A stretch of DNA of 64,000 bases from Halorientalis salina (GTDB taxonomy: Archaea > Halobacteriota > Halobacteria > Halobacteriales > Haloarculaceae), in NCBI RefSeq assembly GCF_005049285.1, contig NZ_SOSC01000014.1, forward strand, positions 1-64,000. The letters are read 5' to 3'. The number at the start of each line of letters is the position of its first letter. Within the stretch, counting starts at the first letter, position 1. The translations under genes were made by a program, and so were the position numbers. This document shows, piece after piece, positions 1 through 64,000 of the stretch. The notes beneath the pieces are model-generated. The model worked only from the letters and a program-made list of their open reading frames with translations. It had not been told where the DNA came from and did not search any database.

Positions 1-121
1 AGTCGGAACGTCGAATCTCAGATGGAGTCGCGCTAAACCGTAGCAGATTCCGACGAGTTGAGCGTCCCTCGTCGATACTCGACTCCAAATTTGCTCGTCT
101 CCAGTCTAAACCCCAGAAGTA
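1..121. other. non-coding lead-in with stops in the sufB frame
   Basis: This stretch precedes the sufB fragment. Read in the sufB frame it has a TAA stop at 107-109, and no match to the missing SufB N-terminus was recognised in any frame. It is either an old deletion joint or ordinary intergenic DNA upstream of a truncated gene. Confidence 0.5.
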
Positions 122-1120
122 GTGCTAGAGGAGAAAGGCGTCATCTTCTGTGACACGGACCAGGCAGTCCAGGAACACCCCGAACTCGTCCGCGAGCACT
201 TCATGACGACGTGTGTCCCGCCGAGCGACAACAAGTTCGCGGCGCTCCACGGTGCCGTCTGGTCGGGCGGCTCGTTCGTCTACATCCCGGAAGGCGTCAC
301 CGTCGAGATGCCGCTCCAGGCGTACTTCCGGATGAACGCCGAGGGGATGGGCCAGTTCGAGCACAAGATCATCATCGCGGAACCCGACTCGGAGGTCCAC
401 CTCATCGAGGGGTGTTCGGCACCGCACTACGGCAGTCACAACCTCCACAGCGGGTGCGTCGAGGTGTTCGTCAAAGAGGGGGCACACGTCCAGTACTCCA
501 CAGTACAGAACTGGTCGAAAAACACCTACAACCTGAACACGAAGCGGGCCATCGTCGAGGCGGACGGGACGATGGAGTGGATTTCGGGCTCGATGGGCTC
601 GAAAGCGACCATGCTCTACCCCGCGTCGGTACTCAAGGGTCCGGGCGCGACGGACAACCACGTCACCATCGCCCTGGCCGGCGAGGGGCAGGATATCGAT
701 ACTGGCGCGAAGGTCTACCACACTGCGCCGGACACACACTCGACGATCGAATCCAAGAGCATCGCCAAAGACGGCGGGCGGACGAACTACCGCGGCCTCG
801 TCCACATCGCCGACGGTGCTGAGAACTCGTCGACCAGCGTCGAGTGTGACGCGCTGATGTTCGACGCCGAATCCACGTCGGACACGATGCCGTTCATGGA
901 GATCAAAGAGGAGAAGGTCGACGTCGCACACGAGGCAACAGTCGGGAAGATCGGTGACGAGGACGTGTTCTACCTCCAGAGCCGCGGCCTGGACGACGAC
1001 GACGCAAAGCAGATGATCGTCGCCGGCTTCATCGAACCGATCACCGAGGAACTACCCATCGAATACGCGGTCGAACTCAACCGCCTCATCAAACTCGAGA
1101 TGGACGGCAGTCTCGGGTGA
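122..1120 (+). pseudogene. sufB: SufB Fe-S assembly scaffold, lacking its N-terminus
   Basis: SufB is the scaffold subunit of the cytoplasmic SufBCD iron-sulfur cluster assembly complex. The 332 codons match the SufB core and C-terminus, with motifs such as CVPPSDNKFAALHG, YSTVQNWSKNTYNLNTKR and QSRGLDDDDAKQMI, and the C-terminus ends normally. Full-length haloarchaeal SufB is about 476 residues, so roughly the first 140-145 are missing. The only available start is GTG at 122, inside what is normally the LEEKGVIFC segment, and the frame is closed by a stop at 107-109. No sufC or sufD is next to it. It could be a pseudogene, a shortened paralogue or an assembly joint. Family identity is very secure; function is doubtful. 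Confidence 0.85.
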
Positions 1121-1186
1121 GCCGGCTGTCAACCGTACCATGACGCTGGTGGTGTGTGAGTGCTAGCCAAGATTACTGGGAGCGAA

Positions 1187-1209
1187 ATCGAAAAATAATC
1201 GTTTTCGAT
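1187..1209. terminator. 8-bp inverted repeat after sufB
   Basis: ATCGAAAA and TTTTCGAT are separated by seven bases. The repeat lies 67 nt past the sufB stop and about 60 nt before the DUF3311 start. It could be a transcript-end structure for sufB or an operator for the next operon. Confidence 0.35.
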
Positions 1210-1268
1210 CCCGCCTGACGTATTAGCAAAATCTTTTATTGAACTCGCCGAAATGGAATCTCCTACAA

Positions 1269-1484
1269 ATGGGGCTGTGGAACGGCAGAGAACGTATCGT
1301 CTGGAGTCTGGTAGCGGTCGTCCTCGCAGCACTGGCGATCCCGTGGTTCCTCTGGCGTGACGGAACAGTCATTGCCGGGTTGCCGCTGTGGCTGTGGTGG
1401 CACATCGGCTGGATGGGACTCGCCGCAGTCGTCTTCCGGATATTCGCCAACCGGGCCTGGGGCGTCGGCGTCGAGGAGGTGTGA
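1269..1484 (+). CDS. DUF3311 small membrane protein (symporter partner)
   Basis: This 71-residue protein has two predicted membrane segments, about residues 9-25 and 33-54, with the aromatic-rich patch LPLWLWWHIGWMG typical of DUF3311. DUF3311 genes commonly lie directly upstream of sodium:solute symporters, and here the symporter start follows the stop by 3 nt, so the two are probably co-translated and may form one transporter. An in-frame TTG at 1239 would add ten residues, but the ATG at 1269 gives the conventional family length. The role as an accessory subunit is inferred from context. Confidence 0.8.
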   Translation: MGLWNGRERIVWSLVAVVLAALAIPWFLWRDGTVIAGLPLWLWWHIGWMGLAAVVFRIFANRAWGVGVEEV

Positions 1485-1487
1485 CTC

Positions 1488-3023
1488 GTGGCCGATACGA
1501 CGCTCCAACTCGCCATCATCGCCGTGTATCTGGTGGTCGCGCTCGGTATCGGCGTCGTCGCCTACCGGCTGACCGAGCGGACGGCCGAGGACTACTACCT
1601 GGCCTCTCGTACCTTTGGGACCGTCGTCTTGCTCTTTACGACGTTCGCCACGCTCCTGTCAGCCTTTACCTTCTTCGGCGGGCCGAACCTGGCGTACTCG
1701 GCCGGTCCCGAGTGGATCCTCGTGATGGGGCTGATGGACGGCATCATCTTCGCGGTTCTGTGGTACGTTCTCGGGTACAAGCAGTGGCTCGTCGGCCAGA
1801 AACACGGGTACGTCACCCTCGGCGAGATGCTCGGCGACCGGTTCGGCTCGACGTGGCTCCGGGGCGGCGTCGCCGTCGTCAGCATCTTCTGGTTGTTCCC
1901 GTACGTGATGCTCCAGCAGAAGGGCGCGGGACAGGCGATCGTCGGGTTAACTGACGGTGCAGTCCCGTTCTGGGTCGGTGCTGGCGGCATCACGCTGTTC
2001 ATGGTCCTCTACGTCGTGCTCTCGGGGATGCGGGGCGTCGCCTGGACGGACACGCTCCAGGGGCTGTTCATGCTCGGCATCGTCTGGGTGGCCGTCGCCT
2101 GGGTGCTCGCCGCGGTCGGCGGTCCGCGGGCAGCGACGAGCGAGTTGGCGACTTCCAACCCCGAGTTCCTGCGACTCGGCGGCGGGCTCTACTCGCCGCA
2201 GTACATGCTCTCGACTGCGATTAGCATCGCGTTCGGGGTGACGATGTTCCCCCAGATAAACCAGCGATTCTTCGTCGCGCGGTCCAAGCGCGTGCTCAAG
2301 CGGACGCTCTCGCTTTGGCCGGTTCTCGTAGTCCTGCTGTTCGTTCCGACCTTCCTGCTCGGAACGTGGGCCGCGGGCCTCGGCGTCGACGTCCCGGCGA
2401 ACAGCAACGTCATTCCGGTCGTGCTGGGGGAGTACACCGCACCGTGGTTCACCGCGGTCGTCATCGCCGGGGCGATGGCTGCGATGATGTCCTCCAGTGA
2501 CTCGATGCTGCTCTCCGGTGCCTCGTATCTGACGAGAGACCTGTACCGGCCGGTAACCGGTCGCAGCGATGCACAAGCGGACGCCGAAGCGGAGAGCCAC
2601 GAAGCAGTAGTGGCCCGCATCGGTGTCGTCGTCTTCGCGTCGGCGTCGTTCGTGGCCAGCCTCTACGCCCCGGGAACACTGGTGCAGATCGGGAACACGG
2701 CCTTCAGCGGCTTCGCGCAACTCGCGCTCCCGGTCATCGTCGCCCTGTACTGGGACCGGACGACCAAGTGGGGAATCACTGCGGGCATCGCCGGCTCGCA
2801 ACTGTTCTACGCGATCAGCGCGTTCGACGTTCTACGATGGCTCTCGCAATTTGTCATCGGCCGGCCGGCGATCGGTCTGCCCCAGGACTACCTCGGCTGG
2901 TCTCCGGCCATCGCCGGAATGCTGCTCGGGTTCGTCCTGACCGTGGGTGTCTCGGCGGCGACCGAGACGGCTGCCAGCGAGAACACGCTCGCGTACTCGG
3001 TCACCGGTTCGGAAGCCGAGTGA
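1488..3023 (+). CDS. sodium:solute symporter (SSS family)
   Basis: This 511-residue integral membrane protein is a Na+-coupled solute symporter of the SSS family. It has about 13 hydrophobic segments, the early motif DYYLASRTFG after the first helix, and the conserved SSSDSMLLSGASYLTRD stretch around residue 337 that contributes to the sodium site. It starts with GTG, three bases after the DUF3311 stop. The substrate cannot be read from sequence; members carry sugars, proline, pantothenate, organic acids or urea. The DUF3311 pairing is typical of the archaeal and Gram-positive branch with undefined substrates. The C-terminal tail is short and cytoplasmic. Confidence 0.9.
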   Translation: MADTTLQLAIIAVYLVVALGIGVVAYRLTERTAEDYYLASRTFGTVVLLFTTFATLLSAFTFFGGPNLAYSAGPEWILVMGLMDGIIFAVLWYVLGYKQWLVGQKHGYVTLGEMLGDRFGSTWLRGGVAVVSIFWLFPYVMLQQKGAGQAIVGLTDGAVPFWVGAGGITLFMVLYVVLSGMRGVAWTDTLQGLFMLGIVWVAVAWVLAAVGGPRAATSELATSNPEFLRLGGGLYSPQYMLSTAISIAFGVTMFPQINQRFFVARSKRVLKRTLSLWPVLVVLLFVPTFLLGTWAAGLGVDVPANSNVIPVVLGEYTAPWFTAVVIAGAMAAMMSSSDSMLLSGASYLTRDLYRPVTGRSDAQADAEAESHEAVVARIGVVVFASASFVASLYAPGTLVQIGNTAFSGFAQLALPVIVALYWDRTTKWGITAGIAGSQLFYAISAFDVLRWLSQFVIGRPAIGLPQDYLGWSPAIAGMLLGFVLTVGVSAATETAASENTLAYSVTGSEAE

Positions 3024-3135
3024 CGATTTGCCCTTTCTACGTTCCGACAGGGAGTTGGACACTCGTCCGTCGGGGAAACGGAGTGGTGTCTCGCTAGCAG
3101 GATTGGGATCGATCAGACGGTGTGAACCCCATGGA

Positions 3136-4773
3136 TCAATCGAAGGGGTCGACGCCAGTGATTTCGAACCGGGCCCCGCCAGCGGCGCTGTCGGTCACAC
3201 GAACGTCCCAGCCATGCGCCGCGACGATGTCAGCGACGATGGCCAGTCCGAAGCCGGTCCCGGTTTCGCTGGTCGTATGACCCGGCTCGAAGACGTGGTC
3301 ACGCTCCGCCGCTGGAATACCGGGGCCGTCATCAGCGATGTAAAAGCCCGTTCGATCAGCGAGCGGCCCCACGGTGACGGTCACGTCCGACCCCCCGTGC
3401 TCCACGGCGTTCCGAAACAGGTTCTCGAACAGCCGTTTCAGCCGGTCGGGGTTGGCCTCGAAGGTGAGATCACCGTCGATGGTTACGTTGGCAGCCTGCG
3501 TTTCGACCATCGCCCAACAGTCCTCGACGATCGTGGAGAGCCGAACCGCGTCCCACTGTTCGACCTGTTTGCCTTCGCGGGCGAGCGTGAGGATTTCGTC
3601 GATCAGCGTCTCCATCCGTGCCAGTGACCGTTCGATGGCCCCAGCGTGTTCGTCGTCCCGTTCGAGTTCCTCGCGAAGGAGGTCCAACCGTACCTGCGCG
3701 ACGTTGAGAGGGTTCCGCAAGTCGTGGCTCACGAGACCGGCGAATTTGTTGAGGCGATCGTTCTGGCGTTCCAGTTCCCGGCGATACTGCTCGCGTTCGG
3801 TCACGTCCGTAAAGAGCAGCGTACTCCCGAGTCCGGTCGTTGCCGTTCCGTACGGCGTTTCTGTGAGGCGAAAGTACCGTGTTCGTCCGTCCCGTTCGAT
3901 TTCCATAACGGGGTCATCACTGCCGAGGCGTTCCGCGACAGTCGGCATCGCCGAGTCCAGCGACACGTTCGTTGTCGCATCGAGGGATGGAAAGAGACGC
4001 CTGGCAGCCTGATTCGAGTTCCGAACGTGCCGGTCCGCGTCGAGCGCGATAACGGGCGCGTCCCGTTCCGCCGAGAGTTGCACGGCGTCGAACCGGTCGA
4101 CGTAGACGAAGACGACCCCGATCGCGAAGACGGCCACCCCGAGGGGCTCGTACGTCATATCGATGAGGACGGGCGTCGTATACCCGATGAGGTCGAGGCC
4201 GACCGGGAGCGCAGTGATGCTGACTAACAGCAGGAGGGGCCGCGTGTCGAAGTCGATCTCGGTAAACAGCTCGAAGAGCATGAAATACCCGACGAAGGCG
4301 AGCGCGTAGGAGAGCCCCATCGCGACCCAGTGCAGCGGTCCCACAGTGACGGCCAGATGTGGAAACGGCGCGGCGACCTCGGTCGCCGTAAAGTAGCCGT
4401 GGTGGAGGGGGTTCGTCACTTTCACCACGCCCAGCGCGGTGAACAGGGCGACAGCGAGGCGACGGTACGTGGAGTTGTTGTGGTAGGTCCGGTTGGTGTA
4501 GGCCGAACAGAAGAAGAGCCACGCGCCGACCGCTGCAAGGCCCAGAATCAGGCCGAGGACGTACCACCCGAGCTTGAGGTGCCGCGTCGGGGAGACGAGA
4601 AATCCCACGTGAGCAGCCGCCCAGCCACCGCTCGTGAGAAGGAGCGCCAGCAGTCCCCGCCGGGTGTCACGATCGGTGATCCGTCCGAGTCGAGTGATAC
4701 TTACGAAACAACCGACTGCCGCGAGAACGAACAGCGAGACGTGCAAAAAATAGCTCGCGGAGAGGAATACCAT
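3136..4773 (-). CDS. 7TM-input sensor histidine kinase
   Basis: This 545-residue membrane histidine kinase has seven hydrophobic N-terminal segments (about 5-225) resembling the N-terminal 7TM sensor region of haloarchaeal kinases. A PAS-like segment follows (about 235-325), then a HisKA dimerisation helix with His350 in SHDLRNP, then an HATPase domain. Asn455 in the N box, DDGPG at 481-485 and GTGFGL at 505-510 show an intact ATP site. No receiver lies at its C-terminus, so a partner regulator is needed. It is divergent from the Bat-type regulator at 5002, which has a PAS/GAF input and a degenerate receiver and is a plausible functional neighbour. The ligand is unknown. Confidence 0.9.
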   Translation of the reverse strand: MVFLSASYFLHVSLFVLAAVGCFVSITRLGRITDRDTRRGLLALLLTSGGWAAAHVGFLVSPTRHLKLGWYVLGLILGLAAVGAWLFFCSAYTNRTYHNNSTYRRLAVALFTALGVVKVTNPLHHGYFTATEVAAPFPHLAVTVGPLHWVAMGLSYALAFVGYFMLFELFTEIDFDTRPLLLLVSITALPVGLDLIGYTTPVLIDMTYEPLGVAVFAIGVVFVYVDRFDAVQLSAERDAPVIALDADRHVRNSNQAARRLFPSLDATTNVSLDSAMPTVAERLGSDDPVMEIERDGRTRYFRLTETPYGTATTGLGSTLLFTDVTEREQYRRELERQNDRLNKFAGLVSHDLRNPLNVAQVRLDLLREELERDDEHAGAIERSLARMETLIDEILTLAREGKQVEQWDAVRLSTIVEDCWAMVETQAANVTIDGDLTFEANPDRLKRLFENLFRNAVEHGGSDVTVTVGPLADRTGFYIADDGPGIPAAERDHVFEPGHTTSETGTGFGLAIVADIVAAHGWDVRVTDSAAGGARFEITGVDPFD

Positions 4774-4796
4774 CGCCGTTAGTCACACCGAACACA

Positions 4797-4807
4797 GCGA
4801 TATAAAA
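4797..4807 (-). promoter_or_regulatory. TATA-like box of the histidine kinase gene
   Basis: On the minus strand an AT-rich TTTTATATCG element is centred about 28 nt upstream of the kinase start at 4773. That spacing fits a haloarchaeal promoter giving a nearly leaderless transcript. Confidence 0.5.
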
Positions 4808-5001
4808 GACAGCATTGACAGCTCCCGATACGTCAGCAGTCCCGAGTCCGATATCGGGGTTGATTATCGAACTGTTTTACTGAGAGGGGTTCTATTCTGT
4901 CCCATGCTTTCGGTTCGTACGACAAGAGAGATCAAGCAGGTCCGGTATCTCGTCGGTGGCGGTCGATCGCTGCCGTGTGGTGACCTCGCTGGAGCCGACT
5001 A

Positions 5002-7878
5002 ATGGGGAGCACACGGTCCGAGCCGGAGTCGTCCCGTGTTCTCCTCGTGGGGACGACAACGTGGCTCGACGAACTCGCGGCTAAACTCGTATCGCACCCC
5101 GCCATCGCCGTCGAGGAAGTCGCGACGGCAGCGGCGGGACTGGAGGCCGTCCAGGACGACACTGTCGACTGTGTCGTCACGGAGTACGCCCTCGACGGGA
5201 CGACTGGCGTCGAGTTCCTGCGGGAAGTCAGAACGGTAACGTCGACCGTGCCCGTGCTCCTCGGAACGGCGGACGGGAGCGAAGCGATCGCCAGTGAAGC
5301 GATCGCCGCCGATGTGACCGAGTACCTCGTGGTCGAGGAGCCACTCGACCGAACCCTCGAAACGCTTCTCGACCGAATCGAGGAGGCGATCTGTTCGGCA
5401 CGGCAGGCCCGCAACCGGCGCGAACGAGCGCGACAATTCGACGCGGTGTTCCGGGACACACAGACGGCAACGTGGGTACTCGACGCAACCGGATCGCTCG
5501 CGCGTGTGAACCAGGCAGCGTGTGACCTGATCGACGAGGACCCGACCATCGGGGAACCCTTCTGGCAGCTCCCGTGGTGGTCTCACTCGAACGCGACCCG
5601 GAACGACGTCCGACAACTGGTGGAGCGAGCCCTGGACGGGTCGTTCGGCAACGCGATCATCTGTGATCCACGCGACGACGGGTCTCGACACGTGATCGAT
5701 CTCTCCGTGCGTCCGGTCGAAAACGACCACGGCGATCTGATGTCGGTCGTCATCGAAGGCGTCGACATCTCGGACCGGGTCACGCTCGAACGCGACCTCA
5801 GACGGTCCGAAAAGCTCCACCGCGTCACGCTCAACAACATGACCGACACCGTCCTGATGACCGACGAGGACGGCGAATACACGTACGTCTGTCCGAACGT
5901 GCACTTCATCTTCGGCTACACCGCCGACGAGATTCACGAGCAGGGATCGATCACCGAACTGCTCGGAGCGGACCTCTTCGACCGTGAGGAACTCGCGGCC
6001 AACGGCATTCTCAAGAACATCGAGTGTACGGCGACCGACAAGGCCGGCCGCGAGCACACGCTACTGGTCAACGTTCGCGAAGTCGACATTCAGGACGGGA
6101 CGCTCCTCTATAGCTGCCGGGACATCACGAAGCGAAAACAGCGCGAGGAGGCACTGGCCACGCTGCAGGATCTCGCGCGCTCGTTCCTGTATGCCGGGAC
6201 ACACGACGAAATCGCACAGCACATCGTCGACGACGCGCCGAGCGTCCTCGACCTGGACGCGAGCGCGGTCTATCTGTTCGACACGGACACCAACGAACTC
6301 CGGCCCGCAGCACACTCCCAGGCGATGCGGACGCTCCACGGCCCGCTACCGCGGGTTCACGCGGATGGCGACACGCTGCCCGGACACGGATTCATTTCGG
6401 GCGAGTCGCTGTTTTTCGAGGACGTCCACGACACGGATCGACTCGCCAATCGGGCGACCGACCTCAGAAGCGCGAGCTACATCCCGCTCGGAGATCACGG
6501 CGTCTTCGTCGTCGGGTCCGACGACGTGGGGGCGTTCACCGACGTAACGCGAGAACTCGCCGACCTGCTGGCGGCGACTGCTGAGGCGGCGCTGGATCGG
6601 GTCTCGCGGGAGTCACAGCTCCGCGCACAGGAGCGACAACTCCAACAGCAAAACGAGCAACTGACCACGCTAAACCGGATCAACGAGACGATTCGGGCGA
6701 TCGATCAGGCGGTCGTCCAGGCGGAGACGCGGGACGAGATCGACCACACCGTCTGTGAACTCCTGACAGGCGACGATCGGTTCAGTTTCGCCTGGCTCGG
6801 GACCGTCGATCCCACGACCGAGACATTGGAACCGCGGGCGTGGGCCGGCGACGAACAGGGGTATCTGGACAGTCAACGCTTCGCCGTCGACGCGTCGGGG
6901 GCCGAGCCGGCAGGTGAAACCGCGGCGACGGGCGAGGTGACGATGGTCCCGACCGTCGCGGCGGACCTCCGGGAGGACTCGTGGCGCTCGGCCGCCCTCA
7001 CCCGTGATTTCATGTCCGTGTTGAGCATCCCGCTGGTGTATAACGACCTCACTCACGGTGTGCTGACGGTCTATGCGGACACCCGTGACGCCTTCGACGA
7101 GACGGCACAGGCCGTGCTGGTCGAACTCGGCGAAACGATCGCGTCCGCGCTCAGTGCCCTCGAACGAAAAAATGCCCTTCTCACGACGTCGATGACGCGT
7201 GTCGTCTTCGAGATCGACGACCCGACGTTCGTCCTCTCGCGTCTCGCACAAGACGCCGACTGTACACTCTCGTATTCGGGCGGCGTCCAACAGACTACGG
7301 ACGGCAGTTACGTGTTCGTCACCGTCGACGATGCCGACACGGAAATCGTCGAAGAGGCCGCAGCGGAACTGGTCGGGATCGACGACATCCGACGGATCTC
7401 GGCGGACGGTGACGGCGGCGTCCTCCGACTGGGGCTAACGCAACCGTTCCTCGCCCTCGAACTCGCAGATCACGGTGCCGTCTTTCGGGAGGCGACCGCT
7501 GACCCGGCGACGACGACGCTCACCATCGACGTTCCCAAGAGCATCGACGTTCGAACCATCACGCAACTCGTTGACGAGTCGTTCTCCGGGGTCGCCCTTC
7601 AGAGCAAACAAACCCTCGATCAGGCCGGAGAACGCGACGTCTACGGGGACTACCTCGCGGACCTCACCGACCGGCAACTCGAGGTCGTCCAGACGGCGTA
7701 TTACAGCGGCTTCTTCGAGTCGCCGCGCGAGAGCACCGGTGAGGACGTCGCGGCGACGCTCGATATCTCCCCGCCGGCGTTCTATCAGCACATCCGGACG
7801 GTACAGCGGAAACTGTTCACCACGATGTTCGAAGAACGGAACGTCTCGGTCGCCGCATCGTCCGACAGGGTTCAATAG
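5002..7878 (+). CDS. Bat-type HTH_10 regulator with pseudo-receiver, PAS and GAF domains
   Basis: This 958-residue cytoplasmic regulator has a receiver-like fold (about 11-130), two PAS domains (about 145-265 and 272-378), two GAF domains (about 385-545 and 565-720), a Bat-type middle domain and a C-terminal HTH_10 helix-turn-helix (LTDRQLEVVQTAYYSGFFE onward, about 890-945). The receiver carries Glu61 where the phosphorylated Asp normally sits (VVTEYALDG), so it is unlikely to be a conventional phospho-acceptor. Bacterio-opsin activator relatives respond to light or redox through PAS and GAF domains. It is divergently transcribed from the kinase at 4773. Its target genes are unknown. Confidence 0.88.
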   Translation: MGSTRSEPESSRVLLVGTTTWLDELAAKLVSHPAIAVEEVATAAAGLEAVQDDTVDCVVTEYALDGTTGVEFLREVRTVTSTVPVLLGTADGSEAIASEAIAADVTEYLVVEEPLDRTLETLLDRIEEAICSARQARNRRERARQFDAVFRDTQTATWVLDATGSLARVNQAACDLIDEDPTIGEPFWQLPWWSHSNATRNDVRQLVERALDGSFGNAIICDPRDDGSRHVIDLSVRPVENDHGDLMSVVIEGVDISDRVTLERDLRRSEKLHRVTLNNMTDTVLMTDEDGEYTYVCPNVHFIFGYTADEIHEQGSITELLGADLFDREELAANGILKNIECTATDKAGREHTLLVNVREVDIQDGTLLYSCRDITKRKQREEALATLQDLARSFLYAGTHDEIAQHIVDDAPSVLDLDASAVYLFDTDTNELRPAAHSQAMRTLHGPLPRVHADGDTLPGHGFISGESLFFEDVHDTDRLANRATDLRSASYIPLGDHGVFVVGSDDVGAFTDVTRELADLLAATAEAALDRVSRESQLRAQERQLQQQNEQLTTLNRINETIRAIDQAVVQAETRDEIDHTVCELLTGDDRFSFAWLGTVDPTTETLEPRAWAGDEQGYLDSQRFAVDASGAEPAGETAATGEVTMVPTVAADLREDSWRSAALTRDFMSVLSIPLVYNDLTHGVLTVYADTRDAFDETAQAVLVELGETIASALSALERKNALLTTSMTRVVFEIDDPTFVLSRLAQDADCTLSYSGGVQQTTDGSYVFVTVDDADTEIVEEAAAELVGIDDIRRISADGDGGVLRLGLTQPFLALELADHGAVFREATADPATTTLTIDVPKSIDVRTITQLVDESFSGVALQSKQTLDQAGERDVYGDYLADLTDRQLEVVQTAYYSGFFESPRESTGEDVAATLDISPPAFYQHIRTVQRKLFTTMFEERNVSVAASSDRVQ

Positions 7879-7989
7879 TAAACCACCACTCTCCCAGCTG
7901 CTTTGTTGCTAAGCTATTGGCTATTCCCTTATACACTTATTATCGCAAACGAGTGCCGCAGACCGACGGCAGGCATTCGTGAATCTACA

Positions 7990-8133
7990 ATGAGAGACGT
8001 TACGCAAACGCCCGACGAGGAAACGCCGTACGAGTGCTTCGAGTGTGGGGCTGTCGTCATCGCGGAGGACAACCCCGACCCCTGCCCTGAATGCGGAAGC
8101 GAGATGCGCAACCGGCAGACCCCGCTCGAATGA
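7990..8133 (+). CDS. rubrerythrin-like zinc-ribbon mini-protein
   Basis: This 47-residue protein carries two CxxC knuckles (YECFECG and CPECGSE), the pattern of the small rubrerythrin/zinc-ribbon proteins abundant in haloarchaea. The ATG at 7990 is preferred over an upstream in-frame start at 7903, whose extra residues are hydrophobic and lack the motif. Its stop TGA overlaps the start ATG of the following glutamate dehydrogenase, so the two are translationally coupled. A role in metal binding or as an accessory to the dehydrogenase is inference only. Confidence 0.75.
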
Positions 8134-9440
8134 CGATGCCGGCCGACTCGCCGGTCGCCCCCGAAGACCGAACGGACGGCGAGCTACAGCCCCAGGAGCC
8201 GGAATCGGCGGTCGAGACGGCACGCCAACAGTTGCAACGCGCCGCCGGATACCTGGATATCGATCCCAACGTCGTCGAACGTCTCAAGCATCCCACGACG
8301 GTCCAGGAGGTCACCGTCCCGATCGAACGCGACGACGGAACCGTCGAGGTGTTCACAGGCTATCGCGCCCAGCACGATAGCGTCCGCGGCCCGTACAAGG
8401 GCGGCCTCCGCTATCAGCCCGAGGTGACCCGCGACGAGTGTGTCGGACTCAGCATGTGGATGACCTGGAAGTGCGCGGTCATGGATTTGCCCTTCGGCGG
8501 CGCGAAAGGCGGGATCGCCGTCGATCCGAAAGCCCTCAGCGAGAGCGAACGGGAGCGCCTCACCCGACGATTCGCCGAGGAACTCCGCCACATCATCGGT
8601 CCGACCAGGGATATTCCCGCGCCCGACATGGGTACTGACCCGCAGACGATGGCCTGGCTCATGGACGCCTACTCGATGCAGCAGGGTGAAACCGTCCCTG
8701 GCGTCGTGACGGGCAAGCCGCCGGTCGTCGGTGGGAGCGAAGGCCGCGAAGCCGCGCCCGGCCGCAGTGTTGCCATCATCACGCGGGAGGTCATCGACTA
8801 CTACGCGCGGGACCTCGCGGAGACGACGGTTGCGGTCCAGGGGTACGGCAGCGTCGGGGCGAACGCGGCCCGCCTCCTCGACGACTGGGGAGCGACCGTC
8901 GTCGCAGTCAGCGACGTCAACGGCGCGATCTACGATCCGGACGGGCTCGACCCCCGATCGATCCCGTCACACGACGAGGAACCCGAAGGCGTGGGGCGAC
9001 AGGACGCACCCGAGACGCTGACCAACGACGAGCTGCTGGAACTGGACGTCGACGTGCTCGTCCCCGCCGCGATCGGGAACGTGCTCACGGAAGCCAACGC
9101 GCCCGACGTCGCGGCCGATATCATTATCGAGGGGGCGAACGGCCCGATCACGACTGCTGCCGACGAGATCTTCGCGGAGCGTTCGATCCCCGTGATCCCG
9201 GACATCCTCGCGAACGCCGGGGGTGTGACCGTGTCGTACTTCGAGTGGCTCCAAGACATCAACCGCCGAGCCTGGTCGCTCGAACGAGTCAACGACGAAC
9301 TCGAAACCGAGATGCTGGCCGCCTGGCGCGACGTTCGCGACGCGTACGAGGCTCGTGACGTGACGTGGCGAGACGCCACGTACATCGTCGCCCTTGCCCG
9401 AGTCGCCGAGGCCCACGACGCGCGTGGACTCTGGCCGTAA
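8130..9440 (+). CDS. gdhB: Glu/Leu/Phe/Val dehydrogenase, first paralogue
   Basis: This 436-residue enzyme interconverts an L-amino acid (probably glutamate) and its 2-oxo acid with NAD(P). The N-terminal substrate domain shows [10 protein letters not shown] and [11 protein letters not shown] with the catalytic lysines. The C-terminal Rossmann domain shows [12 protein letters not shown]. The C-terminal [15 protein letters not shown] signature is present. The ATG at 8130 overlaps the zinc-ribbon stop, which supports this start rather than an upstream in-frame start at 8091. It has a longer acidic N-terminal leader than the paralogue at 9887. Coenzyme preference is not decided here. Confidence 0.93.
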
Positions 9441-9462
9441 CGACGTGATAGTCGCTTAGCAC

Positions 9463-9765
9463 ATGATGCAACTCCAGACCCTCTTCGAGAAGACGCGAGC
9501 CGTCAGGTACGTCGAGGAGCCAGCGGCGTCACCGTGTTTCCGCTCCGTCAGTCGTATCTGGCAGTTCCCGAGCGGGGACGTGCTTCTCGAACTGTCGGAG
9601 CGTCGCGATTGTCTCCTCCCCAACATCGACCGCGTGGACGTACCGGCCAGCGAGTGCCACCGAGTTGCGGAGTCGGTTGTAATCGAGACCGATACCACAG
9701 TAGAAGTGACAGCAAAAGACAACATCCAAAAGGTAACGGAGTTTGATAGAAAAATCGTGCTATAG
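9463..9765 (+). CDS. hypothetical protein, 100 aa
   Basis: This frame lies between the two glutamate dehydrogenase genes. Codons in the first two thirds prefer G or C in the third position and resemble real haloarchaeal coding sequence, while the last third is AT-rich with less biased codons. No family was recognised, and no signal peptide or membrane segment is evident. Competing frames on the minus strand (9456-9725 and 9529-9729) are rich in Arg and Cys and look less plausible. It may be a remnant of a larger gene. Confidence 0.35.
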   Translation: MMQLQTLFEKTRAVRYVEEPAASPCFRSVSRIWQFPSGDVLLELSERRDCLLPNIDRVDVPASECHRVAESVVIETDTTVEVTAKDNIQKVTEFDRKIVL

Positions 9766-9838
9766 CCTTAATATCAGCAAAAACGAACGAATTAGCCCTT
9801 CTATTAGAGGTATCTAAACTCAAATATCGTGTAAAATG

Positions 9839-9850
9839 CCGGATAAAATA
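9839..9850 (+). promoter_or_regulatory. TATA-like element upstream of the second gdh
   Basis: The AT-rich sequence CCGGATAAAATAG lies about 40 nt before the ATG at 9887, inside a markedly AT-rich stretch (9740-9860). It is the best promoter candidate for the second dehydrogenase, with a leader of roughly 10-15 nt. Confidence 0.35.
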
Positions 9851-9886
9851 GTCATCTTTTGGTAGCTCGGTTTCTGTGCCCGATAC

Positions 9887-11140
9887 ATGTCCGATGTGAA
9901 TCCGTATCAGAGTTTACGGACACAGATCGACGAGGCGGCACAGTACCTGGACGTGGCCGACGGCCAGATCGAGCGATTGAAAACGCCCGAACGAGTGCTG
10001 GAGACGAACCTGTCCGTGGAGATGGACGACGGATCGATCGAGGTATTTCGGGCTTACCGGTCGCAGTTTAACGGCGACCGCGGCCCGTACAAAGGCGGGA
10101 TCAGGTATCACCCCGGCGTGACACGCGACGAGGTGAAAGCGCTGTCGGGGTGGATGGTGTACAAAACGGCGACGAGCGACATCCCGCTCGGTGGCGGGAA
10201 GGGCGGCATCGTCATCGATCCGAGCGACTACTCCGAGGCCGAACTCGAGCGAATCACGCGCGCGTTCGCCGAAGAGTTGACCCCGCTCATCGGTGTTGAT
10301 CGCGACGTGCCCGCACCCGACGTCAACACGGGCCAGCGGGAGATGAACTGGATCAAAGACACCTACGAGACGATCGAGAACACGACCGAACCGGGCGTCA
10401 TCACCGGCAAAGACATCTCCAGCGGCGGGAGCGAGGGTCGGGTCGAAGCGACGGGCCGGTCGACGGTCGTCGCGGCGAGCGAGGCGTTCGAGTACCTGGG
10501 GAAGGACCTCGAAGGGGCGACGGTTGCGGTCCAGGGATACGGCAATGCCGGCTGGATCGCGGCGAAACTCATCTACGAGATGGGAGCGAACGTGGTCGCC
10601 GTTTCGGACTCCAGCGGTGGCATCTATCGCGAGGAGTCCTTCGATCCCGTCGCCGTCAAGGAGTTCAAACGCGAGACAGGCAGCGTCGTCGGGTACCCGG
10701 ACGCCGACCGGGAACTGACCAACGACGAACTGCTCACGCTGGACGTCGACCTCCTCGTTCCGGCCGCACTCGAGAACGCCATCGACGAGCAGCTCGCTCC
10801 CGACATCGCGGCGGACGTGATTTCCGAAGCCGCGAACGGCCCGATCACCCCGGCCGCCGACGAGATTCTCAGGGAGGAAGACGTCCTCGTCGTGCCGGAC
10901 ATCCTCGCGAACGCCGGGGGCGTCGTGGTGTCGTACTTCGAGTGGGTGCAAAACCGCCAGCGGTTCTACTGGTCCGAGGATCGTGTCAACGAGGAACTCG
11001 ACGAGACCATCGTCGACCAGTTCCAAACCCTCATCGACGCCTACGAGAGCCGGGACCTCCCGTCGCTCCGGATTGCCGCCTACGTCGTCGCACTGGAACG
11101 CGTCATCGATGCCGGTGAAGAGGCCGGAACCTGGCCCTGA
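9887..11140 (+). CDS. gdhB: Glu/Leu/Phe/Val dehydrogenase, second paralogue
   Basis: This 417-residue second glutamate dehydrogenase family member shows [25 protein letters not shown], the Rossmann motif [12 protein letters not shown] and the C-terminal [18 protein letters not shown]. Compared with the gene at 8130 the middle loop differs ([17 protein letters not shown] against [17 protein letters not shown]), so the two belong to different haloarchaeal subgroups rather than being a recent duplication. Different coenzyme use or direction (assimilation against catabolism) is known among haloarchaeal GDHs and is a reasonable guess. The gene has its own AT-rich upstream region. Confidence 0.93.
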
Positions 11141-11254
11141 AGCCAGTCTCTACGCAAAATTCCGAGACGACGCTCGCCCGTGTAGCGTAAGTTTCCGGAT
11201 GGAAACGCCCTTTTGACGCCACGGTACTAGCAAAATCCCGAGCGAGCCAGATGG

Positions 11255-12436
11255 ATGACTGACTCACGAGACGAACCGGAGCCGCCCATCGCCACTGACC
11301 GATCGACTGCAGCCCGTGTGAGTGACGCTGTCGAACTGCTCGACCCGGCGTATTTCGGCTTCGTGATGTCGACGGGCATCGTCTCGATCGCCTTCCGAGA
11401 ACTCGGGATCGACGTCGTCGCCTGGCCACTGACGCTGCTCACGATCGGGAGTTACGTACTCCTGCTCGGGTTGTTCGGGGCCAGACTCAAGGTGTTTCCT
11501 GGTCGGTTCGTCGCGGACCTGCGCGACAGGGAGAAACACTGGGGGACGCTAACGTGTATCGTCGCAACGAACACCGTCGGCATCCAGGCAATAATCTTCT
11601 TCGAGGCCGTCCAAGTCGCGGCGATACTCTGGCTGAGTACTGTCGTAGCCACACCGCTCCTGTTGTACTACCTGTTCGCGACTGAGATCATCGGGGCCAA
11701 CAAAGCCGATGTCAGCGAGCGCATCGACGGTGCGTTCCTGCTCGTGATCGTCTGTCTGCAGTCGTTAGCGATTCTGGGAGCCTCCCTGTCGACGGCAGTA
11801 ACGGGATATTCGAACGGGATCGTCCTGTTGAGCATGAGTTACTTCGCAGCGGGATACGTTCTCTATTTTGTCGTCGTCACGATCGTCATCTATCGACTGT
11901 TCGATGGGGCGGTCCGGCCCGACGACTGGACCGGGCCGTACTGGATCACGATGGGCGCGGCGGCTATCACGACCTTGGCCGGCGCGACGCTGGGACCGCG
12001 ACTCACGGCAGTGACAGCCTGGGAACCGATCGCACCCCTACTCGTCGGAGTCACGTTCCTCGCGTGGGCGATTGCCTCCTGGTGGATTCCGCTGTTGCTC
12101 GCCATCGACATCTGGAAGTTCACAACTGGCGATATCGAGGGCCGACCGCCAGTATGGGTGCTCACCGTCCCGTGGTCACGGCTCGGATTCGGCAACCGCC
12201 TCCACACGTACGCTCCGACTGCATGGGGACGGGTCTTCCCGATGGGTATGTACACCGCCTGTACTGTGAATCTGGCCGGCATTAGCGCGTTCAAATCCTT
12301 GGCACTCGGTCCCGTCTACTGGGGATGGTTCGCGCTATTCGTCTGGGCACTAACGCTCGTTGGCACCGTCCGTGCCAGCCTGTCCGTATTGTTCCGGGGA
12401 GTAAGACCGAAACCCAGCGCTGACGAATCGGTCTAA
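11255..12436 (+). CDS. TDT-family transporter (tellurite resistance/dicarboxylate type)
   Basis: This 393-residue polytopic membrane protein has about ten hydrophobic segments. The opening LDPAYFGFVMSTGIVSIAF is characteristic of the tellurite-resistance/C4-dicarboxylate transporter family (TehA, Mae1, SLAC1). Members act as anion or dicarboxylate channels or exporters. It lies downstream of two glutamate dehydrogenases, so a link with 2-oxoacid or dicarboxylate handling is attractive but unproven. The N-terminal ~25 residues are acidic and cytoplasmic. It is transcribed in the same direction after a 114-nt gap. Confidence 0.85.
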   Translation: MTDSRDEPEPPIATDRSTAARVSDAVELLDPAYFGFVMSTGIVSIAFRELGIDVVAWPLTLLTIGSYVLLLGLFGARLKVFPGRFVADLRDREKHWGTLTCIVATNTVGIQAIIFFEAVQVAAILWLSTVVATPLLLYYLFATEIIGANKADVSERIDGAFLLVIVCLQSLAILGASLSTAVTGYSNGIVLLSMSYFAAGYVLYFVVVTIVIYRLFDGAVRPDDWTGPYWITMGAAAITTLAGATLGPRLTAVTAWEPIAPLLVGVTFLAWAIASWWIPLLLAIDIWKFTTGDIEGRPPVWVLTVPWSRLGFGNRLHTYAPTAWGRVFPMGMYTACTVNLAGISAFKSLALGPVYWGWFALFVWALTLVGTVRASLSVLFRGVRPKPSADESV

Positions 12437-12661
12437 AAAGGACAGCTTCCGCTCGATATGTGTCAGTTGCAAGTATCGGTACGTCGCTCGTCGCTGTGAG
12501 TGGTGTTGGCCACAGCCTGCTCAACAGCGGACAGATATACGGCTTCGAACACGGTGACCGATGCAGCAGATCAATTCGAAGGATTCGTCGACTGGCCACC
12601 GGCAACCGCGGTCGTGGCAACAGGGGAACTCCTTATCAAACCGGCCCATGTATCGCTCCCT

Positions 12662-12889
12662 ATGAGTCAGGAATCGATCGCCGATACGATCAAATTCCGT
12701 GCTGGCCCGGTCAAAGAGGGCCCAACGGAACTCGATTCCGTGCATCTGGACGGGCTCAATAGTAGCGAACTCGGACGAAAGGAACTTCCCCAGCTGCTTC
12801 GGCGAGCGATGACCAACGACGACGAGATCCCGATTTACGAGCGCTATTCGGCGGGTGACCTCTCGGAGGGGGCTGGTCGCAGTCGCTAA
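12662..12889 (+). CDS. hypothetical acidic protein, 75 aa
   Basis: This is a short acidic reading frame with haloarchaeal codon usage between the TDT transporter and the integrase. The frame is open from 12500, but the ATG at 12662 gives the most protein-like start. No family, membrane segment or metal motif was recognised. Its closeness to the integrase suggests it may belong to accessory DNA. It is probably real but functionally unassigned. Confidence 0.45.
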   Translation: MSQESIADTIKFRAGPVKEGPTELDSVHLDGLNSSELGRKELPQLLRRAMTNDDEIPIYERYSAGDLSEGAGRSR

Positions 12890-12953
12890 CAGCCCCTCGT
12901 GGACCGGAATCGGTGAGATTCCGGGTTGCCACCTGCTCTCGTGACAAAACCGT

Positions 12954-14207
12954 ATGAATCGAAATACCGCATCGACACGTGATGGTTCGACACCGCTCGC
13001 GAGTTCCTTCGAGCGTTACCTGCAGGACAAGGGGAAAGGCCGCGGTGGCGACGGCGGAAACTACCGGCGCAACGCGTCGCGCGAACTCGAACGATTCGCC
13101 GAGTGGGCTGGCGGCGACCGGGGCGACGACGGCTGGACCGGCATCGTCCCCGACGACCTCGACCGTGAACCCACCTTCGACGACCTCGACGAACGAGTGT
13201 TCCGGGAGTATGCCCGACATCTCGCCGGAGATCGCGGACTCAAACAGAACACCGTCCAGACGTATTACCGCTACATCTCTGCGTGGTGTGGCTGGTGCGT
13301 CAACGAGGGGTACCTTGAGGCGCACTACGCCCAACGAGCGAGCGCGATGGCACCACTCCCGGAGGACGACGGCCGAAAGCCCGGCGACCAGCAGGCCTGG
13401 ACGTCCGAGCAACGCCACGCGCTTACCCGTCACGTCGACGAGCAAGCCCGCACTGCCATCGAGACGTACACGACACTCCCGGAGGATGCCGATCCACTCG
13501 ACAGGCAGCGAGCACGCTATGAGGCGCTGAAGACCGCGCGTGACCGCGCGCTCGTGTTCCTTCTCGCGTACACCGCCGTCCGCGTCGGCGAACTACTCCG
13601 AGACCCGAACGACCCTCGCCGGCGCGGGGTCCGGTGGGAAGAGATCGCGCTCGACGACGGGAGCATGGACGTCTATCGGAAGAAACAGCAATGGGACGCC
13701 GCGAGTCTGCCCGATCCAGTGATTTCGCCGCTTCGGAGTTACCGTACGCTCATGGACCCGCCGACTGAGCGCTGGCCGGTGTTCCCGACCTTCGATCAGC
13801 GAACGCTGGCGACGCTCGTGCGGGAGGAACTCGCTGATCGAGGTGATCGTCCGGATGCCGTCGACGAGCGACGTGAGGAGTGCGCTCGTGACCTCCTGCT
13901 GGCGCTCGACGAGGACATTCGTCCGCCATCGATCACGACAGATGGTGCCCGGTCGATTCTCCAGCGGCTCTCGGACGAGACAGCGATCGAGATCGACCAT
14001 CCGAAACACGACTATCTCGCGCCCCACGGCGGGCGACGTGGGATGGGCGAGGTTCTGGTTCGCGCGTTCGGCTACACTGTCGCCGCCCGGTATCTCGACA
14101 ACTCCGAGGAAATGGTGCGAGAGCGCTATTCGCACATCGAAGCGGGTGAGCTGGGAGACGTCGCGACGGAGGCACTCGAAGAGATCGACAGTCTCGGTAA
14201 TAATTAG
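12954..14207 (+). CDS. site-specific tyrosine recombinase/integrase
   Basis: This 417-residue protein has an N-terminal SAM-like core-binding domain (about 15-135) and a C-terminal catalytic domain (about 150-410). Catalytic candidates are Arg210 in TAVRVGELL, His358 and Arg361 in HGGRRG, and the nucleophile Tyr392 in RERYSHIE. The second histidine/tryptophan position is not obvious. Haloarchaeal integrases of this type drive integration of plasmids, viruses or islands, or resolve dimers. No tRNA gene or clear attachment repeat is visible next to it. A palindrome and a gene scrap follow immediately. Confidence 0.88.
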   Translation: MNRNTASTRDGSTPLASSFERYLQDKGKGRGGDGGNYRRNASRELERFAEWAGGDRGDDGWTGIVPDDLDREPTFDDLDERVFREYARHLAGDRGLKQNTVQTYYRYISAWCGWCVNEGYLEAHYAQRASAMAPLPEDDGRKPGDQQAWTSEQRHALTRHVDEQARTAIETYTTLPEDADPLDRQRARYEALKTARDRALVFLLAYTAVRVGELLRDPNDPRRRGVRWEEIALDDGSMDVYRKKQQWDAASLPDPVISPLRSYRTLMDPPTERWPVFPTFDQRTLATLVREELADRGDRPDAVDERREECARDLLLALDEDIRPPSITTDGARSILQRLSDETAIEIDHPKHDYLAPHGGRRGMGEVLVRAFGYTVAARYLDNSEEMVRERYSHIEAGELGDVATEALEEIDSLGNN

Positions 14208-14226
14208 CTGAATTGAGGCGCTAAGC

Positions 14227-14276
14227 CCCCTTCCTCAGCGAGCGCAGACCGAAGGGAAGGCGCGAGCAGGGAGGGG
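14227..14276. repeat. 9-bp-stem palindrome with 32-nt loop, IS605-end-like
   Basis: CCCCTTCCT (14227-14235) pairs with AGGGAGGGG (14268-14276) with one T-G wobble. The left arm is led in by TAAGC, as in the other palindromes in this window at 16351, 19727 and 25630, which have two-base loops. Here the loop is 32 nt. It begins 20 nt after the integrase stop, so it could also act as a terminator. Assignment to an IS200/IS605-type end is by resemblance. Confidence 0.45.
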
Positions 14277-14294
14277 ATACAGCGCCGCACAGTT

Positions 14295-14432
14295 TTCATA
14301 CACGATTCGGTCGAGGCCACGGACGACGCTGGTATCACTCTCGTTGACGAACTGTTCGAGAGGGACCTGCTGCAGTCACATCTCGAGAGTAGCTGCGAAC
14401 GGACTCCCACCGTCTGTAACAGATATCTGTAA
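14295..14432 (+). pseudogene. 46-codon acidic gene scrap
   Basis: This is an open frame with no start codon of its own that reads as an acidic haloarchaeal C-terminus (HDSVEATDDAGITLVDELF near the beginning) and ends at TAA 14430-14432. It follows the palindrome directly. It may be the tail of a gene whose front was lost. The family was not recognised. Confidence 0.3.
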
Positions 14433-14558
14433 CGGACAGTCTGTGTACGGCCGAGACTGCTCGCATCAGTAGTGACGGTTGCGATCTCTGCCGTTATCGT
14501 GTCTGACTCGCTTCGAGAATCGATAGCAGCAACTCGGCGAAGGCGTCTGGAGAAAGCG

Positions 14559-14921
14559 TCACTCCTCGTCTCGTAACCGCGAGTGTCGCTCCTCGAACTC
14601 CTCGTCAGTGAGGTCGCCACGGGCATACGCGAGTCGGAGTTCCTCCAGGGCCGGATCAGACGCGCCATCACCGCGGAACCCGCTCACGACTCCGTTGTAG
14701 AGGAAATACCCGATCCCGAGCAGGACGACGAGCCAGCCGACCATCATTCCAATGCCCCACATCGGTGAGAGACCGCCAGCCATCCCGTTCCCCCACGACC
14801 ACCCCATCATACCCATCATCGGCATCATCAGCGCCATCATTATGAGCGGAAAGAGAACGATGGCCCCAAGCACGATTACGACGATTCGAAACGAACGATC
14901 GTTCGAGTGCTGTGTTTCCAT
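14559..14921 (-). CDS. SHOCT-domain Met-rich membrane protein
   Basis: This 120-residue protein has two hydrophobic segments (about 12-40 and 56-78) separated by a methionine- and tryptophan-rich stretch (MMALMMPMMGMMGW). It ends in a SHOCT motif (LEELRLAYARGDLTDEEFEER, about 92-112). SHOCT is a short C-terminal oligomerisation-type module. Methionine clusters of this kind often bind Cu(I) or Ag(I), which fits the nearby metal permease at 16694. The start is set at the ATG at 14921; the longer frame to 15074 is less plausible. A second protein of the same plan lies at 18370. Confidence 0.8.
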   Translation of the reverse strand: METQHSNDRSFRIVVIVLGAIVLFPLIMMALMMPMMGMMGWSWGNGMAGGLSPMWGIGMMVGWLVVLLGIGYFLYNGVVSGFRGDGASDPALEELRLAYARGDLTDEEFEERHSRLRDEE

Positions 14922-15200
14922 ACACGTATCGCCTCTGTTGGTCGCCACCACCATGTGAGTTCTCCCGTTTCCGTGACTCTCGGGGAGGAACACCCGGAGA
15001 AAGTGCAGATGCAAGCACCACTCATCTATGCCGAGCTCCCGAGGATGGACTAGAGCCGGCTTCCCGAGCGACATGGTCCGATCAACAGGAGCGAGCGCAG
15101 TCGCGTCACTCGAAACCGCTTCGCGCAGGTCCGTCGCCCAGCGAGCAACGAACGAAACAGCAAGGCTGCATAGTCACCGGTGCTCGTGTGAGGTGTCCCG

Positions 15201-16202
15201 GTGAACGTCGTCCCACTCCTTGTGGGGGCAGTACTGCTCGGAGTCACAGTCACTGATCTCCTCTGGACGACGCTGTGGGTCGAGGGCGGTGCAGGGCCGC
15301 TCACGTCCCGATTGATGCGTGGGACGTGGCGAGCGCTCCGGGCTGTCAGCGGTCGGTCGCAGCGGATTCTCACTGTTTCCGGACCAATCGTTCTCGTGCT
15401 CGGGCTCCTCGTGTGGATCGCACTCTTCTGGGTGGGGTGGACGTTGGTCTTCGCTGGGATCGAGAACGCCATTATCGGCACGGGCGAGCCGGGTCCCATC
15501 TCCTGGACCGAACGGGTCTACTTCGTCGGCTCCTCGCTGTTCACGCTGGGCAATGGCGACTTCATTCCGACGGACGGCATCTGGCAGATCCTCACCGTCC
15601 TCACGACCGCGAGCGGAATGCTCTTCATCACGTTGATCGTGAGCTACGTCATTTCGGTCCTCGACGCCGTGACGCAAAAGCGGGCGTTCGCCAGCGACGT
15701 CAGCGGGCTCGGGCAGGACGGGACGACCATCGTTCGGACTGCGTGGGACGGCGAGACGTTCTCCGGGCTCGAACTGCCGCTCAATTCGATCGCGGCTGAC
15801 GTCAACGAACTCACGACGAACCACTACGCGTATCCGATCCTCCACTACTTCTACACCGAACGGCGTGACTACGTGACCGTCCTCAGCATCGTCGCCCTCG
15901 ACGAGGCACTGACACTCCTGCGATTCGGCGTTCCCGAAGCCGAACGGCCGAGTACGGTGGTCATCCACAGTGCGCGTGCGAGCGTCGGGAACTACATCGA
16001 CGCCGTCACGTCGCCGTTCGCGCACACTGCCGAGCAAAGCCCACCGCCGCCGGATCTGGATCGCCTCCGAAAAGACGATATTCCAACAGTGTCCGACGAG
16101 ACGTTTGTGGAGTCGCTCACTGAAATAACGGAGCGGCGACGGCAATTACGCGGGATCGTCGATGGCGACGCTCGTGACTGGCCATCCGGCCAAGACGACT
16201 GA
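15201..16202 (+). CDS. two-TM ion channel with variant selectivity filter
   Basis: This 333-residue membrane protein has hydrophobic segments at about 3-25, 62-88 and 128-152, and a pore loop with SLFTLGNGDF at 112-121. The position corresponds to the K+ channel signature TVGYGD, with Leu for Val and Asn for Tyr. The cytoplasmic C-terminal half (about 155-333) is acidic with no recognised ligand domain. It starts with GTG at 15201. Prokaryotic two-TM channels are usually K+-selective, but the filter change makes selectivity uncertain. It lies between two SHOCT genes. Confidence 0.75.
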   Translation: MNVVPLLVGAVLLGVTVTDLLWTTLWVEGGAGPLTSRLMRGTWRALRAVSGRSQRILTVSGPIVLVLGLLVWIALFWVGWTLVFAGIENAIIGTGEPGPISWTERVYFVGSSLFTLGNGDFIPTDGIWQILTVLTTASGMLFITLIVSYVISVLDAVTQKRAFASDVSGLGQDGTTIVRTAWDGETFSGLELPLNSIAADVNELTTNHYAYPILHYFYTERRDYVTVLSIVALDEALTLLRFGVPEAERPSTVVIHSARASVGNYIDAVTSPFAHTAEQSPPPPDLDRLRKDDIPTVSDETFVESLTEITERRRQLRGIVDGDARDWPSGQDD

Positions 16203-16350
16203 TGGCCGATACGATGTCAGCTTCCCTCGTCACCGTGACGAGTCACGGTATCACCCGCCGTCGTAGCATCGTGATTGTAAAGCAAATCTGGAGAGGTCGC
16301 GCATCGGTCCCGAGATTCCAACGCGGGTCACACGAGGAACAGCACGGAAG

Positions 16351-16370
16351 CCCACGACTTCAGTCGTGGG
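16351..16370. mobile_element. perfect 9-bp palindrome, IS200/IS605 right-end-like
   Basis: CCCACGACT and AGTCGTGGG flank the loop TC, preceded by CGGAAG. Haloarchaeal IS200/IS605/IS1341 elements carry subterminal hairpins of this form at the right end. No transposase is next to it on either side. The stop codon of the frameshifted membrane gene (minus strand, 16360-16362) falls in the loop, so the element end has invaded or replaced that gene's terminus. Confidence 0.6.
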
Positions 16371-16687
16371 TAGCTGATTCCTTGCCGTGGCGGCGATACG
16401 CATCAGCGAGCGCAGGAATGCCGAGCGGAAATGCCAGAATCCCGAACGCAAACAGGGCGTGCTTTGCGTACGACGAGGTACGATGGGCGAGGATGGCCGC
16501 ACCCACTCCGAGAAGCACGACACCCTATGCCAAATTGTTCCAGAGCGGGTCGTACGGAGAACAGTACAGCCAGCGACGAGTACGTACGTACCCACGACGC
16601 CAGTCGAGAGGGAGTCTCGGGGAGCGTCCACTGTCGGGACCCGGCACCATCTTGCCGGCCGAATACCGTGAACGGAGGGTCAGCCAT
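16360..16687 (-). pseudogene. small membrane protein interrupted by a frameshift
   Basis: Starting at ATG 16687, 7 nt after the permease stop, one frame reads through a hydrophobic segment (YSSLAVLFSVRPALEQFGIG) and then becomes arginine-rich. The neighbouring frame, entered by skipping one base of the CCC run at 16523-16525 (GGG on the coding strand), continues as GVVLLGVGAAILAH and later FAFGILAFPLGIPALADAY before ending at 16360. Joined, they give about 108 residues with two or three membrane helices. Without a shift the second frame carries an in-frame TAG. Possible explanations are decay, a sequencing slip or programmed shifting. Confidence 0.6.
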
Positions 16688-16693
16688 GGTCGA

Positions 16694-18097
16694 TCAGTGG
16701 TGGTCGTGTCCGCCGGCGGTTCCTGCACCCGACGCCTGTGGGTGTTTATCCGAGAAGTCGGACGGACGCTTCTGGAACGCCTCCTTACACCTGTTCGAGC
16801 AGAAGTAGTACGTCTCGTCGTCGTGGGTACTGCTCGGACCGCTGTCGTCGGTTCGCATCCCACAGACGGGGTCGCGGTACTGGCCAGGTGCGCCGAGGCC
16901 GCGTCGGTAGACGTACAACAGGAAGCCCGACAGTGCGAACGCGATCAGGTTGAGATAGAACGTGTAGTTGAGCTCGAAGTACGTTTGCTCGGTCGCGGTC
17001 TGGCCGCCGGCGAGATCGGGGACGATGCCGAGGGCGGTGAACAACTCTTCCATGAGAAAGCCCGTGAACGCCATCGTCACGAAGAAGACGCCGAGGATGT
17101 ACGCCATCACGTGCCAGCCGTAGTACTTCCGGTAGACGTTCAGGACGGGAATCGTGATGAGGTCGGCGTAGACGAACGCGATGACGCCCGCGAAACTGAT
17201 GCCACCGCCCCACAGCGCCACGGCGAACGGGACGTTCCCCATGCTCCCGACGAAACTGAGCACCGCAATCGTCACGCCCATCACGGCGTTTTCCGCGCTC
17301 ACGAGCATGCCATCGCCCTGCAGGAAGAGCGCGTTCCACACTTGCTGTGGAACGAACACGATCACGAACCCGGAGATGAGGAAGCCGGCGACGACGTCCT
17401 TCCAGATCATCGACCACTCCTTGCGGTACTGGTTGCCAAGTTTGTACCAGCCGCCCCACGAGCGCAGTTCCTCCCGCCAGCCGCCACTGCTGGCGATCTC
17501 CTGCTGGTAGGTCTCCATGCAGCCCGCCGAACAGAATTTGAGCGTCTCACCGCCGTCGGTCGTGAGCGAGTACTCGTCTTTGCCTTCCATTCCGCAGGTC
17601 GGGTCTTCGGTAACGCCGTGGTCGTGATCGCGTTCGTTGAGTTGCGCCCGAACCCGATCGAAGAGGTTCTCGGGCAACGTCAGGTGGACGATGACCGCCA
17701 TGACTGCGATGAGGATGACGCCACCGAGGAGTTCTGCGACGAGGAACTCCCAACCGAGCAGAATCAGGATCATCAGGCCGAGTTCGACGATGAGGTTCGT
17801 CGAGGCAAACATGAAGGCGAGAACGTTCACCACGTGGGCGCCCTTTTTGAACAGGCCCTTACTGATTGCGACAGCACCGAAACTACACCCACTGCTCGCA
17901 GCGCCGAACAGCGTGGCCTTGATGAGACCACTGATGTCTTCGTCCCCGAGCACCTGTGCCATCCGTTCCTTCGAGACGTAGACCTGGACGAGACTGGTGA
18001 TGACGAGTCCCATGATGATCGCCCAGGCTGCCGTCCAGAGGAAGCCCACACCGATCCGTAAGGATTCGAGAATCCCCTCGACGAGAGCGGCTTGCAT
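16694..18097 (-). CDS. SO_0444/DUF318-type metal permease with two YHS domains
   Basis: This 467-residue polytopic permease has membrane segments around 18-38, 93-112, 118-138, 233-250, 270-300, 300-320, 328-348 and 378-397. It carries two YHS/TRASH metal-binding modules: one inserted mid-protein (CGM at 168, FCSAGC 188-193) and one near the C-terminus (CGM at 412, FCSNRC 432-437). The C-terminus ends in GGHDHH. ASSGCSFGA near residue 67 is typical of ArsP/DUF318 permeases. The family is linked to efflux of copper, zinc or arsenic species. The ATG at 18097 is chosen over 18223 because the extra residues are not membrane-like. The frameshifted membrane gene follows by 6 nt. Confidence 0.85.
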   Translation of the reverse strand: MQAALVEGILESLRIGVGFLWTAAWAIIMGLVITSLVQVYVSKERMAQVLGDEDISGLIKATLFGAASSGCSFGAVAISKGLFKKGAHVVNVLAFMFASTNLIVELGLMILILLGWEFLVAELLGGVILIAVMAVIVHLTLPENLFDRVRAQLNERDHDHGVTEDPTCGMEGKDEYSLTTDGGETLKFCSAGCMETYQQEIASSGGWREELRSWGGWYKLGNQYRKEWSMIWKDVVAGFLISGFVIVFVPQQVWNALFLQGDGMLVSAENAVMGVTIAVLSFVGSMGNVPFAVALWGGGISFAGVIAFVYADLITIPVLNVYRKYYGWHVMAYILGVFFVTMAFTGFLMEELFTALGIVPDLAGGQTATEQTYFELNYTFYLNLIAFALSGFLLYVYRRGLGAPGQYRDPVCGMRTDDSGPSSTHDDETYYFCSNRCKEAFQKRPSDFSDKHPQASGAGTAGGHDHH

Positions 18098-18137
18098 GTT
18101 TAGACAATCGCAGTCATGGACTTTGCCGGTTGTCGTT

Positions 18138-18157
18138 ACGAAACCAAACACGAAACC
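18138..18157 (-). promoter_or_regulatory. direct repeat upstream of the metal permease
   Basis: The octamer ACGAAACC occurs at 18138-18145 and 18150-18157, a 12-bp period (about one helical turn), 41-60 nt upstream of the permease start on the minus strand. An AT-rich TATGTAAAG follows further upstream. It could be an operator for a metal sensor. This is a single-locus observation. Confidence 0.35.
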
Positions 18158-18322
18158 GAACTTTACATACGATTCCAAACCTCGAATCCCCACTCTTCTA
18201 CTACACCGCCGCCTTGTCGGCAAGAATCAGAGCTGTTCCGACTCAGAACGGAGTCTTGAGCATCTAAAACCCACAACTGGCCCAGTATGTGACTACTTGC
18301 TCGTGGTCAGCTCGCCACTTCG

Positions 18323-18330
18323 ATATTTAA
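18323..18330 (+). promoter_or_regulatory. TATA-like box of the SHOCT gene
   Basis: ATATTTAA lies about 43 nt before the ATG at 18370, so a transcript starting about 25 nt downstream would have a leader of roughly 15-20 nt. The spacing and AT content stand out from the GC-rich surroundings. Confidence 0.5.
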
Positions 18331-18369
18331 GGCACAACCGACGTAAACTATCCCCGCGTACCTCTAGAT

Positions 18370-18735
18370 ATGAGACACCGTATACTATGGTCCGGTGCAG
18401 TGGTCCTGGTGCTGCTAGCGCTTGCGATCACCGGCGTTACCGGCACTGCCGTCGCACACGACGGCGACGATGGACTCCACCACCACGACGGATGGATGGG
18501 GACGCATGGCAACTGGGGCTGGCTTGGCATGGGCTGGATGCTCATCTGGGGGCTGGTACTGATCGGTCTCCCAGCGCTCGGCCTCTACGCGATCGCGACC
18601 CGCAGCGGTGGCGGTGGTGCTCCCAGTGACGACGCGCTCTCGGAGCTCCGGCAGCGATACGCGCGTGGTGAGATCGACGACGAGGAGTTCGAGACGCGAC
18701 GACAGCAGTTACGGCAGATGGACCGGTCAAGCTAA
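18370..18735 (+). CDS. SHOCT-domain membrane protein with His/Met-rich loop
   Basis: This 121-residue protein has an N-terminal hydrophobic segment (about 7-27), then a histidine-rich and tryptophan/methionine-rich loop (HHHDGWMGTHGNWGW), a second membrane segment (about 53-76) and a C-terminal SHOCT motif (LSELRQRYARGEIDDEEFE). It has the same plan as the protein at 14559. The His/Met-rich loop could bind a metal on the outer face. It is divergent from the metal permease at 18097, which supports a shared metal-handling context. The function is not known directly. Confidence 0.8.
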   Translation: MRHRILWSGAVVLVLLALAITGVTGTAVAHDGDDGLHHHDGWMGTHGNWGWLGMGWMLIWGLVLIGLPALGLYAIATRSGGGGAPSDDALSELRQRYARGEIDDEEFETRRQQLRQMDRSS

Positions 18736-18923
18736 CCGATGGCTCTCGCTGGCCGTGCCTCGGGAACCCGAGGTAACGGCCACTGATGGTCGTTCAATCG
18801 AAGATTCACAGTTCTACAATGGCTTGGCAAGGCAGAGTGAGGAGACGCGGACGCGACCATCGAACGCACCCTAGTCGCGGTAAAAACCGACCGACGCCTC
18901 GCAAACAGCCGCGTCCGTGGTCG

Positions 18924-19625
18924 TTAGCTCACAAAGAGCCGTCTGTCCGCACGTTCGTGTTCCATGGATGCGACGTCGACCAGCGGTGCGAACGTCGTCA
19001 TCTCGGTCACCGACCGGTCCCGGTTGCGTTCCCAGGCCTCGACGAGTTTCGGACGGAGGTCGGTCAGCACCTGCTGAACCTCGGTGTGGCCGAGTCGGAG
19101 GACCCGCTGTGCCGCCCCGAGCAGGTCTCTGACGAACGCATAGCCCAGTGTGATGGCTGTCTCGCGTGGGCTCATCCCGGTACAGGCGCCAACGACACCG
19201 AGGACGACGGCGTAGTTTCCGGGTGCCTCCCCGGCCGTCACGCGACGGTCGTATTCCGACACCACCTCGTGGGGCTCTGTCTCCGTCACCAGTGAGAGCA
19301 ACTGGCTGCCGGTCTTCGTGGCACTCGTTCGGAACTCCGACGGTAACTGGACCGCCGTCAGGCGCTCGTCGACGGCGACGAGACGGTCGATCTCGCCGGT
19401 ATCTGCCCCGTCGTGAGCGGCCGACAGCGAGACCATCTCACACGGTCCGAGTTGCTGTTGCACGTACGTTTCGAGCAACTCTCGGAGTCCGGCTCCGTTC
19501 TCGATGTCGGATGCAGCGACGAACGCCTCCAGCCCATAGGACGTGGTGAACGACCCCGCGGGAAGGAACGAATCGGCGAACTGCATCGCCGCCAGCAGTG
19601 ACTCCCCGTCTTCTCGGTCAGTCAT
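18924..19625 (-). CDS. ureF: urease accessory protein UreF, orphan
   Basis: UreF works with UreD and UreG to deliver nickel to urease. The 233-residue frame has the N-terminal signature ADSFLPAGSFTTSYGLEAF and the mid-protein GEAPGNYAVVLGVVGACTGM typical of UreF. No urease structural gene or other accessory gene is in the window. An upstream frame ending at 19618 overlaps its start by 8 nt, as expected for the last genes of a ure operon, but is cut off close upstream. It is intact as a protein but probably left over from a deleted operon. Confidence 0.9.
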   Translation of the reverse strand: MTDREDGESLLAAMQFADSFLPAGSFTTSYGLEAFVAASDIENGAGLRELLETYVQQQLGPCEMVSLSAAHDGADTGEIDRLVAVDERLTAVQLPSEFRTSATKTGSQLLSLVTETEPHEVVSEYDRRVTAGEAPGNYAVVLGVVGACTGMSPRETAITLGYAFVRDLLGAAQRVLRLGHTEVQQVLTDLRPKLVEAWERNRDRSVTEMTTFAPLVDVASMEHERADRRLFVS

Positions 19626-19701
19626 CGCTGACGCTCCCGAGTCTCATCAGTCGAAATCGTTCGAGGGCCGATGCCGTGTCCGTGACTGCTGTCTTCGCCA
19701 T
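19618..19701 (-). pseudogene. C-terminal stub upstream of ureF
   Basis: On the minus strand ATG 19701 begins a 27-codon frame (MAKTAVTDTASALERF and 11 more residues) whose TGA (19618-19620) lies 3 nt inside ureF. The frame stays open back through 19750 into the palindrome at 19727-19746. The overlap with ureF is what a co-transcribed upstream urease accessory gene would show. The stub is too short to name. Confidence 0.4.
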
Positions 19702-19726
19702 GCGTATGACACGTAGCGAGCGGAAG

Positions 19727-19746
19727 CCCACTCCTGCAGGGGTGGG
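19727..19746. mobile_element. 9-bp palindrome, IS200/IS605 right-end-like
   Basis: CCCACTCCT and AGGGGTGGG flank a GC loop with one T-G wobble, led in by CGGAAG exactly as at 16351. It lies between the ureF stub and the small ribbon-helix-helix-like gene next to a tnpB fragment. It marks an old insertion or deletion boundary. Confidence 0.5.
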
Positions 19747-19779
19747 TCCAAGCGACAGCACATCGTCGCAAACCACGCA

Positions 19780-19923
19780 CTACGATTCGTCTGGATGTTC
19801 CACCGCTTCCAGACCCGCTTCGATTATCTCTCGGTAGGCTTCATCAAGAGCCATATCCTGCTGTTTGGCGTAGTCTTTCACTCGTCCATTCAGCGTGTGC
19901 GATATGTCGATGTTCGGTCGCAT
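19780..19923 (-). CDS. small RHH-like protein divergent from tnpB
   Basis: This 47-residue protein ([20 protein letters not shown] then an acidic helical tail) resembles the short ribbon-helix-helix-like proteins often encoded divergently beside haloarchaeal IS200/IS605-type tnpB genes. The ATG at 19923 lies a few bases from the start of the tnpB fragment on the other strand, so the pair shares a control region. Proteins of this size and plan usually bind DNA as dimers and could regulate the transposase. The assignment is by resemblance. Confidence 0.55.
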
Positions 19924-19925
19924 TT

Positions 19926-20201
19926 GTGTCCAAAAGACATTTAGACACACAGCCACAAACATCTATCGTCGTGAGGCGAGCCAACACGTTGGCGGTACGC
20001 CCGCGATCCGACGACGACGAGCGGCTACTGCTGGACCTGTTGGACGCCTCTGCGAGCCTGTGGAACGAGTTGAACTACGAGCGACCCCGACACCTCCGTC
20101 GTGATCGGTATCGGTACCCCAACGGGACGATTCCGGATTGGGACGACGTGATCGATTCGATGGATGAGAGCGGAGCATGGAAGCAAGAACGAGGGTATTA
20201 A
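19926..20201 (+). pseudogene. tnpB: TnpB (IS605 OrfB) N-terminal fragment
   Basis: The frame opens with [19 protein letters not shown] and [18 protein letters not shown], the conserved N-terminus of haloarchaeal TnpB, the RNA-guided nuclease encoded by IS200/IS605-family elements. After about 55 residues the sequence switches to an unrelated acidic tail ([16 protein letters not shown]) and stops at 91 codons; intact TnpB is about 400 residues or more. The RuvC-like catalytic region and zinc finger are absent, so it cannot be an active nuclease. The switch point near 20095-20110 is a deletion joint. Confidence 0.75.
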
Positions 20202-20472
20202 TCGAACCGGAATCGAGATCGAAACCGGGTTGCTCGATCGACATTTGTAATGGTCTGATCCTACGCCAAGCTCACGATGGTAGTTTCGACGCCGACCTCC
20301 ACTATAATAAATAACACAAAAAACCGGCAGATAGCACTGCTGACCCATGCTCCCGGTTGTATCTCCACGCGTGCTACTGGAACCACGGCGAAGACGTGTC
20401 CTGTATATCGGAGCTGCGGACGGCAGTAGAGTCAAGTAGCAAGTCTCCATATCATGGGATAGAGATACACTG

Positions 20473-20883
20473 ATGGAAATTCCGGATCAACTGCGGTGTC
20501 TATTTACTGCGCAACTCGAAGAGCGCGAGGGCTCGGTTGTCATCGACGTCCCCGAAGTAGAACTGGAACTCGGCGATATCGACGCTAACGAGACGTATCG
20601 CGTGGCGATACTCCCGTCAGCAGCCGAGAACGAGCGAACGACTACAGAGCGGGAGGAGCGGACAGAGGAACTGGGGCAACCACCCGTCGAGGAAGGCGAA
20701 CAGCGAACGGTCGAAATCGACGATATCGGCGATAAGGGTGACGGCATCACGCGGGTAGAGCGCGGGTTCGTCGTGATCGTGCCGGACACGGAGACCGGTG
20801 AACGAGTTACCGTCGAGATCACCGACGTCCGCGAGACGGTCGCCTTTGCCGAGGTCGTAGAACGGGTGAGCTACTACGACTAG
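20473..20883 (+). CDS. TRAM-domain protein
   Basis: This is a 136-residue acidic protein. The C-terminal ~60 residues (about 75-133) form a TRAM domain with DIGDKGDGITRVERGFVVIV and a closing GERVTVEITDVRE. TRAM is a small RNA-binding beta-barrel, and haloarchaeal TRAM proteins are proposed RNA chaperones. The N-terminal half is an acidic, Glu-rich segment with a linker (about 45-75). It is a single gene with no evident operon. The RNA target is unknown. Confidence 0.85.
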   Translation: MEIPDQLRCLFTAQLEEREGSVVIDVPEVELELGDIDANETYRVAILPSAAENERTTTEREERTEELGQPPVEEGEQRTVEIDDIGDKGDGITRVERGFVVIVPDTETGERVTVEITDVRETVAFAEVVERVSYYD

Positions 20884-20953
20884 CGCTCGACGGATCGCTC
20901 CGTTTCCGACCGTTTGGCACTCACCGCCCCAGTTTCAGTCCGTCAGGGGCTAC

Positions 20954-21238
20954 TCAGGGTGGATCCACCATCCCTTCGGTAATGATCTGCTCCCAGACGC
21001 TTTCTCCGTGGTCGGTGAGTCCATAGACCCGGCCTTTGCGTCGGTTTTCGGAAACGAGGAGCGACACGAGATCACGCTCTGTCAGGCTCTGTAATGCCCG
21101 CGAGATGTGGGCGATTCCCAGATCCTGATCGTCTGAGATCCGTGAGGGCGTCGCTGGACCGTCAGCTAACCGTCTGAGAACTGCAATTCGGTACTGCGAA
21201 CTGATTACGAAGCTTATGTCGTCCCATTTGGAGGTCAT
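20954..21238 (-). CDS. winged-helix regulator (PhiH1 repressor-like)
   Basis: This 94-residue winged-helix protein has recognition region SRISDDQDLGIAHISRALQS and a wing ending RKGRVYGLTDHGESVW. It resembles the short PhiH1-repressor/ArsR-like regulators of haloarchaea. The ATG at 21238 gives a compact domain; the frame extends to 21307 but the added residues are low-complexity. It is the first of five consecutive regulator genes. The target is not known. Confidence 0.8.
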   Translation of the reverse strand: MTSKWDDISFVISSQYRIAVLRRLADGPATPSRISDDQDLGIAHISRALQSLTERDLVSLLVSENRRKGRVYGLTDHGESVWEQIITEGMVDPP

Positions 21239-21568
21239 TGCTGTGGTGGAGGGTTCACTGCTGTGGAGTGGTTGCGAGCGTTCCGACGGACCACCTATCG
21301 ATAGCAACCCTCAAAAGGTTATGTCCGGCGTACAGTCGCGAATTGAAACCAGAGAGCAAGGTGTTTGCAAGCACGCGGCCATCAGTTACAGTCGAGTCCC
21401 CGATATCTCAGATTGGAATCGCTTCGTTACGTGCGCCTTCCGGTGTAACGACCGGTAGTTGTGGGGCGAATGAGAGGTGAGTGCGAAGTGCGATCCCGAG
21501 CGGAAAATGCCGTGTGTATATAGCAGCGACGAGGTGGGCTCCTGCTGCAATTCATCGCCTGAGAGCTT
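21239..21568. other. regulator gap, no feature seen
   Basis: This spacer lies between the winged-helix gene and the end of the first TrmB gene. Small open frames here have poor codon bias. An AT-rich patch (TGTGTATATAGC) near 21511-21522 has no gene to serve on a sensible spacing. Confidence 0.4.
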
Positions 21569-22378
21569 TCATTGAGGGTCACGAGCGGGAATCAGTCCAT
21601 GGGCCATGATTCGTCGGGCGATCACGACGAGGCCGTTCCCGAACCCTTCGCCGAAAATCGCCTGCTCTTTTTTGGTATCGGGAAGGATCGAACTCACCAG
21701 GATCGTTGAGCGGTCGATCAAGAGGAGTCGACCGATCGACGTTTTGTTTTCGGTCGTGCTTTCACCGTGTAACCACTCCAGGCCGGAGACGAACGTTGTG
21801 GCGTCCGGCACAACCGCTCGAACTTGCTCCTGAAGTGGTTCGGTCAATGTTCCAATTATCAAATCGATATCGTCGTCGACCTCGTTGAGTGTATCGACGA
21901 GGTTCTCGGTCAAGAGTGACTCGTCGCCGATGACGAGCACGATCTCGTCTGTGGCCTTCTTGATAAGTTGAGCCGCCCTGTTTTCGATCGCGGTCTGCCC
22001 GGACATCGCCCAGATCTGCTGGACGGGGGACTCGTCGTCTTCTTCGACGACGTCGACCGTATCGAGGGCGTCGTGTAGTCGTTCGACGTACCCCTCGTAC
22101 TGACCGCGGAGCGTTGCGATCGCCTCTTCGAGCGGGACCGCGCGAAACTGTTGTGGACTCGAATGTTGGATTTCGACCAGCCCCCAGACCTCCAGGACGC
22201 GTATCGCATCGTATACCCGCGTCCGTGGAACGTCAGTGAGTTCGCTCAGCTTCTTCGCAGTGCCCGTATTGAGACGAGTTAATCCGACAAAACATTGCGC
22301 CTCGTATTCGTTCAACCCGAGTTTCTGGAGGACCTCGACCGCATCTTCCACGTTTTCTGGTGTATCCATCTGTCCCAA
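21569..22378 (-). CDS. TrmB-family transcriptional regulator
   Basis: This 269-residue protein has an N-terminal winged helix (about 15-75, LNEYEAQCFVGLTRLNTG then VPRTRVYDAIRVL) typical of the TrmB sugar-responsive family. A helical linker and a C-terminal alpha/beta domain (about 115-260) follow, resembling the phospholipase-D-like effector part of shorter TrmB proteins. The start may be the ATG at 22378 or 22369. A TATA-like TAATTATC lies about 30 nt upstream, and an inverted repeat lies a further 20 nt away. It is divergent from a paralogue at 22760. Confidence 0.88.
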   Translation of the reverse strand: MGQMDTPENVEDAVEVLQKLGLNEYEAQCFVGLTRLNTGTAKKLSELTDVPRTRVYDAIRVLEVWGLVEIQHSSPQQFRAVPLEEAIATLRGQYEGYVERLHDALDTVDVVEEDDESPVQQIWAMSGQTAIENRAAQLIKKATDEIVLVIGDESLLTENLVDTLNEVDDDIDLIIGTLTEPLQEQVRAVVPDATTFVSGLEWLHGESTTENKTSIGRLLLIDRSTILVSSILPDTKKEQAIFGEGFGNGLVVIARRIMAHGLIPARDPQ

Positions 22379-22759
22379 TGTCCCAGGTGTCCCCGGGATT
22401 TCCTGATAATTACCACCCAGGACGGATATGTTTTGTCACTCTAAACATGACAAAGAATACAGATGCAACAGTGATACCCAACTCCAGCCATGTATACTGT
22501 CATTGGAAGAGCTGCGATCCGATATGTTTGTAATTCTCTCAGTGACAATAGGGTTCCAAGCTTTCTACGATACGCTAGCTGGATAACCAGGCAAAAAAGC
22601 GATTCACCCAGATAATCACAAAAGAGATAATAGGCTGGCCCACCTCGAATTGCCCACACGCAGTCTAGTTCTGTGTCCCAACACCGTACTGCTGCATGCC
22701 AGCCCGGTCACGTCATCGCGGGGTGGGCGGGATCGTATTACCGAAAGTCATCCAATTCG
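22379..22759. other. divergent promoter region of the two TrmB genes
   Basis: This AT-richer spacer contains the TATA-like TAATTATC at about 22405-22412 (minus strand), the inverted repeat at 22432-22454, and a GTATTACC near 22734-22741 that could serve the rightward gene. No convincing coding frame is present. Confidence 0.5.
22432..22454. promoter_or_regulatory. inverted repeat between divergent TrmB genes
   Basis: TTTGTCA and TGACAAA are separated by 9 nt, a perfect 7-bp arm repeat centred 65 nt upstream of the leftward TrmB start and just upstream of its TATA-like box. The placement suits an activator or autoregulatory site. It does not match the published Halobacterium TrmB half-site (TACT/GAGTA), so the cognate factor is open. 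Confidence 0.4.
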
Positions 22760-23530
22760 ATGAACGACGATCCAACTGAAGACCCTCGGTCTGCAGCCCT
22801 CGAGCAACTCGAACGGTTCGGGTTGAGTGGGTACGCTGCGCGGACGTTCGTGGCACTCGCGAGTCTGGGGTCGGGTACGGCCAGGGACGTAAGCCAGGTG
22901 TCAGAGGTGCCACGTACCCAGGTCTACGATGCGATCGACGAATTGCACGACCGAGGACTCGTCGATATCCTCCAATCATCACCGAAAGAGTTCTGGGCGA
23001 TTTCCGCCGATACCGCGAGCCGAACGTTTAAAAACGAGTTACACCGCCGGACGGGCATCCTGCGGACGGCACTGAACGAGCTCGAACCCGTCGAACATCG
23101 AGTTGAACAGCGCGGTATCTGGACGGTCGATGGACAGCGGGCAGTCACGGAACGAATCATCGAGTTCTTCGGGAACGCGGAGGAGGAAATCGTCTACAAG
23201 ACTTCCGAGGATCTCCTCACCGACGACCTGATAGATGGGTTGAGCGAGGCCGCGGAGCGTGGCGTCTCAATCGAGCTTGGTGGCGTCTCGGCCGCTGTCC
23301 AAGAGCGCATCCGAGACGAGATCCCCGAGGCGACGATGTCCGAATCGCCTTCGGCCTGGTCGGATATGTCGGCAGGGCGGCTTCTGCTGATCGACGGCCG
23401 AAAAACACTCGTGAGCGCACTCGTCGACGAGTCGGACGCGTCACCATCTAACCCACGATCGGAGACCGCGATCTGGGGCGAGGGTGAAACGAATAGTCTG
23501 GTCGTGGTGCTGAACGCGATTTTCCCCTGA
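22760..23530 (+). CDS. TrmB-family transcriptional regulator, paralogue
   Basis: This 256-residue paralogue of the protein at 21569 has the winged helix at about 12-75 (GLSGYAARTFVALASLGSGT and VPRTQVYDAID) and the same C-terminal effector-type domain ending in a GEGETNSLVV patch that matches GEGFGNGLVV in its neighbour. The ATG at 22760 is chosen; an in-frame extension to 22673 is not domain-like. The head-to-head arrangement suggests an old duplication with inversion, or cross-regulation. Confidence 0.88.
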   Translation: MNDDPTEDPRSAALEQLERFGLSGYAARTFVALASLGSGTARDVSQVSEVPRTQVYDAIDELHDRGLVDILQSSPKEFWAISADTASRTFKNELHRRTGILRTALNELEPVEHRVEQRGIWTVDGQRAVTERIIEFFGNAEEEIVYKTSEDLLTDDLIDGLSEAAERGVSIELGGVSAAVQERIRDEIPEATMSESPSAWSDMSAGRLLLIDGRKTLVSALVDESDASPSNPRSETAIWGEGETNSLVVVLNAIFP

Positions 23531-23599
23531 CAACTCAACACGCCATCCTCCCGCAATCAGGAATACCGAGGCGTCTGGCGCAGCGAAAACCGTTCCCTG

Positions 23600-24013
23600 C
23601 TACTCGTCCGAGTCCGGCAGGTCGACGACCTTTTGTCGCCCGACTTGCCCTCTGGATATCTTTCCATTGTTTTCCATCTTACACAGCAGGCGGCTGGTCT
23701 TGCTCTCCGAAAACCCTGTTTTGGCCACGACATCCCCCTGCCATAGCCGATGGTCGTGTTCAGCAAGGAGTTGCAGAATCTGCTCTTCGTCGGTTTGCAG
23801 CGACTCCTCCATCCCCTTCACGGGTGGCTGCTCTGATTGCTCGACCACCGTTTCCTCGCCAGCCGAGGTGGCCGAGGTGGAGTCCACGGAGAGGAGCGTA
23901 CTAACGAGTTTGTTCAGCCGCTCTAGCGTTAGTTTAGGCATCCGCCACCGTCCCATACCGGCATCGCTGCTCGATTCGAGGACCCCTGCGACCAGCCCAG
24001 CGGATTCCTGCAC
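23600..24013 (-). CDS. winged-helix (MarR/DUF7343-like) regulator
   Basis: The C-terminal ~65 residues form a winged helix (EEQILQLLAEHDHRLWQGDV, then SESKTSRLLCKMENNGKISR, then RQKVVDLPD). The N-terminal half is short and Ser/Glu-rich. Similar C-terminal domains (DUF7343) usually sit behind membrane segments, which are missing here, so this may be a shortened member. The first ATG is 24013; the ATG at 23941 (MPKLTLERL) is an alternative. An upstream frame in another phase (to 24096) might represent a displaced N-terminus. Confidence 0.65.
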   Translation of the reverse strand: MQESAGLVAGVLESSSDAGMGRWRMPKLTLERLNKLVSTLLSVDSTSATSAGEETVVEQSEQPPVKGMEESLQTDEEQILQLLAEHDHRLWQGDVVAKTGFSESKTSRLLCKMENNGKISRGQVGRQKVVDLPDSDE

Positions 24014-24455
24014 TCGTCCTGTTCTAGCGAGACGAGGTTCAGTTCAAGCCACTCACAAATTCCGATGAAGAACGGATTCGACCACTGATTAGACATGATA
24101 TACAGTAGACGCGGCACCCCCATCAAGGGCTGACATTTTCACGGAAATCGAGTTTGTTATTATATGAGTAACACACCAGTCAAGATAGCAATGCGCAACC
24201 GTTTCATCCGCTTTCACCCGAAGAGACTCTAAGAAAGGGTTTCAAAGGCGTGGAGACTACGACAAAAAAAAGGGACGAAAGAAAGCGTACTGTCACTGTA
24301 CATTGTACACGCACTGACCCAGCTGGAATCCCCTCCACAGAGACGCGGTGTGTATTCTCGATAGTCATTCGTCTGTCTGCCGATGTCGTGTTCCAACTCG
24401 GATGACTACCATCGTAGCGAGAACCCCCATATGCGGAATTATCCTAGTTACGCCC
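24014..24455. other. intergenic region before the HTH_10 gene
   Basis: This is AT-rich in the middle (around 24150-24170 and 24260-24275) with no convincing coding frame. An ATG at 24348 opens the next gene's frame, but its first 36 residues are cysteine- and arginine-rich and unlike the family. Confidence 0.4.
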
Positions 24456-25241
24456 ATGCGAGATCTGGCGAGAGACGTATCGGCGAACGGAGAAACCACC
24501 CCTTCGAGAGACACACCGGGATACCCGCCCGGCGAAGACAGCCAGAATGGAGCTGACCAGACGGAGGCCAGAGATGGATCACTCATCGGTGAACTGGCCC
24601 TGTCTCATCCCGACCTTGCGCTGTCGGGCGTTATACGTCGTGTGCCAGGTGTCACTGTTCGACCGACACGGGTGACTGCGTCTACGGGTTCCCGGTTGAT
24701 GGTGTTTACAGCACGCGGCGAAAGACTGGAGCCGTTCGAGACGGCCCTGGACGACAGTACGACGGTATCGGACCCACTGGTGATCGAGCGCACGACCAAC
24801 GGTCGTGTCTTCAGGGTCGAACTCACGGATGACACGCGCTGGATCACGCCCGACTTGGTCCAGGCCGGCGCCCGTCCACTGAATGTGGAGAGTTGTCATG
24901 GGAAATGGGAAGTTCGCGGACAGTTCCGGTCCCGGGCTGCGCTCGGCGCGTTCAGAGAGTACTGTGAGAACAACGATATCTCGTTCACATTAAAGCAGTT
25001 GTACTGGACAAGTCGTGCGGACCACCGAACTGATTTCGGGTTGAGTCCGAACCAACTGGAGACAGTTCGAGAAGCCCACCGGAGTGGCTATTTCGACGTC
25101 CCACGACAGGTGTCACAGCAGGAACTCGCCGACCACTTCGGAATCTCCTCGTCAGCCGTCTCCCAGCGACTGCGGCGGGCCACGGCCCAGATCCTCGAAG
25201 AAACGGTGTTGCCCGACGACACTGCTGGCTCGAACCAGTAG
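24456..25241 (+). CDS. Bat-type HTH_10 regulator, short form
   Basis: This 261-residue protein has an acidic N-terminal tail, a Bat-type middle domain (from about ELALSHPDLALS, residues 55-185) and a C-terminal HTH_10 (LSPNQLETVREAHRSGYFDV, then ELADHFGISSSAVSQRLRR). It lacks the PAS/GAF inputs of the proteins at 5002 and 61168. The ATG at 24456 is preferred. It closes the run of five regulators and is separated from the beta-helix gene by decayed insertion-element DNA. Confidence 0.82.
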   Translation: MRDLARDVSANGETTPSRDTPGYPPGEDSQNGADQTEARDGSLIGELALSHPDLALSGVIRRVPGVTVRPTRVTASTGSRLMVFTARGERLEPFETALDDSTTVSDPLVIERTTNGRVFRVELTDDTRWITPDLVQAGARPLNVESCHGKWEVRGQFRSRAALGAFREYCENNDISFTLKQLYWTSRADHRTDFGLSPNQLETVREAHRSGYFDVPRQVSQQELADHFGISSSAVSQRLRRATAQILEETVLPDDTAGSNQ

Positions 25242-25357
25242 CCGCTCGACATCGGCGTTCATGCAGCGATAGACCACATCAACAGTCCTCACTCTGTGGC
25301 TGGGCAGGATTCCATCTTGATACAGCGAGGGAATCCCGCCCTTCCCGTGAGTGACTA

Positions 25358-25609
25358 GTGTTCCGACACCAGTCGGAACCGAGGAGCGAACAGGGCGTTG
25401 ACGAGAGCGAAGCTCTCGTTCGTACACCAGAAATCGAAGATTTCTGGCTGCCCGCCAGACGTAGTCTGGCGACCGCGAAGAACATCACTCGGAAACCACT
25501 CCAGAACTGGCACAAGTCTGGTGCTGGAGGGGCAACCAGTCACCTTGCCCTCAAGTCGGGGACGTTGAATGTGAACGGCATCTTCACGCCTACCACCGCT
25601 AGTGGTTAG
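25358..25609 (+). pseudogene. 83-codon frame across the hairpin array
   Basis: The frame is open through all four hairpins and ends 21 nt before the right-end-like palindrome, the position a TnpB C-terminal tail would occupy. The palindromes give short patches such as ESEALV and PEIEDFWLP. No zinc-finger CxxC pairs are seen. It is either the worn tail of a tnpB gene or chance coding. Confidence 0.3.
25360..25471. repeat. array of four short near-perfect hairpins
   Basis: The hairpins are at 25360-25379 (8-bp stem, ACCA loop), 25401-25419 (8-bp, GAA loop), 25427-25447 (9-bp, GAA loop) and 25453-25471 (8-bp, GTA loop). The last three start exactly 26 nt apart. Stem sequences are unrelated, while loop length and loop bases are conserved. 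All stems are perfect. Confidence 0.85.
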
Positions 25610-25629
25610 AACGGGAGTCCACCGACAAG

Positions 25630-25649
25630 CTCTGCCCTTCAGGGCGGAG
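25630..25649. mobile_element. 9-bp palindrome, IS200/IS605 right-end-like
   Basis: CTCTGCCCT and AGGGCGGAG flank TC with one T-G wobble, led in by GACAAG and followed by AAGGTGAC. This is a very common haloarchaeal IS605/IS1341 right-end hairpin form. The matching transposase would lie upstream on the plus strand, where only the hairpin array and open frame remain. Confidence 0.65.
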
Positions 25650-25961
25650 AAGGTGACCGTGAACGGTACAGTTGTAGCGTTTTCACGCGGTGCCCCACCA
25701 GTTACAGCGTGAAAATACCGAATTCCGACCCAGGTAGTGGACGATCCCGGCAGCACGTCACAAAACTCCAGACCACCAAGAGATCGGCTACTGGGCAGGA
25801 TAACAGTGTCTTAACCAGTTGTTTGCGAACTGGGATTGGCTGGGATAGAACGGGATCGAAATCGGTTGCAATTTAATATACTGATAATTACCTCTTAAAC
25901 TCTGCAATCGGCCAGGATAGTATTATTCCCCACAGAAACGCTCTCTCTACCTAGATTCATT

Positions 25962-27572
25962 GTGAATGACCAGAACCGAGATGGAGACGAGATGGAGGGC
26001 GCTATCGGAGCACTAATCGACAGCGGTAAGACGACAAATCGGCGCAGTTGGCTCCGTGGGCTCGCAACGACTGCATCTGCGGGTGCACTATTCGGGTTCG
26101 GCTCGACCACAGCAGCCGGTTCGACAGCCGACCGACTCGACCGGTATTTCGAGGAGTTCGGCACGGTTATCGACATTGTCGAAGCGGGTGCGGACAACAC
26201 TGGGACGGAATCAGTTGTCGACGTCATCCGGGAGCATCGCGGTGACGATACGTTGCTCGTGTTCCCACCGGGGGAGTACTACATGGACGAACAGGTCCGG
26301 TTCACTGGCTTCGAGAAGTTCGGGTTGGCCGGCAACGACGCCACGCTGGTACCCGCTGATTACCAGACCTTCGACGGCCCACAGTATCGCCTGTTCCGTC
26401 TGGGCGTCGAGTACAGCCCGGGGACTCGGCTCGTCTTCGATGGGTTCGACATCGACCAGACCGCACCTGACACCGGCATTCGCGTTATCGATGCGGTCGT
26501 CACTGACGGCCTCGAAGTCCGGGACATCTCGGTCCGAGGCCAACACGACAGCGGCACGTGGGGCCCCGGCCGATTCACGATCACGGACGCAAGCGGCACG
26601 GGCCTGGTCGAGAACTTCGAGGCACCCGACGGCGGTGCCTGGGTCGACGAGACGCCCAACGACGGGAACCTCTGGCGGGGGCCGACAGGCTTGCTCGCAA
26701 ACAGCAACAACGGAACGCTCCGGTTCGTGGACTGCGTCCTCGGAGGGTTCCCCGACAATGGACTGTACGCGTCCGGCGGATCTGGGAAGATCGTCGTCGA
26801 CGGCGGCGTGTTCAAAAACAGCAATGCCGCCTGCGTCAGGGTTGGTGGCCAGGGAAGCGTCGTGCGGAACGCGACGATCGAAGTGGACCAGAATCGACCA
26901 CAGGACAGCAGTCACCGCGGACTCAGACTGGAGAACGGGAACGACCTCCGGGCCGAGAACGTCACGATTCGGAACTACGAACCCCTCCCGAACAGTCACG
27001 GCGTCTCCGTGATGAACTCCTGTGAATCGGTGTGGATGGAGGACGTGAACGTGAAAATTTCCGGCGACGAGGTCGATCACGGAGTCGTCATCTCGCCGGA
27101 ATGTGGAGACGTCGTCCTCCTCGATTCCGGTATCGAACTCGATACACCCGGCGGGTTCGGGGTTCGCATTCACGGCGAGGAGGGTGCCGGCGACGTCATC
27201 CTGGAGCACGTCAACGTCGTCGGTGAAGCGGGTGACGAGAGTGGGGCCGCCGGAATCAGATGTGACCGAGACAACGTCCGGTTCGGCAAAGTCGCCGTCG
27301 ACCAACCAGGTGGAACCAACCGCCGGGCGGTCGTCAACACCGGCGATAACCTCAAGATCTACGATGGCTTCTACAGAGCCACCGAGCATCCGATCATCGA
27401 CCTCGGAACCGGAACCTGGGTCGAGGAGGTATACGCGAAGTCCCACGGCGACGCCGAGGCGATCTGTCTCTACGACGAGAGCGCAGACGTGTACCTCAAG
27501 AACAACAAACTCCGCGGCGGCATCGAGGATTACGGCTCTGAGGGCCTCAAAACCGTCGGCAACGAGTACTGA
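25962..27572 (+). CDS. Tat-exported right-handed beta-helix protein A
   Basis: This 536-residue protein starts at GTG 25962. Arg27-Arg28 in NRRSWLRG followed by a hydrophobic stretch and AAG indicates Tat export. From about residue 68 the chain is a series of short Gly/Asn/Val-rich turns (for example GLEVRDISVRGQHDSGTWG), the pattern of a right-handed parallel beta-helix, as in polysaccharide lyases, C5-epimerases and tailspikes. Catalytic residues cannot be assigned. It is a close paralogue of the protein at 32190, sharing LVPADY, FDGPQYRLFRLGV and HDSGTWGP. It probably acts on a polysaccharide at the cell surface. Confidence 0.8.
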   Translation: MNDQNRDGDEMEGAIGALIDSGKTTNRRSWLRGLATTASAGALFGFGSTTAAGSTADRLDRYFEEFGTVIDIVEAGADNTGTESVVDVIREHRGDDTLLVFPPGEYYMDEQVRFTGFEKFGLAGNDATLVPADYQTFDGPQYRLFRLGVEYSPGTRLVFDGFDIDQTAPDTGIRVIDAVVTDGLEVRDISVRGQHDSGTWGPGRFTITDASGTGLVENFEAPDGGAWVDETPNDGNLWRGPTGLLANSNNGTLRFVDCVLGGFPDNGLYASGGSGKIVVDGGVFKNSNAACVRVGGQGSVVRNATIEVDQNRPQDSSHRGLRLENGNDLRAENVTIRNYEPLPNSHGVSVMNSCESVWMEDVNVKISGDEVDHGVVISPECGDVVLLDSGIELDTPGGFGVRIHGEEGAGDVILEHVNVVGEAGDESGAAGIRCDRDNVRFGKVAVDQPGGTNRRAVVNTGDNLKIYDGFYRATEHPIIDLGTGTWVEEVYAKSHGDAEAICLYDESADVYLKNNKLRGGIEDYGSEGLKTVGNEY

Positions 27573-27650
27573 CGCAGTAGTCCACGGCACCGGCACCGCC
27601 CGTGACTACTGGCGGTCGCATCCGCGAACAACGGTCCGGCATCAGCGACC

Positions 27651-28967
27651 TCAAGCCGGTGAAGAACCGTTTTCGCCCTGTTTGCGTAGCTCCCAGAGTT
27701 CATCGAGCGTGATGACTTCGATAGCGTCACCCGTCTCGTCGATATGTTGGAGGAGCTGTTCGTACTCTCCAGCCGTCATCGTATTATTCAGGCTGAAGTC
27801 ATGGAAGTTGAGGATGCCGCATTCCTTGAACTCCGCCACATTGTCGACGACTTCCTTCGCAGTCGAGAGGTCGTTCCCGATTGTTCGGGGCAACACTAGC
27901 GGATCAAAACTGTATAGGCCGGTTGTGTTTACGCTCCCCGACGCGTTCATGCCCCCGATGTAGTGATATTTCGAGGCTTCCGAGAGCACAGTCGCGTTGT
28001 AGTTATTGCCGGGATACACGATCGCATTGGCTCCATCGAACCCTTGATTGCGGAGCCATTGCTTGTTCTGTGCCATCGTCTCTCTGATCTCTTCGCCGGA
28101 CTCTTCGGTGTAGTTGGTCGCTAGACTCCCGTGAGTGCAGATGTCGTCGCCAGCTTCCTCGCGCTCCTTGAGCTGTCCAACCGACATGAAATTCCCACCG
28201 CCCACGAGCCGTGGTGCTGTCGCCATCGTCACGTTGAAACCGAACTCGTCGTTGATCGGCGCACCGTCTTCGTAGTAGCTCCGGCGACTGTCGTCCCAGC
28301 TCAGAACGATGTACCCTTTATCAGGCTTCGGATGGGTACGCATGTCGTCGAGGCTGATTGTTGCATCAGTGGTGGTCGCGTTGAGCATGTGCACCTGGAC
28401 CCGCTCGATCTGGGTGATATCGAACGCGTCACCGCTGGTCGAGAACGTCCCAGGTGCGGTGCGGAACCACGCCACGTCGTCGCCATCCTGCGAGATCCTT
28501 CGCAGCGACCGGACCATTTGATTACCGAACGGGTCGACGAGTCGGACGTTGACGGCGATTTTGGACGGGGTCGTCGTCCGAACCGCCATCGATAGCTCGG
28601 TGTCCGAGAAATCCCTGCTATCGGCTGCCCGTTCGATGAGGGTGTTACTCCCATTCTCGCCGAGAAGTTTCGCACTCTGGGACCCGGCAAACGATGTGTC
28701 GTTCGATTCCACGTCCCCAGTAAGTGCCGTCCACTTCGAGAGGTCCTCGAAGTCGTCAAACGACGTTCCCGGGTGGGCATACCGCTCGCGACTTTTGTAA
28801 GTGGTTTCGAGTGTGTCCTCATTTACGTCCGGTGTCTGTCCATCCCCCGGCGATGTCGAGTTGGTCGTTGTATCGCTGGACCCCATGGAACAGCCCGCAA
28901 GGCCGAGTGCTGCCGCTGCGGCCGTTCCCGCGAGGAATTGGCGTCGGTTCGATGCAGTTTGTCTCAT
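27651..28967 (-). CDS. Tat lipoprotein polysaccharide deacetylase-like protein
   Basis: This 438-residue protein has a twin-arginine motif (NRRQFLAG, Arg8-Arg9) and a lipobox ending in Cys26 (LGLAGC), so it is exported folded and lipid-anchored outside. An acidic linker and a jelly-roll-like domain (about 65-205, FDDFEDLSKWTALTGD) resembling a carbohydrate-binding module precede a NodB-type domain (about 215-425) with LSWDDS, HGSLATN and a VYPGN motif. The metal-binding Asp and His are present, with loosened canonical spacing. It would remove acetyl groups from a surface polysaccharide. The ATG at 28967 is chosen because it sets the Tat signal. It is convergent with beta-helix A. Confidence 0.85.
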   Translation of the reverse strand: MRQTASNRRQFLAGTAAAAALGLAGCSMGSSDTTTNSTSPGDGQTPDVNEDTLETTYKSRERYAHPGTSFDDFEDLSKWTALTGDVESNDTSFAGSQSAKLLGENGSNTLIERAADSRDFSDTELSMAVRTTTPSKIAVNVRLVDPFGNQMVRSLRRISQDGDDVAWFRTAPGTFSTSGDAFDITQIERVQVHMLNATTTDATISLDDMRTHPKPDKGYIVLSWDDSRRSYYEDGAPINDEFGFNVTMATAPRLVGGGNFMSVGQLKEREEAGDDICTHGSLATNYTEESGEEIRETMAQNKQWLRNQGFDGANAIVYPGNNYNATVLSEASKYHYIGGMNASGSVNTTGLYSFDPLVLPRTIGNDLSTAKEVVDNVAEFKECGILNFHDFSLNNTMTAGEYEQLLQHIDETGDAIEVITLDELWELRKQGENGSSPA

Positions 28968-29170
28968 ACCTATGCCATCATACCCGATGGCTATCACTAT
29001 AGAGACGCTAAGATATTTGAATATCAGTGACGATTTTGTTTATGTGATTCATAGAGGGACTCCCAACCAATCGTGTCGGTCGGGGGAACGTTGGCTGTCC
29101 GAGTTCCGAACACCTGTTTGACTGTGGTCTGGTACAAACGAGCGGAACCACCTGCAGGTGTCCCTATCAG

Positions 29171-29181
29171 GTCTATAATAA
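29171..29181 (+). promoter_or_regulatory. TATA-like box of the sulfatase-like gene
   Basis: TCTATAATAAG lies about 34 nt upstream of the ATG at 29210. The spacing suits a nearly leaderless transcript that could run through the flippase gene. Confidence 0.5.
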
Positions 29182-29209
29182 GGACGATCCAGGGCGACGT
29201 CGTTCGTAT

Positions 29210-30145
29210 ATGGACCGACCCCGATCCCCACTAACCGAGCAGATTCGCCGCGGACTCCGGGAGCCTCACCTCGTACTGCGCCAGGTCAACGAGTGGTTCT
29301 ACGACCTCCATTCGGAGTACGCCGACGACCGTGATCGACTCGAGTTCTTCGAGGAGGACTGGGACAACCTCCTGTTGCTCGATGCCTGTCGGTACGATAC
29401 GTTCGCGTCCGTCCACGACCTGCCGGGGCAACTGGACGCCAGACATACCGATTCGAGCTCGACGATCGAGTTCTTGAAGCGGTACGTCGATGAGCAGGAC
29501 CTGACCGACACCGTGTACGTCACTGCTAATCCACAACACTACCGCAAACAGGAGCGCGACTACATCTCGGCCGATTTCCACGACGTAATCGAAGTCTGGC
29601 AGGAAGACGGGTGGGACGATGCGTTCAGGACGGTCCGGCCGGAAACAGTCGCCGATGCCGCCGAACGGGCCGCGGACCGCTACCCGGACAAGCGACTCCT
29701 CGTCCACTTTCTGCAACCGCACTACCCCTACATCGGACCGACCGGACAGGACGCGTTCGACAACGACTCGCTCGACTTCTTCAACAAGGTTCTGAACGGC
29801 GAAATCGAGGTCGAGGATAGAACCCTCCGAAAGGCGTATCAGGAGAACCTTGAGGCAGCACTACCGAGCATCAGCCGGTTACTGGGGTCACTCTCCGGTC
29901 GGACTGTGGTCAGTGCCGATCACGGCGAGATGTTCGGCGAACGAGCCTTTCCGATACCGGTACGGGAGTACGGGCACCCGACAGGAATCCACACGCCAGA
30001 ACTGACTGAAGTCCCGTGGCTCGTCTCCGACAACGGTCCCCGGCGGTCGATCACCGCGGGCGATTCCGAGAGCGATGCGGACGACCGCGACGATGTCGCA
30101 TCGGAGGTCGTCGAGGAACGCCTCAGAGACCTGGGGTATGCCTAA
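29210..30145 (+). CDS. sulfatase-like (alkaline phosphatase superfamily) protein
   Basis: This 311-residue protein of the alkaline phosphatase/sulfatase fold has LLLLDACRYDTF near residue 55 (first metal Asp) and SADHGEMFG near residue 241 (metal Asp and His), with HPTGIHTPELTEVPW after it. The sulfatase CxPxR nucleophile motif is absent, so a phosphatase or phosphotransferase role on a lipid-linked glycan is as likely as sulfatase. There is no signal peptide. Genes of this type recur in haloarchaeal glycosylation clusters, and a flippase gene follows. Confidence 0.75.
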   Translation: MDRPRSPLTEQIRRGLREPHLVLRQVNEWFYDLHSEYADDRDRLEFFEEDWDNLLLLDACRYDTFASVHDLPGQLDARHTDSSSTIEFLKRYVDEQDLTDTVYVTANPQHYRKQERDYISADFHDVIEVWQEDGWDDAFRTVRPETVADAAERAADRYPDKRLLVHFLQPHYPYIGPTGQDAFDNDSLDFFNKVLNGEIEVEDRTLRKAYQENLEAALPSISRLLGSLSGRTVVSADHGEMFGERAFPIPVREYGHPTGIHTPELTEVPWLVSDNGPRRSITAGDSESDADDRDDVASEVVEERLRDLGYA

Positions 30146-30369
30146 GCCCGTGCGGAGTCCCTTCGTCCATCGAGTATCTGGTGCTGGTCGCTCCGGACCA
30201 CCGAGTCACACGAAAAGCCCCATCCACGGGTCACTCCTCGTTGTTCAGTCAGACATCTCCAGCGGCACGGTTGGCAACCGACTGGCCGAAAGCGAGCGGG
30301 ACCGAATTAGACCGGGAGTCTGTCGACCGGGACGAGTTGGCAGGACAGTACCGTGAACCCCCGGAGAAC

Positions 30370-31995
30370 ATGCAACGAAACATAGTCAGCGGCGTCCTGT
30401 CGGTCGTCTCCGGCAAAGTGGTGACCATGGTTATCGGGATCATGACCACGCCGATCCTGTATCGGTTGCTGGGGCCCGGACAGTTCGGGGAGTACACGAC
30501 AGTGCTGTCTGTCCACGCGATTTTGATGATCTTCGTGAGTTCCGGCATCACCGACGGCGTCCGAAAGTTCGTCGCCGAGGACCGCGCCGGGACACCAGGC
30601 TGGAAGCCCAACGTCGTGGGGTTTTATTTTCGGATTGCGGTAGCGCTGGCGCTACTGGGGGTAGTAGGCTACATTGCAGCCATCCAACTGGGTCTCGTCG
30701 ACTGGCTGTTCGGCCCAAAATTCGAGACGTATTTCAGTCTCATGATCGTCATGGTCGTCGCCGCACAGGTGTGGGCGTACGCGCGCAAGACGCTCATGGG
30801 ATTCGGCCTGGAGCGGTATTCGGAACCCCTGAAGGTACTCTATCGGCTGGTCTTCGCCACCAGCGCGCTCGCACTCGTGTACGTCGGGTACGGCGTGATC
30901 GGTGCCCTCGCCGGCCAGGTACTCGGGACGCTGCTGGTCGGCATCATTGGGCTCGTCCTGGTTACTCGACAGATACCAGTCCGAGCACTCTTCCAATCAG
31001 CACCGGCGGCGTTCCCCCGGAAGCAGATGGTCACGTACAACGTCATGGCAGTGGCCCTCTCACTGTTCCTGCTGTCGCTGTATCACGTCGACATCATCAT
31101 GCTCCAGACGCTGGCCGGGAGCACGCAGGTCGGGAACTACAAGGCAGCCCTCGTGCTGGCGGAGTTCCTCTGGTTCGTGCCGATCACACTCCAGACGGTC
31201 TACGTTCACTCGACCTCGGAGCTGTGGTCGCAGGGCCGCTTCGACCGCATCGCTGACCTCGCCGCACGGACGACACGCTATACACTCCTCCTGACGGCCC
31301 TGATGGCACTTGGCCTCGGGTCGTTGGCAAACATTGTCGTCCCGATCTACTGGGGGGACGCGGCGCTCCCAGCGATCTCGCCGCTGTTGTTACTCCTACC
31401 GGGGGCGATAGGCTTTGCAACGGTTCGACCGACGCTCGCCATCCAGCAGGGGCACGGCCAGCTTCGATATCCGGTCCTCGCCACCGCGGCCGCAGCACTA
31501 CTCAATCTCGGCTGTAATTTCCTCTTGATACCACGATACGGAATGAGCGGCGCAGCCGTCGCAACCAGCATCGGATACGGGTCGATGTTGTTCTTTCACG
31601 TCTGGAGCGCCCGGAAACTCGGATTCGACCCGATCGGCGACGCACGACTCCTTCGCATCGGTGCCACGGTCGCAATCGCTGCAGTCCCGATCGTCCTGCT
31701 CTCACGCCTCCTGCCAGGATCGATCGCACCGCTCCTCATCGTCCCCCCGGTCGGACTGGTCGTCTACCTCACCGCTGCGTTCCTGACCGGGGCGCTCACC
31801 GTTCAGGAATGTCTGGACCTGCTCGCCGCATTCCCGGACCCAATCGGGAGTTTCGTCGATCGATTCGATACTCGCCGTCGGACACGAAGCATGGCGACAC
31901 TGTTGCCCGAACGGAACCAGCTCTGGCTGCTGGTGATCGGCCTGTTGCTATTTGCGGCAGGGACCGCTGTCGCCGCCTTCGATACTATGCTATAG
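30370..31995 (+). CDS. oligosaccharide/polysaccharide flippase (MOP superfamily)
   Basis: This 541-residue membrane protein has about 14 hydrophobic segments and the opening helix pattern of Wzx/AglR-type flippases (RNIVSGVLSVVSGKVVTM, then LYRLLGPGQFGEYTTVLS). The flippase would move a lipid-linked glycan to the outer face. The ATG at 30370 gives a normal family length; the frame is open upstream to 30016 but those residues are arginine-rich and non-membrane. The C-terminal ~60 residues form an extra cytoplasmic loop plus one helix. It lies between deacetylase/sulfatase-like genes and beta-helix B. Confidence 0.88.
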   Translation: MQRNIVSGVLSVVSGKVVTMVIGIMTTPILYRLLGPGQFGEYTTVLSVHAILMIFVSSGITDGVRKFVAEDRAGTPGWKPNVVGFYFRIAVALALLGVVGYIAAIQLGLVDWLFGPKFETYFSLMIVMVVAAQVWAYARKTLMGFGLERYSEPLKVLYRLVFATSALALVYVGYGVIGALAGQVLGTLLVGIIGLVLVTRQIPVRALFQSAPAAFPRKQMVTYNVMAVALSLFLLSLYHVDIIMLQTLAGSTQVGNYKAALVLAEFLWFVPITLQTVYVHSTSELWSQGRFDRIADLAARTTRYTLLLTALMALGLGSLANIVVPIYWGDAALPAISPLLLLLPGAIGFATVRPTLAIQQGHGQLRYPVLATAAAALLNLGCNFLLIPRYGMSGAAVATSIGYGSMLFFHVWSARKLGFDPIGDARLLRIGATVAIAAVPIVLLSRLLPGSIAPLLIVPPVGLVVYLTAAFLTGALTVQECLDLLAAFPDPIGSFVDRFDTRRRTRSMATLLPERNQLWLLVIGLLLFAAGTAVAAFDTML

Positions 31996-32189
31996 GGTCT
32001 CGACGACCCCATGGGCCGGTCGAAAACACCACGAGTGGCAGATCCGAGCCATGTCCTGACACGACAATACCCTCATTTCCCACAGAGGGACAGGAGACGT
32101 TTTCGCCGGACTATCACTGGTCTACAGATATCGGTATACCGACCTTATCTGTGCAATAAGTAAGCACAAGTGGTCACTCCGATCGATCA

Positions 32190-33704
32190 GTGACGATAGA
32201 TGAATCCGGCCCACTGGGAGGGAGTCGGCGTTCGTTCCTGCAAACAGCAGCAACAGGCATCTTCGGGTCGAGTCTTCTCGGCTCGGCCGCGGCGACAGGT
32301 ATCGAAGACCAGTATCGAACCGTCGTCGACGTAACTGACGCCGGTGCCGACAACACGGGCACGCAATCAGTGAGTTCGGATGTCCAGAGCCTGATCGGTG
32401 ACGATACGTTGCTGAAATTTCCCTCGGGTCGATACGTCATGGACGAGCAGGTTCGACTCACGGGATTCGAGAACGTCGGCCTCGTGGGAGCTGACGCGAC
32501 GCTGGTTCCTGCGGATTACGACGAGTTCGACGGTCCCCAGTACCGCCTGTTTCGACTGGGCGTTTCGTACAGTCCCGGCAAGGACATCCGGGTGGAGAAT
32601 TTCACCGTCGACCAGCGAGGGGCGAACACTGGCATCCGCGCGTTCGAGATAACTGCGAGCGATGGCCTCCTCGTCAGGGACGTCACTATCGTCGGCCGCC
32701 ACGACAGCGGTACCTGGGGTCCGGCGTTGTTCAGGATCACCGACTCCGGTGGGAGTGGTCGTGTCGAGCGGTTCCGAGCGGCCGACGGCGGTGCCTGGGA
32801 AACCGAGACACCCGGCAGTCTCTGGCGTGGTCCGACTGGCATTCTCGCCGCCCAGATCGAGGGAACGCTTCGATTCAACGACTGTGTCATCGACGACTTC
32901 CCGGACAACGGCCTCTATGCCACCGGGTCGGGCACTGTCGAGGTGACGGGTGGAGCGTTTCACAACAGCGGGACCGTGAACGTTCGCATGGACACCGACA
33001 GCGGACACATCACCGGAAGCGAGTTCGTCGTCGACGATCCGTCGTGGTATCACAGGGCACAGGTTCCGATTCGGTTCCAGGACGGGAGCTGGTTCGACGT
33101 GCAGAACGTCAGTATCGAACTGACACAGCCAAACGGGGACGCGATCCAGTTCAAATCGGGGGCTGGCGGTGGGGCTATCAGTGACTCCACCATCGAAATC
33201 CGCAACGAACCCGCAACCGGTGTGCTCGTCGACCCCAGTGCCGGTCCAACATATCTCGATGGGGTCGACATCGACATCGACGCCAGTGCGAACGCGATCC
33301 GGATCGAGGGTGACGACGACGGCGAGGTGATCGTTCAGGACGGGCGCATCTCCGGCGGTGCATCCGGTCAGGTACTCCGCCACGCCATCCGCTGTGAACG
33401 CGATCACTGTGAGTTCCGTGGGATAACCATGGACCAGTGGGGCGGCTCCGAACGGTCCGGACTGGCGCTCACCGGTCGTGATTACATGGTCTACCAGTGT
33501 GAGTTCCGGACCACGGACCGTCCGCTGACCATCGCCGGTGACGACGTCTGGGTCGAGGACTGTTACTGCAACTCCTACAGCGCCCAGGAGTCCGTGCTTC
33601 TCGGAAGCACTGCGAACTCGATCCGCCTCAAGAACAATGGCTTCCCCGACGGAATCGAGGATAACGGGGCCAGCGAGGTCCTCGCGACCGGAACGTCCTA
33701 CTGA
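32190..33704 (+). CDS. Tat-exported right-handed beta-helix protein B
   Basis: This 504-residue paralogue of the protein at 25962 starts at GTG. Arg13-Arg14 in SRRSFLQ followed by a hydrophobic stretch and AAATG gives a Tat signal. The first ~200 mature residues track beta-helix A closely (GADNTGTQSV, MDEQVRLTGFENVGLVG, FDGPQYRLFRLGVSYSPG), while the middle and C-terminal turns diverge. The repetitive Val/Ile-x-Asp turns indicate a parallel beta-helix. Divergence in the likely substrate groove suggests different specificity on the same polymer. A glycosyltransferase gene follows after 70 nt. Confidence 0.8.
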   Translation: MTIDESGPLGGSRRSFLQTAATGIFGSSLLGSAAATGIEDQYRTVVDVTDAGADNTGTQSVSSDVQSLIGDDTLLKFPSGRYVMDEQVRLTGFENVGLVGADATLVPADYDEFDGPQYRLFRLGVSYSPGKDIRVENFTVDQRGANTGIRAFEITASDGLLVRDVTIVGRHDSGTWGPALFRITDSGGSGRVERFRAADGGAWETETPGSLWRGPTGILAAQIEGTLRFNDCVIDDFPDNGLYATGSGTVEVTGGAFHNSGTVNVRMDTDSGHITGSEFVVDDPSWYHRAQVPIRFQDGSWFDVQNVSIELTQPNGDAIQFKSGAGGGAISDSTIEIRNEPATGVLVDPSAGPTYLDGVDIDIDASANAIRIEGDDDGEVIVQDGRISGGASGQVLRHAIRCERDHCEFRGITMDQWGGSERSGLALTGRDYMVYQCEFRTTDRPLTIAGDDVWVEDCYCNSYSAQESVLLGSTANSIRLKNNGFPDGIEDNGASEVLATGTSY

Positions 33705-33774
33705 TACTGCCGAACGTTCCAACCGGTCGCTTATCGAGCGGATAATAATCCGACAGCACCGGCACTGTGGCGAC

Positions 33775-34698
33775 ATGACCAGGGTCAGCGTCGTCATTCC
33801 GACGTACGATCGCGCAGCGGAACTCCCCCGTGCAATCGAGAGCGTCCTGAACCAGACGCACCAGGAGCTCGAACTCCTCGTCGTCGACGACGGGTCGACG
33901 GACGGAACCCAGTCGCTACTCGACTCGATTTCGGATTCGCGGCTGCGTGTGATTACCCATGAGACAAATCGAGGAGCGAACGTCGCACGAAACACCGGGA
34001 TCGACCACGCTGAGGGCGAGTGTCTCGCCTTCCTCGACTCCGACGACGAGTGGGAGCGAACGAAACTCGACCGCCAACTGACGCGATACGACAGTGGACC
34101 CGAGGACTGTGTTGCGGTGTACTGTGATTTCGAGATGGAAGTCGGCGGTCTCAGCGGCCGCGTCCTCTCAGCCGTCGCCGGGGTGTTGGCCATGGCCGAC
34201 GGGGACCGGCCGAAAGCGGGGCGTGACATGCTCGTGGGTGAAATACTGGCCGACCATCTCCACTCGGGGGCCGGGTCGACACTCCTCGTGGAAACGGCCG
34301 TTGCGCGCGAAATCGGCGGTTTCGACGAAGAACTCGACTGGTTTCAGGACCCCGATTTCCTCTTGCGTGTCGTCCAGGAAGGGTTCGTCGGGTACGTCGA
34401 CGAGCCACTCGTGTCACGACACGAGACCGGGTCACCGCCAGCGGCAGTCGCTGCACGCGCCGACGAACAGTTCCTCGCCAAGCACGCGTCCCTCGTCGAG
34501 GCTGCCGAAGAAAACGGATACCGAGTTCGGGCAGCACACGCACTGCTCATGGCGAAACTCTATCTCGCGGAGGGGAAGTTCGAGACGGCAGCGGACCATC
34601 TGGCCGCGGCTCACGTCCCACCCCGGCACGTCCCGGGTGTTCTCTGGAGCGGGGCCACCGGCATCCGGAACAGTGCCGTATCCGCACGCCCGGACTGA
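33775..34698 (+). CDS. family 2 glycosyltransferase
   Basis: This 307-residue GT-A fold enzyme opens with VSVVIPTYDRAAELPRAIES and has VVDDGSTDGT at about 35-44 and the DxD-type FLDSDDEW at about 88-95. GGFDEELDWFQDPDFLLRV near residue 185 matches the acceptor/ED region. It would add one sugar to a lipid carrier or growing glycan. The C-terminal ~70 residues are helical and have no membrane span. The ATG at 33775 is 30 nt after a GATAATAAT element at 33741-33749. Donor and acceptor are unknown. Confidence 0.9.
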   Translation: MTRVSVVIPTYDRAAELPRAIESVLNQTHQELELLVVDDGSTDGTQSLLDSISDSRLRVITHETNRGANVARNTGIDHAEGECLAFLDSDDEWERTKLDRQLTRYDSGPEDCVAVYCDFEMEVGGLSGRVLSAVAGVLAMADGDRPKAGRDMLVGEILADHLHSGAGSTLLVETAVAREIGGFDEELDWFQDPDFLLRVVQEGFVGYVDEPLVSRHETGSPPAAVAARADEQFLAKHASLVEAAEENGYRVRAAHALLMAKLYLAEGKFETAADHLAAAHVPPRHVPGVLWSGATGIRNSAVSARPD

Positions 34699-34800
34699 GC
34701 GCCGAGATACGGGGCAAACCACTCCCAGCGTGGTCTGTCCAGCCCAGACAGCGGCTTACCCGCTCAATAATAATGGCCGGCTGGTGTGGAGTGACCAGTA

Positions 34801-35811
34801 ATGTTTCCGTTCGGTCGTTGGTATTCTGATTTGACGGTCGTTGTTTGTCTTACAGCGGTGGCAGTGGTGATGGTGATAAGCGACGTCCCAGGGTGGCTCC
34901 GAATAGGGTTCGTCGTCCCGTTGGTGACAGTGTTGCCGGGCTACGCGTTCATCGGGCTTCTCTACCCGAGAACAGAGCGGGCGTCCCCCCGAGTGTTCGA
35001 CGAGACCGAGGGCGGGCTATCCGAGTCGATCCCCACGAAAGAGGGCATCGACACCGTCGAGCGAATCGTGCTCGCTGTCCTCTCTAGCCTCATACTCGTG
35101 CCTGCTGTCGTCCTCGGGACGAACTTCACGCCCTGGGGAATCACCGTCGAGCCGATTCTCGCTGGACTCGCCGGGCTTACCGGAGTGCTCGTTCTCGGCA
35201 CAGCAGTCCGGCGGCTCCGAGTCCCGTCGTCCCAGCGGTATGCCCCCAGTTTCTCGTTTCTGTCGACGCTCCTGTACACCCGAAGCACCCCCACGTTCGG
35301 CTCGACTGGGTCTAGCCCGTATCCGTTCAATATCGCACTCGTGATTGCCATCGTGCTGTTTGCCTCCAGTCTGGGGTATGCAGCAGTCAACCCACCGACT
35401 GGCGACGGATTCACCGAGCTGTATATCGAGACGGGGGACGTGACCGGCGAGACGGAATCGATGTATCCCTCTCAGTTCGCCGCCGGCGAGACACGCGCGC
35501 TCCCCGTCACGGTGGCTAACCGAGAGAACGAGGAGACGGCCTACGGGCTTGTCGTGCTCCAGCAGCGCGTCAACCGGACGGATACCGACGAACGTGTGGT
35601 CGAAACGGACCGCATCACACAACAGCGCTTTACACTCGATCAGGGCGAGAACTGGTCACAGCCGATGAGCGTGTCCCCGTCGATGAGTGGTTCCGACCTC
35701 CGCCTCGTACTCTTGCTGTATCGCGGCGACATACCCACCGATCCGTCGATCGACACCGCCTATCGCGTCCTGCGCCTGCCCATAGACGTCGATGGCGGAG
35801 GCGGGAGTTGA
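34801..35811 (+). CDS. DUF1616 membrane protein
   Basis: This 336-residue protein has N-terminal helices (about 8-30, 35-60), a pair at about 82-105 and 115-137, one more at about 175-200, then an outside domain (about 205-336). The motif VPLVTVLPGYAFIGLLYP is diagnostic of DUF1616, a family found almost exclusively beside archaeal surface-glycan genes. The function is undetermined. It starts at ATG 34801, 6 nt before the stop-to-start spacing of the following hydrolase gene is repeated, so 34801-36390 is probably one transcript. Confidence 0.85.
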   Translation: MFPFGRWYSDLTVVVCLTAVAVVMVISDVPGWLRIGFVVPLVTVLPGYAFIGLLYPRTERASPRVFDETEGGLSESIPTKEGIDTVERIVLAVLSSLILVPAVVLGTNFTPWGITVEPILAGLAGLTGVLVLGTAVRRLRVPSSQRYAPSFSFLSTLLYTRSTPTFGSTGSSPYPFNIALVIAIVLFASSLGYAAVNPPTGDGFTELYIETGDVTGETESMYPSQFAAGETRALPVTVANRENEETAYGLVVLQQRVNRTDTDERVVETDRITQQRFTLDQGENWSQPMSVSPSMSGSDLRLVLLLYRGDIPTDPSIDTAYRVLRLPIDVDGGGGS

Positions 35812-35817
35812 TCGGTC

Positions 35818-36390
35818 GTGTGGCCATGGGAACACCTGGCGATCGGGTACCTGCTCTACTCGGGATACGTCCATTTCACCAACAGTGAGTCGCCGACCAC
35901 AGGGCCAGCGCTACTCGTGGTCCTGGGGACTCAGTTTCCGGACCTCGTCGACAAGACGCTTGCCTGGACGTTCACGATTTTCCCGAGTGGCGTCTCGGTG
36001 GCCCATTCGGTGTTTACCGCCGCTGGGCTGTCGGCGTGTGTCGTGCTCCTCGCGCGGCGACTCGAGCACCGACAACTCGGCATCGCGTTCGCCATTGGCT
36101 ACCTTTCACATATTCCGGCCGATATGGTGTATCCAGTCTTCCTGGGGGGTCGACTCAACCTCGGAGCGTTCTTCTGGCCGCTCGTCACGGCTGCAGGGCC
36201 GGCCCGCGGTGGCTTCCTTGCGAACTTCGCCTACTATGCCGTCCGCTTTCTCGCGTTCCTCGGCACGCCACGCGGCATTCTCTTTCTGGTGTTGGAGATC
36301 GCGTTGCTCGGGACGACGGCGGTGGTCTGGATTCTCGACGGCCACCCTGGATTCGATGTTCCGTCGCGTTTTAATTCCGAAATAACGTAA
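35818..36390 (+). CDS. membrane-bound metal-dependent hydrolase (DUF457/YdjM type)
   Basis: This 190-residue protein, GTG start at 35818, lies 6 nt after the DUF1616 stop. It has about four hydrophobic segments, and WPWEHLAIGYLLYSG at the front gives the HE metal ligand pattern. GTQFPDLVDK and AIGYLSHIPADMVYP supply further conserved Asp and His residues. YdjM-like proteins are membrane-embedded predicted hydrolases with unknown substrate. Coupling to DUF1616 is typical of haloarchaeal glycan loci. Confidence 0.82.
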   Translation: MWPWEHLAIGYLLYSGYVHFTNSESPTTGPALLVVLGTQFPDLVDKTLAWTFTIFPSGVSVAHSVFTAAGLSACVVLLARRLEHRQLGIAFAIGYLSHIPADMVYPVFLGGRLNLGAFFWPLVTAAGPARGGFLANFAYYAVRFLAFLGTPRGILFLVLEIALLGTTAVVWILDGHPGFDVPSRFNSEIT

Positions 36391-36577
36391 CTGGACGATG
36401 ACGAAGGGCAGGCATATAGCCAGCGTATCGGCCCGTGAAGGTTCGAGCCGTCGGTTTCTGCGACTGCATATCGACAACGGTCTGCGAGAGAGACTACCTG
36501 TTCATCCTGTACGTCCGAAAGCCGTCCCGGAATTTACTGGCTCAATAGGCAAAGGGTGGTCTCGAATAGAGGAGTGT

Positions 36578-37312
36578 ATGCAGGTACCGTTCACTCGTCG
36601 TCGCGTGCTGGGCATCGGCGGAACCGTCCTCGCTGGCGGGGCGTCGGGATGTCTCTCGACAGGGGACGTGGCTGGAACGGAATCGTCCACGACACGCTCT
36701 GCATCCCGTGAAACTGTCGATGAGCCACTTCCGGAACCGAGCGATGTGTCCTTCGATTCCTCGACAGGCGCAACTGTGGAGGCAACACTGTACGGGCGTG
36801 GCTCCTGTGGCGTTGTCCTCGTCCCCCAGATCAACCTCGACCGTGAGAGCTGGCATCCGCAGGCGGAGCGCCTCGCTTCAGAGGGCCTGGTCGCACTGCC
36901 AATCGACGAGGGCAGCGACCGGGTGCCAGCCGTTCTCGCTGCGGTCGAGTACCTGCGAACCGAACACAGCATCTCCCACGTGGTACTGATGGGTGCCAGT
37001 ACCGGTGGGGAGGCCGCCGTCGTCGCTGCGGCAACGAAACCGGATCGTGTCGATGGAGTAATTACACTCTCGGCTGCCGGTGGTGTCGTGCGAGCGAATC
37101 GGCTCACCGGAGCGCAACTGTTCGTCGTCAGCAGGGGAGACGAACAGGAGTTCGTCGATATGGCTTGCGAACTCAACGACAGAGCACCGGAACCGAAGCA
37201 CCTCGAAATATACGACGGTGGGGCACATGGGCAACGACTCTTCGAGAGCCCACACCGCCAGGACCTTTGGACGAATGTACTCACAACTATTACAAATGTT
37301 TGTCAGAACTGA
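36578..37312 (+). CDS. Tat lipoprotein alpha/beta hydrolase
   Basis: This 244-residue exported protein has TRRRVLG at 6-12 as a Tat motif and the lipobox Cys25 (GASGC). The mature part is an alpha/beta hydrolase with nucleophile Ser141 in GASTGG, acid candidate Asp188 (SRGDEQ) and His217 (GGAHGQ). Dienelactone-hydrolase or peptidase-like families have this layout. In this locus it could be an esterase removing acyl groups from the exported polysaccharide. The ATG at 36578 is chosen because it sets the signal; the longer frame from 36398 is not signal-like. Confidence 0.85.
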   Translation: MQVPFTRRRVLGIGGTVLAGGASGCLSTGDVAGTESSTTRSASRETVDEPLPEPSDVSFDSSTGATVEATLYGRGSCGVVLVPQINLDRESWHPQAERLASEGLVALPIDEGSDRVPAVLAAVEYLRTEHSISHVVLMGASTGGEAAVVAAATKPDRVDGVITLSAAGGVVRANRLTGAQLFVVSRGDEQEFVDMACELNDRAPEPKHLEIYDGGAHGQRLFESPHRQDLWTNVLTTITNVCQN

Positions 37313-37356
37313 GTGCGGGCTCGAACAGCCACACACCGACCGGAGCCGATTTGAGC

Positions 37357-37701
37357 ATGAGTGACAGATCGATTCGGAATCTCGGGACCATCGAAGACGT
37401 TCAGTACGACGCACGTACTGACACGTATAGCGTAACGTTGAATCCCGAGACCGCCGATAACGTCGGAGCCACGATAGCGATGGCTGTCGCGGCTATCACC
37501 GACCAGTATCTCGAAGACCTCCCCCCGATCGCCCACGCTGTGGACCCGGATTCGCTGGACTCGGTCTTCCAGTTCGACCAGGCAGCGGCCGAGGGGAACC
37601 GAGGCTGTCTGATTTTCGAGTTCGGTTCGCGTCGGATTACACTGTATTCCGATCGATCTCTCGTCCTCGCACCGCTCCCCAACGAGGACCCACACCGGTG
37701 A
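37357..37701 (+). CDS. HalOD1 output-domain protein
   Basis: This 114-residue protein is almost all HalOD1, the haloarchaeal output domain (about 30-105: VAMAVAAITDQYLEDLPPIA-type start, GCLIFEFGSRRITLYSDR near the end). The domain commonly follows receiver or PAS modules, but here it stands alone. It could be a partner output module for a signalling protein. The start ATG 37357 is 45 nt after the hydrolase stop, so it might be co-transcribed. Confidence 0.75.
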   Translation: MSDRSIRNLGTIEDVQYDARTDTYSVTLNPETADNVGATIAMAVAAITDQYLEDLPPIAHAVDPDSLDSVFQFDQAAAEGNRGCLIFEFGSRRITLYSDRSLVLAPLPNEDPHR

Positions 37702-38280
37702 GAGTGATTCACCGGTTCCAACGCCAGTGGGCAGACACTGGCAGTGGACACGGAAGTCAGGAGACCGAGCGGACAGACGGTTTAGGAAACTGCTCAGACC
37801 AGTTAACACGACAGTAAGTGCTCCAGATCGATAGGCTCAAACCGGGCGGATAGCTGACCGGACTCCTGGTCTTGGCCGCTCAGTCTTCCAAAATCACCCA
37901 CACACGGGGATATCACTAGAGACAGTCCGATAGCAATTGTATACATTTCGGTCCAGATTCCGGACGGCCATCACCGGGACGGTGGGTTCGATTACCTACC
38001 TTATAGGAATAGGCTGGTAGCTGCTTGGTTCTGTACAGAGTCATCGTGTCTGCAGACGGCTCAAATGAAAATACATGACTATGCAAGTACACTCATCCGA
38101 CGAAACTGATTCAGCTACCGGGATGGCTCCAGTAACGGACTCCACATCCCGACCCACCGTGGGTAGCTCGTCCGTCCATCCCACCATGGGAGCGGTCGAA
38201 TCACATCGGCTATCGAACGCAAGCGCTCAGACGACAGGCATCGGGCACACGCGAGAGATTCGACAGAAGGTATCGAACTG
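37702..38280. other. long leader region before glmS
   Basis: This is a 579-nt stretch. A possible promoter element (CTACCTTATAGGAA) lies around 37996-38009. The frame 38075-38281 is listed separately. A short palindrome ACCCACCGTGGGT occurs near 38154-38166. The glmS ribozyme, a bacterial element, was not recognised. Confidence 0.4.
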
Positions 38281-38281
38281 A
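38075..38281 (+). CDS. possible small protein overlapping the glmS start
   Basis: This 68-codon frame rich in Ser, Thr and Met begins at ATG 38075 and has a TGA that overlaps the glmS ATG by one base (TGATG), the arrangement expected for translational coupling. Composition is less acidic than neighbours and no family was recognised. It could be a leader peptide controlling glmS or a chance frame. Confidence 0.3.
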   Translation: MTMQVHSSDETDSATGMAPVTDSTSRPTVGSSSVHPTMGAVESHRLSNASAQTTGIGHTREIRQKVSN

Positions 38282-40095
38282 TGTGTGGAATCATTGCCCA
38301 CCTCGCTACCGATGATGCGGTAAACGGATTGATCGAGGGCCTGGACCGACTCGAATACCGCGGATACGACTCCGCTGGTATCGCGGTCAGCGACGGGTCG
38401 GATCTCTCCGTCTACAAACGCGCAGGCGAGATCTCGGACCTAAAAAGTGACCTCTCGGCCGCGCCACTGACGGGAAAGATCGGCATCGGCCACACTCGCT
38501 GGAGTACGCACGGCCCCCCAACGGACGAGAACGCTCATCCACACACCGGCGACAGGGAGCGCGTCGCAGTCGTCCACAATGGTGTCGTCGAGAACCATCG
38601 TCGCCTCCGCAAGCAACTTCGCGCGGACGGCCACGAGTTCACCAGTGAGACGGACACGGAAGTCATTCCGCACCTCATCGAGGAGTATCTCGAAGCGGGA
38701 GACAGTCCGGAGATGGCCTTCCGTCGAACTGTCGACGATCTGGAAGGCGGGAACGCGGTTGCCGCCGTCTTCGAAGACGAAGCGCGTATCTTCGCTTCCC
38801 GGGATGGCTCACCACTCGTCGTGGGTATCGACGACGACGAGTACTACCTGGCGAGCGACGTGCCCGCGTTTCTCGAACACACTAGCGACGTCATCTATCT
38901 CGAAGACGGGGATGTCGTCATCGTCGAACCGGACCAGCTTCGGATCCTCGATCCCGACGGATCCTCCGTCAAGCGAAGTCACGAGACTGTCGATTGGGAC
39001 CCCGAGGAGGCTGGCAAAGGGGCGTTCAACCACTATATGCTCAAGGAGATCAACGAGCAGCCCACCTCGCTCACGAACACGGTTCGTGGCCGCATCGATG
39101 CCGAGCAGGAAATCGTATTCGAGGAACTCGATACGGGTATTTTCGACGGGATCGAAGAGGTCCATTTCGTCGGGTGTGGAACGTCACATCACGCATCGCT
39201 GTACAGTGCCCGATTGATGAGCAGGGCTGGTATCTGCGCCAGAGCGTTTCGGGCCAGCGAGTACGTCGAAACGTCGGGTCCGATCTCCGAGAAGACACTC
39301 GTAATCGCGGTCACTCAGAGCGGAGAGACGGCGGATACGCTCGCGGCGTTGCGAGAAGCAACAAATCGGGGAGCACCGACGCTCGCGGTGACGAACGTGA
39401 TGGAATCGACCGCTGCACGTGAAGCCGACGAAACGGTATTTATTCGCGCCGGTCCGGAAATCGGTGTCGCAGCGACGAAGACGTTCACCTCCCAGGCGGT
39501 CACCCTGGCACTGCTTTCGCAAAAAATCGCCGGTGAACTGCCCCAGGCCACCCTTCGCGAGGACCTTCCGGAACTGCTGGAGGCACTCGCACGCATTCCG
39601 GAGGATGTCCAGCAGGTCATCGACCAGAATCAGGCGGCCGAACTCGCACGGGACCTTCTCACATACGATGCGTACTTCTTCATCGGCAGGGGGTCCAGTC
39701 TACCGGTCGCACTCGAAGGGGCACTGAAGTTCAAGGAGATCACCTACGAGCATGCCGAGGGGTTCGCCTCCGGACAGCTCAAACATGGCCCGCTGGCGCT
39801 GGTGACGCCGAACACGCCGGTCTTCTCGCTGTTCACCGGAGAGGAAATCGAGAAGACGATTACGAACGCCAAGGAGGCCCAGACACGCGGAGCCGACATT
39901 ATCGGCATCGGTTCGGCAGACAGCCCCGGACAGAGCGTCTCCGACGCTTATCTCGAAATTCCGGCGACCCATCCAGTCTGTGAGAGCCTGTTGGCGAACG
40001 TCCAGCTCCAGCTCATCTCCTACCACACCGCCGACCTGCTCGGGCGTTCGATCGACAAACCCCGCAACCTCGCCAAGAGCGTGACTGTCGGATGA
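38281..40095 (+). CDS. glmS: glutamine--fructose-6-phosphate aminotransferase
   Basis: GlmS makes glucosamine-6-phosphate from fructose-6-phosphate and glutamine, the entry step to UDP-GlcNAc. The 604-residue protein has Cys2 as N-terminal nucleophile (MCGIIAHLA), the glutaminase domain (1-215), and two SIS domains with GCGTSHHASLYSA and TQSGETADTL. The C-terminus IDKPRNLAKSVTVG is the family signature. Placement between glycan genes suggests a dedicated hexosamine supply. The asparagine-synthase-like gene follows by 10 nt and is probably in the same operon. Confidence 0.96.
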   Translation: MCGIIAHLATDDAVNGLIEGLDRLEYRGYDSAGIAVSDGSDLSVYKRAGEISDLKSDLSAAPLTGKIGIGHTRWSTHGPPTDENAHPHTGDRERVAVVHNGVVENHRRLRKQLRADGHEFTSETDTEVIPHLIEEYLEAGDSPEMAFRRTVDDLEGGNAVAAVFEDEARIFASRDGSPLVVGIDDDEYYLASDVPAFLEHTSDVIYLEDGDVVIVEPDQLRILDPDGSSVKRSHETVDWDPEEAGKGAFNHYMLKEINEQPTSLTNTVRGRIDAEQEIVFEELDTGIFDGIEEVHFVGCGTSHHASLYSARLMSRAGICARAFRASEYVETSGPISEKTLVIAVTQSGETADTLAALREATNRGAPTLAVTNVMESTAAREADETVFIRAGPEIGVAATKTFTSQAVTLALLSQKIAGELPQATLREDLPELLEALARIPEDVQQVIDQNQAAELARDLLTYDAYFFIGRGSSLPVALEGALKFKEITYEHAEGFASGQLKHGPLALVTPNTPVFSLFTGEEIEKTITNAKEAQTRGADIIGIGSADSPGQSVSDAYLEIPATHPVCESLLANVQLQLISYHTADLLGRSIDKPRNLAKSVTVG

Positions 40096-40105
40096 TTTCG
40101 TCGCG

Positions 40106-41836
40106 ATGACCGAAACGGAGTCGGCCCTCCACATGCACAAGGAACTGTTCGGTGTCTTCGGTGATCGGTCGGCGTTCGAGCGGGAACGGTCACCAGAGAC
40201 GTTCGACCGTGTCGTCGAGGGGCCGACGATTACCGCCGGTGTTCGGAATTCGGAACTCGGCATCCCCGGCCGTACCACCGTGTTCCAGACCCCACGAGGC
40301 GTGTGTGTTCTCTGGGGAGAGGTGTATCCACGGCAGGTCGATGGGATGGGTCTCGCACAGTGGGTCCTCCAGGAGTACGCCAAACGCGGTCCCGACGTAC
40401 TGAACGAACTCAACGGCTCGTACCTGGCCATTCTGGACCACGAACGTCGAGACGGGCTCATCGCAACGGACTGCGTCAGAAGTCGTGAGTGTTACTTCTC
40501 CGATGCAACGGGGACTCGCCTGTTCGGCACCGACCCGTCCACCGTCGGGAAGACCGTTCCCGACCCGACACTCGCTGAAGAACCGCTCCAGGAGTTACTC
40601 CACTTCGGCGTCGTGCTGGACGACCGGACAGCGATCGCGGAGCTCCAGCGGATTCCCTTCGACAGCGGACTGACGGCGGCCGAGACCAGACGGTTCGACC
40701 GGTTCGTCTACGAGCCACGCGAGTTCGATTACGCGAGCGAACTGGCCGAGCGCCTGGAGCGAGCACTCTCCCGACGGCGTGGACTTCCAGGCCGGAACGG
40801 CCTGCTCCTGAGTGGCGGGTACGATTCCCGGGTTGCCCTGGCAGGAATCCCCGACATCGAGGCCGCGTTTACAGTCGCCAAACCAGGGAGTTCAGAGCTC
40901 GCCGCGGCCCGTCGTATCGCCTCGCAGTACGGCGCATCGCACACACAGTTGCACGTGGACGATCGCTACCTGAACACCGACGCCGAAACCGTCCGCTACG
41001 GACACGGAATCATGGAATCGCTCCATATCCACCACGCTGGATACACCGACCAGATGGACGTCGAGACGATATTCCACGGTGGGCTCGCCGATTCGCTCCT
41101 GCGAGGCCATTTCCTTCCCATCAGTGGCATCCAGCTGTTCGACCACGAGTGTCCGCCATACAGCCTCGATACCGACCCTGATGTCGGCACCTTCCTGACC
41201 GAGATATTCGGCTATCTCCCGGCGTCGGAGTCGCTGGCCCGGACTGGCGTCTCGACAGACGAGTCGGGAACGGAGTTCCTTCAACGCCGTGTGGCCGAGG
41301 TATCCGCGAAGTACGACGCTCGGTTCGACCGGAAGGCCAACGAGATGGCCCTGCTCGGGATCCAGAACCAGCCGAGCCGTTCGTTCCGGTATCATCTCGG
41401 CGATAACTTCATCGAATCCTGTTTCGTCCTCGACAGGGAACTGATCGAGTGGCACCTCGCAACGCCGCCGGAACACCGGAACACGAAGACGTTCATCCGC
41501 GCAATGCGGAAACTCGACGGCGATATCCTCCGGCACCGTCCCCCTGACCGAGCAACCGACTCCTACACCCTCAATCAGATCGGGAACTTCCTCCAGCGCG
41601 TGATCCCACTGGTGTCCGGCTACGAGGGGCCCTGGCCCGACCGCAAGGAACTCTACGAGGACCGGAATCTCGACGAGGAGTTGTTTGGAGACCATCCCGC
41701 GATTCAGGAACTCCCGTGGCGGCTCAAACTCAGAATCAACGACATCAATACGTGGCTGGACGCCACCCTCGGCCAGTCGCCAGTCGATTCATCGGCACTC
41801 GTTCGGTCGAATCCAGTCCAACAGCCGACATCCTGA
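40106..41836 (+). CDS. asparagine-synthase-like protein lacking the Cys nucleophile
   Basis: This is a 576-residue protein. The C-terminal part carries the PP-loop ATP-pyrophosphatase motif SGGYDS at 236-241 and the rest of an asparagine-synthase-type domain (about 210-470, with FHGGLADSLLRG). The N-terminal ~200 residues look like the glutaminase fold (WGEVYP, LNGSYLAILDHERRDGLIATD), but no Cys follows the initiator Met, so glutamine hydrolysis is not expected. It may use free ammonia or activate a carboxylate for amide formation on a glycan, since amidated uronic acids exist in haloarchaeal glycans. It is tightly linked to glmS. Confidence 0.82.
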   Translation: MTETESALHMHKELFGVFGDRSAFERERSPETFDRVVEGPTITAGVRNSELGIPGRTTVFQTPRGVCVLWGEVYPRQVDGMGLAQWVLQEYAKRGPDVLNELNGSYLAILDHERRDGLIATDCVRSRECYFSDATGTRLFGTDPSTVGKTVPDPTLAEEPLQELLHFGVVLDDRTAIAELQRIPFDSGLTAAETRRFDRFVYEPREFDYASELAERLERALSRRRGLPGRNGLLLSGGYDSRVALAGIPDIEAAFTVAKPGSSELAAARRIASQYGASHTQLHVDDRYLNTDAETVRYGHGIMESLHIHHAGYTDQMDVETIFHGGLADSLLRGHFLPISGIQLFDHECPPYSLDTDPDVGTFLTEIFGYLPASESLARTGVSTDESGTEFLQRRVAEVSAKYDARFDRKANEMALLGIQNQPSRSFRYHLGDNFIESCFVLDRELIEWHLATPPEHRNTKTFIRAMRKLDGDILRHRPPDRATDSYTLNQIGNFLQRVIPLVSGYEGPWPDRKELYEDRNLDEELFGDHPAIQELPWRLKLRINDINTWLDATLGQSPVDSSALVRSNPVQQPTS

Positions 41837-42293
41837 GAGCACTCAGTTTGCGGTTCCACCCCGCAACAGGGACTCATATTGCGGCAATTATTTTCTGGTC
41901 TTGTTGTTGAACAGTGTACAACTCGGAAAATACAGTGTTAACTCCGCTGTGTTCGGTATGATTGGGTCGGACCCTCGCAAGAAAGCGTGCTCGCGGAGTC
42001 GAGGAGTCAGCTGGTTTGAAGCCCTCTGACTGGAGTCTGCGACTCCGCTCTCAACTCGGTTACTGCATCCAGGAACGAGTCAGATTTCCCCGACAGAGGG
42101 GACTCACCCTCCGACATTCGGGTCCCCAGTACACGGAATCCGGAGGGGGGTTTGTCGTACCTTCCTGCCGATTTCACAGAGAGCTAAACAGCCGCTAACC
42201 GGCCGTAAAACTGCTGAGATGGTCGGGATACGGCACAATCCACAAAACGATCTAACCGGTATATCAAGGTGGTATTAATAAAATAATGTAGAA
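41837..42293. other. intergenic region with small palindromes
   Basis: This region includes GGAGTC-TGC-GACTCC at 42032-42046, another three-base-loop hairpin, within a stretch rich in GAGTC/GACTC words (41990-42050), and a TCCCC/GGGGA hairpin at 42088-42103. An AT-rich ATTAATAAAATAATG near 42275-42289 is the promoter of the next gene. No convincing coding frame. Confidence 0.45.
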
Positions 42294-42968
42294 ATGACGG
42301 GGTCAGCAACAGACGAAATAACCGCCACTGAAGAGATAGATGCGGACACAGCAGACACCACTGACGAGGGGGAGTTATCCCGGGACGATATGTTCCACTT
42401 GCTGCAATGCCGTCGCCGCCGGCTCGTGTTGAAGTACCTTCAGGAATACACCGGTGAGAAACCAGTCGTGATGAGCGATATCGCCGAACACATCGCCGCG
42501 CTCGAACACGACACCACCGTCAGAGCGCTGCGGTCCCAGGAACGTCAGCGTGTCTACATCGCACTCTACCAGTCACACCTGCCCAAGATGGACAAGGCGG
42601 GCATCATCAACTACAACCAGAATCGTGGCTACGTCGAACCGACTGCGCTCACAGCCGAGTTCACGCCATACCTCACCGACGAACCGTCGGTCCTGCCAGC
42701 AGACGAAACCGAGTCCGAGACTGAGGCCGAAGTCGAGGCAGAGCCCCAGGCCGAAGTGGACGCACAACTACTGCAGGTCGAGCGAGATTCAGCGTGGCCT
42801 CGGCGGTACATGGCCGCTGCGGGCGTGAGTGCCACCGGAGTCGCGGCGCTCGGCGTCGCCGGGTCGTCCCTGGCTCTTCCCTCCGGTATCAGCATCGCAG
42901 TCATCGCTGGTGTCCTGTTTACACTGCTTGCAGCCGTTCACTGGGTGGCAGAGTCCACGGATAACTGA
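42294..42968 (+). CDS. DUF7344 winged-helix membrane protein
   Basis: This 224-residue protein has an acidic N-terminus, then a DUF7344 winged-helix-like domain (about 30-120; DDMFHLLQCRRRRLVLKYL and YIALYQSHLPKMDKAGIINY). A Glu-rich linker (about 138-160) and two C-terminal membrane segments (about 178-195 and 198-216) follow. Proteins of this plan are haloarchaeal membrane-tethered regulators of unknown output. A second, shorter member is at 46313 beyond the chemoreceptor and DICT genes. An AT-rich promoter precedes it. Confidence 0.82.
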   Translation: MTGSATDEITATEEIDADTADTTDEGELSRDDMFHLLQCRRRRLVLKYLQEYTGEKPVVMSDIAEHIAALEHDTTVRALRSQERQRVYIALYQSHLPKMDKAGIINYNQNRGYVEPTALTAEFTPYLTDEPSVLPADETESETEAEVEAEPQAEVDAQLLQVERDSAWPRRYMAAAGVSATGVAALGVAGSSLALPSGISIAVIAGVLFTLLAAVHWVAESTDN

Positions 42969-43277
42969 CTTCTTCGCTCGTCGCTACTGAAGACCAAGCG
43001 TACGCACTTCTGTCACCGTTTCGCTGTGGACGAGTCTATCGAAGTGACATTGGCTCTTCCCGAACTCATCGAAACACCACTCAAATTGGCGACATTGTTA
43101 AAAATTGTCGTGCAAGATGTAACGCGCATATCTTGCAGATGGATTCGCTCAGATTTGGTGCAATCAGAATCTTCTCTCCCGATGTTCTAGCTTTGGAGAA
43201 ATAACCCTCAGATCGGTATAATTGAAGCTATTAGCGGAGGAATAATGGCGATTTCCCAAACCGGTGACCGGTCCGGT
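42969..43277. other. gap downstream of DUF7344, no feature seen
   Basis: This contains the ends of two convergent transcription units, with AT-rich patches around 43090-43140 and 43200-43230. No gene, hairpin or repeat of note was identified. Confidence 0.4.
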
Positions 43278-44999
43278 TCACAGAGACGCGTTCTCGTCGG
43301 CCGCGAGTTTGAATACGTCGACCTGCTCGTGCAGTTCGTCGCTCATCGCAGTCAGTTGCTGTGCGCGCCCAGCAACTTCCTCCATCGCATCGGCCTGTTC
43401 GTCGATTCCGCTCGAGATCTGCTGGACGGAGGCCGTTATTTCCTCGCTCATCCCGGCTGTGTCCGCGATGACGTTGCTGACAGCCTCGGCGTTTTCAGCT
43501 TGTGACTCGACAGCGTCAGAGATTTCATCGATCCCATCACTGGTTTGCTTTGCTCGTTCTTCGACGGTTTCGAGCTGGTGGACGAGGGACTGGACCTCAT
43601 TTGCGCCCTGTTCGACATCCTCGTTAGCATCGGTGATGCTCTCAACAAGGTCTGCGGTCTGATTCTGGACGTCTGTCACAATATCTGTAATGTTGTCGGC
43701 CGACGCCTGTGACTCTTCAGCGAGGTTTTTGACCTCGTTAGCGACGACGGCGAATCCTTCTCCCGCTTCACCAGCGCGGGCAGCTTCGATATTGGCGTTC
43801 AACGCGAGGATGTTCGTTTGCTCGGCGATGTCAGCGATAATATCTATTATTTCACCGACTTTCTCCATGCTCTGATCGAGCGATTCGATACGTTGGGCGA
43901 CCGAAGATGTCGAATCCGTCGCGTCGCGGATTTGCTCGACTGTCTCCGTTCCGCTGTGGACACCATCCGAAGCGATGTCCGCTACCTCCTCGGACTGAGC
44001 GTCGATCTGTTGAATCGTGGCCGTAATCTCCTCAATGGAGGCCGAGAGGTCGTCGACATTCTGATTGGCTTGCTGTGTCTCCTGTGAGAGGTCCTCAGCA
44101 CCATCTGCCAGTTCGGTCGAAGAAGCATCGATTTGCTGAATCGAAGCCGTCACCTCTTCGCTGTTGGCACTGAGTGTATCACCACTCTCGTCGAGGTCGG
44201 CCGCGTTGGCAGTCAGTGAATCGATAATCTCTCGAAGATTATCGACGGCAGTATTGAGATGGTCGTTCAGGCGAGTGTATTCGTTGTAGACATCCATTGC
44301 CTCGTCGTAGTCCTGATCGGGTTCTGGCACCGTCGGGTCGATCGTCAGATCACCCGCTGCGAACCGCTCGACTTTGTCCTGTAATTCGTCAAGAACATCT
44401 CGCTGGTACTGTTCGAGGAACTGTTTTTTCTGTCGCTGACGGTTGCGTTCAGTGACGTCTTTTTCGACGAGCATCGCACCAGCGGAGACACCGTCATCAT
44501 CGAATAGTAGTGTCACTGTCCGTTCGAGCGGAGTCTCTTGGCTAGCGACGAGCATTGTCTCCTCACGTTGCTGGATGTCGTCATCACGGCGCATGGCCTC
44601 TTGTACGATGTCGCTGGCCGGGCTTTCGTCAGCCTGTAACACCTGTGGCTTGTTTCCGGCTGCCTCCGATTCGGTTAAGTCGTACAACTCCAGTGCCTGC
44701 TCGTTGATGTGGGTGATTCGACCGTCGGTATCAACCACGATGGTGGGCTCCTGTAACCCATTGAGGATACTCCGGACGAATGCCTGGGCTTCGTCCGAAC
44801 GGGCTGCTTCCTCATTGCCATTGTCGGTTGCAGCAGACGAGATCGTGTCACTAGACTCGGATGGATCAGTCTCGGACTCCATGCCGAGTCCACCGAGGAG
44901 TTTGTCCCGGAGTCTAGTCGAGTTATCCGAAGCGTCTTTCCAGTCAACGGATTCCGTCTGGTTGGTCGACTGGTCTCTTTGCTCGCTCTGCTTGCTCAT
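43278..44999 (-). CDS. soluble PAS-containing methyl-accepting chemotaxis protein
   Basis: This 573-residue chemoreceptor has no membrane segment. It has an acidic N-terminus, one PAS domain (about 72-190, with [20 protein letters not shown]), a HAMP-like/coiled-coil linker and a long signalling helix pair. The tip sequence [21 protein letters not shown] and [16 protein letters not shown] mark the CheA/CheW contact region. It would relay cytoplasmic redox or small-molecule state to the chemotaxis kinase and archaellum motor. The start ATG 44999 is used because the longer frame to 45047 is hydrophobic and Cys-rich. No che genes are in the window. Confidence 0.92.
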
Positions 45000-45015
45000 A
45001 TTACCGATTCTCAAT

Positions 45016-45031
45016 ACGCATATTAATGCGT
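45016..45031 (-). promoter_or_regulatory. perfect 16-bp palindrome at the chemoreceptor promoter
   Basis: ACGCAT-ATTA-ATGCGT lies 17-32 nt upstream of the chemoreceptor ATG on the minus strand, on top of the expected TATA position (CATTAATATG). A protein binding here would block TBP/TFB. It is a candidate repressor site. Confidence 0.5.
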
Positions 45032-45142
45032 TCACCCTGATTATCAAAAAGACATAGTGACAATATAAGTAGCAAACCGATTATATTCGGGGTTGCGCTA
45101 TTAGTGTCTAACCCACGGTCTTACAAGCAGTTTTTATGCTGA

Positions 45143-45898
45143 TTAAGATTCAGTCTGCGGGCACGTATCATCAGGCGTAACATACGTTCTGTGAAGATAC
45201 GTGAGAACGCTGTCGACGATCTTCGCGTCGTACGTCCAGGTCCCATAGAAGGAATTCTTATCACGCTCTTCGGCGAGCAGGGCACACTTTTGTGTCTCGT
45301 TTCCGCCCCCGTCGAAGACGACAAACCACATCTGTGCGATTTCGTCGATCTCGGCCGTGTGTACGTATCCACCATCGATAGCTGGCGGTGTGACATCTGG
45401 TACGCCGTACATGTGAACCTTGAGCCCATGTTGTGCAAGGGTCGTGTAGACTTCTTGCTGGGCGGTCATGAGTGAACACTGTTGGAATCCTGCATGGATC
45501 GTTCCAGAGCCGATTCTGCGAGCGCGGTCCTCGATCTCGCGCGACGCGTGGTGCATTTGCTCAGTATTGAAGGACGTGAATGTTGTTTCCTTGAGATGTC
45601 CGAGAATATGTTCGTACTCCGCATCCGAGACGCCAGTAGCATCCCCAGAGGACGGTGATTGATTTACAAGCTTCCGCAGTGTCTCCACAGCGACGAGAGC
45701 CAAAACCTCTTCATCGGTACTGAGAACAGCAATATCTCTTGGAGAGCCAGACGGCGTTTGGTAGCTGGAAATTCTGACGTTCTGCGTCTCAAAGAATGTC
45801 TGGAGTTGCTCATGGATGGAATCAGAAGCGTCGATATTGAACAACGCTAGCTCCTTTTCGAGTGTTCTAATGAGTTCGATCGTCTCTCGAAGGTCCAT
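45143..45898 (-). CDS. DICT sensory-domain protein
   Basis: This 251-residue soluble protein resembles the DICT family, which occurs with diguanylate cyclases, two-component kinases and light signalling. It has LALFNIDASDSIHEQLQTFF near the N-terminus and GGGNETQKCALLAEERDKNS near residue 200. It probably senses a small ligand. The gene lies upstream of the chemoreceptor in the same direction (143-nt gap) with its own promoter. DICT beside a soluble chemoreceptor suggests coupled taxis sensing. The ligand is unknown. Confidence 0.8.
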   Translation of the reverse strand: MDLRETIELIRTLEKELALFNIDASDSIHEQLQTFFETQNVRISSYQTPSGSPRDIAVLSTDEEVLALVAVETLRKLVNQSPSSGDATGVSDAEYEHILGHLKETTFTSFNTEQMHHASREIEDRARRIGSGTIHAGFQQCSLMTAQQEVYTTLAQHGLKVHMYGVPDVTPPAIDGGYVHTAEIDEIAQMWFVVFDGGGNETQKCALLAEERDKNSFYGTWTYDAKIVDSVLTYLHRTYVTPDDTCPQTES

Positions 45899-46312
45899 AT
45901 GTCCCCATACACCAAGACCGGTTTATAAATACATACGTTTTCATATCATATTTGATATTTCATGATGTATGCGTTAGGTACTCAGACAGAAGTAGAGTAT
46001 AACTCGAAATTATGCTGTATTCACTCCCCGTATCTTTCACCGGTTCACCTACCAATAGACTGGGAGATATCACTGTTTCACTGCGTTCGGTAAGGTCCGT
46101 GACAGTTATTCCACTGAATCGATAGACTGGCCACCACCGAACGGATCGAGTCGCTGACCGAACACCAGTCTCGAAATGTCGTATCCACCAGTGGAATCCC
46201 CGGTATCGGGCGGGACACTGGGTTTAGGTGCTGAATAGATTACTCCCGGTCAGTACAGTATCTTATACACTCTCCGTGTTCGTCGCGCGGAATAATTACA
46301 ACACTACCACAG
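45899..46312. other. divergent promoter region
   Basis: This region contains the DICT TATA box (45921-45930), a nearby AT-rich near-palindrome (CATATCATATTTGATATTTCATG, as a loose inverted repeat about 45942-45964) and a TCTTATACAC element at about 46260-46269 for the rightward DUF7344 gene. No coding frame was supported. Confidence 0.5.
45921..45930 (-). promoter_or_regulatory. TATA box of the DICT gene
   Basis: TTTATAAA (within 45921-45930) is centred 27 nt upstream of the ATG at 45898, an ideal spacing for a leaderless haloarchaeal transcript. Confidence 0.65.
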
Positions 46313-46807
46313 ATGACTCTCACCGATGATACATTCTACGAACTCCTGGGAAACGAACGACGCAGAGCCTGTCTCGAACGACTCGTCGAGTCCGGTACGG
46401 AGTGGTCCGTAAGCGACCTTTCCAGGGCGGTGGCGGCAGACATCACTGACTCGTCGACCTCGCCGGAGGAGATCTACGACAGCGTCTACATCTCCTTGTG
46501 TCAGAACCATCTGCCGAAACTGGACGAAGTCGATCTCATCGAGTACGACCTCGAGGCCAAAACCGTCAGGCCCGGTCCCGGCCTACCCGCCATCGCGAAC
46601 CGTCTCCCGACGAGTCAACCTGCAGCAACCCCGGAGTCGGCCAGGATGACAATCGTCGCGATAAGTTCTCTAACGGTGGTACTGGCTGGAGCAGCAGCGG
46701 TCCTCTCCTCGAACGTCGCTCGTTACCCGCTCGCAGTTATGCTGGTGGTTCACCTCAGCACGATATTTCTACTGGGCTTTCGACAGTTTCGGAGCCAGTC
46801 CGGGTAG
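46313..46807 (+). CDS. DUF7344 protein, short membrane form
   Basis: This 164-residue protein has a DUF7344 winged-helix-like domain (about 5-90; FYELLGNERRRACLERL, then VYISLCQNHLPKLDEVDLIEY) and two membrane helices (about 112-130 and 135-153). It has the same plan as the protein at 42294 without the long acidic linker. Pairs of such proteins around sensory genes suggest a linked regulatory set. A TATA-like element lies about 50 nt upstream. Confidence 0.8.
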   Translation: MTLTDDTFYELLGNERRRACLERLVESGTEWSVSDLSRAVAADITDSSTSPEEIYDSVYISLCQNHLPKLDEVDLIEYDLEAKTVRPGPGLPAIANRLPTSQPAATPESARMTIVAISSLTVVLAGAAAVLSSNVARYPLAVMLVVHLSTIFLLGFRQFRSQSG

Positions 46808-46906
46808 CAAATACTCGATTCCAAGCGGACGAATGAATTGACAGTCACGGATATCACTGCTTCGCGGGAAAATCGACATCCCACCGACGCCGTCAGGGTA
46901 GTATCG

Positions 46907-48898
46907 TCAGGTAGCAGGCGATGCGACGCACATCGACACCTCGTCGTTCGTGTAGACGACGGCCCTGGAGGGGCGACAGAGTCGGTTCGGGTGGATGTTT
47001 CTGATTTCACCGACACCCCGACTGTTGAGGAAGTAGGTCGCTGCCCGGGTCTGTTCCTGCCGATAGACGACGATATCGTGCGTGACGGGTTCGGAGTCGT
47101 TGATGGTGGCTGTGTCGGCTGGGTAGGACTCCGTTCGGAAAAACAGCGTCTGATAGGGGTGGTCGGTGAACAACACCTGGTCCCGGCGGATGTCGTCCCC
47201 CTCAGGCGAGCCAGTCATCCGCCCGATCGTGTGGACGGCATCGATTTCAGCCTGGGAGTAGGCCAACGACGCCTGCTGATCCTCGAAGGCCGGGTTGTCG
47301 ATCGTTCCGTTGCTCGATATGAGCATCACGCTCGGGAACACCACCGCGAAGACGAGCACAATCCCGACGACGGCGTACCGGTTCAACTGGAGGGAGAAAT
47401 ACCGGAGTCCGATAACGGTGAGTATCACCATCGGCGCATACAGGAACGCGAACCAGCGCTGTGGGATGAAGTTCCGGATGCCGAACATCGGGAGGCCGAG
47501 GACGAACACGAGCATCACCGCAGCGCTGACCAGCAGTGTAAACACCGACTGGCGCGCACGACGGCGGTGGAGGACATACAGTGAGCCGACGAACGTTCCG
47601 AACAGGAGCAGGAGAAATCCGGTTGTGTTGACGTACGTCACAATCGTCTCGATCAGTGACGGGCCGCTGGCGGCCGCCGCCGCCCCGCTGCTGGCACCGG
47701 AGTCAGGCCCGGCGAGGTTCAGGACACCGGCGCTCGACGCCAGCGTTTCCTGCAGATAGCTCATCACCGTCACCAGGAAGGAGTTCCCGTTGTAGGGAGT
47801 GAACGACCAGAGAAACGCGGCGAGTCCGGCGTCGAACGCGACGAGTCCGAGCAGGTTCACGGGATTGCGGGCCCCGACCGCGTCAGAATCACTCGCGGAG
47901 CCGCCGAAGACGTCGAGCTTGAGGAGCAGGTAGGCGACCACGCCCGACCCGAGCAGGACGAGCATGATGAACGACGACACCTGGTGAGTGAGGATTATCC
48001 CGACGCTAAACAGGACGAGCAGGCCGAACTCCGTGAATCCGTAGTCGGTCCGCATCACCCGGACCGACAGGTAGAGCACGCCGAGGAACAGCATCAGGCC
48101 CATGCTGGTCGGAATGAGATGGATGCCCCATTCGATGACGTAGTCTCCCAGCGAGAACAGCAGACACGCGAGGACCGCCCAGCGTTGCTCGATCAGGAGG
48201 TTCGCCGAAATGTACACGGCCACGATCGAGATGGGCATCGTAAGCCCGAGCGTGAGATAAAGTGCCTCACGCAACGGCACGGCAGCGAGCAGCGAGGTGC
48301 CCACGACCAGCAGGTGATACAGCGGCGACGTGACGTGTTTGTCGTCCGAGATAGCCTCCAGTGACCCGGAGGTCTGGATGTCCTGGGCGAGTCGCGTGAT
48401 ATGCGTCCAGATATCGATGCCGATGAGGCCCGGATTGGCATACACTGCGCTCAGCCGAACGACGGCTGCCAGCAGGACGATCTGTATCAGTACCCGCCCA
48501 GCATCGAATCGGTTGTCACTGGCAAAGACGATTTGTCCGAACAGCAGGGTTCCAGTGACTCCCGCCACGTCGTAAAACAGCAGTGACCGGCCACCGGACC
48601 GAACGGAGAGCAGGACGAGCAGCGACAGACAGCCAAACACCAGTATCGGAAGTGTCCGCTGAATTCCCGGAGAGAGGGATGGAAGGCCGGTACTGCTGCT
48701 GGTCTCACCATAGCTGGCGACCAGGTACAGGAGACAGGCCACTCCGAGGACCGGGGGCACTGTCTTGATGTATATCTGTGAGGCGAAAAACCGCAACGGG
48801 AACAACAGCAGGGCGAGGACGAGCCCTGCAACGGCGGCAACGAGGTCAAATCGGAGGGGGGAGAATTTCCGATGCAGTCTGTGCCGGATGCTGCTCAC
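46907..48898 (-). CDS. polytopic membrane protein, probable glycan-assembly GT-C-like
   Basis: This 663-residue protein has about 13-14 membrane segments and a C-terminal outside domain (about 530-663, with SRGVGEIRNIHPNRL). GTG 48898 overlaps the preceding gene's TGA by 4 nt; the longer frame to 49006 starts in that gene and is not used. Architecture (many helices then an extracytoplasmic tail) resembles GT-C glycosyltransferases or oligosaccharyltransferase-like proteins, but no DxD or WWDxG was recognised. It is the last gene of the glycan operon. Confidence 0.7.
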   Translation of the reverse strand: MSSIRHRLHRKFSPLRFDLVAAVAGLVLALLLFPLRFFASQIYIKTVPPVLGVACLLYLVASYGETSSSTGLPSLSPGIQRTLPILVFGCLSLLVLLSVRSGGRSLLFYDVAGVTGTLLFGQIVFASDNRFDAGRVLIQIVLLAAVVRLSAVYANPGLIGIDIWTHITRLAQDIQTSGSLEAISDDKHVTSPLYHLLVVGTSLLAAVPLREALYLTLGLTMPISIVAVYISANLLIEQRWAVLACLLFSLGDYVIEWGIHLIPTSMGLMLFLGVLYLSVRVMRTDYGFTEFGLLVLFSVGIILTHQVSSFIMLVLLGSGVVAYLLLKLDVFGGSASDSDAVGARNPVNLLGLVAFDAGLAAFLWSFTPYNGNSFLVTVMSYLQETLASSAGVLNLAGPDSGASSGAAAAASGPSLIETIVTYVNTTGFLLLLFGTFVGSLYVLHRRRARQSVFTLLVSAAVMLVFVLGLPMFGIRNFIPQRWFAFLYAPMVILTVIGLRYFSLQLNRYAVVGIVLVFAVVFPSVMLISSNGTIDNPAFEDQQASLAYSQAEIDAVHTIGRMTGSPEGDDIRRDQVLFTDHPYQTLFFRTESYPADTATINDSEPVTHDIVVYRQEQTRAATYFLNSRGVGEIRNIHPNRLCRPSRAVVYTNDEVSMCVASPAT

Positions 48899-49827
48899 GC
48901 CGGTACCTCCCGTCGGTCGAGCGCGGACGCATAGAGCGTCTCGAGTTCGCGGCCGAATCGCTCGGGATGCAGGGTTTCGATTGTGTCCCGGCCGTTCGGT
49001 CGCCACTCGTTCGAGAGGATTACTTCGAGCGCACCAGCCAACTGGAGGTCCGACTCACAGACCGCACACTGTTCGATACCGTCGAGTGTCTCCCGGACGA
49101 AGCCGACATCTGTCGAGACGATGGGGACGTTACACGCGGCGGCTTCGCGGACGATCATCGGGCCGCTCTCGCGCTTCGAGGTCACGAGGACGGCATCGCT
49201 CGCGTTCAGATAATAGGGCATCTCCGCGTAAGCTTTGCCACTCACTGTTCGGAGTTCGGCATCGATATTGGCTGCTTCGACGATACCTGCGGCCCGTTCG
49301 AAGTCCTTCTCCGGGCGGCTGGGGTCGTACGGGAACAGGATGTCGGCCGAGTCAGCCTCCCAGCCGACATATGCCTTTGCCGTCGCCCGCTCGATTGGCT
49401 CGAACACGTCAGTGTCGACGGGGAACGGAATGTGTGTGTACGGGGAGTCCAGGAACTCACCCATCCGCTCGCTGGGGAGTATCACTCGGTCGGAGAGTCG
49501 CGCACTGGCTCTGCTCAATTTCGTCTGCCAGCCCCGCTGACTCATGAGTTCACTCCCCCAGAAAGTGGTCACGACCGGACGGGTGGGCTGGGCGAGCGCG
49601 AACGGGGCCGTCAGTCCGTGATTCGCGTGGACCAGGTCGTAGGAATCCAGGCCGTGTTCGAGCACCTCGGGATAGTACTGGAGGTACTCAGTCAGTGTTC
49701 GCGGGTCGTCGGCTGTGTACTCCCCAGGGACCTCAAGAACAGTACACTCGATTCCACGAGACCGGAGGGCCGCGATCTGTTCTTCGAAAAACGAGCGCCG
49801 ATACGTTGTGAGTTGTAGCGTTCGCAT
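48895..49827 (-). CDS. family 4 glycosyltransferase
   Basis: This 310-residue GT-B enzyme has the N-terminal half ending with YDLVHANHGLTAPFAL and VVTTFWGSELM. The nucleotide-binding half includes LFPYDPSRPEKDFERA and the donor-site motif TSKRESGPMIVREAAACNVPIV (start about residue 226) with the conserved E-x7-E arrangement. It is short for GT4 (about 350-400 usual) but complete. It starts 4 nt after the DUF354 stop and overlaps the membrane gene by 4 nt, so it is co-translated. Confidence 0.85.
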   Translation of the reverse strand: MRTLQLTTYRRSFFEEQIAALRSRGIECTVLEVPGEYTADDPRTLTEYLQYYPEVLEHGLDSYDLVHANHGLTAPFALAQPTRPVVTTFWGSELMSQRGWQTKLSRASARLSDRVILPSERMGEFLDSPYTHIPFPVDTDVFEPIERATAKAYVGWEADSADILFPYDPSRPEKDFERAAGIVEAANIDAELRTVSGKAYAEMPYYLNASDAVLVTSKRESGPMIVREAAACNVPIVSTDVGFVRETLDGIEQCAVCESDLQLAGALEVILSNEWRPNGRDTIETLHPERFGRELETLYASALDRREVPA

Positions 49828-49831
49828 TCGT

Positions 49832-50911
49832 TTAGTCAGATGTTCCAGGGATTGGATCGGGGGTGGCCGCCTTGGACGGACGGTCCACCGCCGGGGTTAG
49901 TTGGTCAAGAATGACGTCAGTGGTATCGAGTTTATCCGCCAGGAGCATCTCGCGTCGTCGCTCCCACTCCTCGGTGTCGGTGTCGAGAAACCTCCGGGCG
50001 ACTTCGAGCGTTCGCCGCCCCCGGTCGTCCCCGGAGCAGTTGGCGACCAGCCCGTACGACGATTCGATGTCCTGGAGGTATCCCAGTTGGAGTGTGCTGA
50101 CGTAGACAGCGGGCGTTCCCAGGACAGCACACTCGGCAGCCGTGGTCGCGCCTTCACCGACGTAGAGGTCGACTGCGGCCAGGAGGTCGTGGAAGCGCTC
50201 TGGTGCCAACGAGAACAGTCGAGTCGCGACTGCAGCAGGGACCTCACCTTCGGCGGTGACCAGCACGTCCGCACCGTCAGCTTCGAGCGCTTCGATGAGC
50301 GCGAGCGGATCCGAAACACCGCTGGCCCCGATGTCGTGTGAGGAGCCCCAGTCTCCCAGTCGAAGGAGGACGATCGGGCCATCCGGGTCGACGTCGAGGT
50401 CGGCGAGCACATCGGCCTCGTCCTGGGGAGTGAACCGGTCGGGATGCAGGTACGCGAGTTCGTGGTAGGACGGGTAGCGAACGTGAGCGGCTCCGATATC
50501 GCCACTGAAACAGTCGGGCGTACAGACCGTATCAGCGAACGGGAACGCCAGTCGCCGGATGAGCGTCGCGTGTTCGGTGTCATAGAACACTACACTCCGG
50601 GCATCGGTCACAGATGCGACGTGGGAGACCGCAACGCCACCGATGGCTGTCATGACATCGGGGTCGAACGCGCGGGCCGCCCGCAGGAGTCGTGCCTCGT
50701 AGACAGCCTGGGCAGCCGCGAGCGACGGCAGTGAGTCGGCCGAGCCAGCGAGGAGTTCGTACTCGATATCACACCGGTCGAGGAGTTCGACCGAGGACTC
50801 GTTGTCGCGGGCGAACACCCGGACCTCGTGGCCCTGATCGGTTAGTTCCGCGATGGCATGTTTGAAAAAGTGGACGTGCCCGGCGTGTTGGATCGTGACG
50901 ATGACCTTCAT
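49832..50911 (-). CDS. DUF354 GT-B-like protein
   Basis: This 359-residue protein of the DUF354 family, distantly related to UDP-GlcNAc 2-epimerase and GT-B enzymes, has an N-terminal QHAGHVHFFKHAIAELTDQG typical of the family and a C-terminal glycine-rich VGEGATTAAECAVLGTPAVY (about 268-287). It probably handles a nucleotide sugar; a 2-epimerase-like role would complement the dehydrogenase. Its ATG overlaps the GT2 TGA by 4 nt. Confidence 0.82.
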   Translation of the reverse strand: MKVIVTIQHAGHVHFFKHAIAELTDQGHEVRVFARDNESSVELLDRCDIEYELLAGSADSLPSLAAAQAVYEARLLRAARAFDPDVMTAIGGVAVSHVASVTDARSVVFYDTEHATLIRRLAFPFADTVCTPDCFSGDIGAAHVRYPSYHELAYLHPDRFTPQDEADVLADLDVDPDGPIVLLRLGDWGSSHDIGASGVSDPLALIEALEADGADVLVTAEGEVPAAVATRLFSLAPERFHDLLAAVDLYVGEGATTAAECAVLGTPAVYVSTLQLGYLQDIESSYGLVANCSGDDRGRRTLEVARRFLDTDTEEWERRREMLLADKLDTTDVILDQLTPAVDRPSKAATPDPIPGTSD

Positions 50912-51936
50912 TCGCGGACCACCGTGGGCTCGTCGTCAGTGTCGACCAGCAGGGCGATCAGCGAGGCGACGATGCCGAACAGGAACAGAAGGGCCGCCCC
51001 AGGCCACGTTCTGGACACCTTCGCGGCGACGGGCTGGACTGCACGCCAGGCGGTCTGCCCGATCGAGAGCAGCCCCAGCGCGAACCCGAGCATTCCCAGC
51101 ACGTAGAGTACCGGGAGATGTGCCTTCCCGTCTTGCCCCTCACGGCGGATCCGCCAGATGAACGACCGGAGGATCGTTTTCGCGGTCCGGGGAGCAAAGC
51201 TGGAGAACGCTATCGTGCTCCGCTCGTCGCCGTAGATCGCGTCCATCGGGACATCCGCGACCCGAACCCCGTCGGCATTCAGCCGTGCGAGCAGGTCGTT
51301 GGGATAATCGTGATCGTCCGGGACGGCCGCCATGTCGACCGCCGACAGCGCTTCGAGGGAAATCGCCGTATAGCCGTTCTGCGGGTCACGAATCCGCCAG
51401 TAGCCGCTCGCTGGCTTCGTCAGCAGCGTCAGCATCCAGTTGCCGAGCAATCGGAACGGCGGCATCCCGTCGGAGGACCCGTCGCCTGCGAGCCGATTCC
51501 CCTTGGCGTAGTCGGCCCGCCCCTCGACGATGGGGGCGATGAGCGCATCCATTTCCTCGGGATCCATCTGTCCGTCGGCATCGATCGTCACGGTGATGTC
51601 CATCCCGTCGCGCTCGGCGAGCCCGTAGCCAGTTTTGAGCGTTCCCCCAGCACCTCGGTTGATCGCGTGTCTGACCGGAACCACGTCCAGGTCCCCGTGT
51701 CCGCTCCCGTCCGCCGCGATGACTTCGGAGGGGTCCCCGTCCTCGGGCGCTGGTCCCAGTATCGCTTCCCGTGAAGTCGTGTAGGCACAGATGGCGCCCC
51801 ACGTGTCGTCGGTCGAAGCGTCGTCGATTGCGTAGACCCGGTCGACGTATTCCGGCATCGCCTCGATGACCTTGCCGACGCGGTCGGCCTCGTTGTACGC
51901 CGGCAGGATGACACCGACTGTGTGGTTGCGAAACAT
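50908..51936 (-). CDS. polyprenol-phosphate glycosyltransferase (GT2)
   Basis: This 342-residue GT2 enzyme of the dolichyl-phosphate sugar synthase type opens with VGVILPAYNEADRVGKVIEA and has AIDDASTDDT (about 34-43) and TIDADGQMDP (about 116-125). Two C-terminal membrane helices lie at about 275-297 and 313-333. It would charge a dolichol-type lipid with the first sugar. The ATG at 51936 starts 1 nt after the dehydrogenase stop. Confidence 0.88.
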   Translation of the reverse strand: MFRNHTVGVILPAYNEADRVGKVIEAMPEYVDRVYAIDDASTDDTWGAICAYTTSREAILGPAPEDGDPSEVIAADGSGHGDLDVVPVRHAINRGAGGTLKTGYGLAERDGMDITVTIDADGQMDPEEMDALIAPIVEGRADYAKGNRLAGDGSSDGMPPFRLLGNWMLTLLTKPASGYWRIRDPQNGYTAISLEALSAVDMAAVPDDHDYPNDLLARLNADGVRVADVPMDAIYGDERSTIAFSSFAPRTAKTILRSFIWRIRREGQDGKAHLPVLYVLGMLGFALGLLSIGQTAWRAVQPVAAKVSRTWPGAALLFLFGIVASLIALLVDTDDEPTVVRE

Positions 51937-51937
51937 C

Positions 51938-53290
51938 TCAGATGCCCCGGTAAATGGCATCGGCAGGCAGTTGCGACGACTCGAACGTCCCGTACACATC
52001 GACGATAGCCGGCGGGGCGATGAGTTGGTCCGCGACAGCCGCAGGGTTCAGCCCCCGGAACTCCTCGTGAGGTGTCGCCAGCAGTAGCCCGTCGAACTCC
52101 TCGAACGAGAGGGAATCCAGCGCCGGGATATCGAACTGTTCGGTCAGCGTTTCGTTCGGTACCTGCGGGTCGTACCCGACGAGGTCGATGCCGTACTCTC
52201 GGAGCGTATCCAGCACCGCAGCGACCTTCGAGTTCCGGATATCAGGCACGTCTGGTTTGTACGTGAGACCGGCAACCAGCACACAACTGTCAGCGAGCGG
52301 CCGACCAGCCTCGGACAGCGCCTTCACCATCTGGTCGGCCACGTGGGCTGGCATCTCTTCGTTGACCTCCCGGCTCGTTCGGATGAGGTTCGCAACCGAG
52401 CCCTCGGCCTGTGCGCTGTGAAGCAAGAAGTGCGGGTCGACCGGGATGCAGTGACCGCTGACGAGCCCTGGGCCGTAGTCGTGGAAGTTCCATTTCGTCC
52501 CGGCCGCTGCCAGAACCGCCTGGGTGTCGATCTCCAGGTCGTCGAACACCATCGCCAGTTCGTTGACCAGCGCGATGTTCACGTCGCGCTGGACGTTCTC
52601 GACGACTTTGGCCGCCTCTGCAGCCTCCATCGTCGGGGCACGATGCACGCCCGCGTCGATGACATGCTCGTAGAGTTCCGCCACGTCCGCACGGACAGTG
52701 CTGTTCTGTCCGCTGACGATTTTGACGACGTTTCGCAGCCCGTGTTCCTCGTCCCCGGGATTGGCGCGTTCCGGCGAGTAGCCGACGGAGAACTCCTCAC
52801 CGCATTCCAGTCCGGACGCGTCTTCGAGCGCGGGAACGAGTACTTCCTGGGTCGCCCCGGGATAGACAGTCGATTCGAGGATGACCGTCGTGTCGGGCGT
52901 CATGTGCTGGCCGACCGTCTCGGCGGCACTCTTGACGAACTCGACGCTCGGGCGGTTGTTCTGGTCCAGTGGGGTCGGGACAGTCAGCAATACGTAGCCT
53001 GCATTCGAGAGCGTTGCCGGGTCAGTGGTGAATGCCACGTCACCGCTCTTGACTGTCTCGTCCCCGAGGTCTCCCGTCGTGTCGGTTCCCTGGGAGAGTT
53101 GTGCGACCGTGTCGGCATCGATGTCGTAGCCGACGACATCGTAGCCCGTCTCGTCGAACCTGACTGCCAGCGGGAGCCCAACGTAGCCGAGGCCGACGAC
53201 ACACACGGTCGTCTCCTGTGGCACGATTTGCCGTGTTTCGTCGATTGGGGTGCGAGCGTCGACCGCCTGATTGCTTGAAAGCGAGTTCAT
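51938..53290 (-). CDS. nucleotide-sugar 6-dehydrogenase (TviB/WbpO-like)
   Basis: This 450-residue enzyme performs a two-step NAD-dependent oxidation of a nucleotide sugar at C6 to a uronic acid. It has VVGLGYVGLPLAV at 31-43 (NAD Rossmann), YSPERANPGDEEHG at 171-184, and the catalytic Cys281 in SGHCIPVDPHFLL. The YSPERxNPGD form is typical of TviB/WbpO enzymes acting on UDP-GlcNAc or UDP-GalNAc, giving amino-uronic acids, rather than UDP-glucose dehydrogenase. It is the first gene of the operon; upstream AT-rich CCATATAG (53377-53384 on the minus strand) may be its promoter. Confidence 0.88.
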   Translation of the reverse strand: MNSLSSNQAVDARTPIDETRQIVPQETTVCVVGLGYVGLPLAVRFDETGYDVVGYDIDADTVAQLSQGTDTTGDLGDETVKSGDVAFTTDPATLSNAGYVLLTVPTPLDQNNRPSVEFVKSAAETVGQHMTPDTTVILESTVYPGATQEVLVPALEDASGLECGEEFSVGYSPERANPGDEEHGLRNVVKIVSGQNSTVRADVAELYEHVIDAGVHRAPTMEAAEAAKVVENVQRDVNIALVNELAMVFDDLEIDTQAVLAAAGTKWNFHDYGPGLVSGHCIPVDPHFLLHSAQAEGSVANLIRTSREVNEEMPAHVADQMVKALSEAGRPLADSCVLVAGLTYKPDVPDIRNSKVAAVLDTLREYGIDLVGYDPQVPNETLTEQFDIPALDSLSFEEFDGLLLATPHEEFRGLNPAAVADQLIAPPAIVDVYGTFESSQLPADAIYRGI

Positions 53291-53713
53291 GAAATCACAG
53301 ATCTAATCGGCCCGGATTCCATCGGCGGCAGCGGAGACAGGCCGACCATGATTCATCACCGTCTCCGTCGGGGTTTCCTATATGGTCACTAAGGCTATCG
53401 ACCGCCATTCCGCCGTATTTCGGCGAAAATACCTGCACACAAGCACGGATTCGCCGCCCAACGAGCAACTTCCTAAGCATGCGTCCTGCCACACCACCGG
53501 CGAACCGCTACGCGGGACGGGGTCAGGCCAGTGGCCTCCAGCGAATCCACGATTGCCAGGGCTGTGTCTCAGCCCGCTTAAATTTCAATTAAGAACGATG
53601 GATGACAGCCGCGGTCCGAATTGGTGGTTGATTGAAACTCGAATTCGGTGACAGGTTCCAGGTCTCGGTGTTGGGGTGTCAATAATAACGTGTGATGTGT
53701 TCGTATAGCCAGT
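53291..53713. other. divergent control region of the glycan operon
   Basis: This holds the probable operon promoter (CCATATAG near 53377-53384 on the minus strand, giving a leader of about 60 nt) and an AATAATAACG element near 53682-53691 for the rightward small gene. No coding frame was supported. Confidence 0.45.
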
Positions 53714-53968
53714 ATGGGAAAGCTGAAAAAAGCTCCATTGATTATTGGAACGGCGGTAGTTGGGATAGTCGCGTTTCGGTCCCTTCGCAAACGACGGTCA
53801 AGCGATACCGAAGCTGAACCCCGAGAGGAAAACCGGGAGGACCCCGATACCGCGACCGAAAACCGGGAAGCCCCCGAAACCGCGACCGAAAACGCGAAAG
53901 CTGCGGTTGAACACGCCCGCCAGGCAGCGCATCAGACGAAAAACAGCTTACCGCGAACGTCGAGATAA
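53714..53968 (+). CDS. small membrane-anchored protein, 84 aa
   Basis: This protein has an N-terminal hydrophobic segment (about 7-21, APLIIGTAVVGIVAF), then a basic stop-transfer (RSLRKRR), then a tail with repeated ENRE, DTATEN and ETATEN units. Such short single-span proteins with repetitive acidic tails are common in haloarchaea and mostly uncharacterised. The ATG lies about 25 nt after an AATAATAACG element, consistent with leaderless expression. Confidence 0.55.
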   Translation: MGKLKKAPLIIGTAVVGIVAFRSLRKRRSSDTEAEPREENREDPDTATENREAPETATENAKAAVEHARQAAHQTKNSLPRTSR

Positions 53969-54128
53969 AAGTGGGGGAGGTCGCTGCCGTCACCGCGAGG
54001 CTGTTCATCGGGCCGAGATGCTGACGGCCCGTTCGGTTTTCTGACGGGGGCAATTCGGACGCGTTCTCTGCAGTTCCCAGACCGCGTTCTGCCCTTCAAA
54101 ACGGAGTTCTAACGCGTCGAAATCCGAT

Positions 54129-55166
54129 TCAAGCAGTCGACTCGTTCGTGTGTGTTCGAGCATAGCAATCGAAGACGAGTTTCGCGCCGCCGACGACGAC
54201 GGGGCCGATGAACAGACCGACGGCACCGAACACGACGAGCCCACCGAAGATGCCGATGACGATGATCGCGGAGTTCAACGCGCTGGACCGGCCGATCAAC
54301 GCGGGTCGAAGATACAGATCCGAGACGCTGATGAGCATGCCGTATATGGCTATTGCCACGCCCGCAACCGGTCGCCCGGCTGCGACCAGATAGAGCACAG
54401 CTGGAATCCACACCCCGAACGCACCGACCAGCGGGAGCAACGTCAGCACGAACGTGGCGACTGTGAGAAAGATCACGGCGGGGAGGCCGGCAATCGCCAA
54501 TCCGGCCCCGAGTAGCACCGCCTGAATTACCGCAACGAGAACGTTCCCGACGACTGATGCCCACATGAGCGCATCAAATCCCTCGCGAAGTTCGTCCAGA
54601 ACGTCCCCATCAATCGGCAGGACCCATTGGACCCACGCCACCAGTTTCGCTCCGTCGCGCAATAGGGCGAACAGGACGAACAGAGTGATCGTCAGTCCGA
54701 TGAACAGCCCTGGCAAACTGCCGACGAAATCGAATACGCTCGACGTGACCGTCTGGAGGGCACTGGCAATCCGGCCCTGATTCGACCCGTACAGAGCGGT
54801 GAGATCGACGGCGTAGCCGGCAGTTTCGATGAGGTTCTCGATCGATGCGACGTCGAGTTGACCGCTCCTGACGGCCCGCTCGAGCATCAGTGACTGTCGG
54901 ACGGCGACTAGTACGACGAAAATGAGGGGGATCAGGACGAGGAGTAACATCCCCACGACGGTGGCAAGTGCCGCGAGCGTGGGTCTGAGATACTGTTCGG
55001 CCCGGTGCTGGACAGGGAGAGAGATGTATGCGAGAACCACACCGAACAGGACGAACTGGAGATACGGCAGGAAAACGAAAAGTGCGAGAAGGCCGGCCAA
55101 CAGTGCGAGCGCGGTCAGTCCGGACTGCCCAACGAAGCTCGTCGGCGGTTCGGGCCTACTTGCCAT
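54129..55166 (-). CDS. AI-2E family transporter
   Basis: This 345-residue membrane protein has about eight hydrophobic segments, the family layout of a paired N-terminal helix set, a soluble loop (about 95-140) and a glycine-rich C-terminal half (WIPAVLYLVAAGRPVAG then IGIFGGLVVFGAVGLFIGPV). Members include exporters of quorum signals and Na+/H+ antiporters, so the substrate is open. The ATG at 55166 is used; the frame extends to 55196. Confidence 0.88.
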   Translation of the reverse strand: MASRPEPPTSFVGQSGLTALALLAGLLALFVFLPYLQFVLFGVVLAYISLPVQHRAEQYLRPTLAALATVVGMLLLVLIPLIFVVLVAVRQSLMLERAVRSGQLDVASIENLIETAGYAVDLTALYGSNQGRIASALQTVTSSVFDFVGSLPGLFIGLTITLFVLFALLRDGAKLVAWVQWVLPIDGDVLDELREGFDALMWASVVGNVLVAVIQAVLLGAGLAIAGLPAVIFLTVATFVLTLLPLVGAFGVWIPAVLYLVAAGRPVAGVAIAIYGMLISVSDLYLRPALIGRSSALNSAIIVIGIFGGLVVFGAVGLFIGPVVVGGAKLVFDCYARTHTNESTA

Positions 55167-55389
55167 CGTCTCACAACACGTGACCATATGTTTCAATCAT
55201 CAGCATTTTGATCAGAGAATACGTGTTGATAAACCGGGTGAAAGTGGTAGGAGAGCTGATCTGGCATGTCGTGCTGGGTAGATACGAAAGGTCGCGGATA
55301 GAGAGAAGACGGGCACACCAGGACAAATACGTCATCTGCTAGTGACTAGCTGACACATAATAATATGCCCAGTGCCAGCATATACGGCC

Positions 55390-55599
55390 ATGATCTCTCT
55401 ACGAGCTCTCGTCGTTAACGCGGTCGTCGGCCTGATTGCCCTGATCATCGCGAACGCCGTCGGTCTGGGCGTCCAGATCTCACTCATCACACTGCTGGTG
55501 TGTGCTGTTTTCGGGGTCCCCGGGGCGATCCTGGTGATACTGCTCGCAGTGTTTGATATCGCCTTCGTGGCCGCGGTCGTTCCGGCGCTCCTCGGTTGA
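55390..55599 (+). CDS. BofA-like small membrane protein
   Basis: This 69-residue, two-helix protein has LVVNAVVGLIALIIANAVGLG at its front and a VFGVPGAILVILLAVFD second helix, the layout of the pro-sigmaK processing inhibitor BofA family. BofA in Bacillus inhibits a membrane protease; the archaeal role is unknown. The ATG is at 55390; the frame extends upstream to 55372 without a better start. An AT-rich ATAATAATATG precedes it. Confidence 0.75.
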   Translation: MISLRALVVNAVVGLIALIIANAVGLGVQISLITLLVCAVFGVPGAILVILLAVFDIAFVAAVVPALLG

Positions 55600-55906
55600 G
55601 ACCGGCCCGAAGACGGACACCCGCGCTTGGCGTCGAAACTAGCTGGGGGAATTCTGGGCGTGCTGCACCGACAGTTGAGTTCTCACTCACCCGCCCTGGC
55701 CGCTGTCTGTTGCTGGTGCTTACGGATTACGCCGTATTTTCGATGTGGTCGGACGCTTGCCGGACTGGCGTGGCTATCGGGGGTGGCTGGCTGTTCGGAC
55801 ACTGCTGGCCGGCGGTCGGGTGCACGATCAGAGTTGGACGGGGTGTCAGTGAGTAGCGGATCAAATCTTCTGTGGACCCGTATACACCAGACCGATCCCG
55901 GGGACG

Positions 55907-56737
55907 CTACCCGATATCCAGCCTGGATTCTCGAAGGACAGCGTTGACAGCACCGCCGAGCAGGACAACGATACTGGCGAAGTACAGCCACGTGACGAAC
56001 AGGAGGACGGCACCGATCACTCCGTACGCTGCGTAGCGAGTGGCGTTCCCCGCGTAGATTCGGAACCCGATCTGTAGAAGGACCCACCCGCTAGCGGCGA
56101 CAGCTGCCCCCGGAAACACCCCTCGGATCGACACGTCAACCGGCGGGAGCACGTAGTAGATCGGCAAGAACGCGAGTCCGAGAACGCCGATCAACAGTAG
56201 CGACCCGAGAGCATCAATAAAGGGTATTTCGGGCGGCAGGAGCGAGAGCACGACGCCAACGGCGACGAGCAGTCCGATGGCGCACGTGATGCCGACCACC
56301 ACGACGAAGCCGTTCCGGACCTGTTCGAGCAGCGATGTGTCCGCGTCGTCGAGGTACAACTCGTCGAACGCATGGTCGAGGCCGCGGAAGAGTTTCAGAG
56401 CACTCCAGACCAACCCGAGGAATCCGACGACGGACGCAGCCCCTCGGCCGGAGGTCTCTGTGAGCGCCTGCGTCACACTGTCCTGGCCCGCTGAGGAGAG
56501 TTGCTGGCTGAACGTGGCCGTCACGCGGCTCACCAGTGCGTCGCCACCGACGAACGAGGCGACCGCCACAGCGAGCAGTATCAGCGGGATGATCGAGACG
56601 AAGGCGTAGAAAGCGAGCGCGGCCGCCAGATACGTGAGATTGCGGTCCACTGCGAGCGCGAAGACGCCACGGATGGTCGAGCCAGCACTCTCCAGGGGAG
56701 CGGGAACGTACCGGCGAATCGTGGTATCACTGCTCAT
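55907..56737 (-). CDS. YihY/BrkB family membrane protein
   Basis: This 276-residue membrane protein has six hydrophobic segments. LTYLAAALAFYAFVSIIPLI near residue 33 and the C-terminal half GAAVAASGWVLLQIGFRIYAG and YGVIGAVLLFVTWLYFASIV match the YihY/BrkB (formerly RNase BN) family. Proposed roles include transporters or channels; the function is unsettled. It is monocistronic, and the lipoprotein gene to its right runs in the same direction. Confidence 0.87.
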   Translation of the reverse strand: MSSDTTIRRYVPAPLESAGSTIRGVFALAVDRNLTYLAAALAFYAFVSIIPLILLAVAVASFVGGDALVSRVTATFSQQLSSAGQDSVTQALTETSGRGAASVVGFLGLVWSALKLFRGLDHAFDELYLDDADTSLLEQVRNGFVVVVGITCAIGLLVAVGVVLSLLPPEIPFIDALGSLLLIGVLGLAFLPIYYVLPPVDVSIRGVFPGAAVAASGWVLLQIGFRIYAGNATRYAAYGVIGAVLLFVTWLYFASIVVLLGGAVNAVLRESRLDIG

Positions 56738-56843
56738 CGTATTTTTCGCATACAGAGACCCAGCGCTCCCGGCGGTTAATTATGCGATTCGTAACATCGC
56801 CGGATGGCAAGCCCCGGCAGGGCAGGCCGCCGATATGTCGGCA

Positions 56844-57449
56844 TCACTCGGGATTGTACTTGACCGTGCCCGTCCAGACGCCGTAGATGTCGTCCCACTG
56901 GCTGTCCTCATCGAAGAGGCGCACTTTGATGTCCAGTTCGCCGCGCTCGAACTGCTCGAGTCCCCGTTTCTCCATCCGGATGGAGAACGTTCCATTCTCT
57001 CGCATCTGGAGGTTGTCCATCCGCGCGAATCGTTGCTCATTGACGTAGACAATGAAGTATGGCTCGCCCTCGACATCGCCGTGGCTCGCGGGGTCGACGT
57101 TCTCCATCCGAGTGTCCGCGGTCACCTGGAGGTCGAAGTTCGCGTAGCCCTCGCCGTTCCGGCGCGGTTCCGTGTTCACGAACTGGACATCGGGGACCCG
57201 CCCTGGTTCGATCTTGTTTTCGAGGTGTCGGTTCGGAGGTCTCGGTTGACTCCACGCCGGGTACGCGGTCGAAGTCTGGTCCGGTGCTTGCGTCGACATA
57301 TCCGATTGTCCCGAAGGGGTCGTTGGTATGGCTGTCCGATCCGGCATGTCCGTCGACGTCGACGAATCTCCTGCCGAGATCAGACTTGCACAGCCCGCAG
57401 ACAACACAACGATCACCAGCACCAGGATCGCCAGGGGATGGCTCTTCAT
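56844..57449 (-). CDS. hypothetical lipoprotein
   Basis: This 201-residue protein has an N-terminal hydrophobic stretch and a lipobox ending in Cys20 (VVLSAGC), giving an exported lipid-anchored product. A Ser/Thr/Pro-rich linker (about 25-75) is followed by a globular acidic domain (about 80-201, ending WDDIYGVWTGTVKYNPE), possibly a beta-sandwich. The family was not recognised. The ATG at 57449 is used because it places the signal at the N-terminus. Confidence 0.65.
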   Translation of the reverse strand: MKSHPLAILVLVIVVLSAGCASLISAGDSSTSTDMPDRTAIPTTPSGQSDMSTQAPDQTSTAYPAWSQPRPPNRHLENKIEPGRVPDVQFVNTEPRRNGEGYANFDLQVTADTRMENVDPASHGDVEGEPYFIVYVNEQRFARMDNLQMRENGTFSIRMEKRGLEQFERGELDIKVRLFDEDSQWDDIYGVWTGTVKYNPE

Positions 57450-58064
57450 ACAGGGGTCTTTGCAGGGCACTCGGACTTACTATAGAGCCGATAATTTCGA
57501 CACGAGCGGATAGAGACCCGTTTTCGAGCCAGTGGTTGAACAGGTATTCAGGTACGTGACCTCCTCCCCGTCGTGAACGGAGAGGGATCGAAGATCCCTC
57601 AGGCAGTCGGCCGGAGGCCGACGACGACCGGGCTTCCCGTACCACAGCGTTGGAAGATTTGCTGGTTTGCAGACCGGTCGGCATGACCAGTCTCCTGGCG
57701 GGGCCAGACCGTCGTTACTCCTATCCACAGGGGATTCGGAGTTACCGTGCTATGGGAATCCAGCGGCCCGAAGGGGATTCCTTCGAACGTAGATTCACCG
57801 AATCCGATATTATCCGTTTACTCGGGCGGTCAAGCCGCCTCGGCACGTGTCATGCAACGGTCCGGAGAAACATAAATCTCCAGCTTGCACCAACCACGAC
57901 GGTTGTTTCACGGAGCTTACGCGATTCACTCCCGCCGTAAACGGCGCGATTCTTTCGCTGAATCAAGATAGCTTCCCCGTCATACCGTAGTCAGTCCCAT
58001 AAATTGCCTGTCAGTGTGATTTATCTGACCCATAACAAACCGTGCGATGGGACGTATTTGAACC
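57450..58064. other. palindrome-rich intergenic region
   Basis: This region contains the expanded palindrome at 57566-57632. The rest (57660-58064) has weak open frames and no recognised gene. If a tnpB once accompanied the palindrome, its orientation says it would have lain on the minus strand to the right, where nothing recognisable remains. Confidence 0.45.
57566..57632. mobile_element. expanded IS605-end-like palindrome with two nested hairpins
   Basis: CCCCGTCGT (57566-57574) pairs with ACGACCGGG (57624-57632), one mismatch. The 49-nt loop holds GAGGGATC-GAA-GATCCCTC (57582-57600) and GTCGGCC-GGA-GGCCGAC (57606-57622). Flanks GTGACCTCCT and GCTTCCCG are those of haloarchaeal IS605 right ends read in reverse. 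It would fold as a cruciform-like three-way structure. Confidence 0.7.
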
Positions 58065-59276
58065 GTGACGATACGCGAAACATACATACGGGGGCTGAAG
58101 TTCCGGCAGTTTCTCGAAACTGAAGCGGATACCTATGACTCGTACGATATATCACTTCGACGACGGTTGTGGCTGTGGCGGCGCGGGTTCCTCAGTCGGT
58201 CGGATGCGATCTACGACCTCGATGATGGACACCATCGAGCGTACCTGACCGATTTCGAGCGTTTCGTCCGAACGCCGCTGATCAACGGCGAGTGGAACGT
58301 GACGCTCACGAACAAACTCATCTTTCACTGGATGATGGAGCGGTTCGACGCCCAGCAGACGACTGTCTACGGGATGGTTCGGAACGACCGGTACTTGCCC
58401 ATCGACACGGACCAGGGTCCCCAGCGCCAGGTCATGGCTGCGGTCGGAGCCGACGGGCTCACCGGATCGGACACGACAGAGAGTATGCTCGCTCCCGAGG
58501 GACGTCGCAGCAATGGCGGGACACCCGAACAGAACGGGGATGCGCCTGCGAAGTCCCAGCCCGGCGCTCCACGGCAGGTTCGCGAGCGTCTCGATGCTGA
58601 CGGTCGCCTCGTCCTGAAATGGATCAAGGGCGGCGGGGGAAACAACGTCTACATCTGTTCGACGATAGACGGGGGCTACCGGGTCAACGATGAACGGCTG
58701 ACGGGAGAGGAGTTCGAGACCCTGGTCGAGGGGCTACAGGAGTACCTCGTCTGTGAGTTCGTCGACCAGAGTCCCTTTTTCTCGGCTGTCTATCCAGACA
58801 CCACGAACACGCTCCGGATTATCACGATGTTCGACGAGACGGCGGGAGCGGCATTCATCCCCATCGCGATCCTCCGTGCCGGAACGGATCGGTCAGTCCC
58901 GGTCGACAATTTCTCGGAGGGTGGTCTCAGCGCGGAGGTCGATATCGAGACCGGGAAGTTGGGGACAGCCCTCCAACTGCGTAACCAGACCGACCTCGTC
59001 GAACACGACGAGCATCCCTTGACGGGGACCCAACTTGCGGGTGTCACGATTCCCGCGTGGACGGAAATCCGCGAGAAGATACTCGCGATTGCGGAGGCGA
59101 ATCAACAACTGCCCTACGTCGGATGGGATGTCGTCCCCACCGACGACGAGGGGAGCTTCAAAATCATCGAGGGGAACCGGTATCCGGGAATGCGGTCCCT
59201 CCAGAGCCATCGGCCCCTGCTCGCCGACGAGCGCGTTCGGTCGTTCTACGAACGCCACGACGTTCTCGATCGATAG
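58065..59276 (+). CDS. sugar-transfer associated ATP-grasp protein
   Basis: This 403-residue soluble protein has an ATP-grasp fold (ligase/kinase-type nucleotide binding) across about 180-400. VLKWIKGGGGNNVYIC is the glycine-rich ATP loop, LVCEFVDQSPFFSAVYPDT and VGWDVVPTDDEGSFKIIEGN supply the metal-binding residues. The family sits in surface-polysaccharide gene sets and probably ligates an amino acid or other carboxylate to a glycan. It starts with GTG. A Gly/Asn/Ser-rich insert (about 135-170) is unusual. It faces the phosphatase-family gene at 60970. Confidence 0.8.
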   Translation: MTIRETYIRGLKFRQFLETEADTYDSYDISLRRRLWLWRRGFLSRSDAIYDLDDGHHRAYLTDFERFVRTPLINGEWNVTLTNKLIFHWMMERFDAQQTTVYGMVRNDRYLPIDTDQGPQRQVMAAVGADGLTGSDTTESMLAPEGRRSNGGTPEQNGDAPAKSQPGAPRQVRERLDADGRLVLKWIKGGGGNNVYICSTIDGGYRVNDERLTGEEFETLVEGLQEYLVCEFVDQSPFFSAVYPDTTNTLRIITMFDETAGAAFIPIAILRAGTDRSVPVDNFSEGGLSAEVDIETGKLGTALQLRNQTDLVEHDEHPLTGTQLAGVTIPAWTEIREKILAIAEANQQLPYVGWDVVPTDDEGSFKIIEGNRYPGMRSLQSHRPLLADERVRSFYERHDVLDR

Positions 59277-59359
59277 TCATGTGCTGACCGCCACGGGTAT
59301 GGTTGCCTGTGGCTGTCTGCTTCTTTTCGAGCGATAAAAGAGAACGTTGTACGCTCGGA

Positions 59360-60970
59360 CTATTCTATGTAGCCGAGTTCGGCCAGGCGCTCTTCGACAT
59401 CCTCGCCGACTTCTGCCCCCTCTTTGGAGACGTGGGAAGGGTAAGATTGGGTACCAATTCCATCGACAACAGGAAGGACTCGGCCGTCCATCGCTTCGTG
59501 GGCCGGGAGACCGAGTGCAGCCATAATCGTCGGTGCTACGTCGAAGAGATGTGCCCCGGTCAGGTCGGCGTCGGTATCGATGCCGTCTCTCGCCGCCACG
59601 AAGATGCCGTCGCGTTTGTGATTCCAGGGTTCCGTGGACTCGCCGAAGTACGCATCGGCCGGCTCGGCCGACAGGAAGTGCTGGAAATCCTTGGGCACGG
59701 TCACGACGTCGACCGCGTCCTCTGCCCGTGGTCCGTCGTAGTACACTTCCCGCGGTGCGACCGTCTCGAAGACCGGCTCGCCATCGGGTGCGGTGGCCGC
59801 TTCGAGATCGTCGATGAGGTTCTCCCGGACCGCGTCGTAACGTCGCGGCGGGACCACACCGTCCGGTTCGCGGCCCCGGAGATTGATCCGAACGCCGAGT
59901 TCGGTCCGCAGGCGCATGTACGCCGTCGAGTTCTCGAAATCGACCTGTTCGTTACCGGTTCGAGCGACGTTCCGGGGCGCGTGTCGCTTGGCGAACTCGT
60001 CGAGGCCGATCGCTTCGAGGACCGCACCGATTCGCCGGGCTGTGAGGCCAACGGTCGCGGCCGCGGCCGCTGCACGCTCGACCGTGCTCGGTTCCCACGT
60101 TTCGACTTCCTCACCCTCGTGGAGCTGGTCGCGCATGACGTTCCACGTCGGCATTCCTTTGCCACCGTTCGTGGTTTCGACGTAGCCAGCGTCTTCGAGG
60201 AAGGTGTTGACGCGGAACTCGTCTTTCTCGTAGCGGCCCATTCCGTGGTCGCTCGCGATGAAGACGTTGTCGGGGTCGTGTTCGTCGAGGATCTGGCCGA
60301 TCTGGTCGTCGGCCGCCTCGTGGACGGTTTTGACCTTGTCCCAGTCGCCGTCGAACTCGTGGAAGACGGTGTCGGTCTTCTGGAATTCGACGAAGCCGAA
60401 GTCGGGATCGAACCGGTCTGCGAGATACCGGAACGCCTTGCCACGCATTCCGATGAGGCGGCAGTACTCGGCTATTTTCTCCGAGTCTGGGATGCTGGAA
60501 TCCCCTCGGGTGTAGTCGGGATAGACCCGATACTCGCCGATTTCGTCGCGGACGTCGTCCAGAATTCCCTCGGGGTGGGATGGCGGGTCTTCCGGCCCCA
60601 TGAATCCCGGGACGATTGCCCCGTCGATATCGTCCGGTGGATACGTGACGGGGACGTTGACGACGACGCTCGAGAGGTCGTGGTGGTCGAGCAGCGTCCA
60701 GAGTCGATGTGCCTCGACGTCGTCGGCCGTCGAGAGTTCGAAGTCGTAGCCGTCGAATCCGACGAAACTGTAGACGCCGTGTTTGCCCGGGTTCACACCC
60801 GTATACATCGACGGCCAGGCGCTGGGCGTCCACGGCGAAATCTGCGATTCGAGGGGGGCACAGGTGCCCGCCTCCCGAAGTGAATCGATGTTCGGGATAC
60901 ACCCTTCCGCAGACAGTCGATCGAAAACCGAGCCACACCCAGCGTCGATACCGATGAGCAGCGTATTCAT
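59360..60970 (-). CDS. alkaline phosphatase family protein (type I phosphodiesterase)
   Basis: This 536-residue enzyme of the alkaline phosphatase superfamily (phosphodiesterase/nucleotide pyrophosphatase branch) has metal Asp9 (GIDAGCG), the nucleophile region WTPSAWPSMYTG (about 46-57), FQKTDTVFHEFDGDWD near residue 215 and IASDHGMGRY near residue 245. Haloarchaeal members near glycan loci may hydrolyse or transfer phosphoglycerol or sugar phosphates. No signal peptide is seen. It is convergent with the ATP-grasp gene. Confidence 0.85.
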   Translation of the reverse strand: MNTLLIGIDAGCGSVFDRLSAEGCIPNIDSLREAGTCAPLESQISPWTPSAWPSMYTGVNPGKHGVYSFVGFDGYDFELSTADDVEAHRLWTLLDHHDLSSVVVNVPVTYPPDDIDGAIVPGFMGPEDPPSHPEGILDDVRDEIGEYRVYPDYTRGDSSIPDSEKIAEYCRLIGMRGKAFRYLADRFDPDFGFVEFQKTDTVFHEFDGDWDKVKTVHEAADDQIGQILDEHDPDNVFIASDHGMGRYEKDEFRVNTFLEDAGYVETTNGGKGMPTWNVMRDQLHEGEEVETWEPSTVERAAAAAATVGLTARRIGAVLEAIGLDEFAKRHAPRNVARTGNEQVDFENSTAYMRLRTELGVRINLRGREPDGVVPPRRYDAVRENLIDDLEAATAPDGEPVFETVAPREVYYDGPRAEDAVDVVTVPKDFQHFLSAEPADAYFGESTEPWNHKRDGIFVAARDGIDTDADLTGAHLFDVAPTIMAALGLPAHEAMDGRVLPVVDGIGTQSYPSHVSKEGAEVGEDVEERLAELGYIE

Positions 60971-61167
60971 ATTTCAACACTTATCATGATTATTCAATAT
61001 GTGACGTACCCATACTTCGGCCCCCGAATACGTTATTACTCCCTCGCTAAACGCTTTGAAAACGGCCCACAGACGGGTTCAGCCACATCGGCAGAGAACG
61101 GCTCGGGAAACAGGCGGCGCACCCACAGGGAAAATACTATCAAACAGACTGTGATTTTGCGAGGGAA

Positions 61168-63186
61168 CTACTGGGACTCGTCGGCGTCGAGTAACAGTGT
61201 CAGCAACGTTCGCTCGGCGACGCGCAGGTGTCGGTTGAGCGTTGGTTGAGTGATGTCGAGCAGTTCCGCGACCTCCTCGGCAGTGTGTTCCCGTGGCCAC
61301 TCGAAGTAGCCGCTCAGGTAGGCCGTCCGAAGGGCCTGGAGCTGGCGGTCAGTCACGCTCTGCTCGAAGGCGGTCCGGAACCGATGGGTCTCACCCGCCG
61401 ATCGGTCCCGCTGTGAGCGCGACTGCAAGGAGATTCCGGGATAGGTCCGTTCCAGTGTCTCGATGAACTGGCGGACATCGGCATCGACGGGAAGTGTCAC
61501 GAGAACGCGTGTGCTGTCGCTGTCTGCGATGATCTTTCGAAGGGTCGCTCCCTGTTCGACGAGTCGGGTGACCAGCGAAGTCCCCTGAAGAACCACCTTG
61601 AAAAGGACTGATTCGTCCCGGTCTCTCCGTGTGACCGACGAGACAGCCGTTTCGGCTTCGAGTGAGGATTTCACCACACTGGCATCCGCTCCCGACACCA
61701 GCAGGAACGCCAGCAGCGACTCGTCCCGGGGGATAATCCCCTCCAGTTCCACCGTTGTTCCGACAGTCCGGGCCACCCGTCCGAAGAGGTCCGAGCCGAC
61801 AGGGAGTTCGAGGTCGAGGTCGGTGACGGTGTCGGCCATCAGTGCCCGTTTCCGCTCGAAGGCTCCGAGGCCGTGGGCGACTGCATCGCCGACGTCCTCG
61901 AACACCTGCTCCGTGAACTCGTCGAACGCACCGGGAGTCGACGCATACACCGAGAGGACACCGAACAGCCGCTCCTCGTTCAGGAGCGGGACGCTCAGAA
62001 CGGACTCGAAGCCACGAGCGAGAGCGTGCTCGCGCCACGGTTCCTGCCCCTTGTCACCTCCTGCCGAGATATCGTTCTCGACTGTATGGGTGCGCGAGTG
62101 AGCGGTTCTGACTGCTGGCTCGTCGGGTTCGGTGAGCGTCCGACCGATGGCGTCGAGATATCCCCGATCACGACCCGCCTGTCCCAGTGCTTCGAGCCGC
62201 TCCGGGTGGTCTCCCACGGCCCCGATCCAGGCGAACAGGATCCCCTCGGTGTCGGCCAGTTCCTCGCACACACCGCGTTCGAGGCGCTCACGGGTGTCGG
62301 CTCGGGTGATTACCCGCTCGATTCGCAGCAGCATGTCGGTGATGTGGCCGAGCCGTTCGAGCTGGGCCGACTCCGCTTCGAGTTCCCGCTCTCGCTGTTT
62401 CCTGCGAGAGATATCCCGAACGACGCCAACGGAGTAGTGGTCTCCCCGGCAAACGAACCCGCCGATAGACACGCCGATATCGAGGTCACGACCGTCACGG
62501 TGTCGGCCTCGAAGCTCGACGTACTCCCGGTTGAGTGTCAGTTCGTCCGTCTCGACGGCGTCATCGACCGGCGCCAGGTGCCGGTGTGCCTCGTCGTCCG
62601 GCATGAGCCTGGGCAGTGACTCACCGACCACTTCCTCGGGCGTGTATCCGAAAATATCGGCCACGCTCGCGTTCGCATATCGGATGACGCTGTCCGTATC
62701 GACGACGACAATCACATCCGAGACCGCCTCCACGAGCGCCTGGAACTGCGGTTCGCCTGGACCGTGCCACATCCCAGTCGGTTCCAGTGCTCGCTTGACG
62801 CGAGCCCGCAGTACGTCCTCGACTGCAGGGTCGGTCCCGAATCGGACGACCTCCGTCACACCGGCGGCGATAGCGTCACGTTCCTCGACCGCCGACACAT
62901 CTGTGCCGACGAGAACGAACGGCAGGTCCGGGTCCATCTCACGAACCTGTTCGAGGAGTGTGCGCCCAGTCCAGTCTGGGAGGACTGTGGCACTGACGAC
63001 GATGCCCACGTCAGAATCGGCTTCGAGACGCGTCACTGCCTCGGCGGCTGTGTCGACCGGAGAAACGGACAGCTCCTCACCCTCGATCTGTAGCGACGTG
63101 AGAGCCTCTGAAATCCGAGTCGTTCCCCCGACGACGAGAACGGTGACCGGCTGATCTGCTGTTTCGTGTGCGAATCGAAACGACAT
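61168..63186 (-). CDS. Bat-type HTH_10 regulator with degenerate receiver, PAS and GAF
   Basis: This 672-residue regulator has a receiver-like N-terminus (about 13-130), a PAS (about 148-268, YANASVADIFGYTPEEVVG), a GAF (about 285-450), a Bat-type middle domain and HTH_10 (VTDRQLQALRTAYLSGYFE, then ELLDITQPTLNRHLRVAE). The receiver has Ala66 where the phosphorylated Asp should be (IVVSATVLPD), so it cannot be phosphorylated in the usual way. It shares this loss with the protein at 5002, which has Glu. It may sense redox or light through PAS/GAF. Confidence 0.87.
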   Translation of the reverse strand: MSFRFAHETADQPVTVLVVGGTTRISEALTSLQIEGEELSVSPVDTAAEAVTRLEADSDVGIVVSATVLPDWTGRTLLEQVREMDPDLPFVLVGTDVSAVEERDAIAAGVTEVVRFGTDPAVEDVLRARVKRALEPTGMWHGPGEPQFQALVEAVSDVIVVVDTDSVIRYANASVADIFGYTPEEVVGESLPRLMPDDEAHRHLAPVDDAVETDELTLNREYVELRGRHRDGRDLDIGVSIGGFVCRGDHYSVGVVRDISRRKQRERELEAESAQLERLGHITDMLLRIERVITRADTRERLERGVCEELADTEGILFAWIGAVGDHPERLEALGQAGRDRGYLDAIGRTLTEPDEPAVRTAHSRTHTVENDISAGGDKGQEPWREHALARGFESVLSVPLLNEERLFGVLSVYASTPGAFDEFTEQVFEDVGDAVAHGLGAFERKRALMADTVTDLDLELPVGSDLFGRVARTVGTTVELEGIIPRDESLLAFLLVSGADASVVKSSLEAETAVSSVTRRDRDESVLFKVVLQGTSLVTRLVEQGATLRKIIADSDSTRVLVTLPVDADVRQFIETLERTYPGISLQSRSQRDRSAGETHRFRTAFEQSVTDRQLQALRTAYLSGYFEWPREHTAEEVAELLDITQPTLNRHLRVAERTLLTLLLDADESQ

Positions 63187-63532
63187 CCCCGCTCACCGGC
63201 GTCCATCCCCTGGTATGGGGTGTTGCAGGTATTGTGATGTGTTCCCGGGGGTCGGTCCCCTTTGTCCTGTCGTGACCGCGGACCGCTCGACCGACAGTGC
63301 GGACTCCTGGGCTGACAGCTGATCCATCTGGTTGCAGAGCAAACGGCGACCAGCCGGTTTATTAGCAGGTCCGTAGGTCAGCGCTTATCGACCGTCTAAT
63401 AATCCACACAGGCACCGATGCACGGATATACATGCGTCGGCGCTACATTCGAGATATTTTACCTGTGATGACATGGATGGAGAGACTATCGGACGGTTCC
63501 GTCGGTGGACAGGTTGTTGTGGACGAGAGACG
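63187..63532. other. divergent spacer before the final partial gene
   Basis: AT-rich elements GTTTATTAGC (63358-63367) and TCTAATAATCC (63395-63405) are promoter candidates, though both lie over 100 nt from the next ATG. No other coding frame was supported. Confidence 0.4.
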
Positions 63533-64000
63533 ATGAGATTCCGTCGAGTGCTCTCGGTACTGCTCGTGGCGGGATGTCTGTTCGCGTTTACGAGTCTCGC
63601 GGGCTCGCTCGATTCCTCGATATCGGGTACCCCAGACGACCTCATCGATGTCGACAGCGGACTGCTGCCGATAGATTCGGGCCAGGTGAGTGATGTCAGT
63701 GACTCACTGAACGAAGCGGAGCAAAGCTCGGAGAACAGCGATTCGTCGAGTGCTTCCTCACAGGATGCCCCACCAACCGAGGATGGCTCGGCGGCAGCCA
63801 AGACACCTGGGTCCGGCGACGAGACAGTTACCGCCGATGCGGAACCGCAGGGCGGAGCCAAGGGTCAGAGCGACGATGGAGGGTCAGACAGCAGTATGCA
63901 ACAGGACGACGGACCGGGTGACAAAGAGGGTTTCGGACCGGCTGAGCGAGGGCAGACACTGCTGGAGCGGCTGCTGCAGGTGCTCGAACAGTTGTTGCCC
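63533..64000 (+). CDS. 5' part of an exported/membrane protein (DUF4129-like)
   Basis: The ATG at 63533 opens 156 codons that run off the window. The N-terminus MRFRRVLSVLLVAGCLFAF is a signal or membrane segment, then an acidic Ser/Asp/Gly-rich spacer, ending in LLERLLQVLEQLLP, which probably precedes a membrane helix. This layout resembles haloarchaeal DUF4129 proteins that accompany transglutaminase-like genes. The identification needs the sequence beyond 64000. Confidence 0.55.
   Translation, partial: MRFRRVLSVLLVAGCLFAFTSLAGSLDSSISGTPDDLIDVDSGLLPIDSGQVSDVSDSLNEAEQSSENSDSSSASSQDAPPTEDGSAAAKTPGSGDETVTADAEPQGGAKGQSDDGGSDSSMQQDDGPGDKEGFGPAERGQTLLERLLQVLEQLLP

Follow-up and report, generated by a model that had tools for sequence, protein, structure and literature searches.

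A conserved pair of beta-helix proteins with Tat signals at a putative surface polysaccharide locus of Halorientalis salina

Why are the genes of two related exported proteins placed on either side of a polysaccharide flippase gene? This question is raised by a stretch of 64,000 nucleotides from Halorientalis salina (contig NZ_SOSC01000014.1, positions 1 to 64,000; here called the window). An earlier note, made from the sequence of this stretch, had proposed a dedicated system for the export and subsequent tailoring of a surface polysaccharide by deacetylation plus epimerisation or cleavage. The two proteins, here termed paralogues A and B, and the genes before and between them are the following (coordinates in the window).

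24348..25241, + strand: HTH_10/BAT-type transcriptional regulator, immediately 5′ of A (PF04967, 1.8e-17)
25962..27572, + strand: paralogue A, predicted Tat-exported right-handed beta-helix protein, 536 aa (clade A; Pfam matches across the family; AlphaFold2 pLDDT 95.1; Tat signal)
27651..28997, − strand: NodB-fold Tat lipoprotein, carbohydrate-binding-like at its N-terminus, without the second zinc His (PF01522, 2.3e-9; 8QPG profile; motifs)
29210..30145, + strand: alkaline-phosphatase-superfamily-like ('sulfatase-like') protein, no signal peptide (weak PglZ/Sulfatase matches; invariant motifs; no TM segment)
30370..31995, + strand: Wzx/MATE-type polysaccharide flippase, likely start ATG 30370 (PF01943, 1.5e-19; ~13 hydrophobic segments)
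32190..33704, + strand: paralogue B, predicted Tat-exported right-handed beta-helix protein, 504 aa (clade B; AlphaFold2 pLDDT 95.2; Tat signal)

Both open reading frames are intact, and A and B are full-length paralogues with 41% identity over 511 aligned columns (BLASTP, E 1e-125). The early similarity and later divergence described for them are borne out by identities per 50-residue block of 48-78% at residues 51-300 and 19-35% past residue 300, although homology can be detected through to the C-terminus. The H. salina genome contains no further family copy. Close copies of the pair were found in 0/7 other sampled genomes of the genus; the best congeneric genome (G098) carries moderately similar copies (best E 2.2e-111) split over two contigs. 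An RR Tat motif is present in A, in B and in 91 of 94 sampled family members, in agreement with the predicted export of both proteins. The additional proposal that Tat export points to cofactor-bound or fast-folding enzymes was discarded, since Tat is the predominant secretion route of halophilic archaea and hence the haloarchaeal default (PMC2910488); the signals of A and B are therefore silent on cofactors or fast folding.

AlphaFold2 models of A and B, built with 42 haloarchaeal sequences, are right-handed beta-helices with high mean pLDDT (95.1 and 95.2, respectively) and a pTM of 0.93 each, so that the predicted fold can be regarded as secure. Singly, both proteins give borderline matches to Pfam beta-helix profiles. 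Across the family, PF13229 was detected in 36/42 members and PF12708 in 27/42 (E≤0.1; best 2.4e-10, PF12708), which places the family in the pectate-lyase-like right-handed beta-helix superfamily (PF13229/PF12708). Foldseek comparison of both models with the PDB retrieved mostly polysaccharide-acting beta-helix proteins at TM mostly 0.2-0.4, namely AlgE4/AlgE6, RbmB lyase, PL6 lyases, GH28, GH87 and GH55 hydrolases, DFA-IIIase/inulin fructotransferases, phage tailspikes and, for A, AlgG. The top match of both models was PfbA, a protein described as a surface adhesin. Matches to C5-epimerases, lyases, hydrolases and tailspikes were about equally weak, and TM scores in this range do not permit the transfer of a catalytic site to A or B. 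Thus, structure comparison returned generic beta-helix relatives only and did not bear out the epimerase or lyase activity that had been suggested for the pair.

The PDB sequence-profile search with A and B gave no meaningful match, and no sequence match to a characterised enzyme was obtained. PF00295 (GH28) was detected in one of 42 family members at E 0.014, which is under the cutoff, and the family is not assigned to GH28. Mannuronan C5-epimerases (AlgG/AlgE) are marked by a catalytic DPHD-type motif. This motif is absent from A and B and from their invariant residues, no PDB sequence match to these epimerases was found and the TM is ~0.3; A and B are not placed among them. The many phage tailspikes retrieved by a BFVD fold search (TM 0.2-0.6) were read as generic fold similarity. 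A PHROGs search gave only scattered weak tail-fibre matches and none to the window protein, phage records contained no relative of B, and viral contigs yielded one weak partial match.

Within the same order, 218 of 392 sampled genomes contain a match at 1e-20, and sampling of 247 genomes across the phylum gave 21 matches at 1e-25, none of them outside this order. In a maximum-likelihood tree of 94 members, the clade of A comprises 37 rows (support 98) and that of B 20 rows (support 99); each spans Haloarculaceae, Natronoarchaeaceae (Halostella) and Natrialbaceae. As both clades are common to several families, the paired duplication is ancient: it is older than the family split, or the whole locus was transferred between families. 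A recent local duplication was discarded as the origin of the pair for the same reason. Among the top-scoring matches listed are 51 genomes with two or more copies; 22 of these have two copies no more than 15 kb apart, at a chance expectation of 0.0225 per genome (nominal P 5e-23, shared ancestry ignored). The arrangement is not accidental. It is common, not obligatory. In several Natrialbaceae the cluster retains A, flippase, deacetylase and glycosyltransferase without B, and in some of these B is found elsewhere, among TrkA/DHH, ABC ATPase and molybdopterin oxidoreductase genes with no evident glycan role; in one lineage (f4), the second copy differs and falls outside clade B. The role of B may thus exceed the glycan locus. 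A search for the paired arrangement in other haloarchaeal genomes had been recommended as a check, and its outcome is divided: linked copies and glycan neighbours recur, but B is absent or unlinked in many Natrialbaceae.

Invariance was scored over 89 core family members. R113, R143, R146, D165, R174, H195, Y269, R293, R322, R436 and R454 (A numbering) are invariant in both clades, R319 is fixed in A only and H398 (B numbering) in B only. The invariant polar residues would fit an anionic substrate, and DSSP strings of the models give rise to the idea that they are spaced about one coil apart. R319 and H398 would fit two specificities; the age of the pair and the residues conserved in one clade each are what is expected if the paralogues differ in specificity, as the earlier note had suggested. 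We infer that A and B are enzymes, that their substrate is the polymer of their own locus and that their specificities differ. The basic, His/Tyr-containing conserved set leans towards lyase or epimerase chemistry, which we tentatively rank first among the possible activities. In respect of the polysaccharide lyase families (PL6, RbmB), A and B have many invariant arginines, yet no sequence match. D165 and D196 keep hydrolase chemistry possible, and a hydrolase resembling WceF of Pantoea stewartii ranks second, as a possibility to be taken seriously.

Beta-helix proteins can be adhesins and often serve as binding platforms. A and B might then be non-catalytic surface adhesins or matrix-binding scaffolds that hold the exported polysaccharide in place or cross-link it, and the first rank of PfbA among the fold matches of both models speaks for such a role, as does the aggregation of WceF itself with its own polymer (PMC7949094). 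Nevertheless, we consider non-catalytic binding proteins unlikely, because the invariant arginines together with H195, Y269 and D165 in 89 core members exceed the constraint of a scaffold and the remaining fold neighbours are mostly enzymes.

The reading of A and B as enzymes acting on the polymer of their own locus draws on their neighbours. Regulator, A, flippase, B and glycosyltransferase follow one another in a conserved order, which in the fetched loci reads in full: regulator, A, (deacetylase, sulfatase-like), flippase, (GT2, deacetylase), B, GT2, (DUF1616, YdjM or deacetylase, asparagine-synthase-like). Of 35 sampled A loci, 32 have the HTH_10 regulator as the gene next upstream of A and 32 have a flippase ≤6 genes downstream of it. 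GT2 is the gene next to B on its downstream side in 13/20 B loci, and deacetylase and glycosyltransferase genes also recur around A; loci were chosen from strong matches, and these fractions describe the close family, not every distant homologue. With PF01943 and ~13 hydrophobic segments, the protein encoded at 30370-31995 has the profile and the 12-14 membrane segments of a Wzx-type flippase, in line with its first description. Downstream of B, the window contains the following genes.

33775..34698, + strand: GT2 glycosyltransferase, directly downstream of B (PF00535, 3.5e-36)
34801..35811, + strand: DUF1616 membrane protein (PF07760, 1.4e-78; in 25/62 sampled loci)
35818..36390, + strand: YdjM-type membrane metal-dependent hydrolase (PF04307, 1e-9; in 20/62 sampled loci)
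36578..37312, + strand: alpha/beta hydrolase, a Tat lipoprotein that probably starts at 36578 (RRRVLG...GGASGC signal, Tat lipobox)
38281..40095, + strand: GlmS, amino-sugar precursor supply (TIGR01135, 4.7e-212)
40106..41836, + strand: asparagine-synthase-like protein, recurrent in A/B loci (PF00733, 4.5e-6; in 26/62 sampled loci)
46907..53290, − strand: second block with DUF2206-like multi-TM protein, GT4, DUF354, GT2 and nucleotide-sugar dehydrogenase (annotation; adjoins A/B genes in loci L070-L072, for part of the block, and in Haloarcula sp. JP-L23)

The likely start of GT2 is 33775, the listed ORF being over-extended at its 5′ end. The exported esterase-like lipoprotein and the glycosyltransferases said to follow the set were recovered as the alpha/beta hydrolase with its Tat lipobox and the downstream GT2. 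In Haloarcula sp. JP-L23 the alpha/beta hydrolase lipoprotein occupies the same position and GlmS the same region, and the A/B locus, which there is plasmid-borne, runs on without interruption into the GlmS and asparagine-synthase-like genes and the reverse-strand block. For a Wzx/Wzy-dependent pathway no Wzy was recognised; the DUF2206-like multi-TM protein (46907-48898) is a candidate only. The linkage of the pair to flippase and glycosyltransferase genes is conserved. The locus has the look of one devoted to a surface polysaccharide, as the earlier note had it.

The same genes could serve S-layer or pilin N-glycosylation instead of a free polysaccharide, with A and B tailoring protein-linked glycans. 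GT2b weakly resembles AglJ and polyprenyl-phosphate sugar transferases, and some plasmid glycan genes of H. gibbonsii LR2-5 are listed under N-glycosylation (PMC7921747). However, no clear AglB oligosaccharyltransferase was present in the scanned genes, and the Haloarcula hispanica glycosyltransferase AepG, although clustered with aglB, serves acidic exopolysaccharide and not N-glycosylation (PMC9943897), which renders this explanation improbable. That A and B are catabolic depolymerases degrading foreign polysaccharides for nutrition is highly improbable: their fold is common to the degradative GH28, PL6 and GH87 enzymes, but the conserved neighbours are flippase, glycosyltransferases, DUF1616, GlmS and nucleotide-sugar dehydrogenase, and the annotated recurrent neighbour families include no sugar importer and no other glycoside hydrolase.

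Do the two remaining genes between A and B belong to a polysaccharide-tailoring set? Assignment to CE4 calls for a NodB profile match, an Asp base and an Asp-His-His zinc site. The match of the lipoprotein to PF01522 is above cutoff and its D234, D235, H288 (first zinc His) and H398 (C-terminal His) are conserved. The window protein lacks the second zinc His of HxxxH. Most cluster relatives also lack it or have it in a shifted position, and a second Natrialbaceae deacetylase paralogue has lost the zinc site altogether. With this His missing, deacetylase activity is uncertain; the NodB-domain Tat lipoprotein of the original proposal is present, but deacetylation cannot be assumed with one zinc ligand degenerate. 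The lipoprotein matches the turret protein of HFTV1 (8QPG) over its length, at 2.5e-18 singly and 1.7e-43 as a profile. The sulfatase-like protein alone has no Pfam match. Its family gives weak profile matches to PglZ (E 0.006) and Sulfatase (E 0.008, 2/7 members) and has the invariant motifs DACRYD, SSST, QPHYP and ADHGE. A PDB search with the family found no credible relative; G-protein matches were dismissed as spurious. The C/S-x-P-x-R formylglycine motif is absent from an alignment of 7 family members, which are not assigned to the type I sulfatases. Neither a signal peptide nor a membrane segment was found, so that the protein is probably no exterior tailoring enzyme; it is probably a cytoplasmic enzyme of the alkaline phosphatase superfamily. 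Thus, its gene does lie between A and B, but the hydrolase first described there is without sulfatase motif and without signal.

The nearest named families of the nucleotide-sugar dehydrogenase are UDP-N-acetylhexosamine dehydrogenases, at scores under the equivalog cutoffs, and its nearest PDB chain is a hypothetical UDP-ManNAcA dehydrogenase. An acidic polymer containing N-acetylhexosaminuronate may reasonably be inferred. Overall, we regard it as rather probable that an acidic surface polysaccharide is made, exported and then processed by the beta-helix pair A/B. Glycosyltransferases would build lipid-linked units, probably with N-acetylhexosaminuronic acids, and the flippase would turn these units outward. 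A and B, secreted via Tat, would act outside the cell on the finished or nascent polymer as polysaccharide-processing enzymes that cleave, trim or epimerise it, and might share a common groove with differing subsite specificities. The narrower proposal of an archaeal C5-epimerase/lyase pair with two specificities, acting after export and possibly N-deacetylation on an N-acetylhexosaminuronate polymer, is doubtful. An epimerase/lyase reading of A and B recalls the maturation of alginate or heparan, and we know of no such matrix-maturation pathway described in archaea.

Few genes of haloarchaeal surface polysaccharides are characterised, and for polymer-tailoring enzymes the literature searched contains no characterised example. 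The conserved locus and its old exported beta-helix pair offer defined candidates for archaeal remodelling of the own matrix. Our literature search, with most subscription papers outside its reach, led to exopolysaccharide work on Haloarcula hispanica (PMC5467301, PMC9943897) and to no paired A/B locus. In the acidic exopolysaccharide cluster HAH_1661-1667 of this organism, a polysaccharide-biosynthesis protein adjoins an arylsulfatase-family gene; the excerpt of the paper that describes the cluster does not mention a beta-helix pair (PMC5467301). The mannuronan C5-epimerases AlgG, AlgE4 and AlgE6 are beta-helices like A and B, and AlgG is a periplasmic part of alginate biosynthesis. They match model A with Foldseek E values of 7e-6 to 4e-4 at the low TM given above, and A and B have neither their motif nor a sequence match to them. 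RbmB lyase from Vibrio cholerae (9OZL/9OZD), a beta-helix enzyme directed at the matrix polysaccharide of the organism that produces it, is among the best PDB matches of both models, at ~8-13% identity and TM 0.17-0.42. The closest working analogue is WceF, a Tat-exported right-handed beta-helix encoded inside the stewartan exopolysaccharide cluster of P. stewartii, which acts as a stewartan glycosidase/hydrolase and whose loss leads to longer polymer (PMC7949094). WceF is bacterial, trimeric and present in a single copy per cluster, whereas A and B are an archaeal pair with no demonstrated sequence relationship to it. The locus deacetylase has its own counterpart in THP (gp31), the turret protein of Haloferax tailed virus 1 (8QPG), which resembles it over the whole length in combining a binding module with a NodB domain and for which binding and modification of host glycans have been proposed (PMC12494034). 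THP is a viral capsid protein and, unlike the window deacetylase, has the HxxxH zinc motif. That a haloarchaeal virus carries a relative of this deacetylase on its capsid suggests that viruses must pass this or a similar glycan.

Three further genes lie elsewhere in the window:

12954-14207, phage-integrase-like gene upstream of the cluster (PF13102, 1.6e-6)
58065-59276, ATP-grasp protein of the sugar-transfer-associated type (PF14397, 1e-34)
59360-60970, gene for a second member of the alkaline-phosphatase superfamily (PF01663, 4.1e-31)

The PF01663 product is devoid of membrane segments, and in Natrialbaceae clusters its relatives adjoin the HTH_10/BAT-type regulator gene. The ATP-grasp gene recurs in five of the sampled loci.

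Natrialbaceae clusters also contain a second paralogue with the NodB fold (L043, L044, L046, L078-L080, L082-L084 and similar loci). Its Asp-Asp and His motifs are gone, with LLFDGTLESH and ARPRTG at these sites. This paralogue is probably a binding protein. In Halomicroarcula rubra and Haloarcula pellucida, two additional, more distantly related beta-helix genes are located between the gene for the Tat-exported beta-helix protein A and the sulfatase-like gene, where they replace the deacetylase or stand beside it (L066:9835-13423; L067:9149-12755).

The locus deacetylase (27651-28997, minus strand, a NodB-fold Tat lipoprotein) is related over its full length to the protein that forms the capsid turret in Haloferax tailed virus 1. 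The host of this virus, H. gibbonsii LR2-5, bears a related beta-helix/DUF1616/flippase locus on its plasmid pHGLR2.
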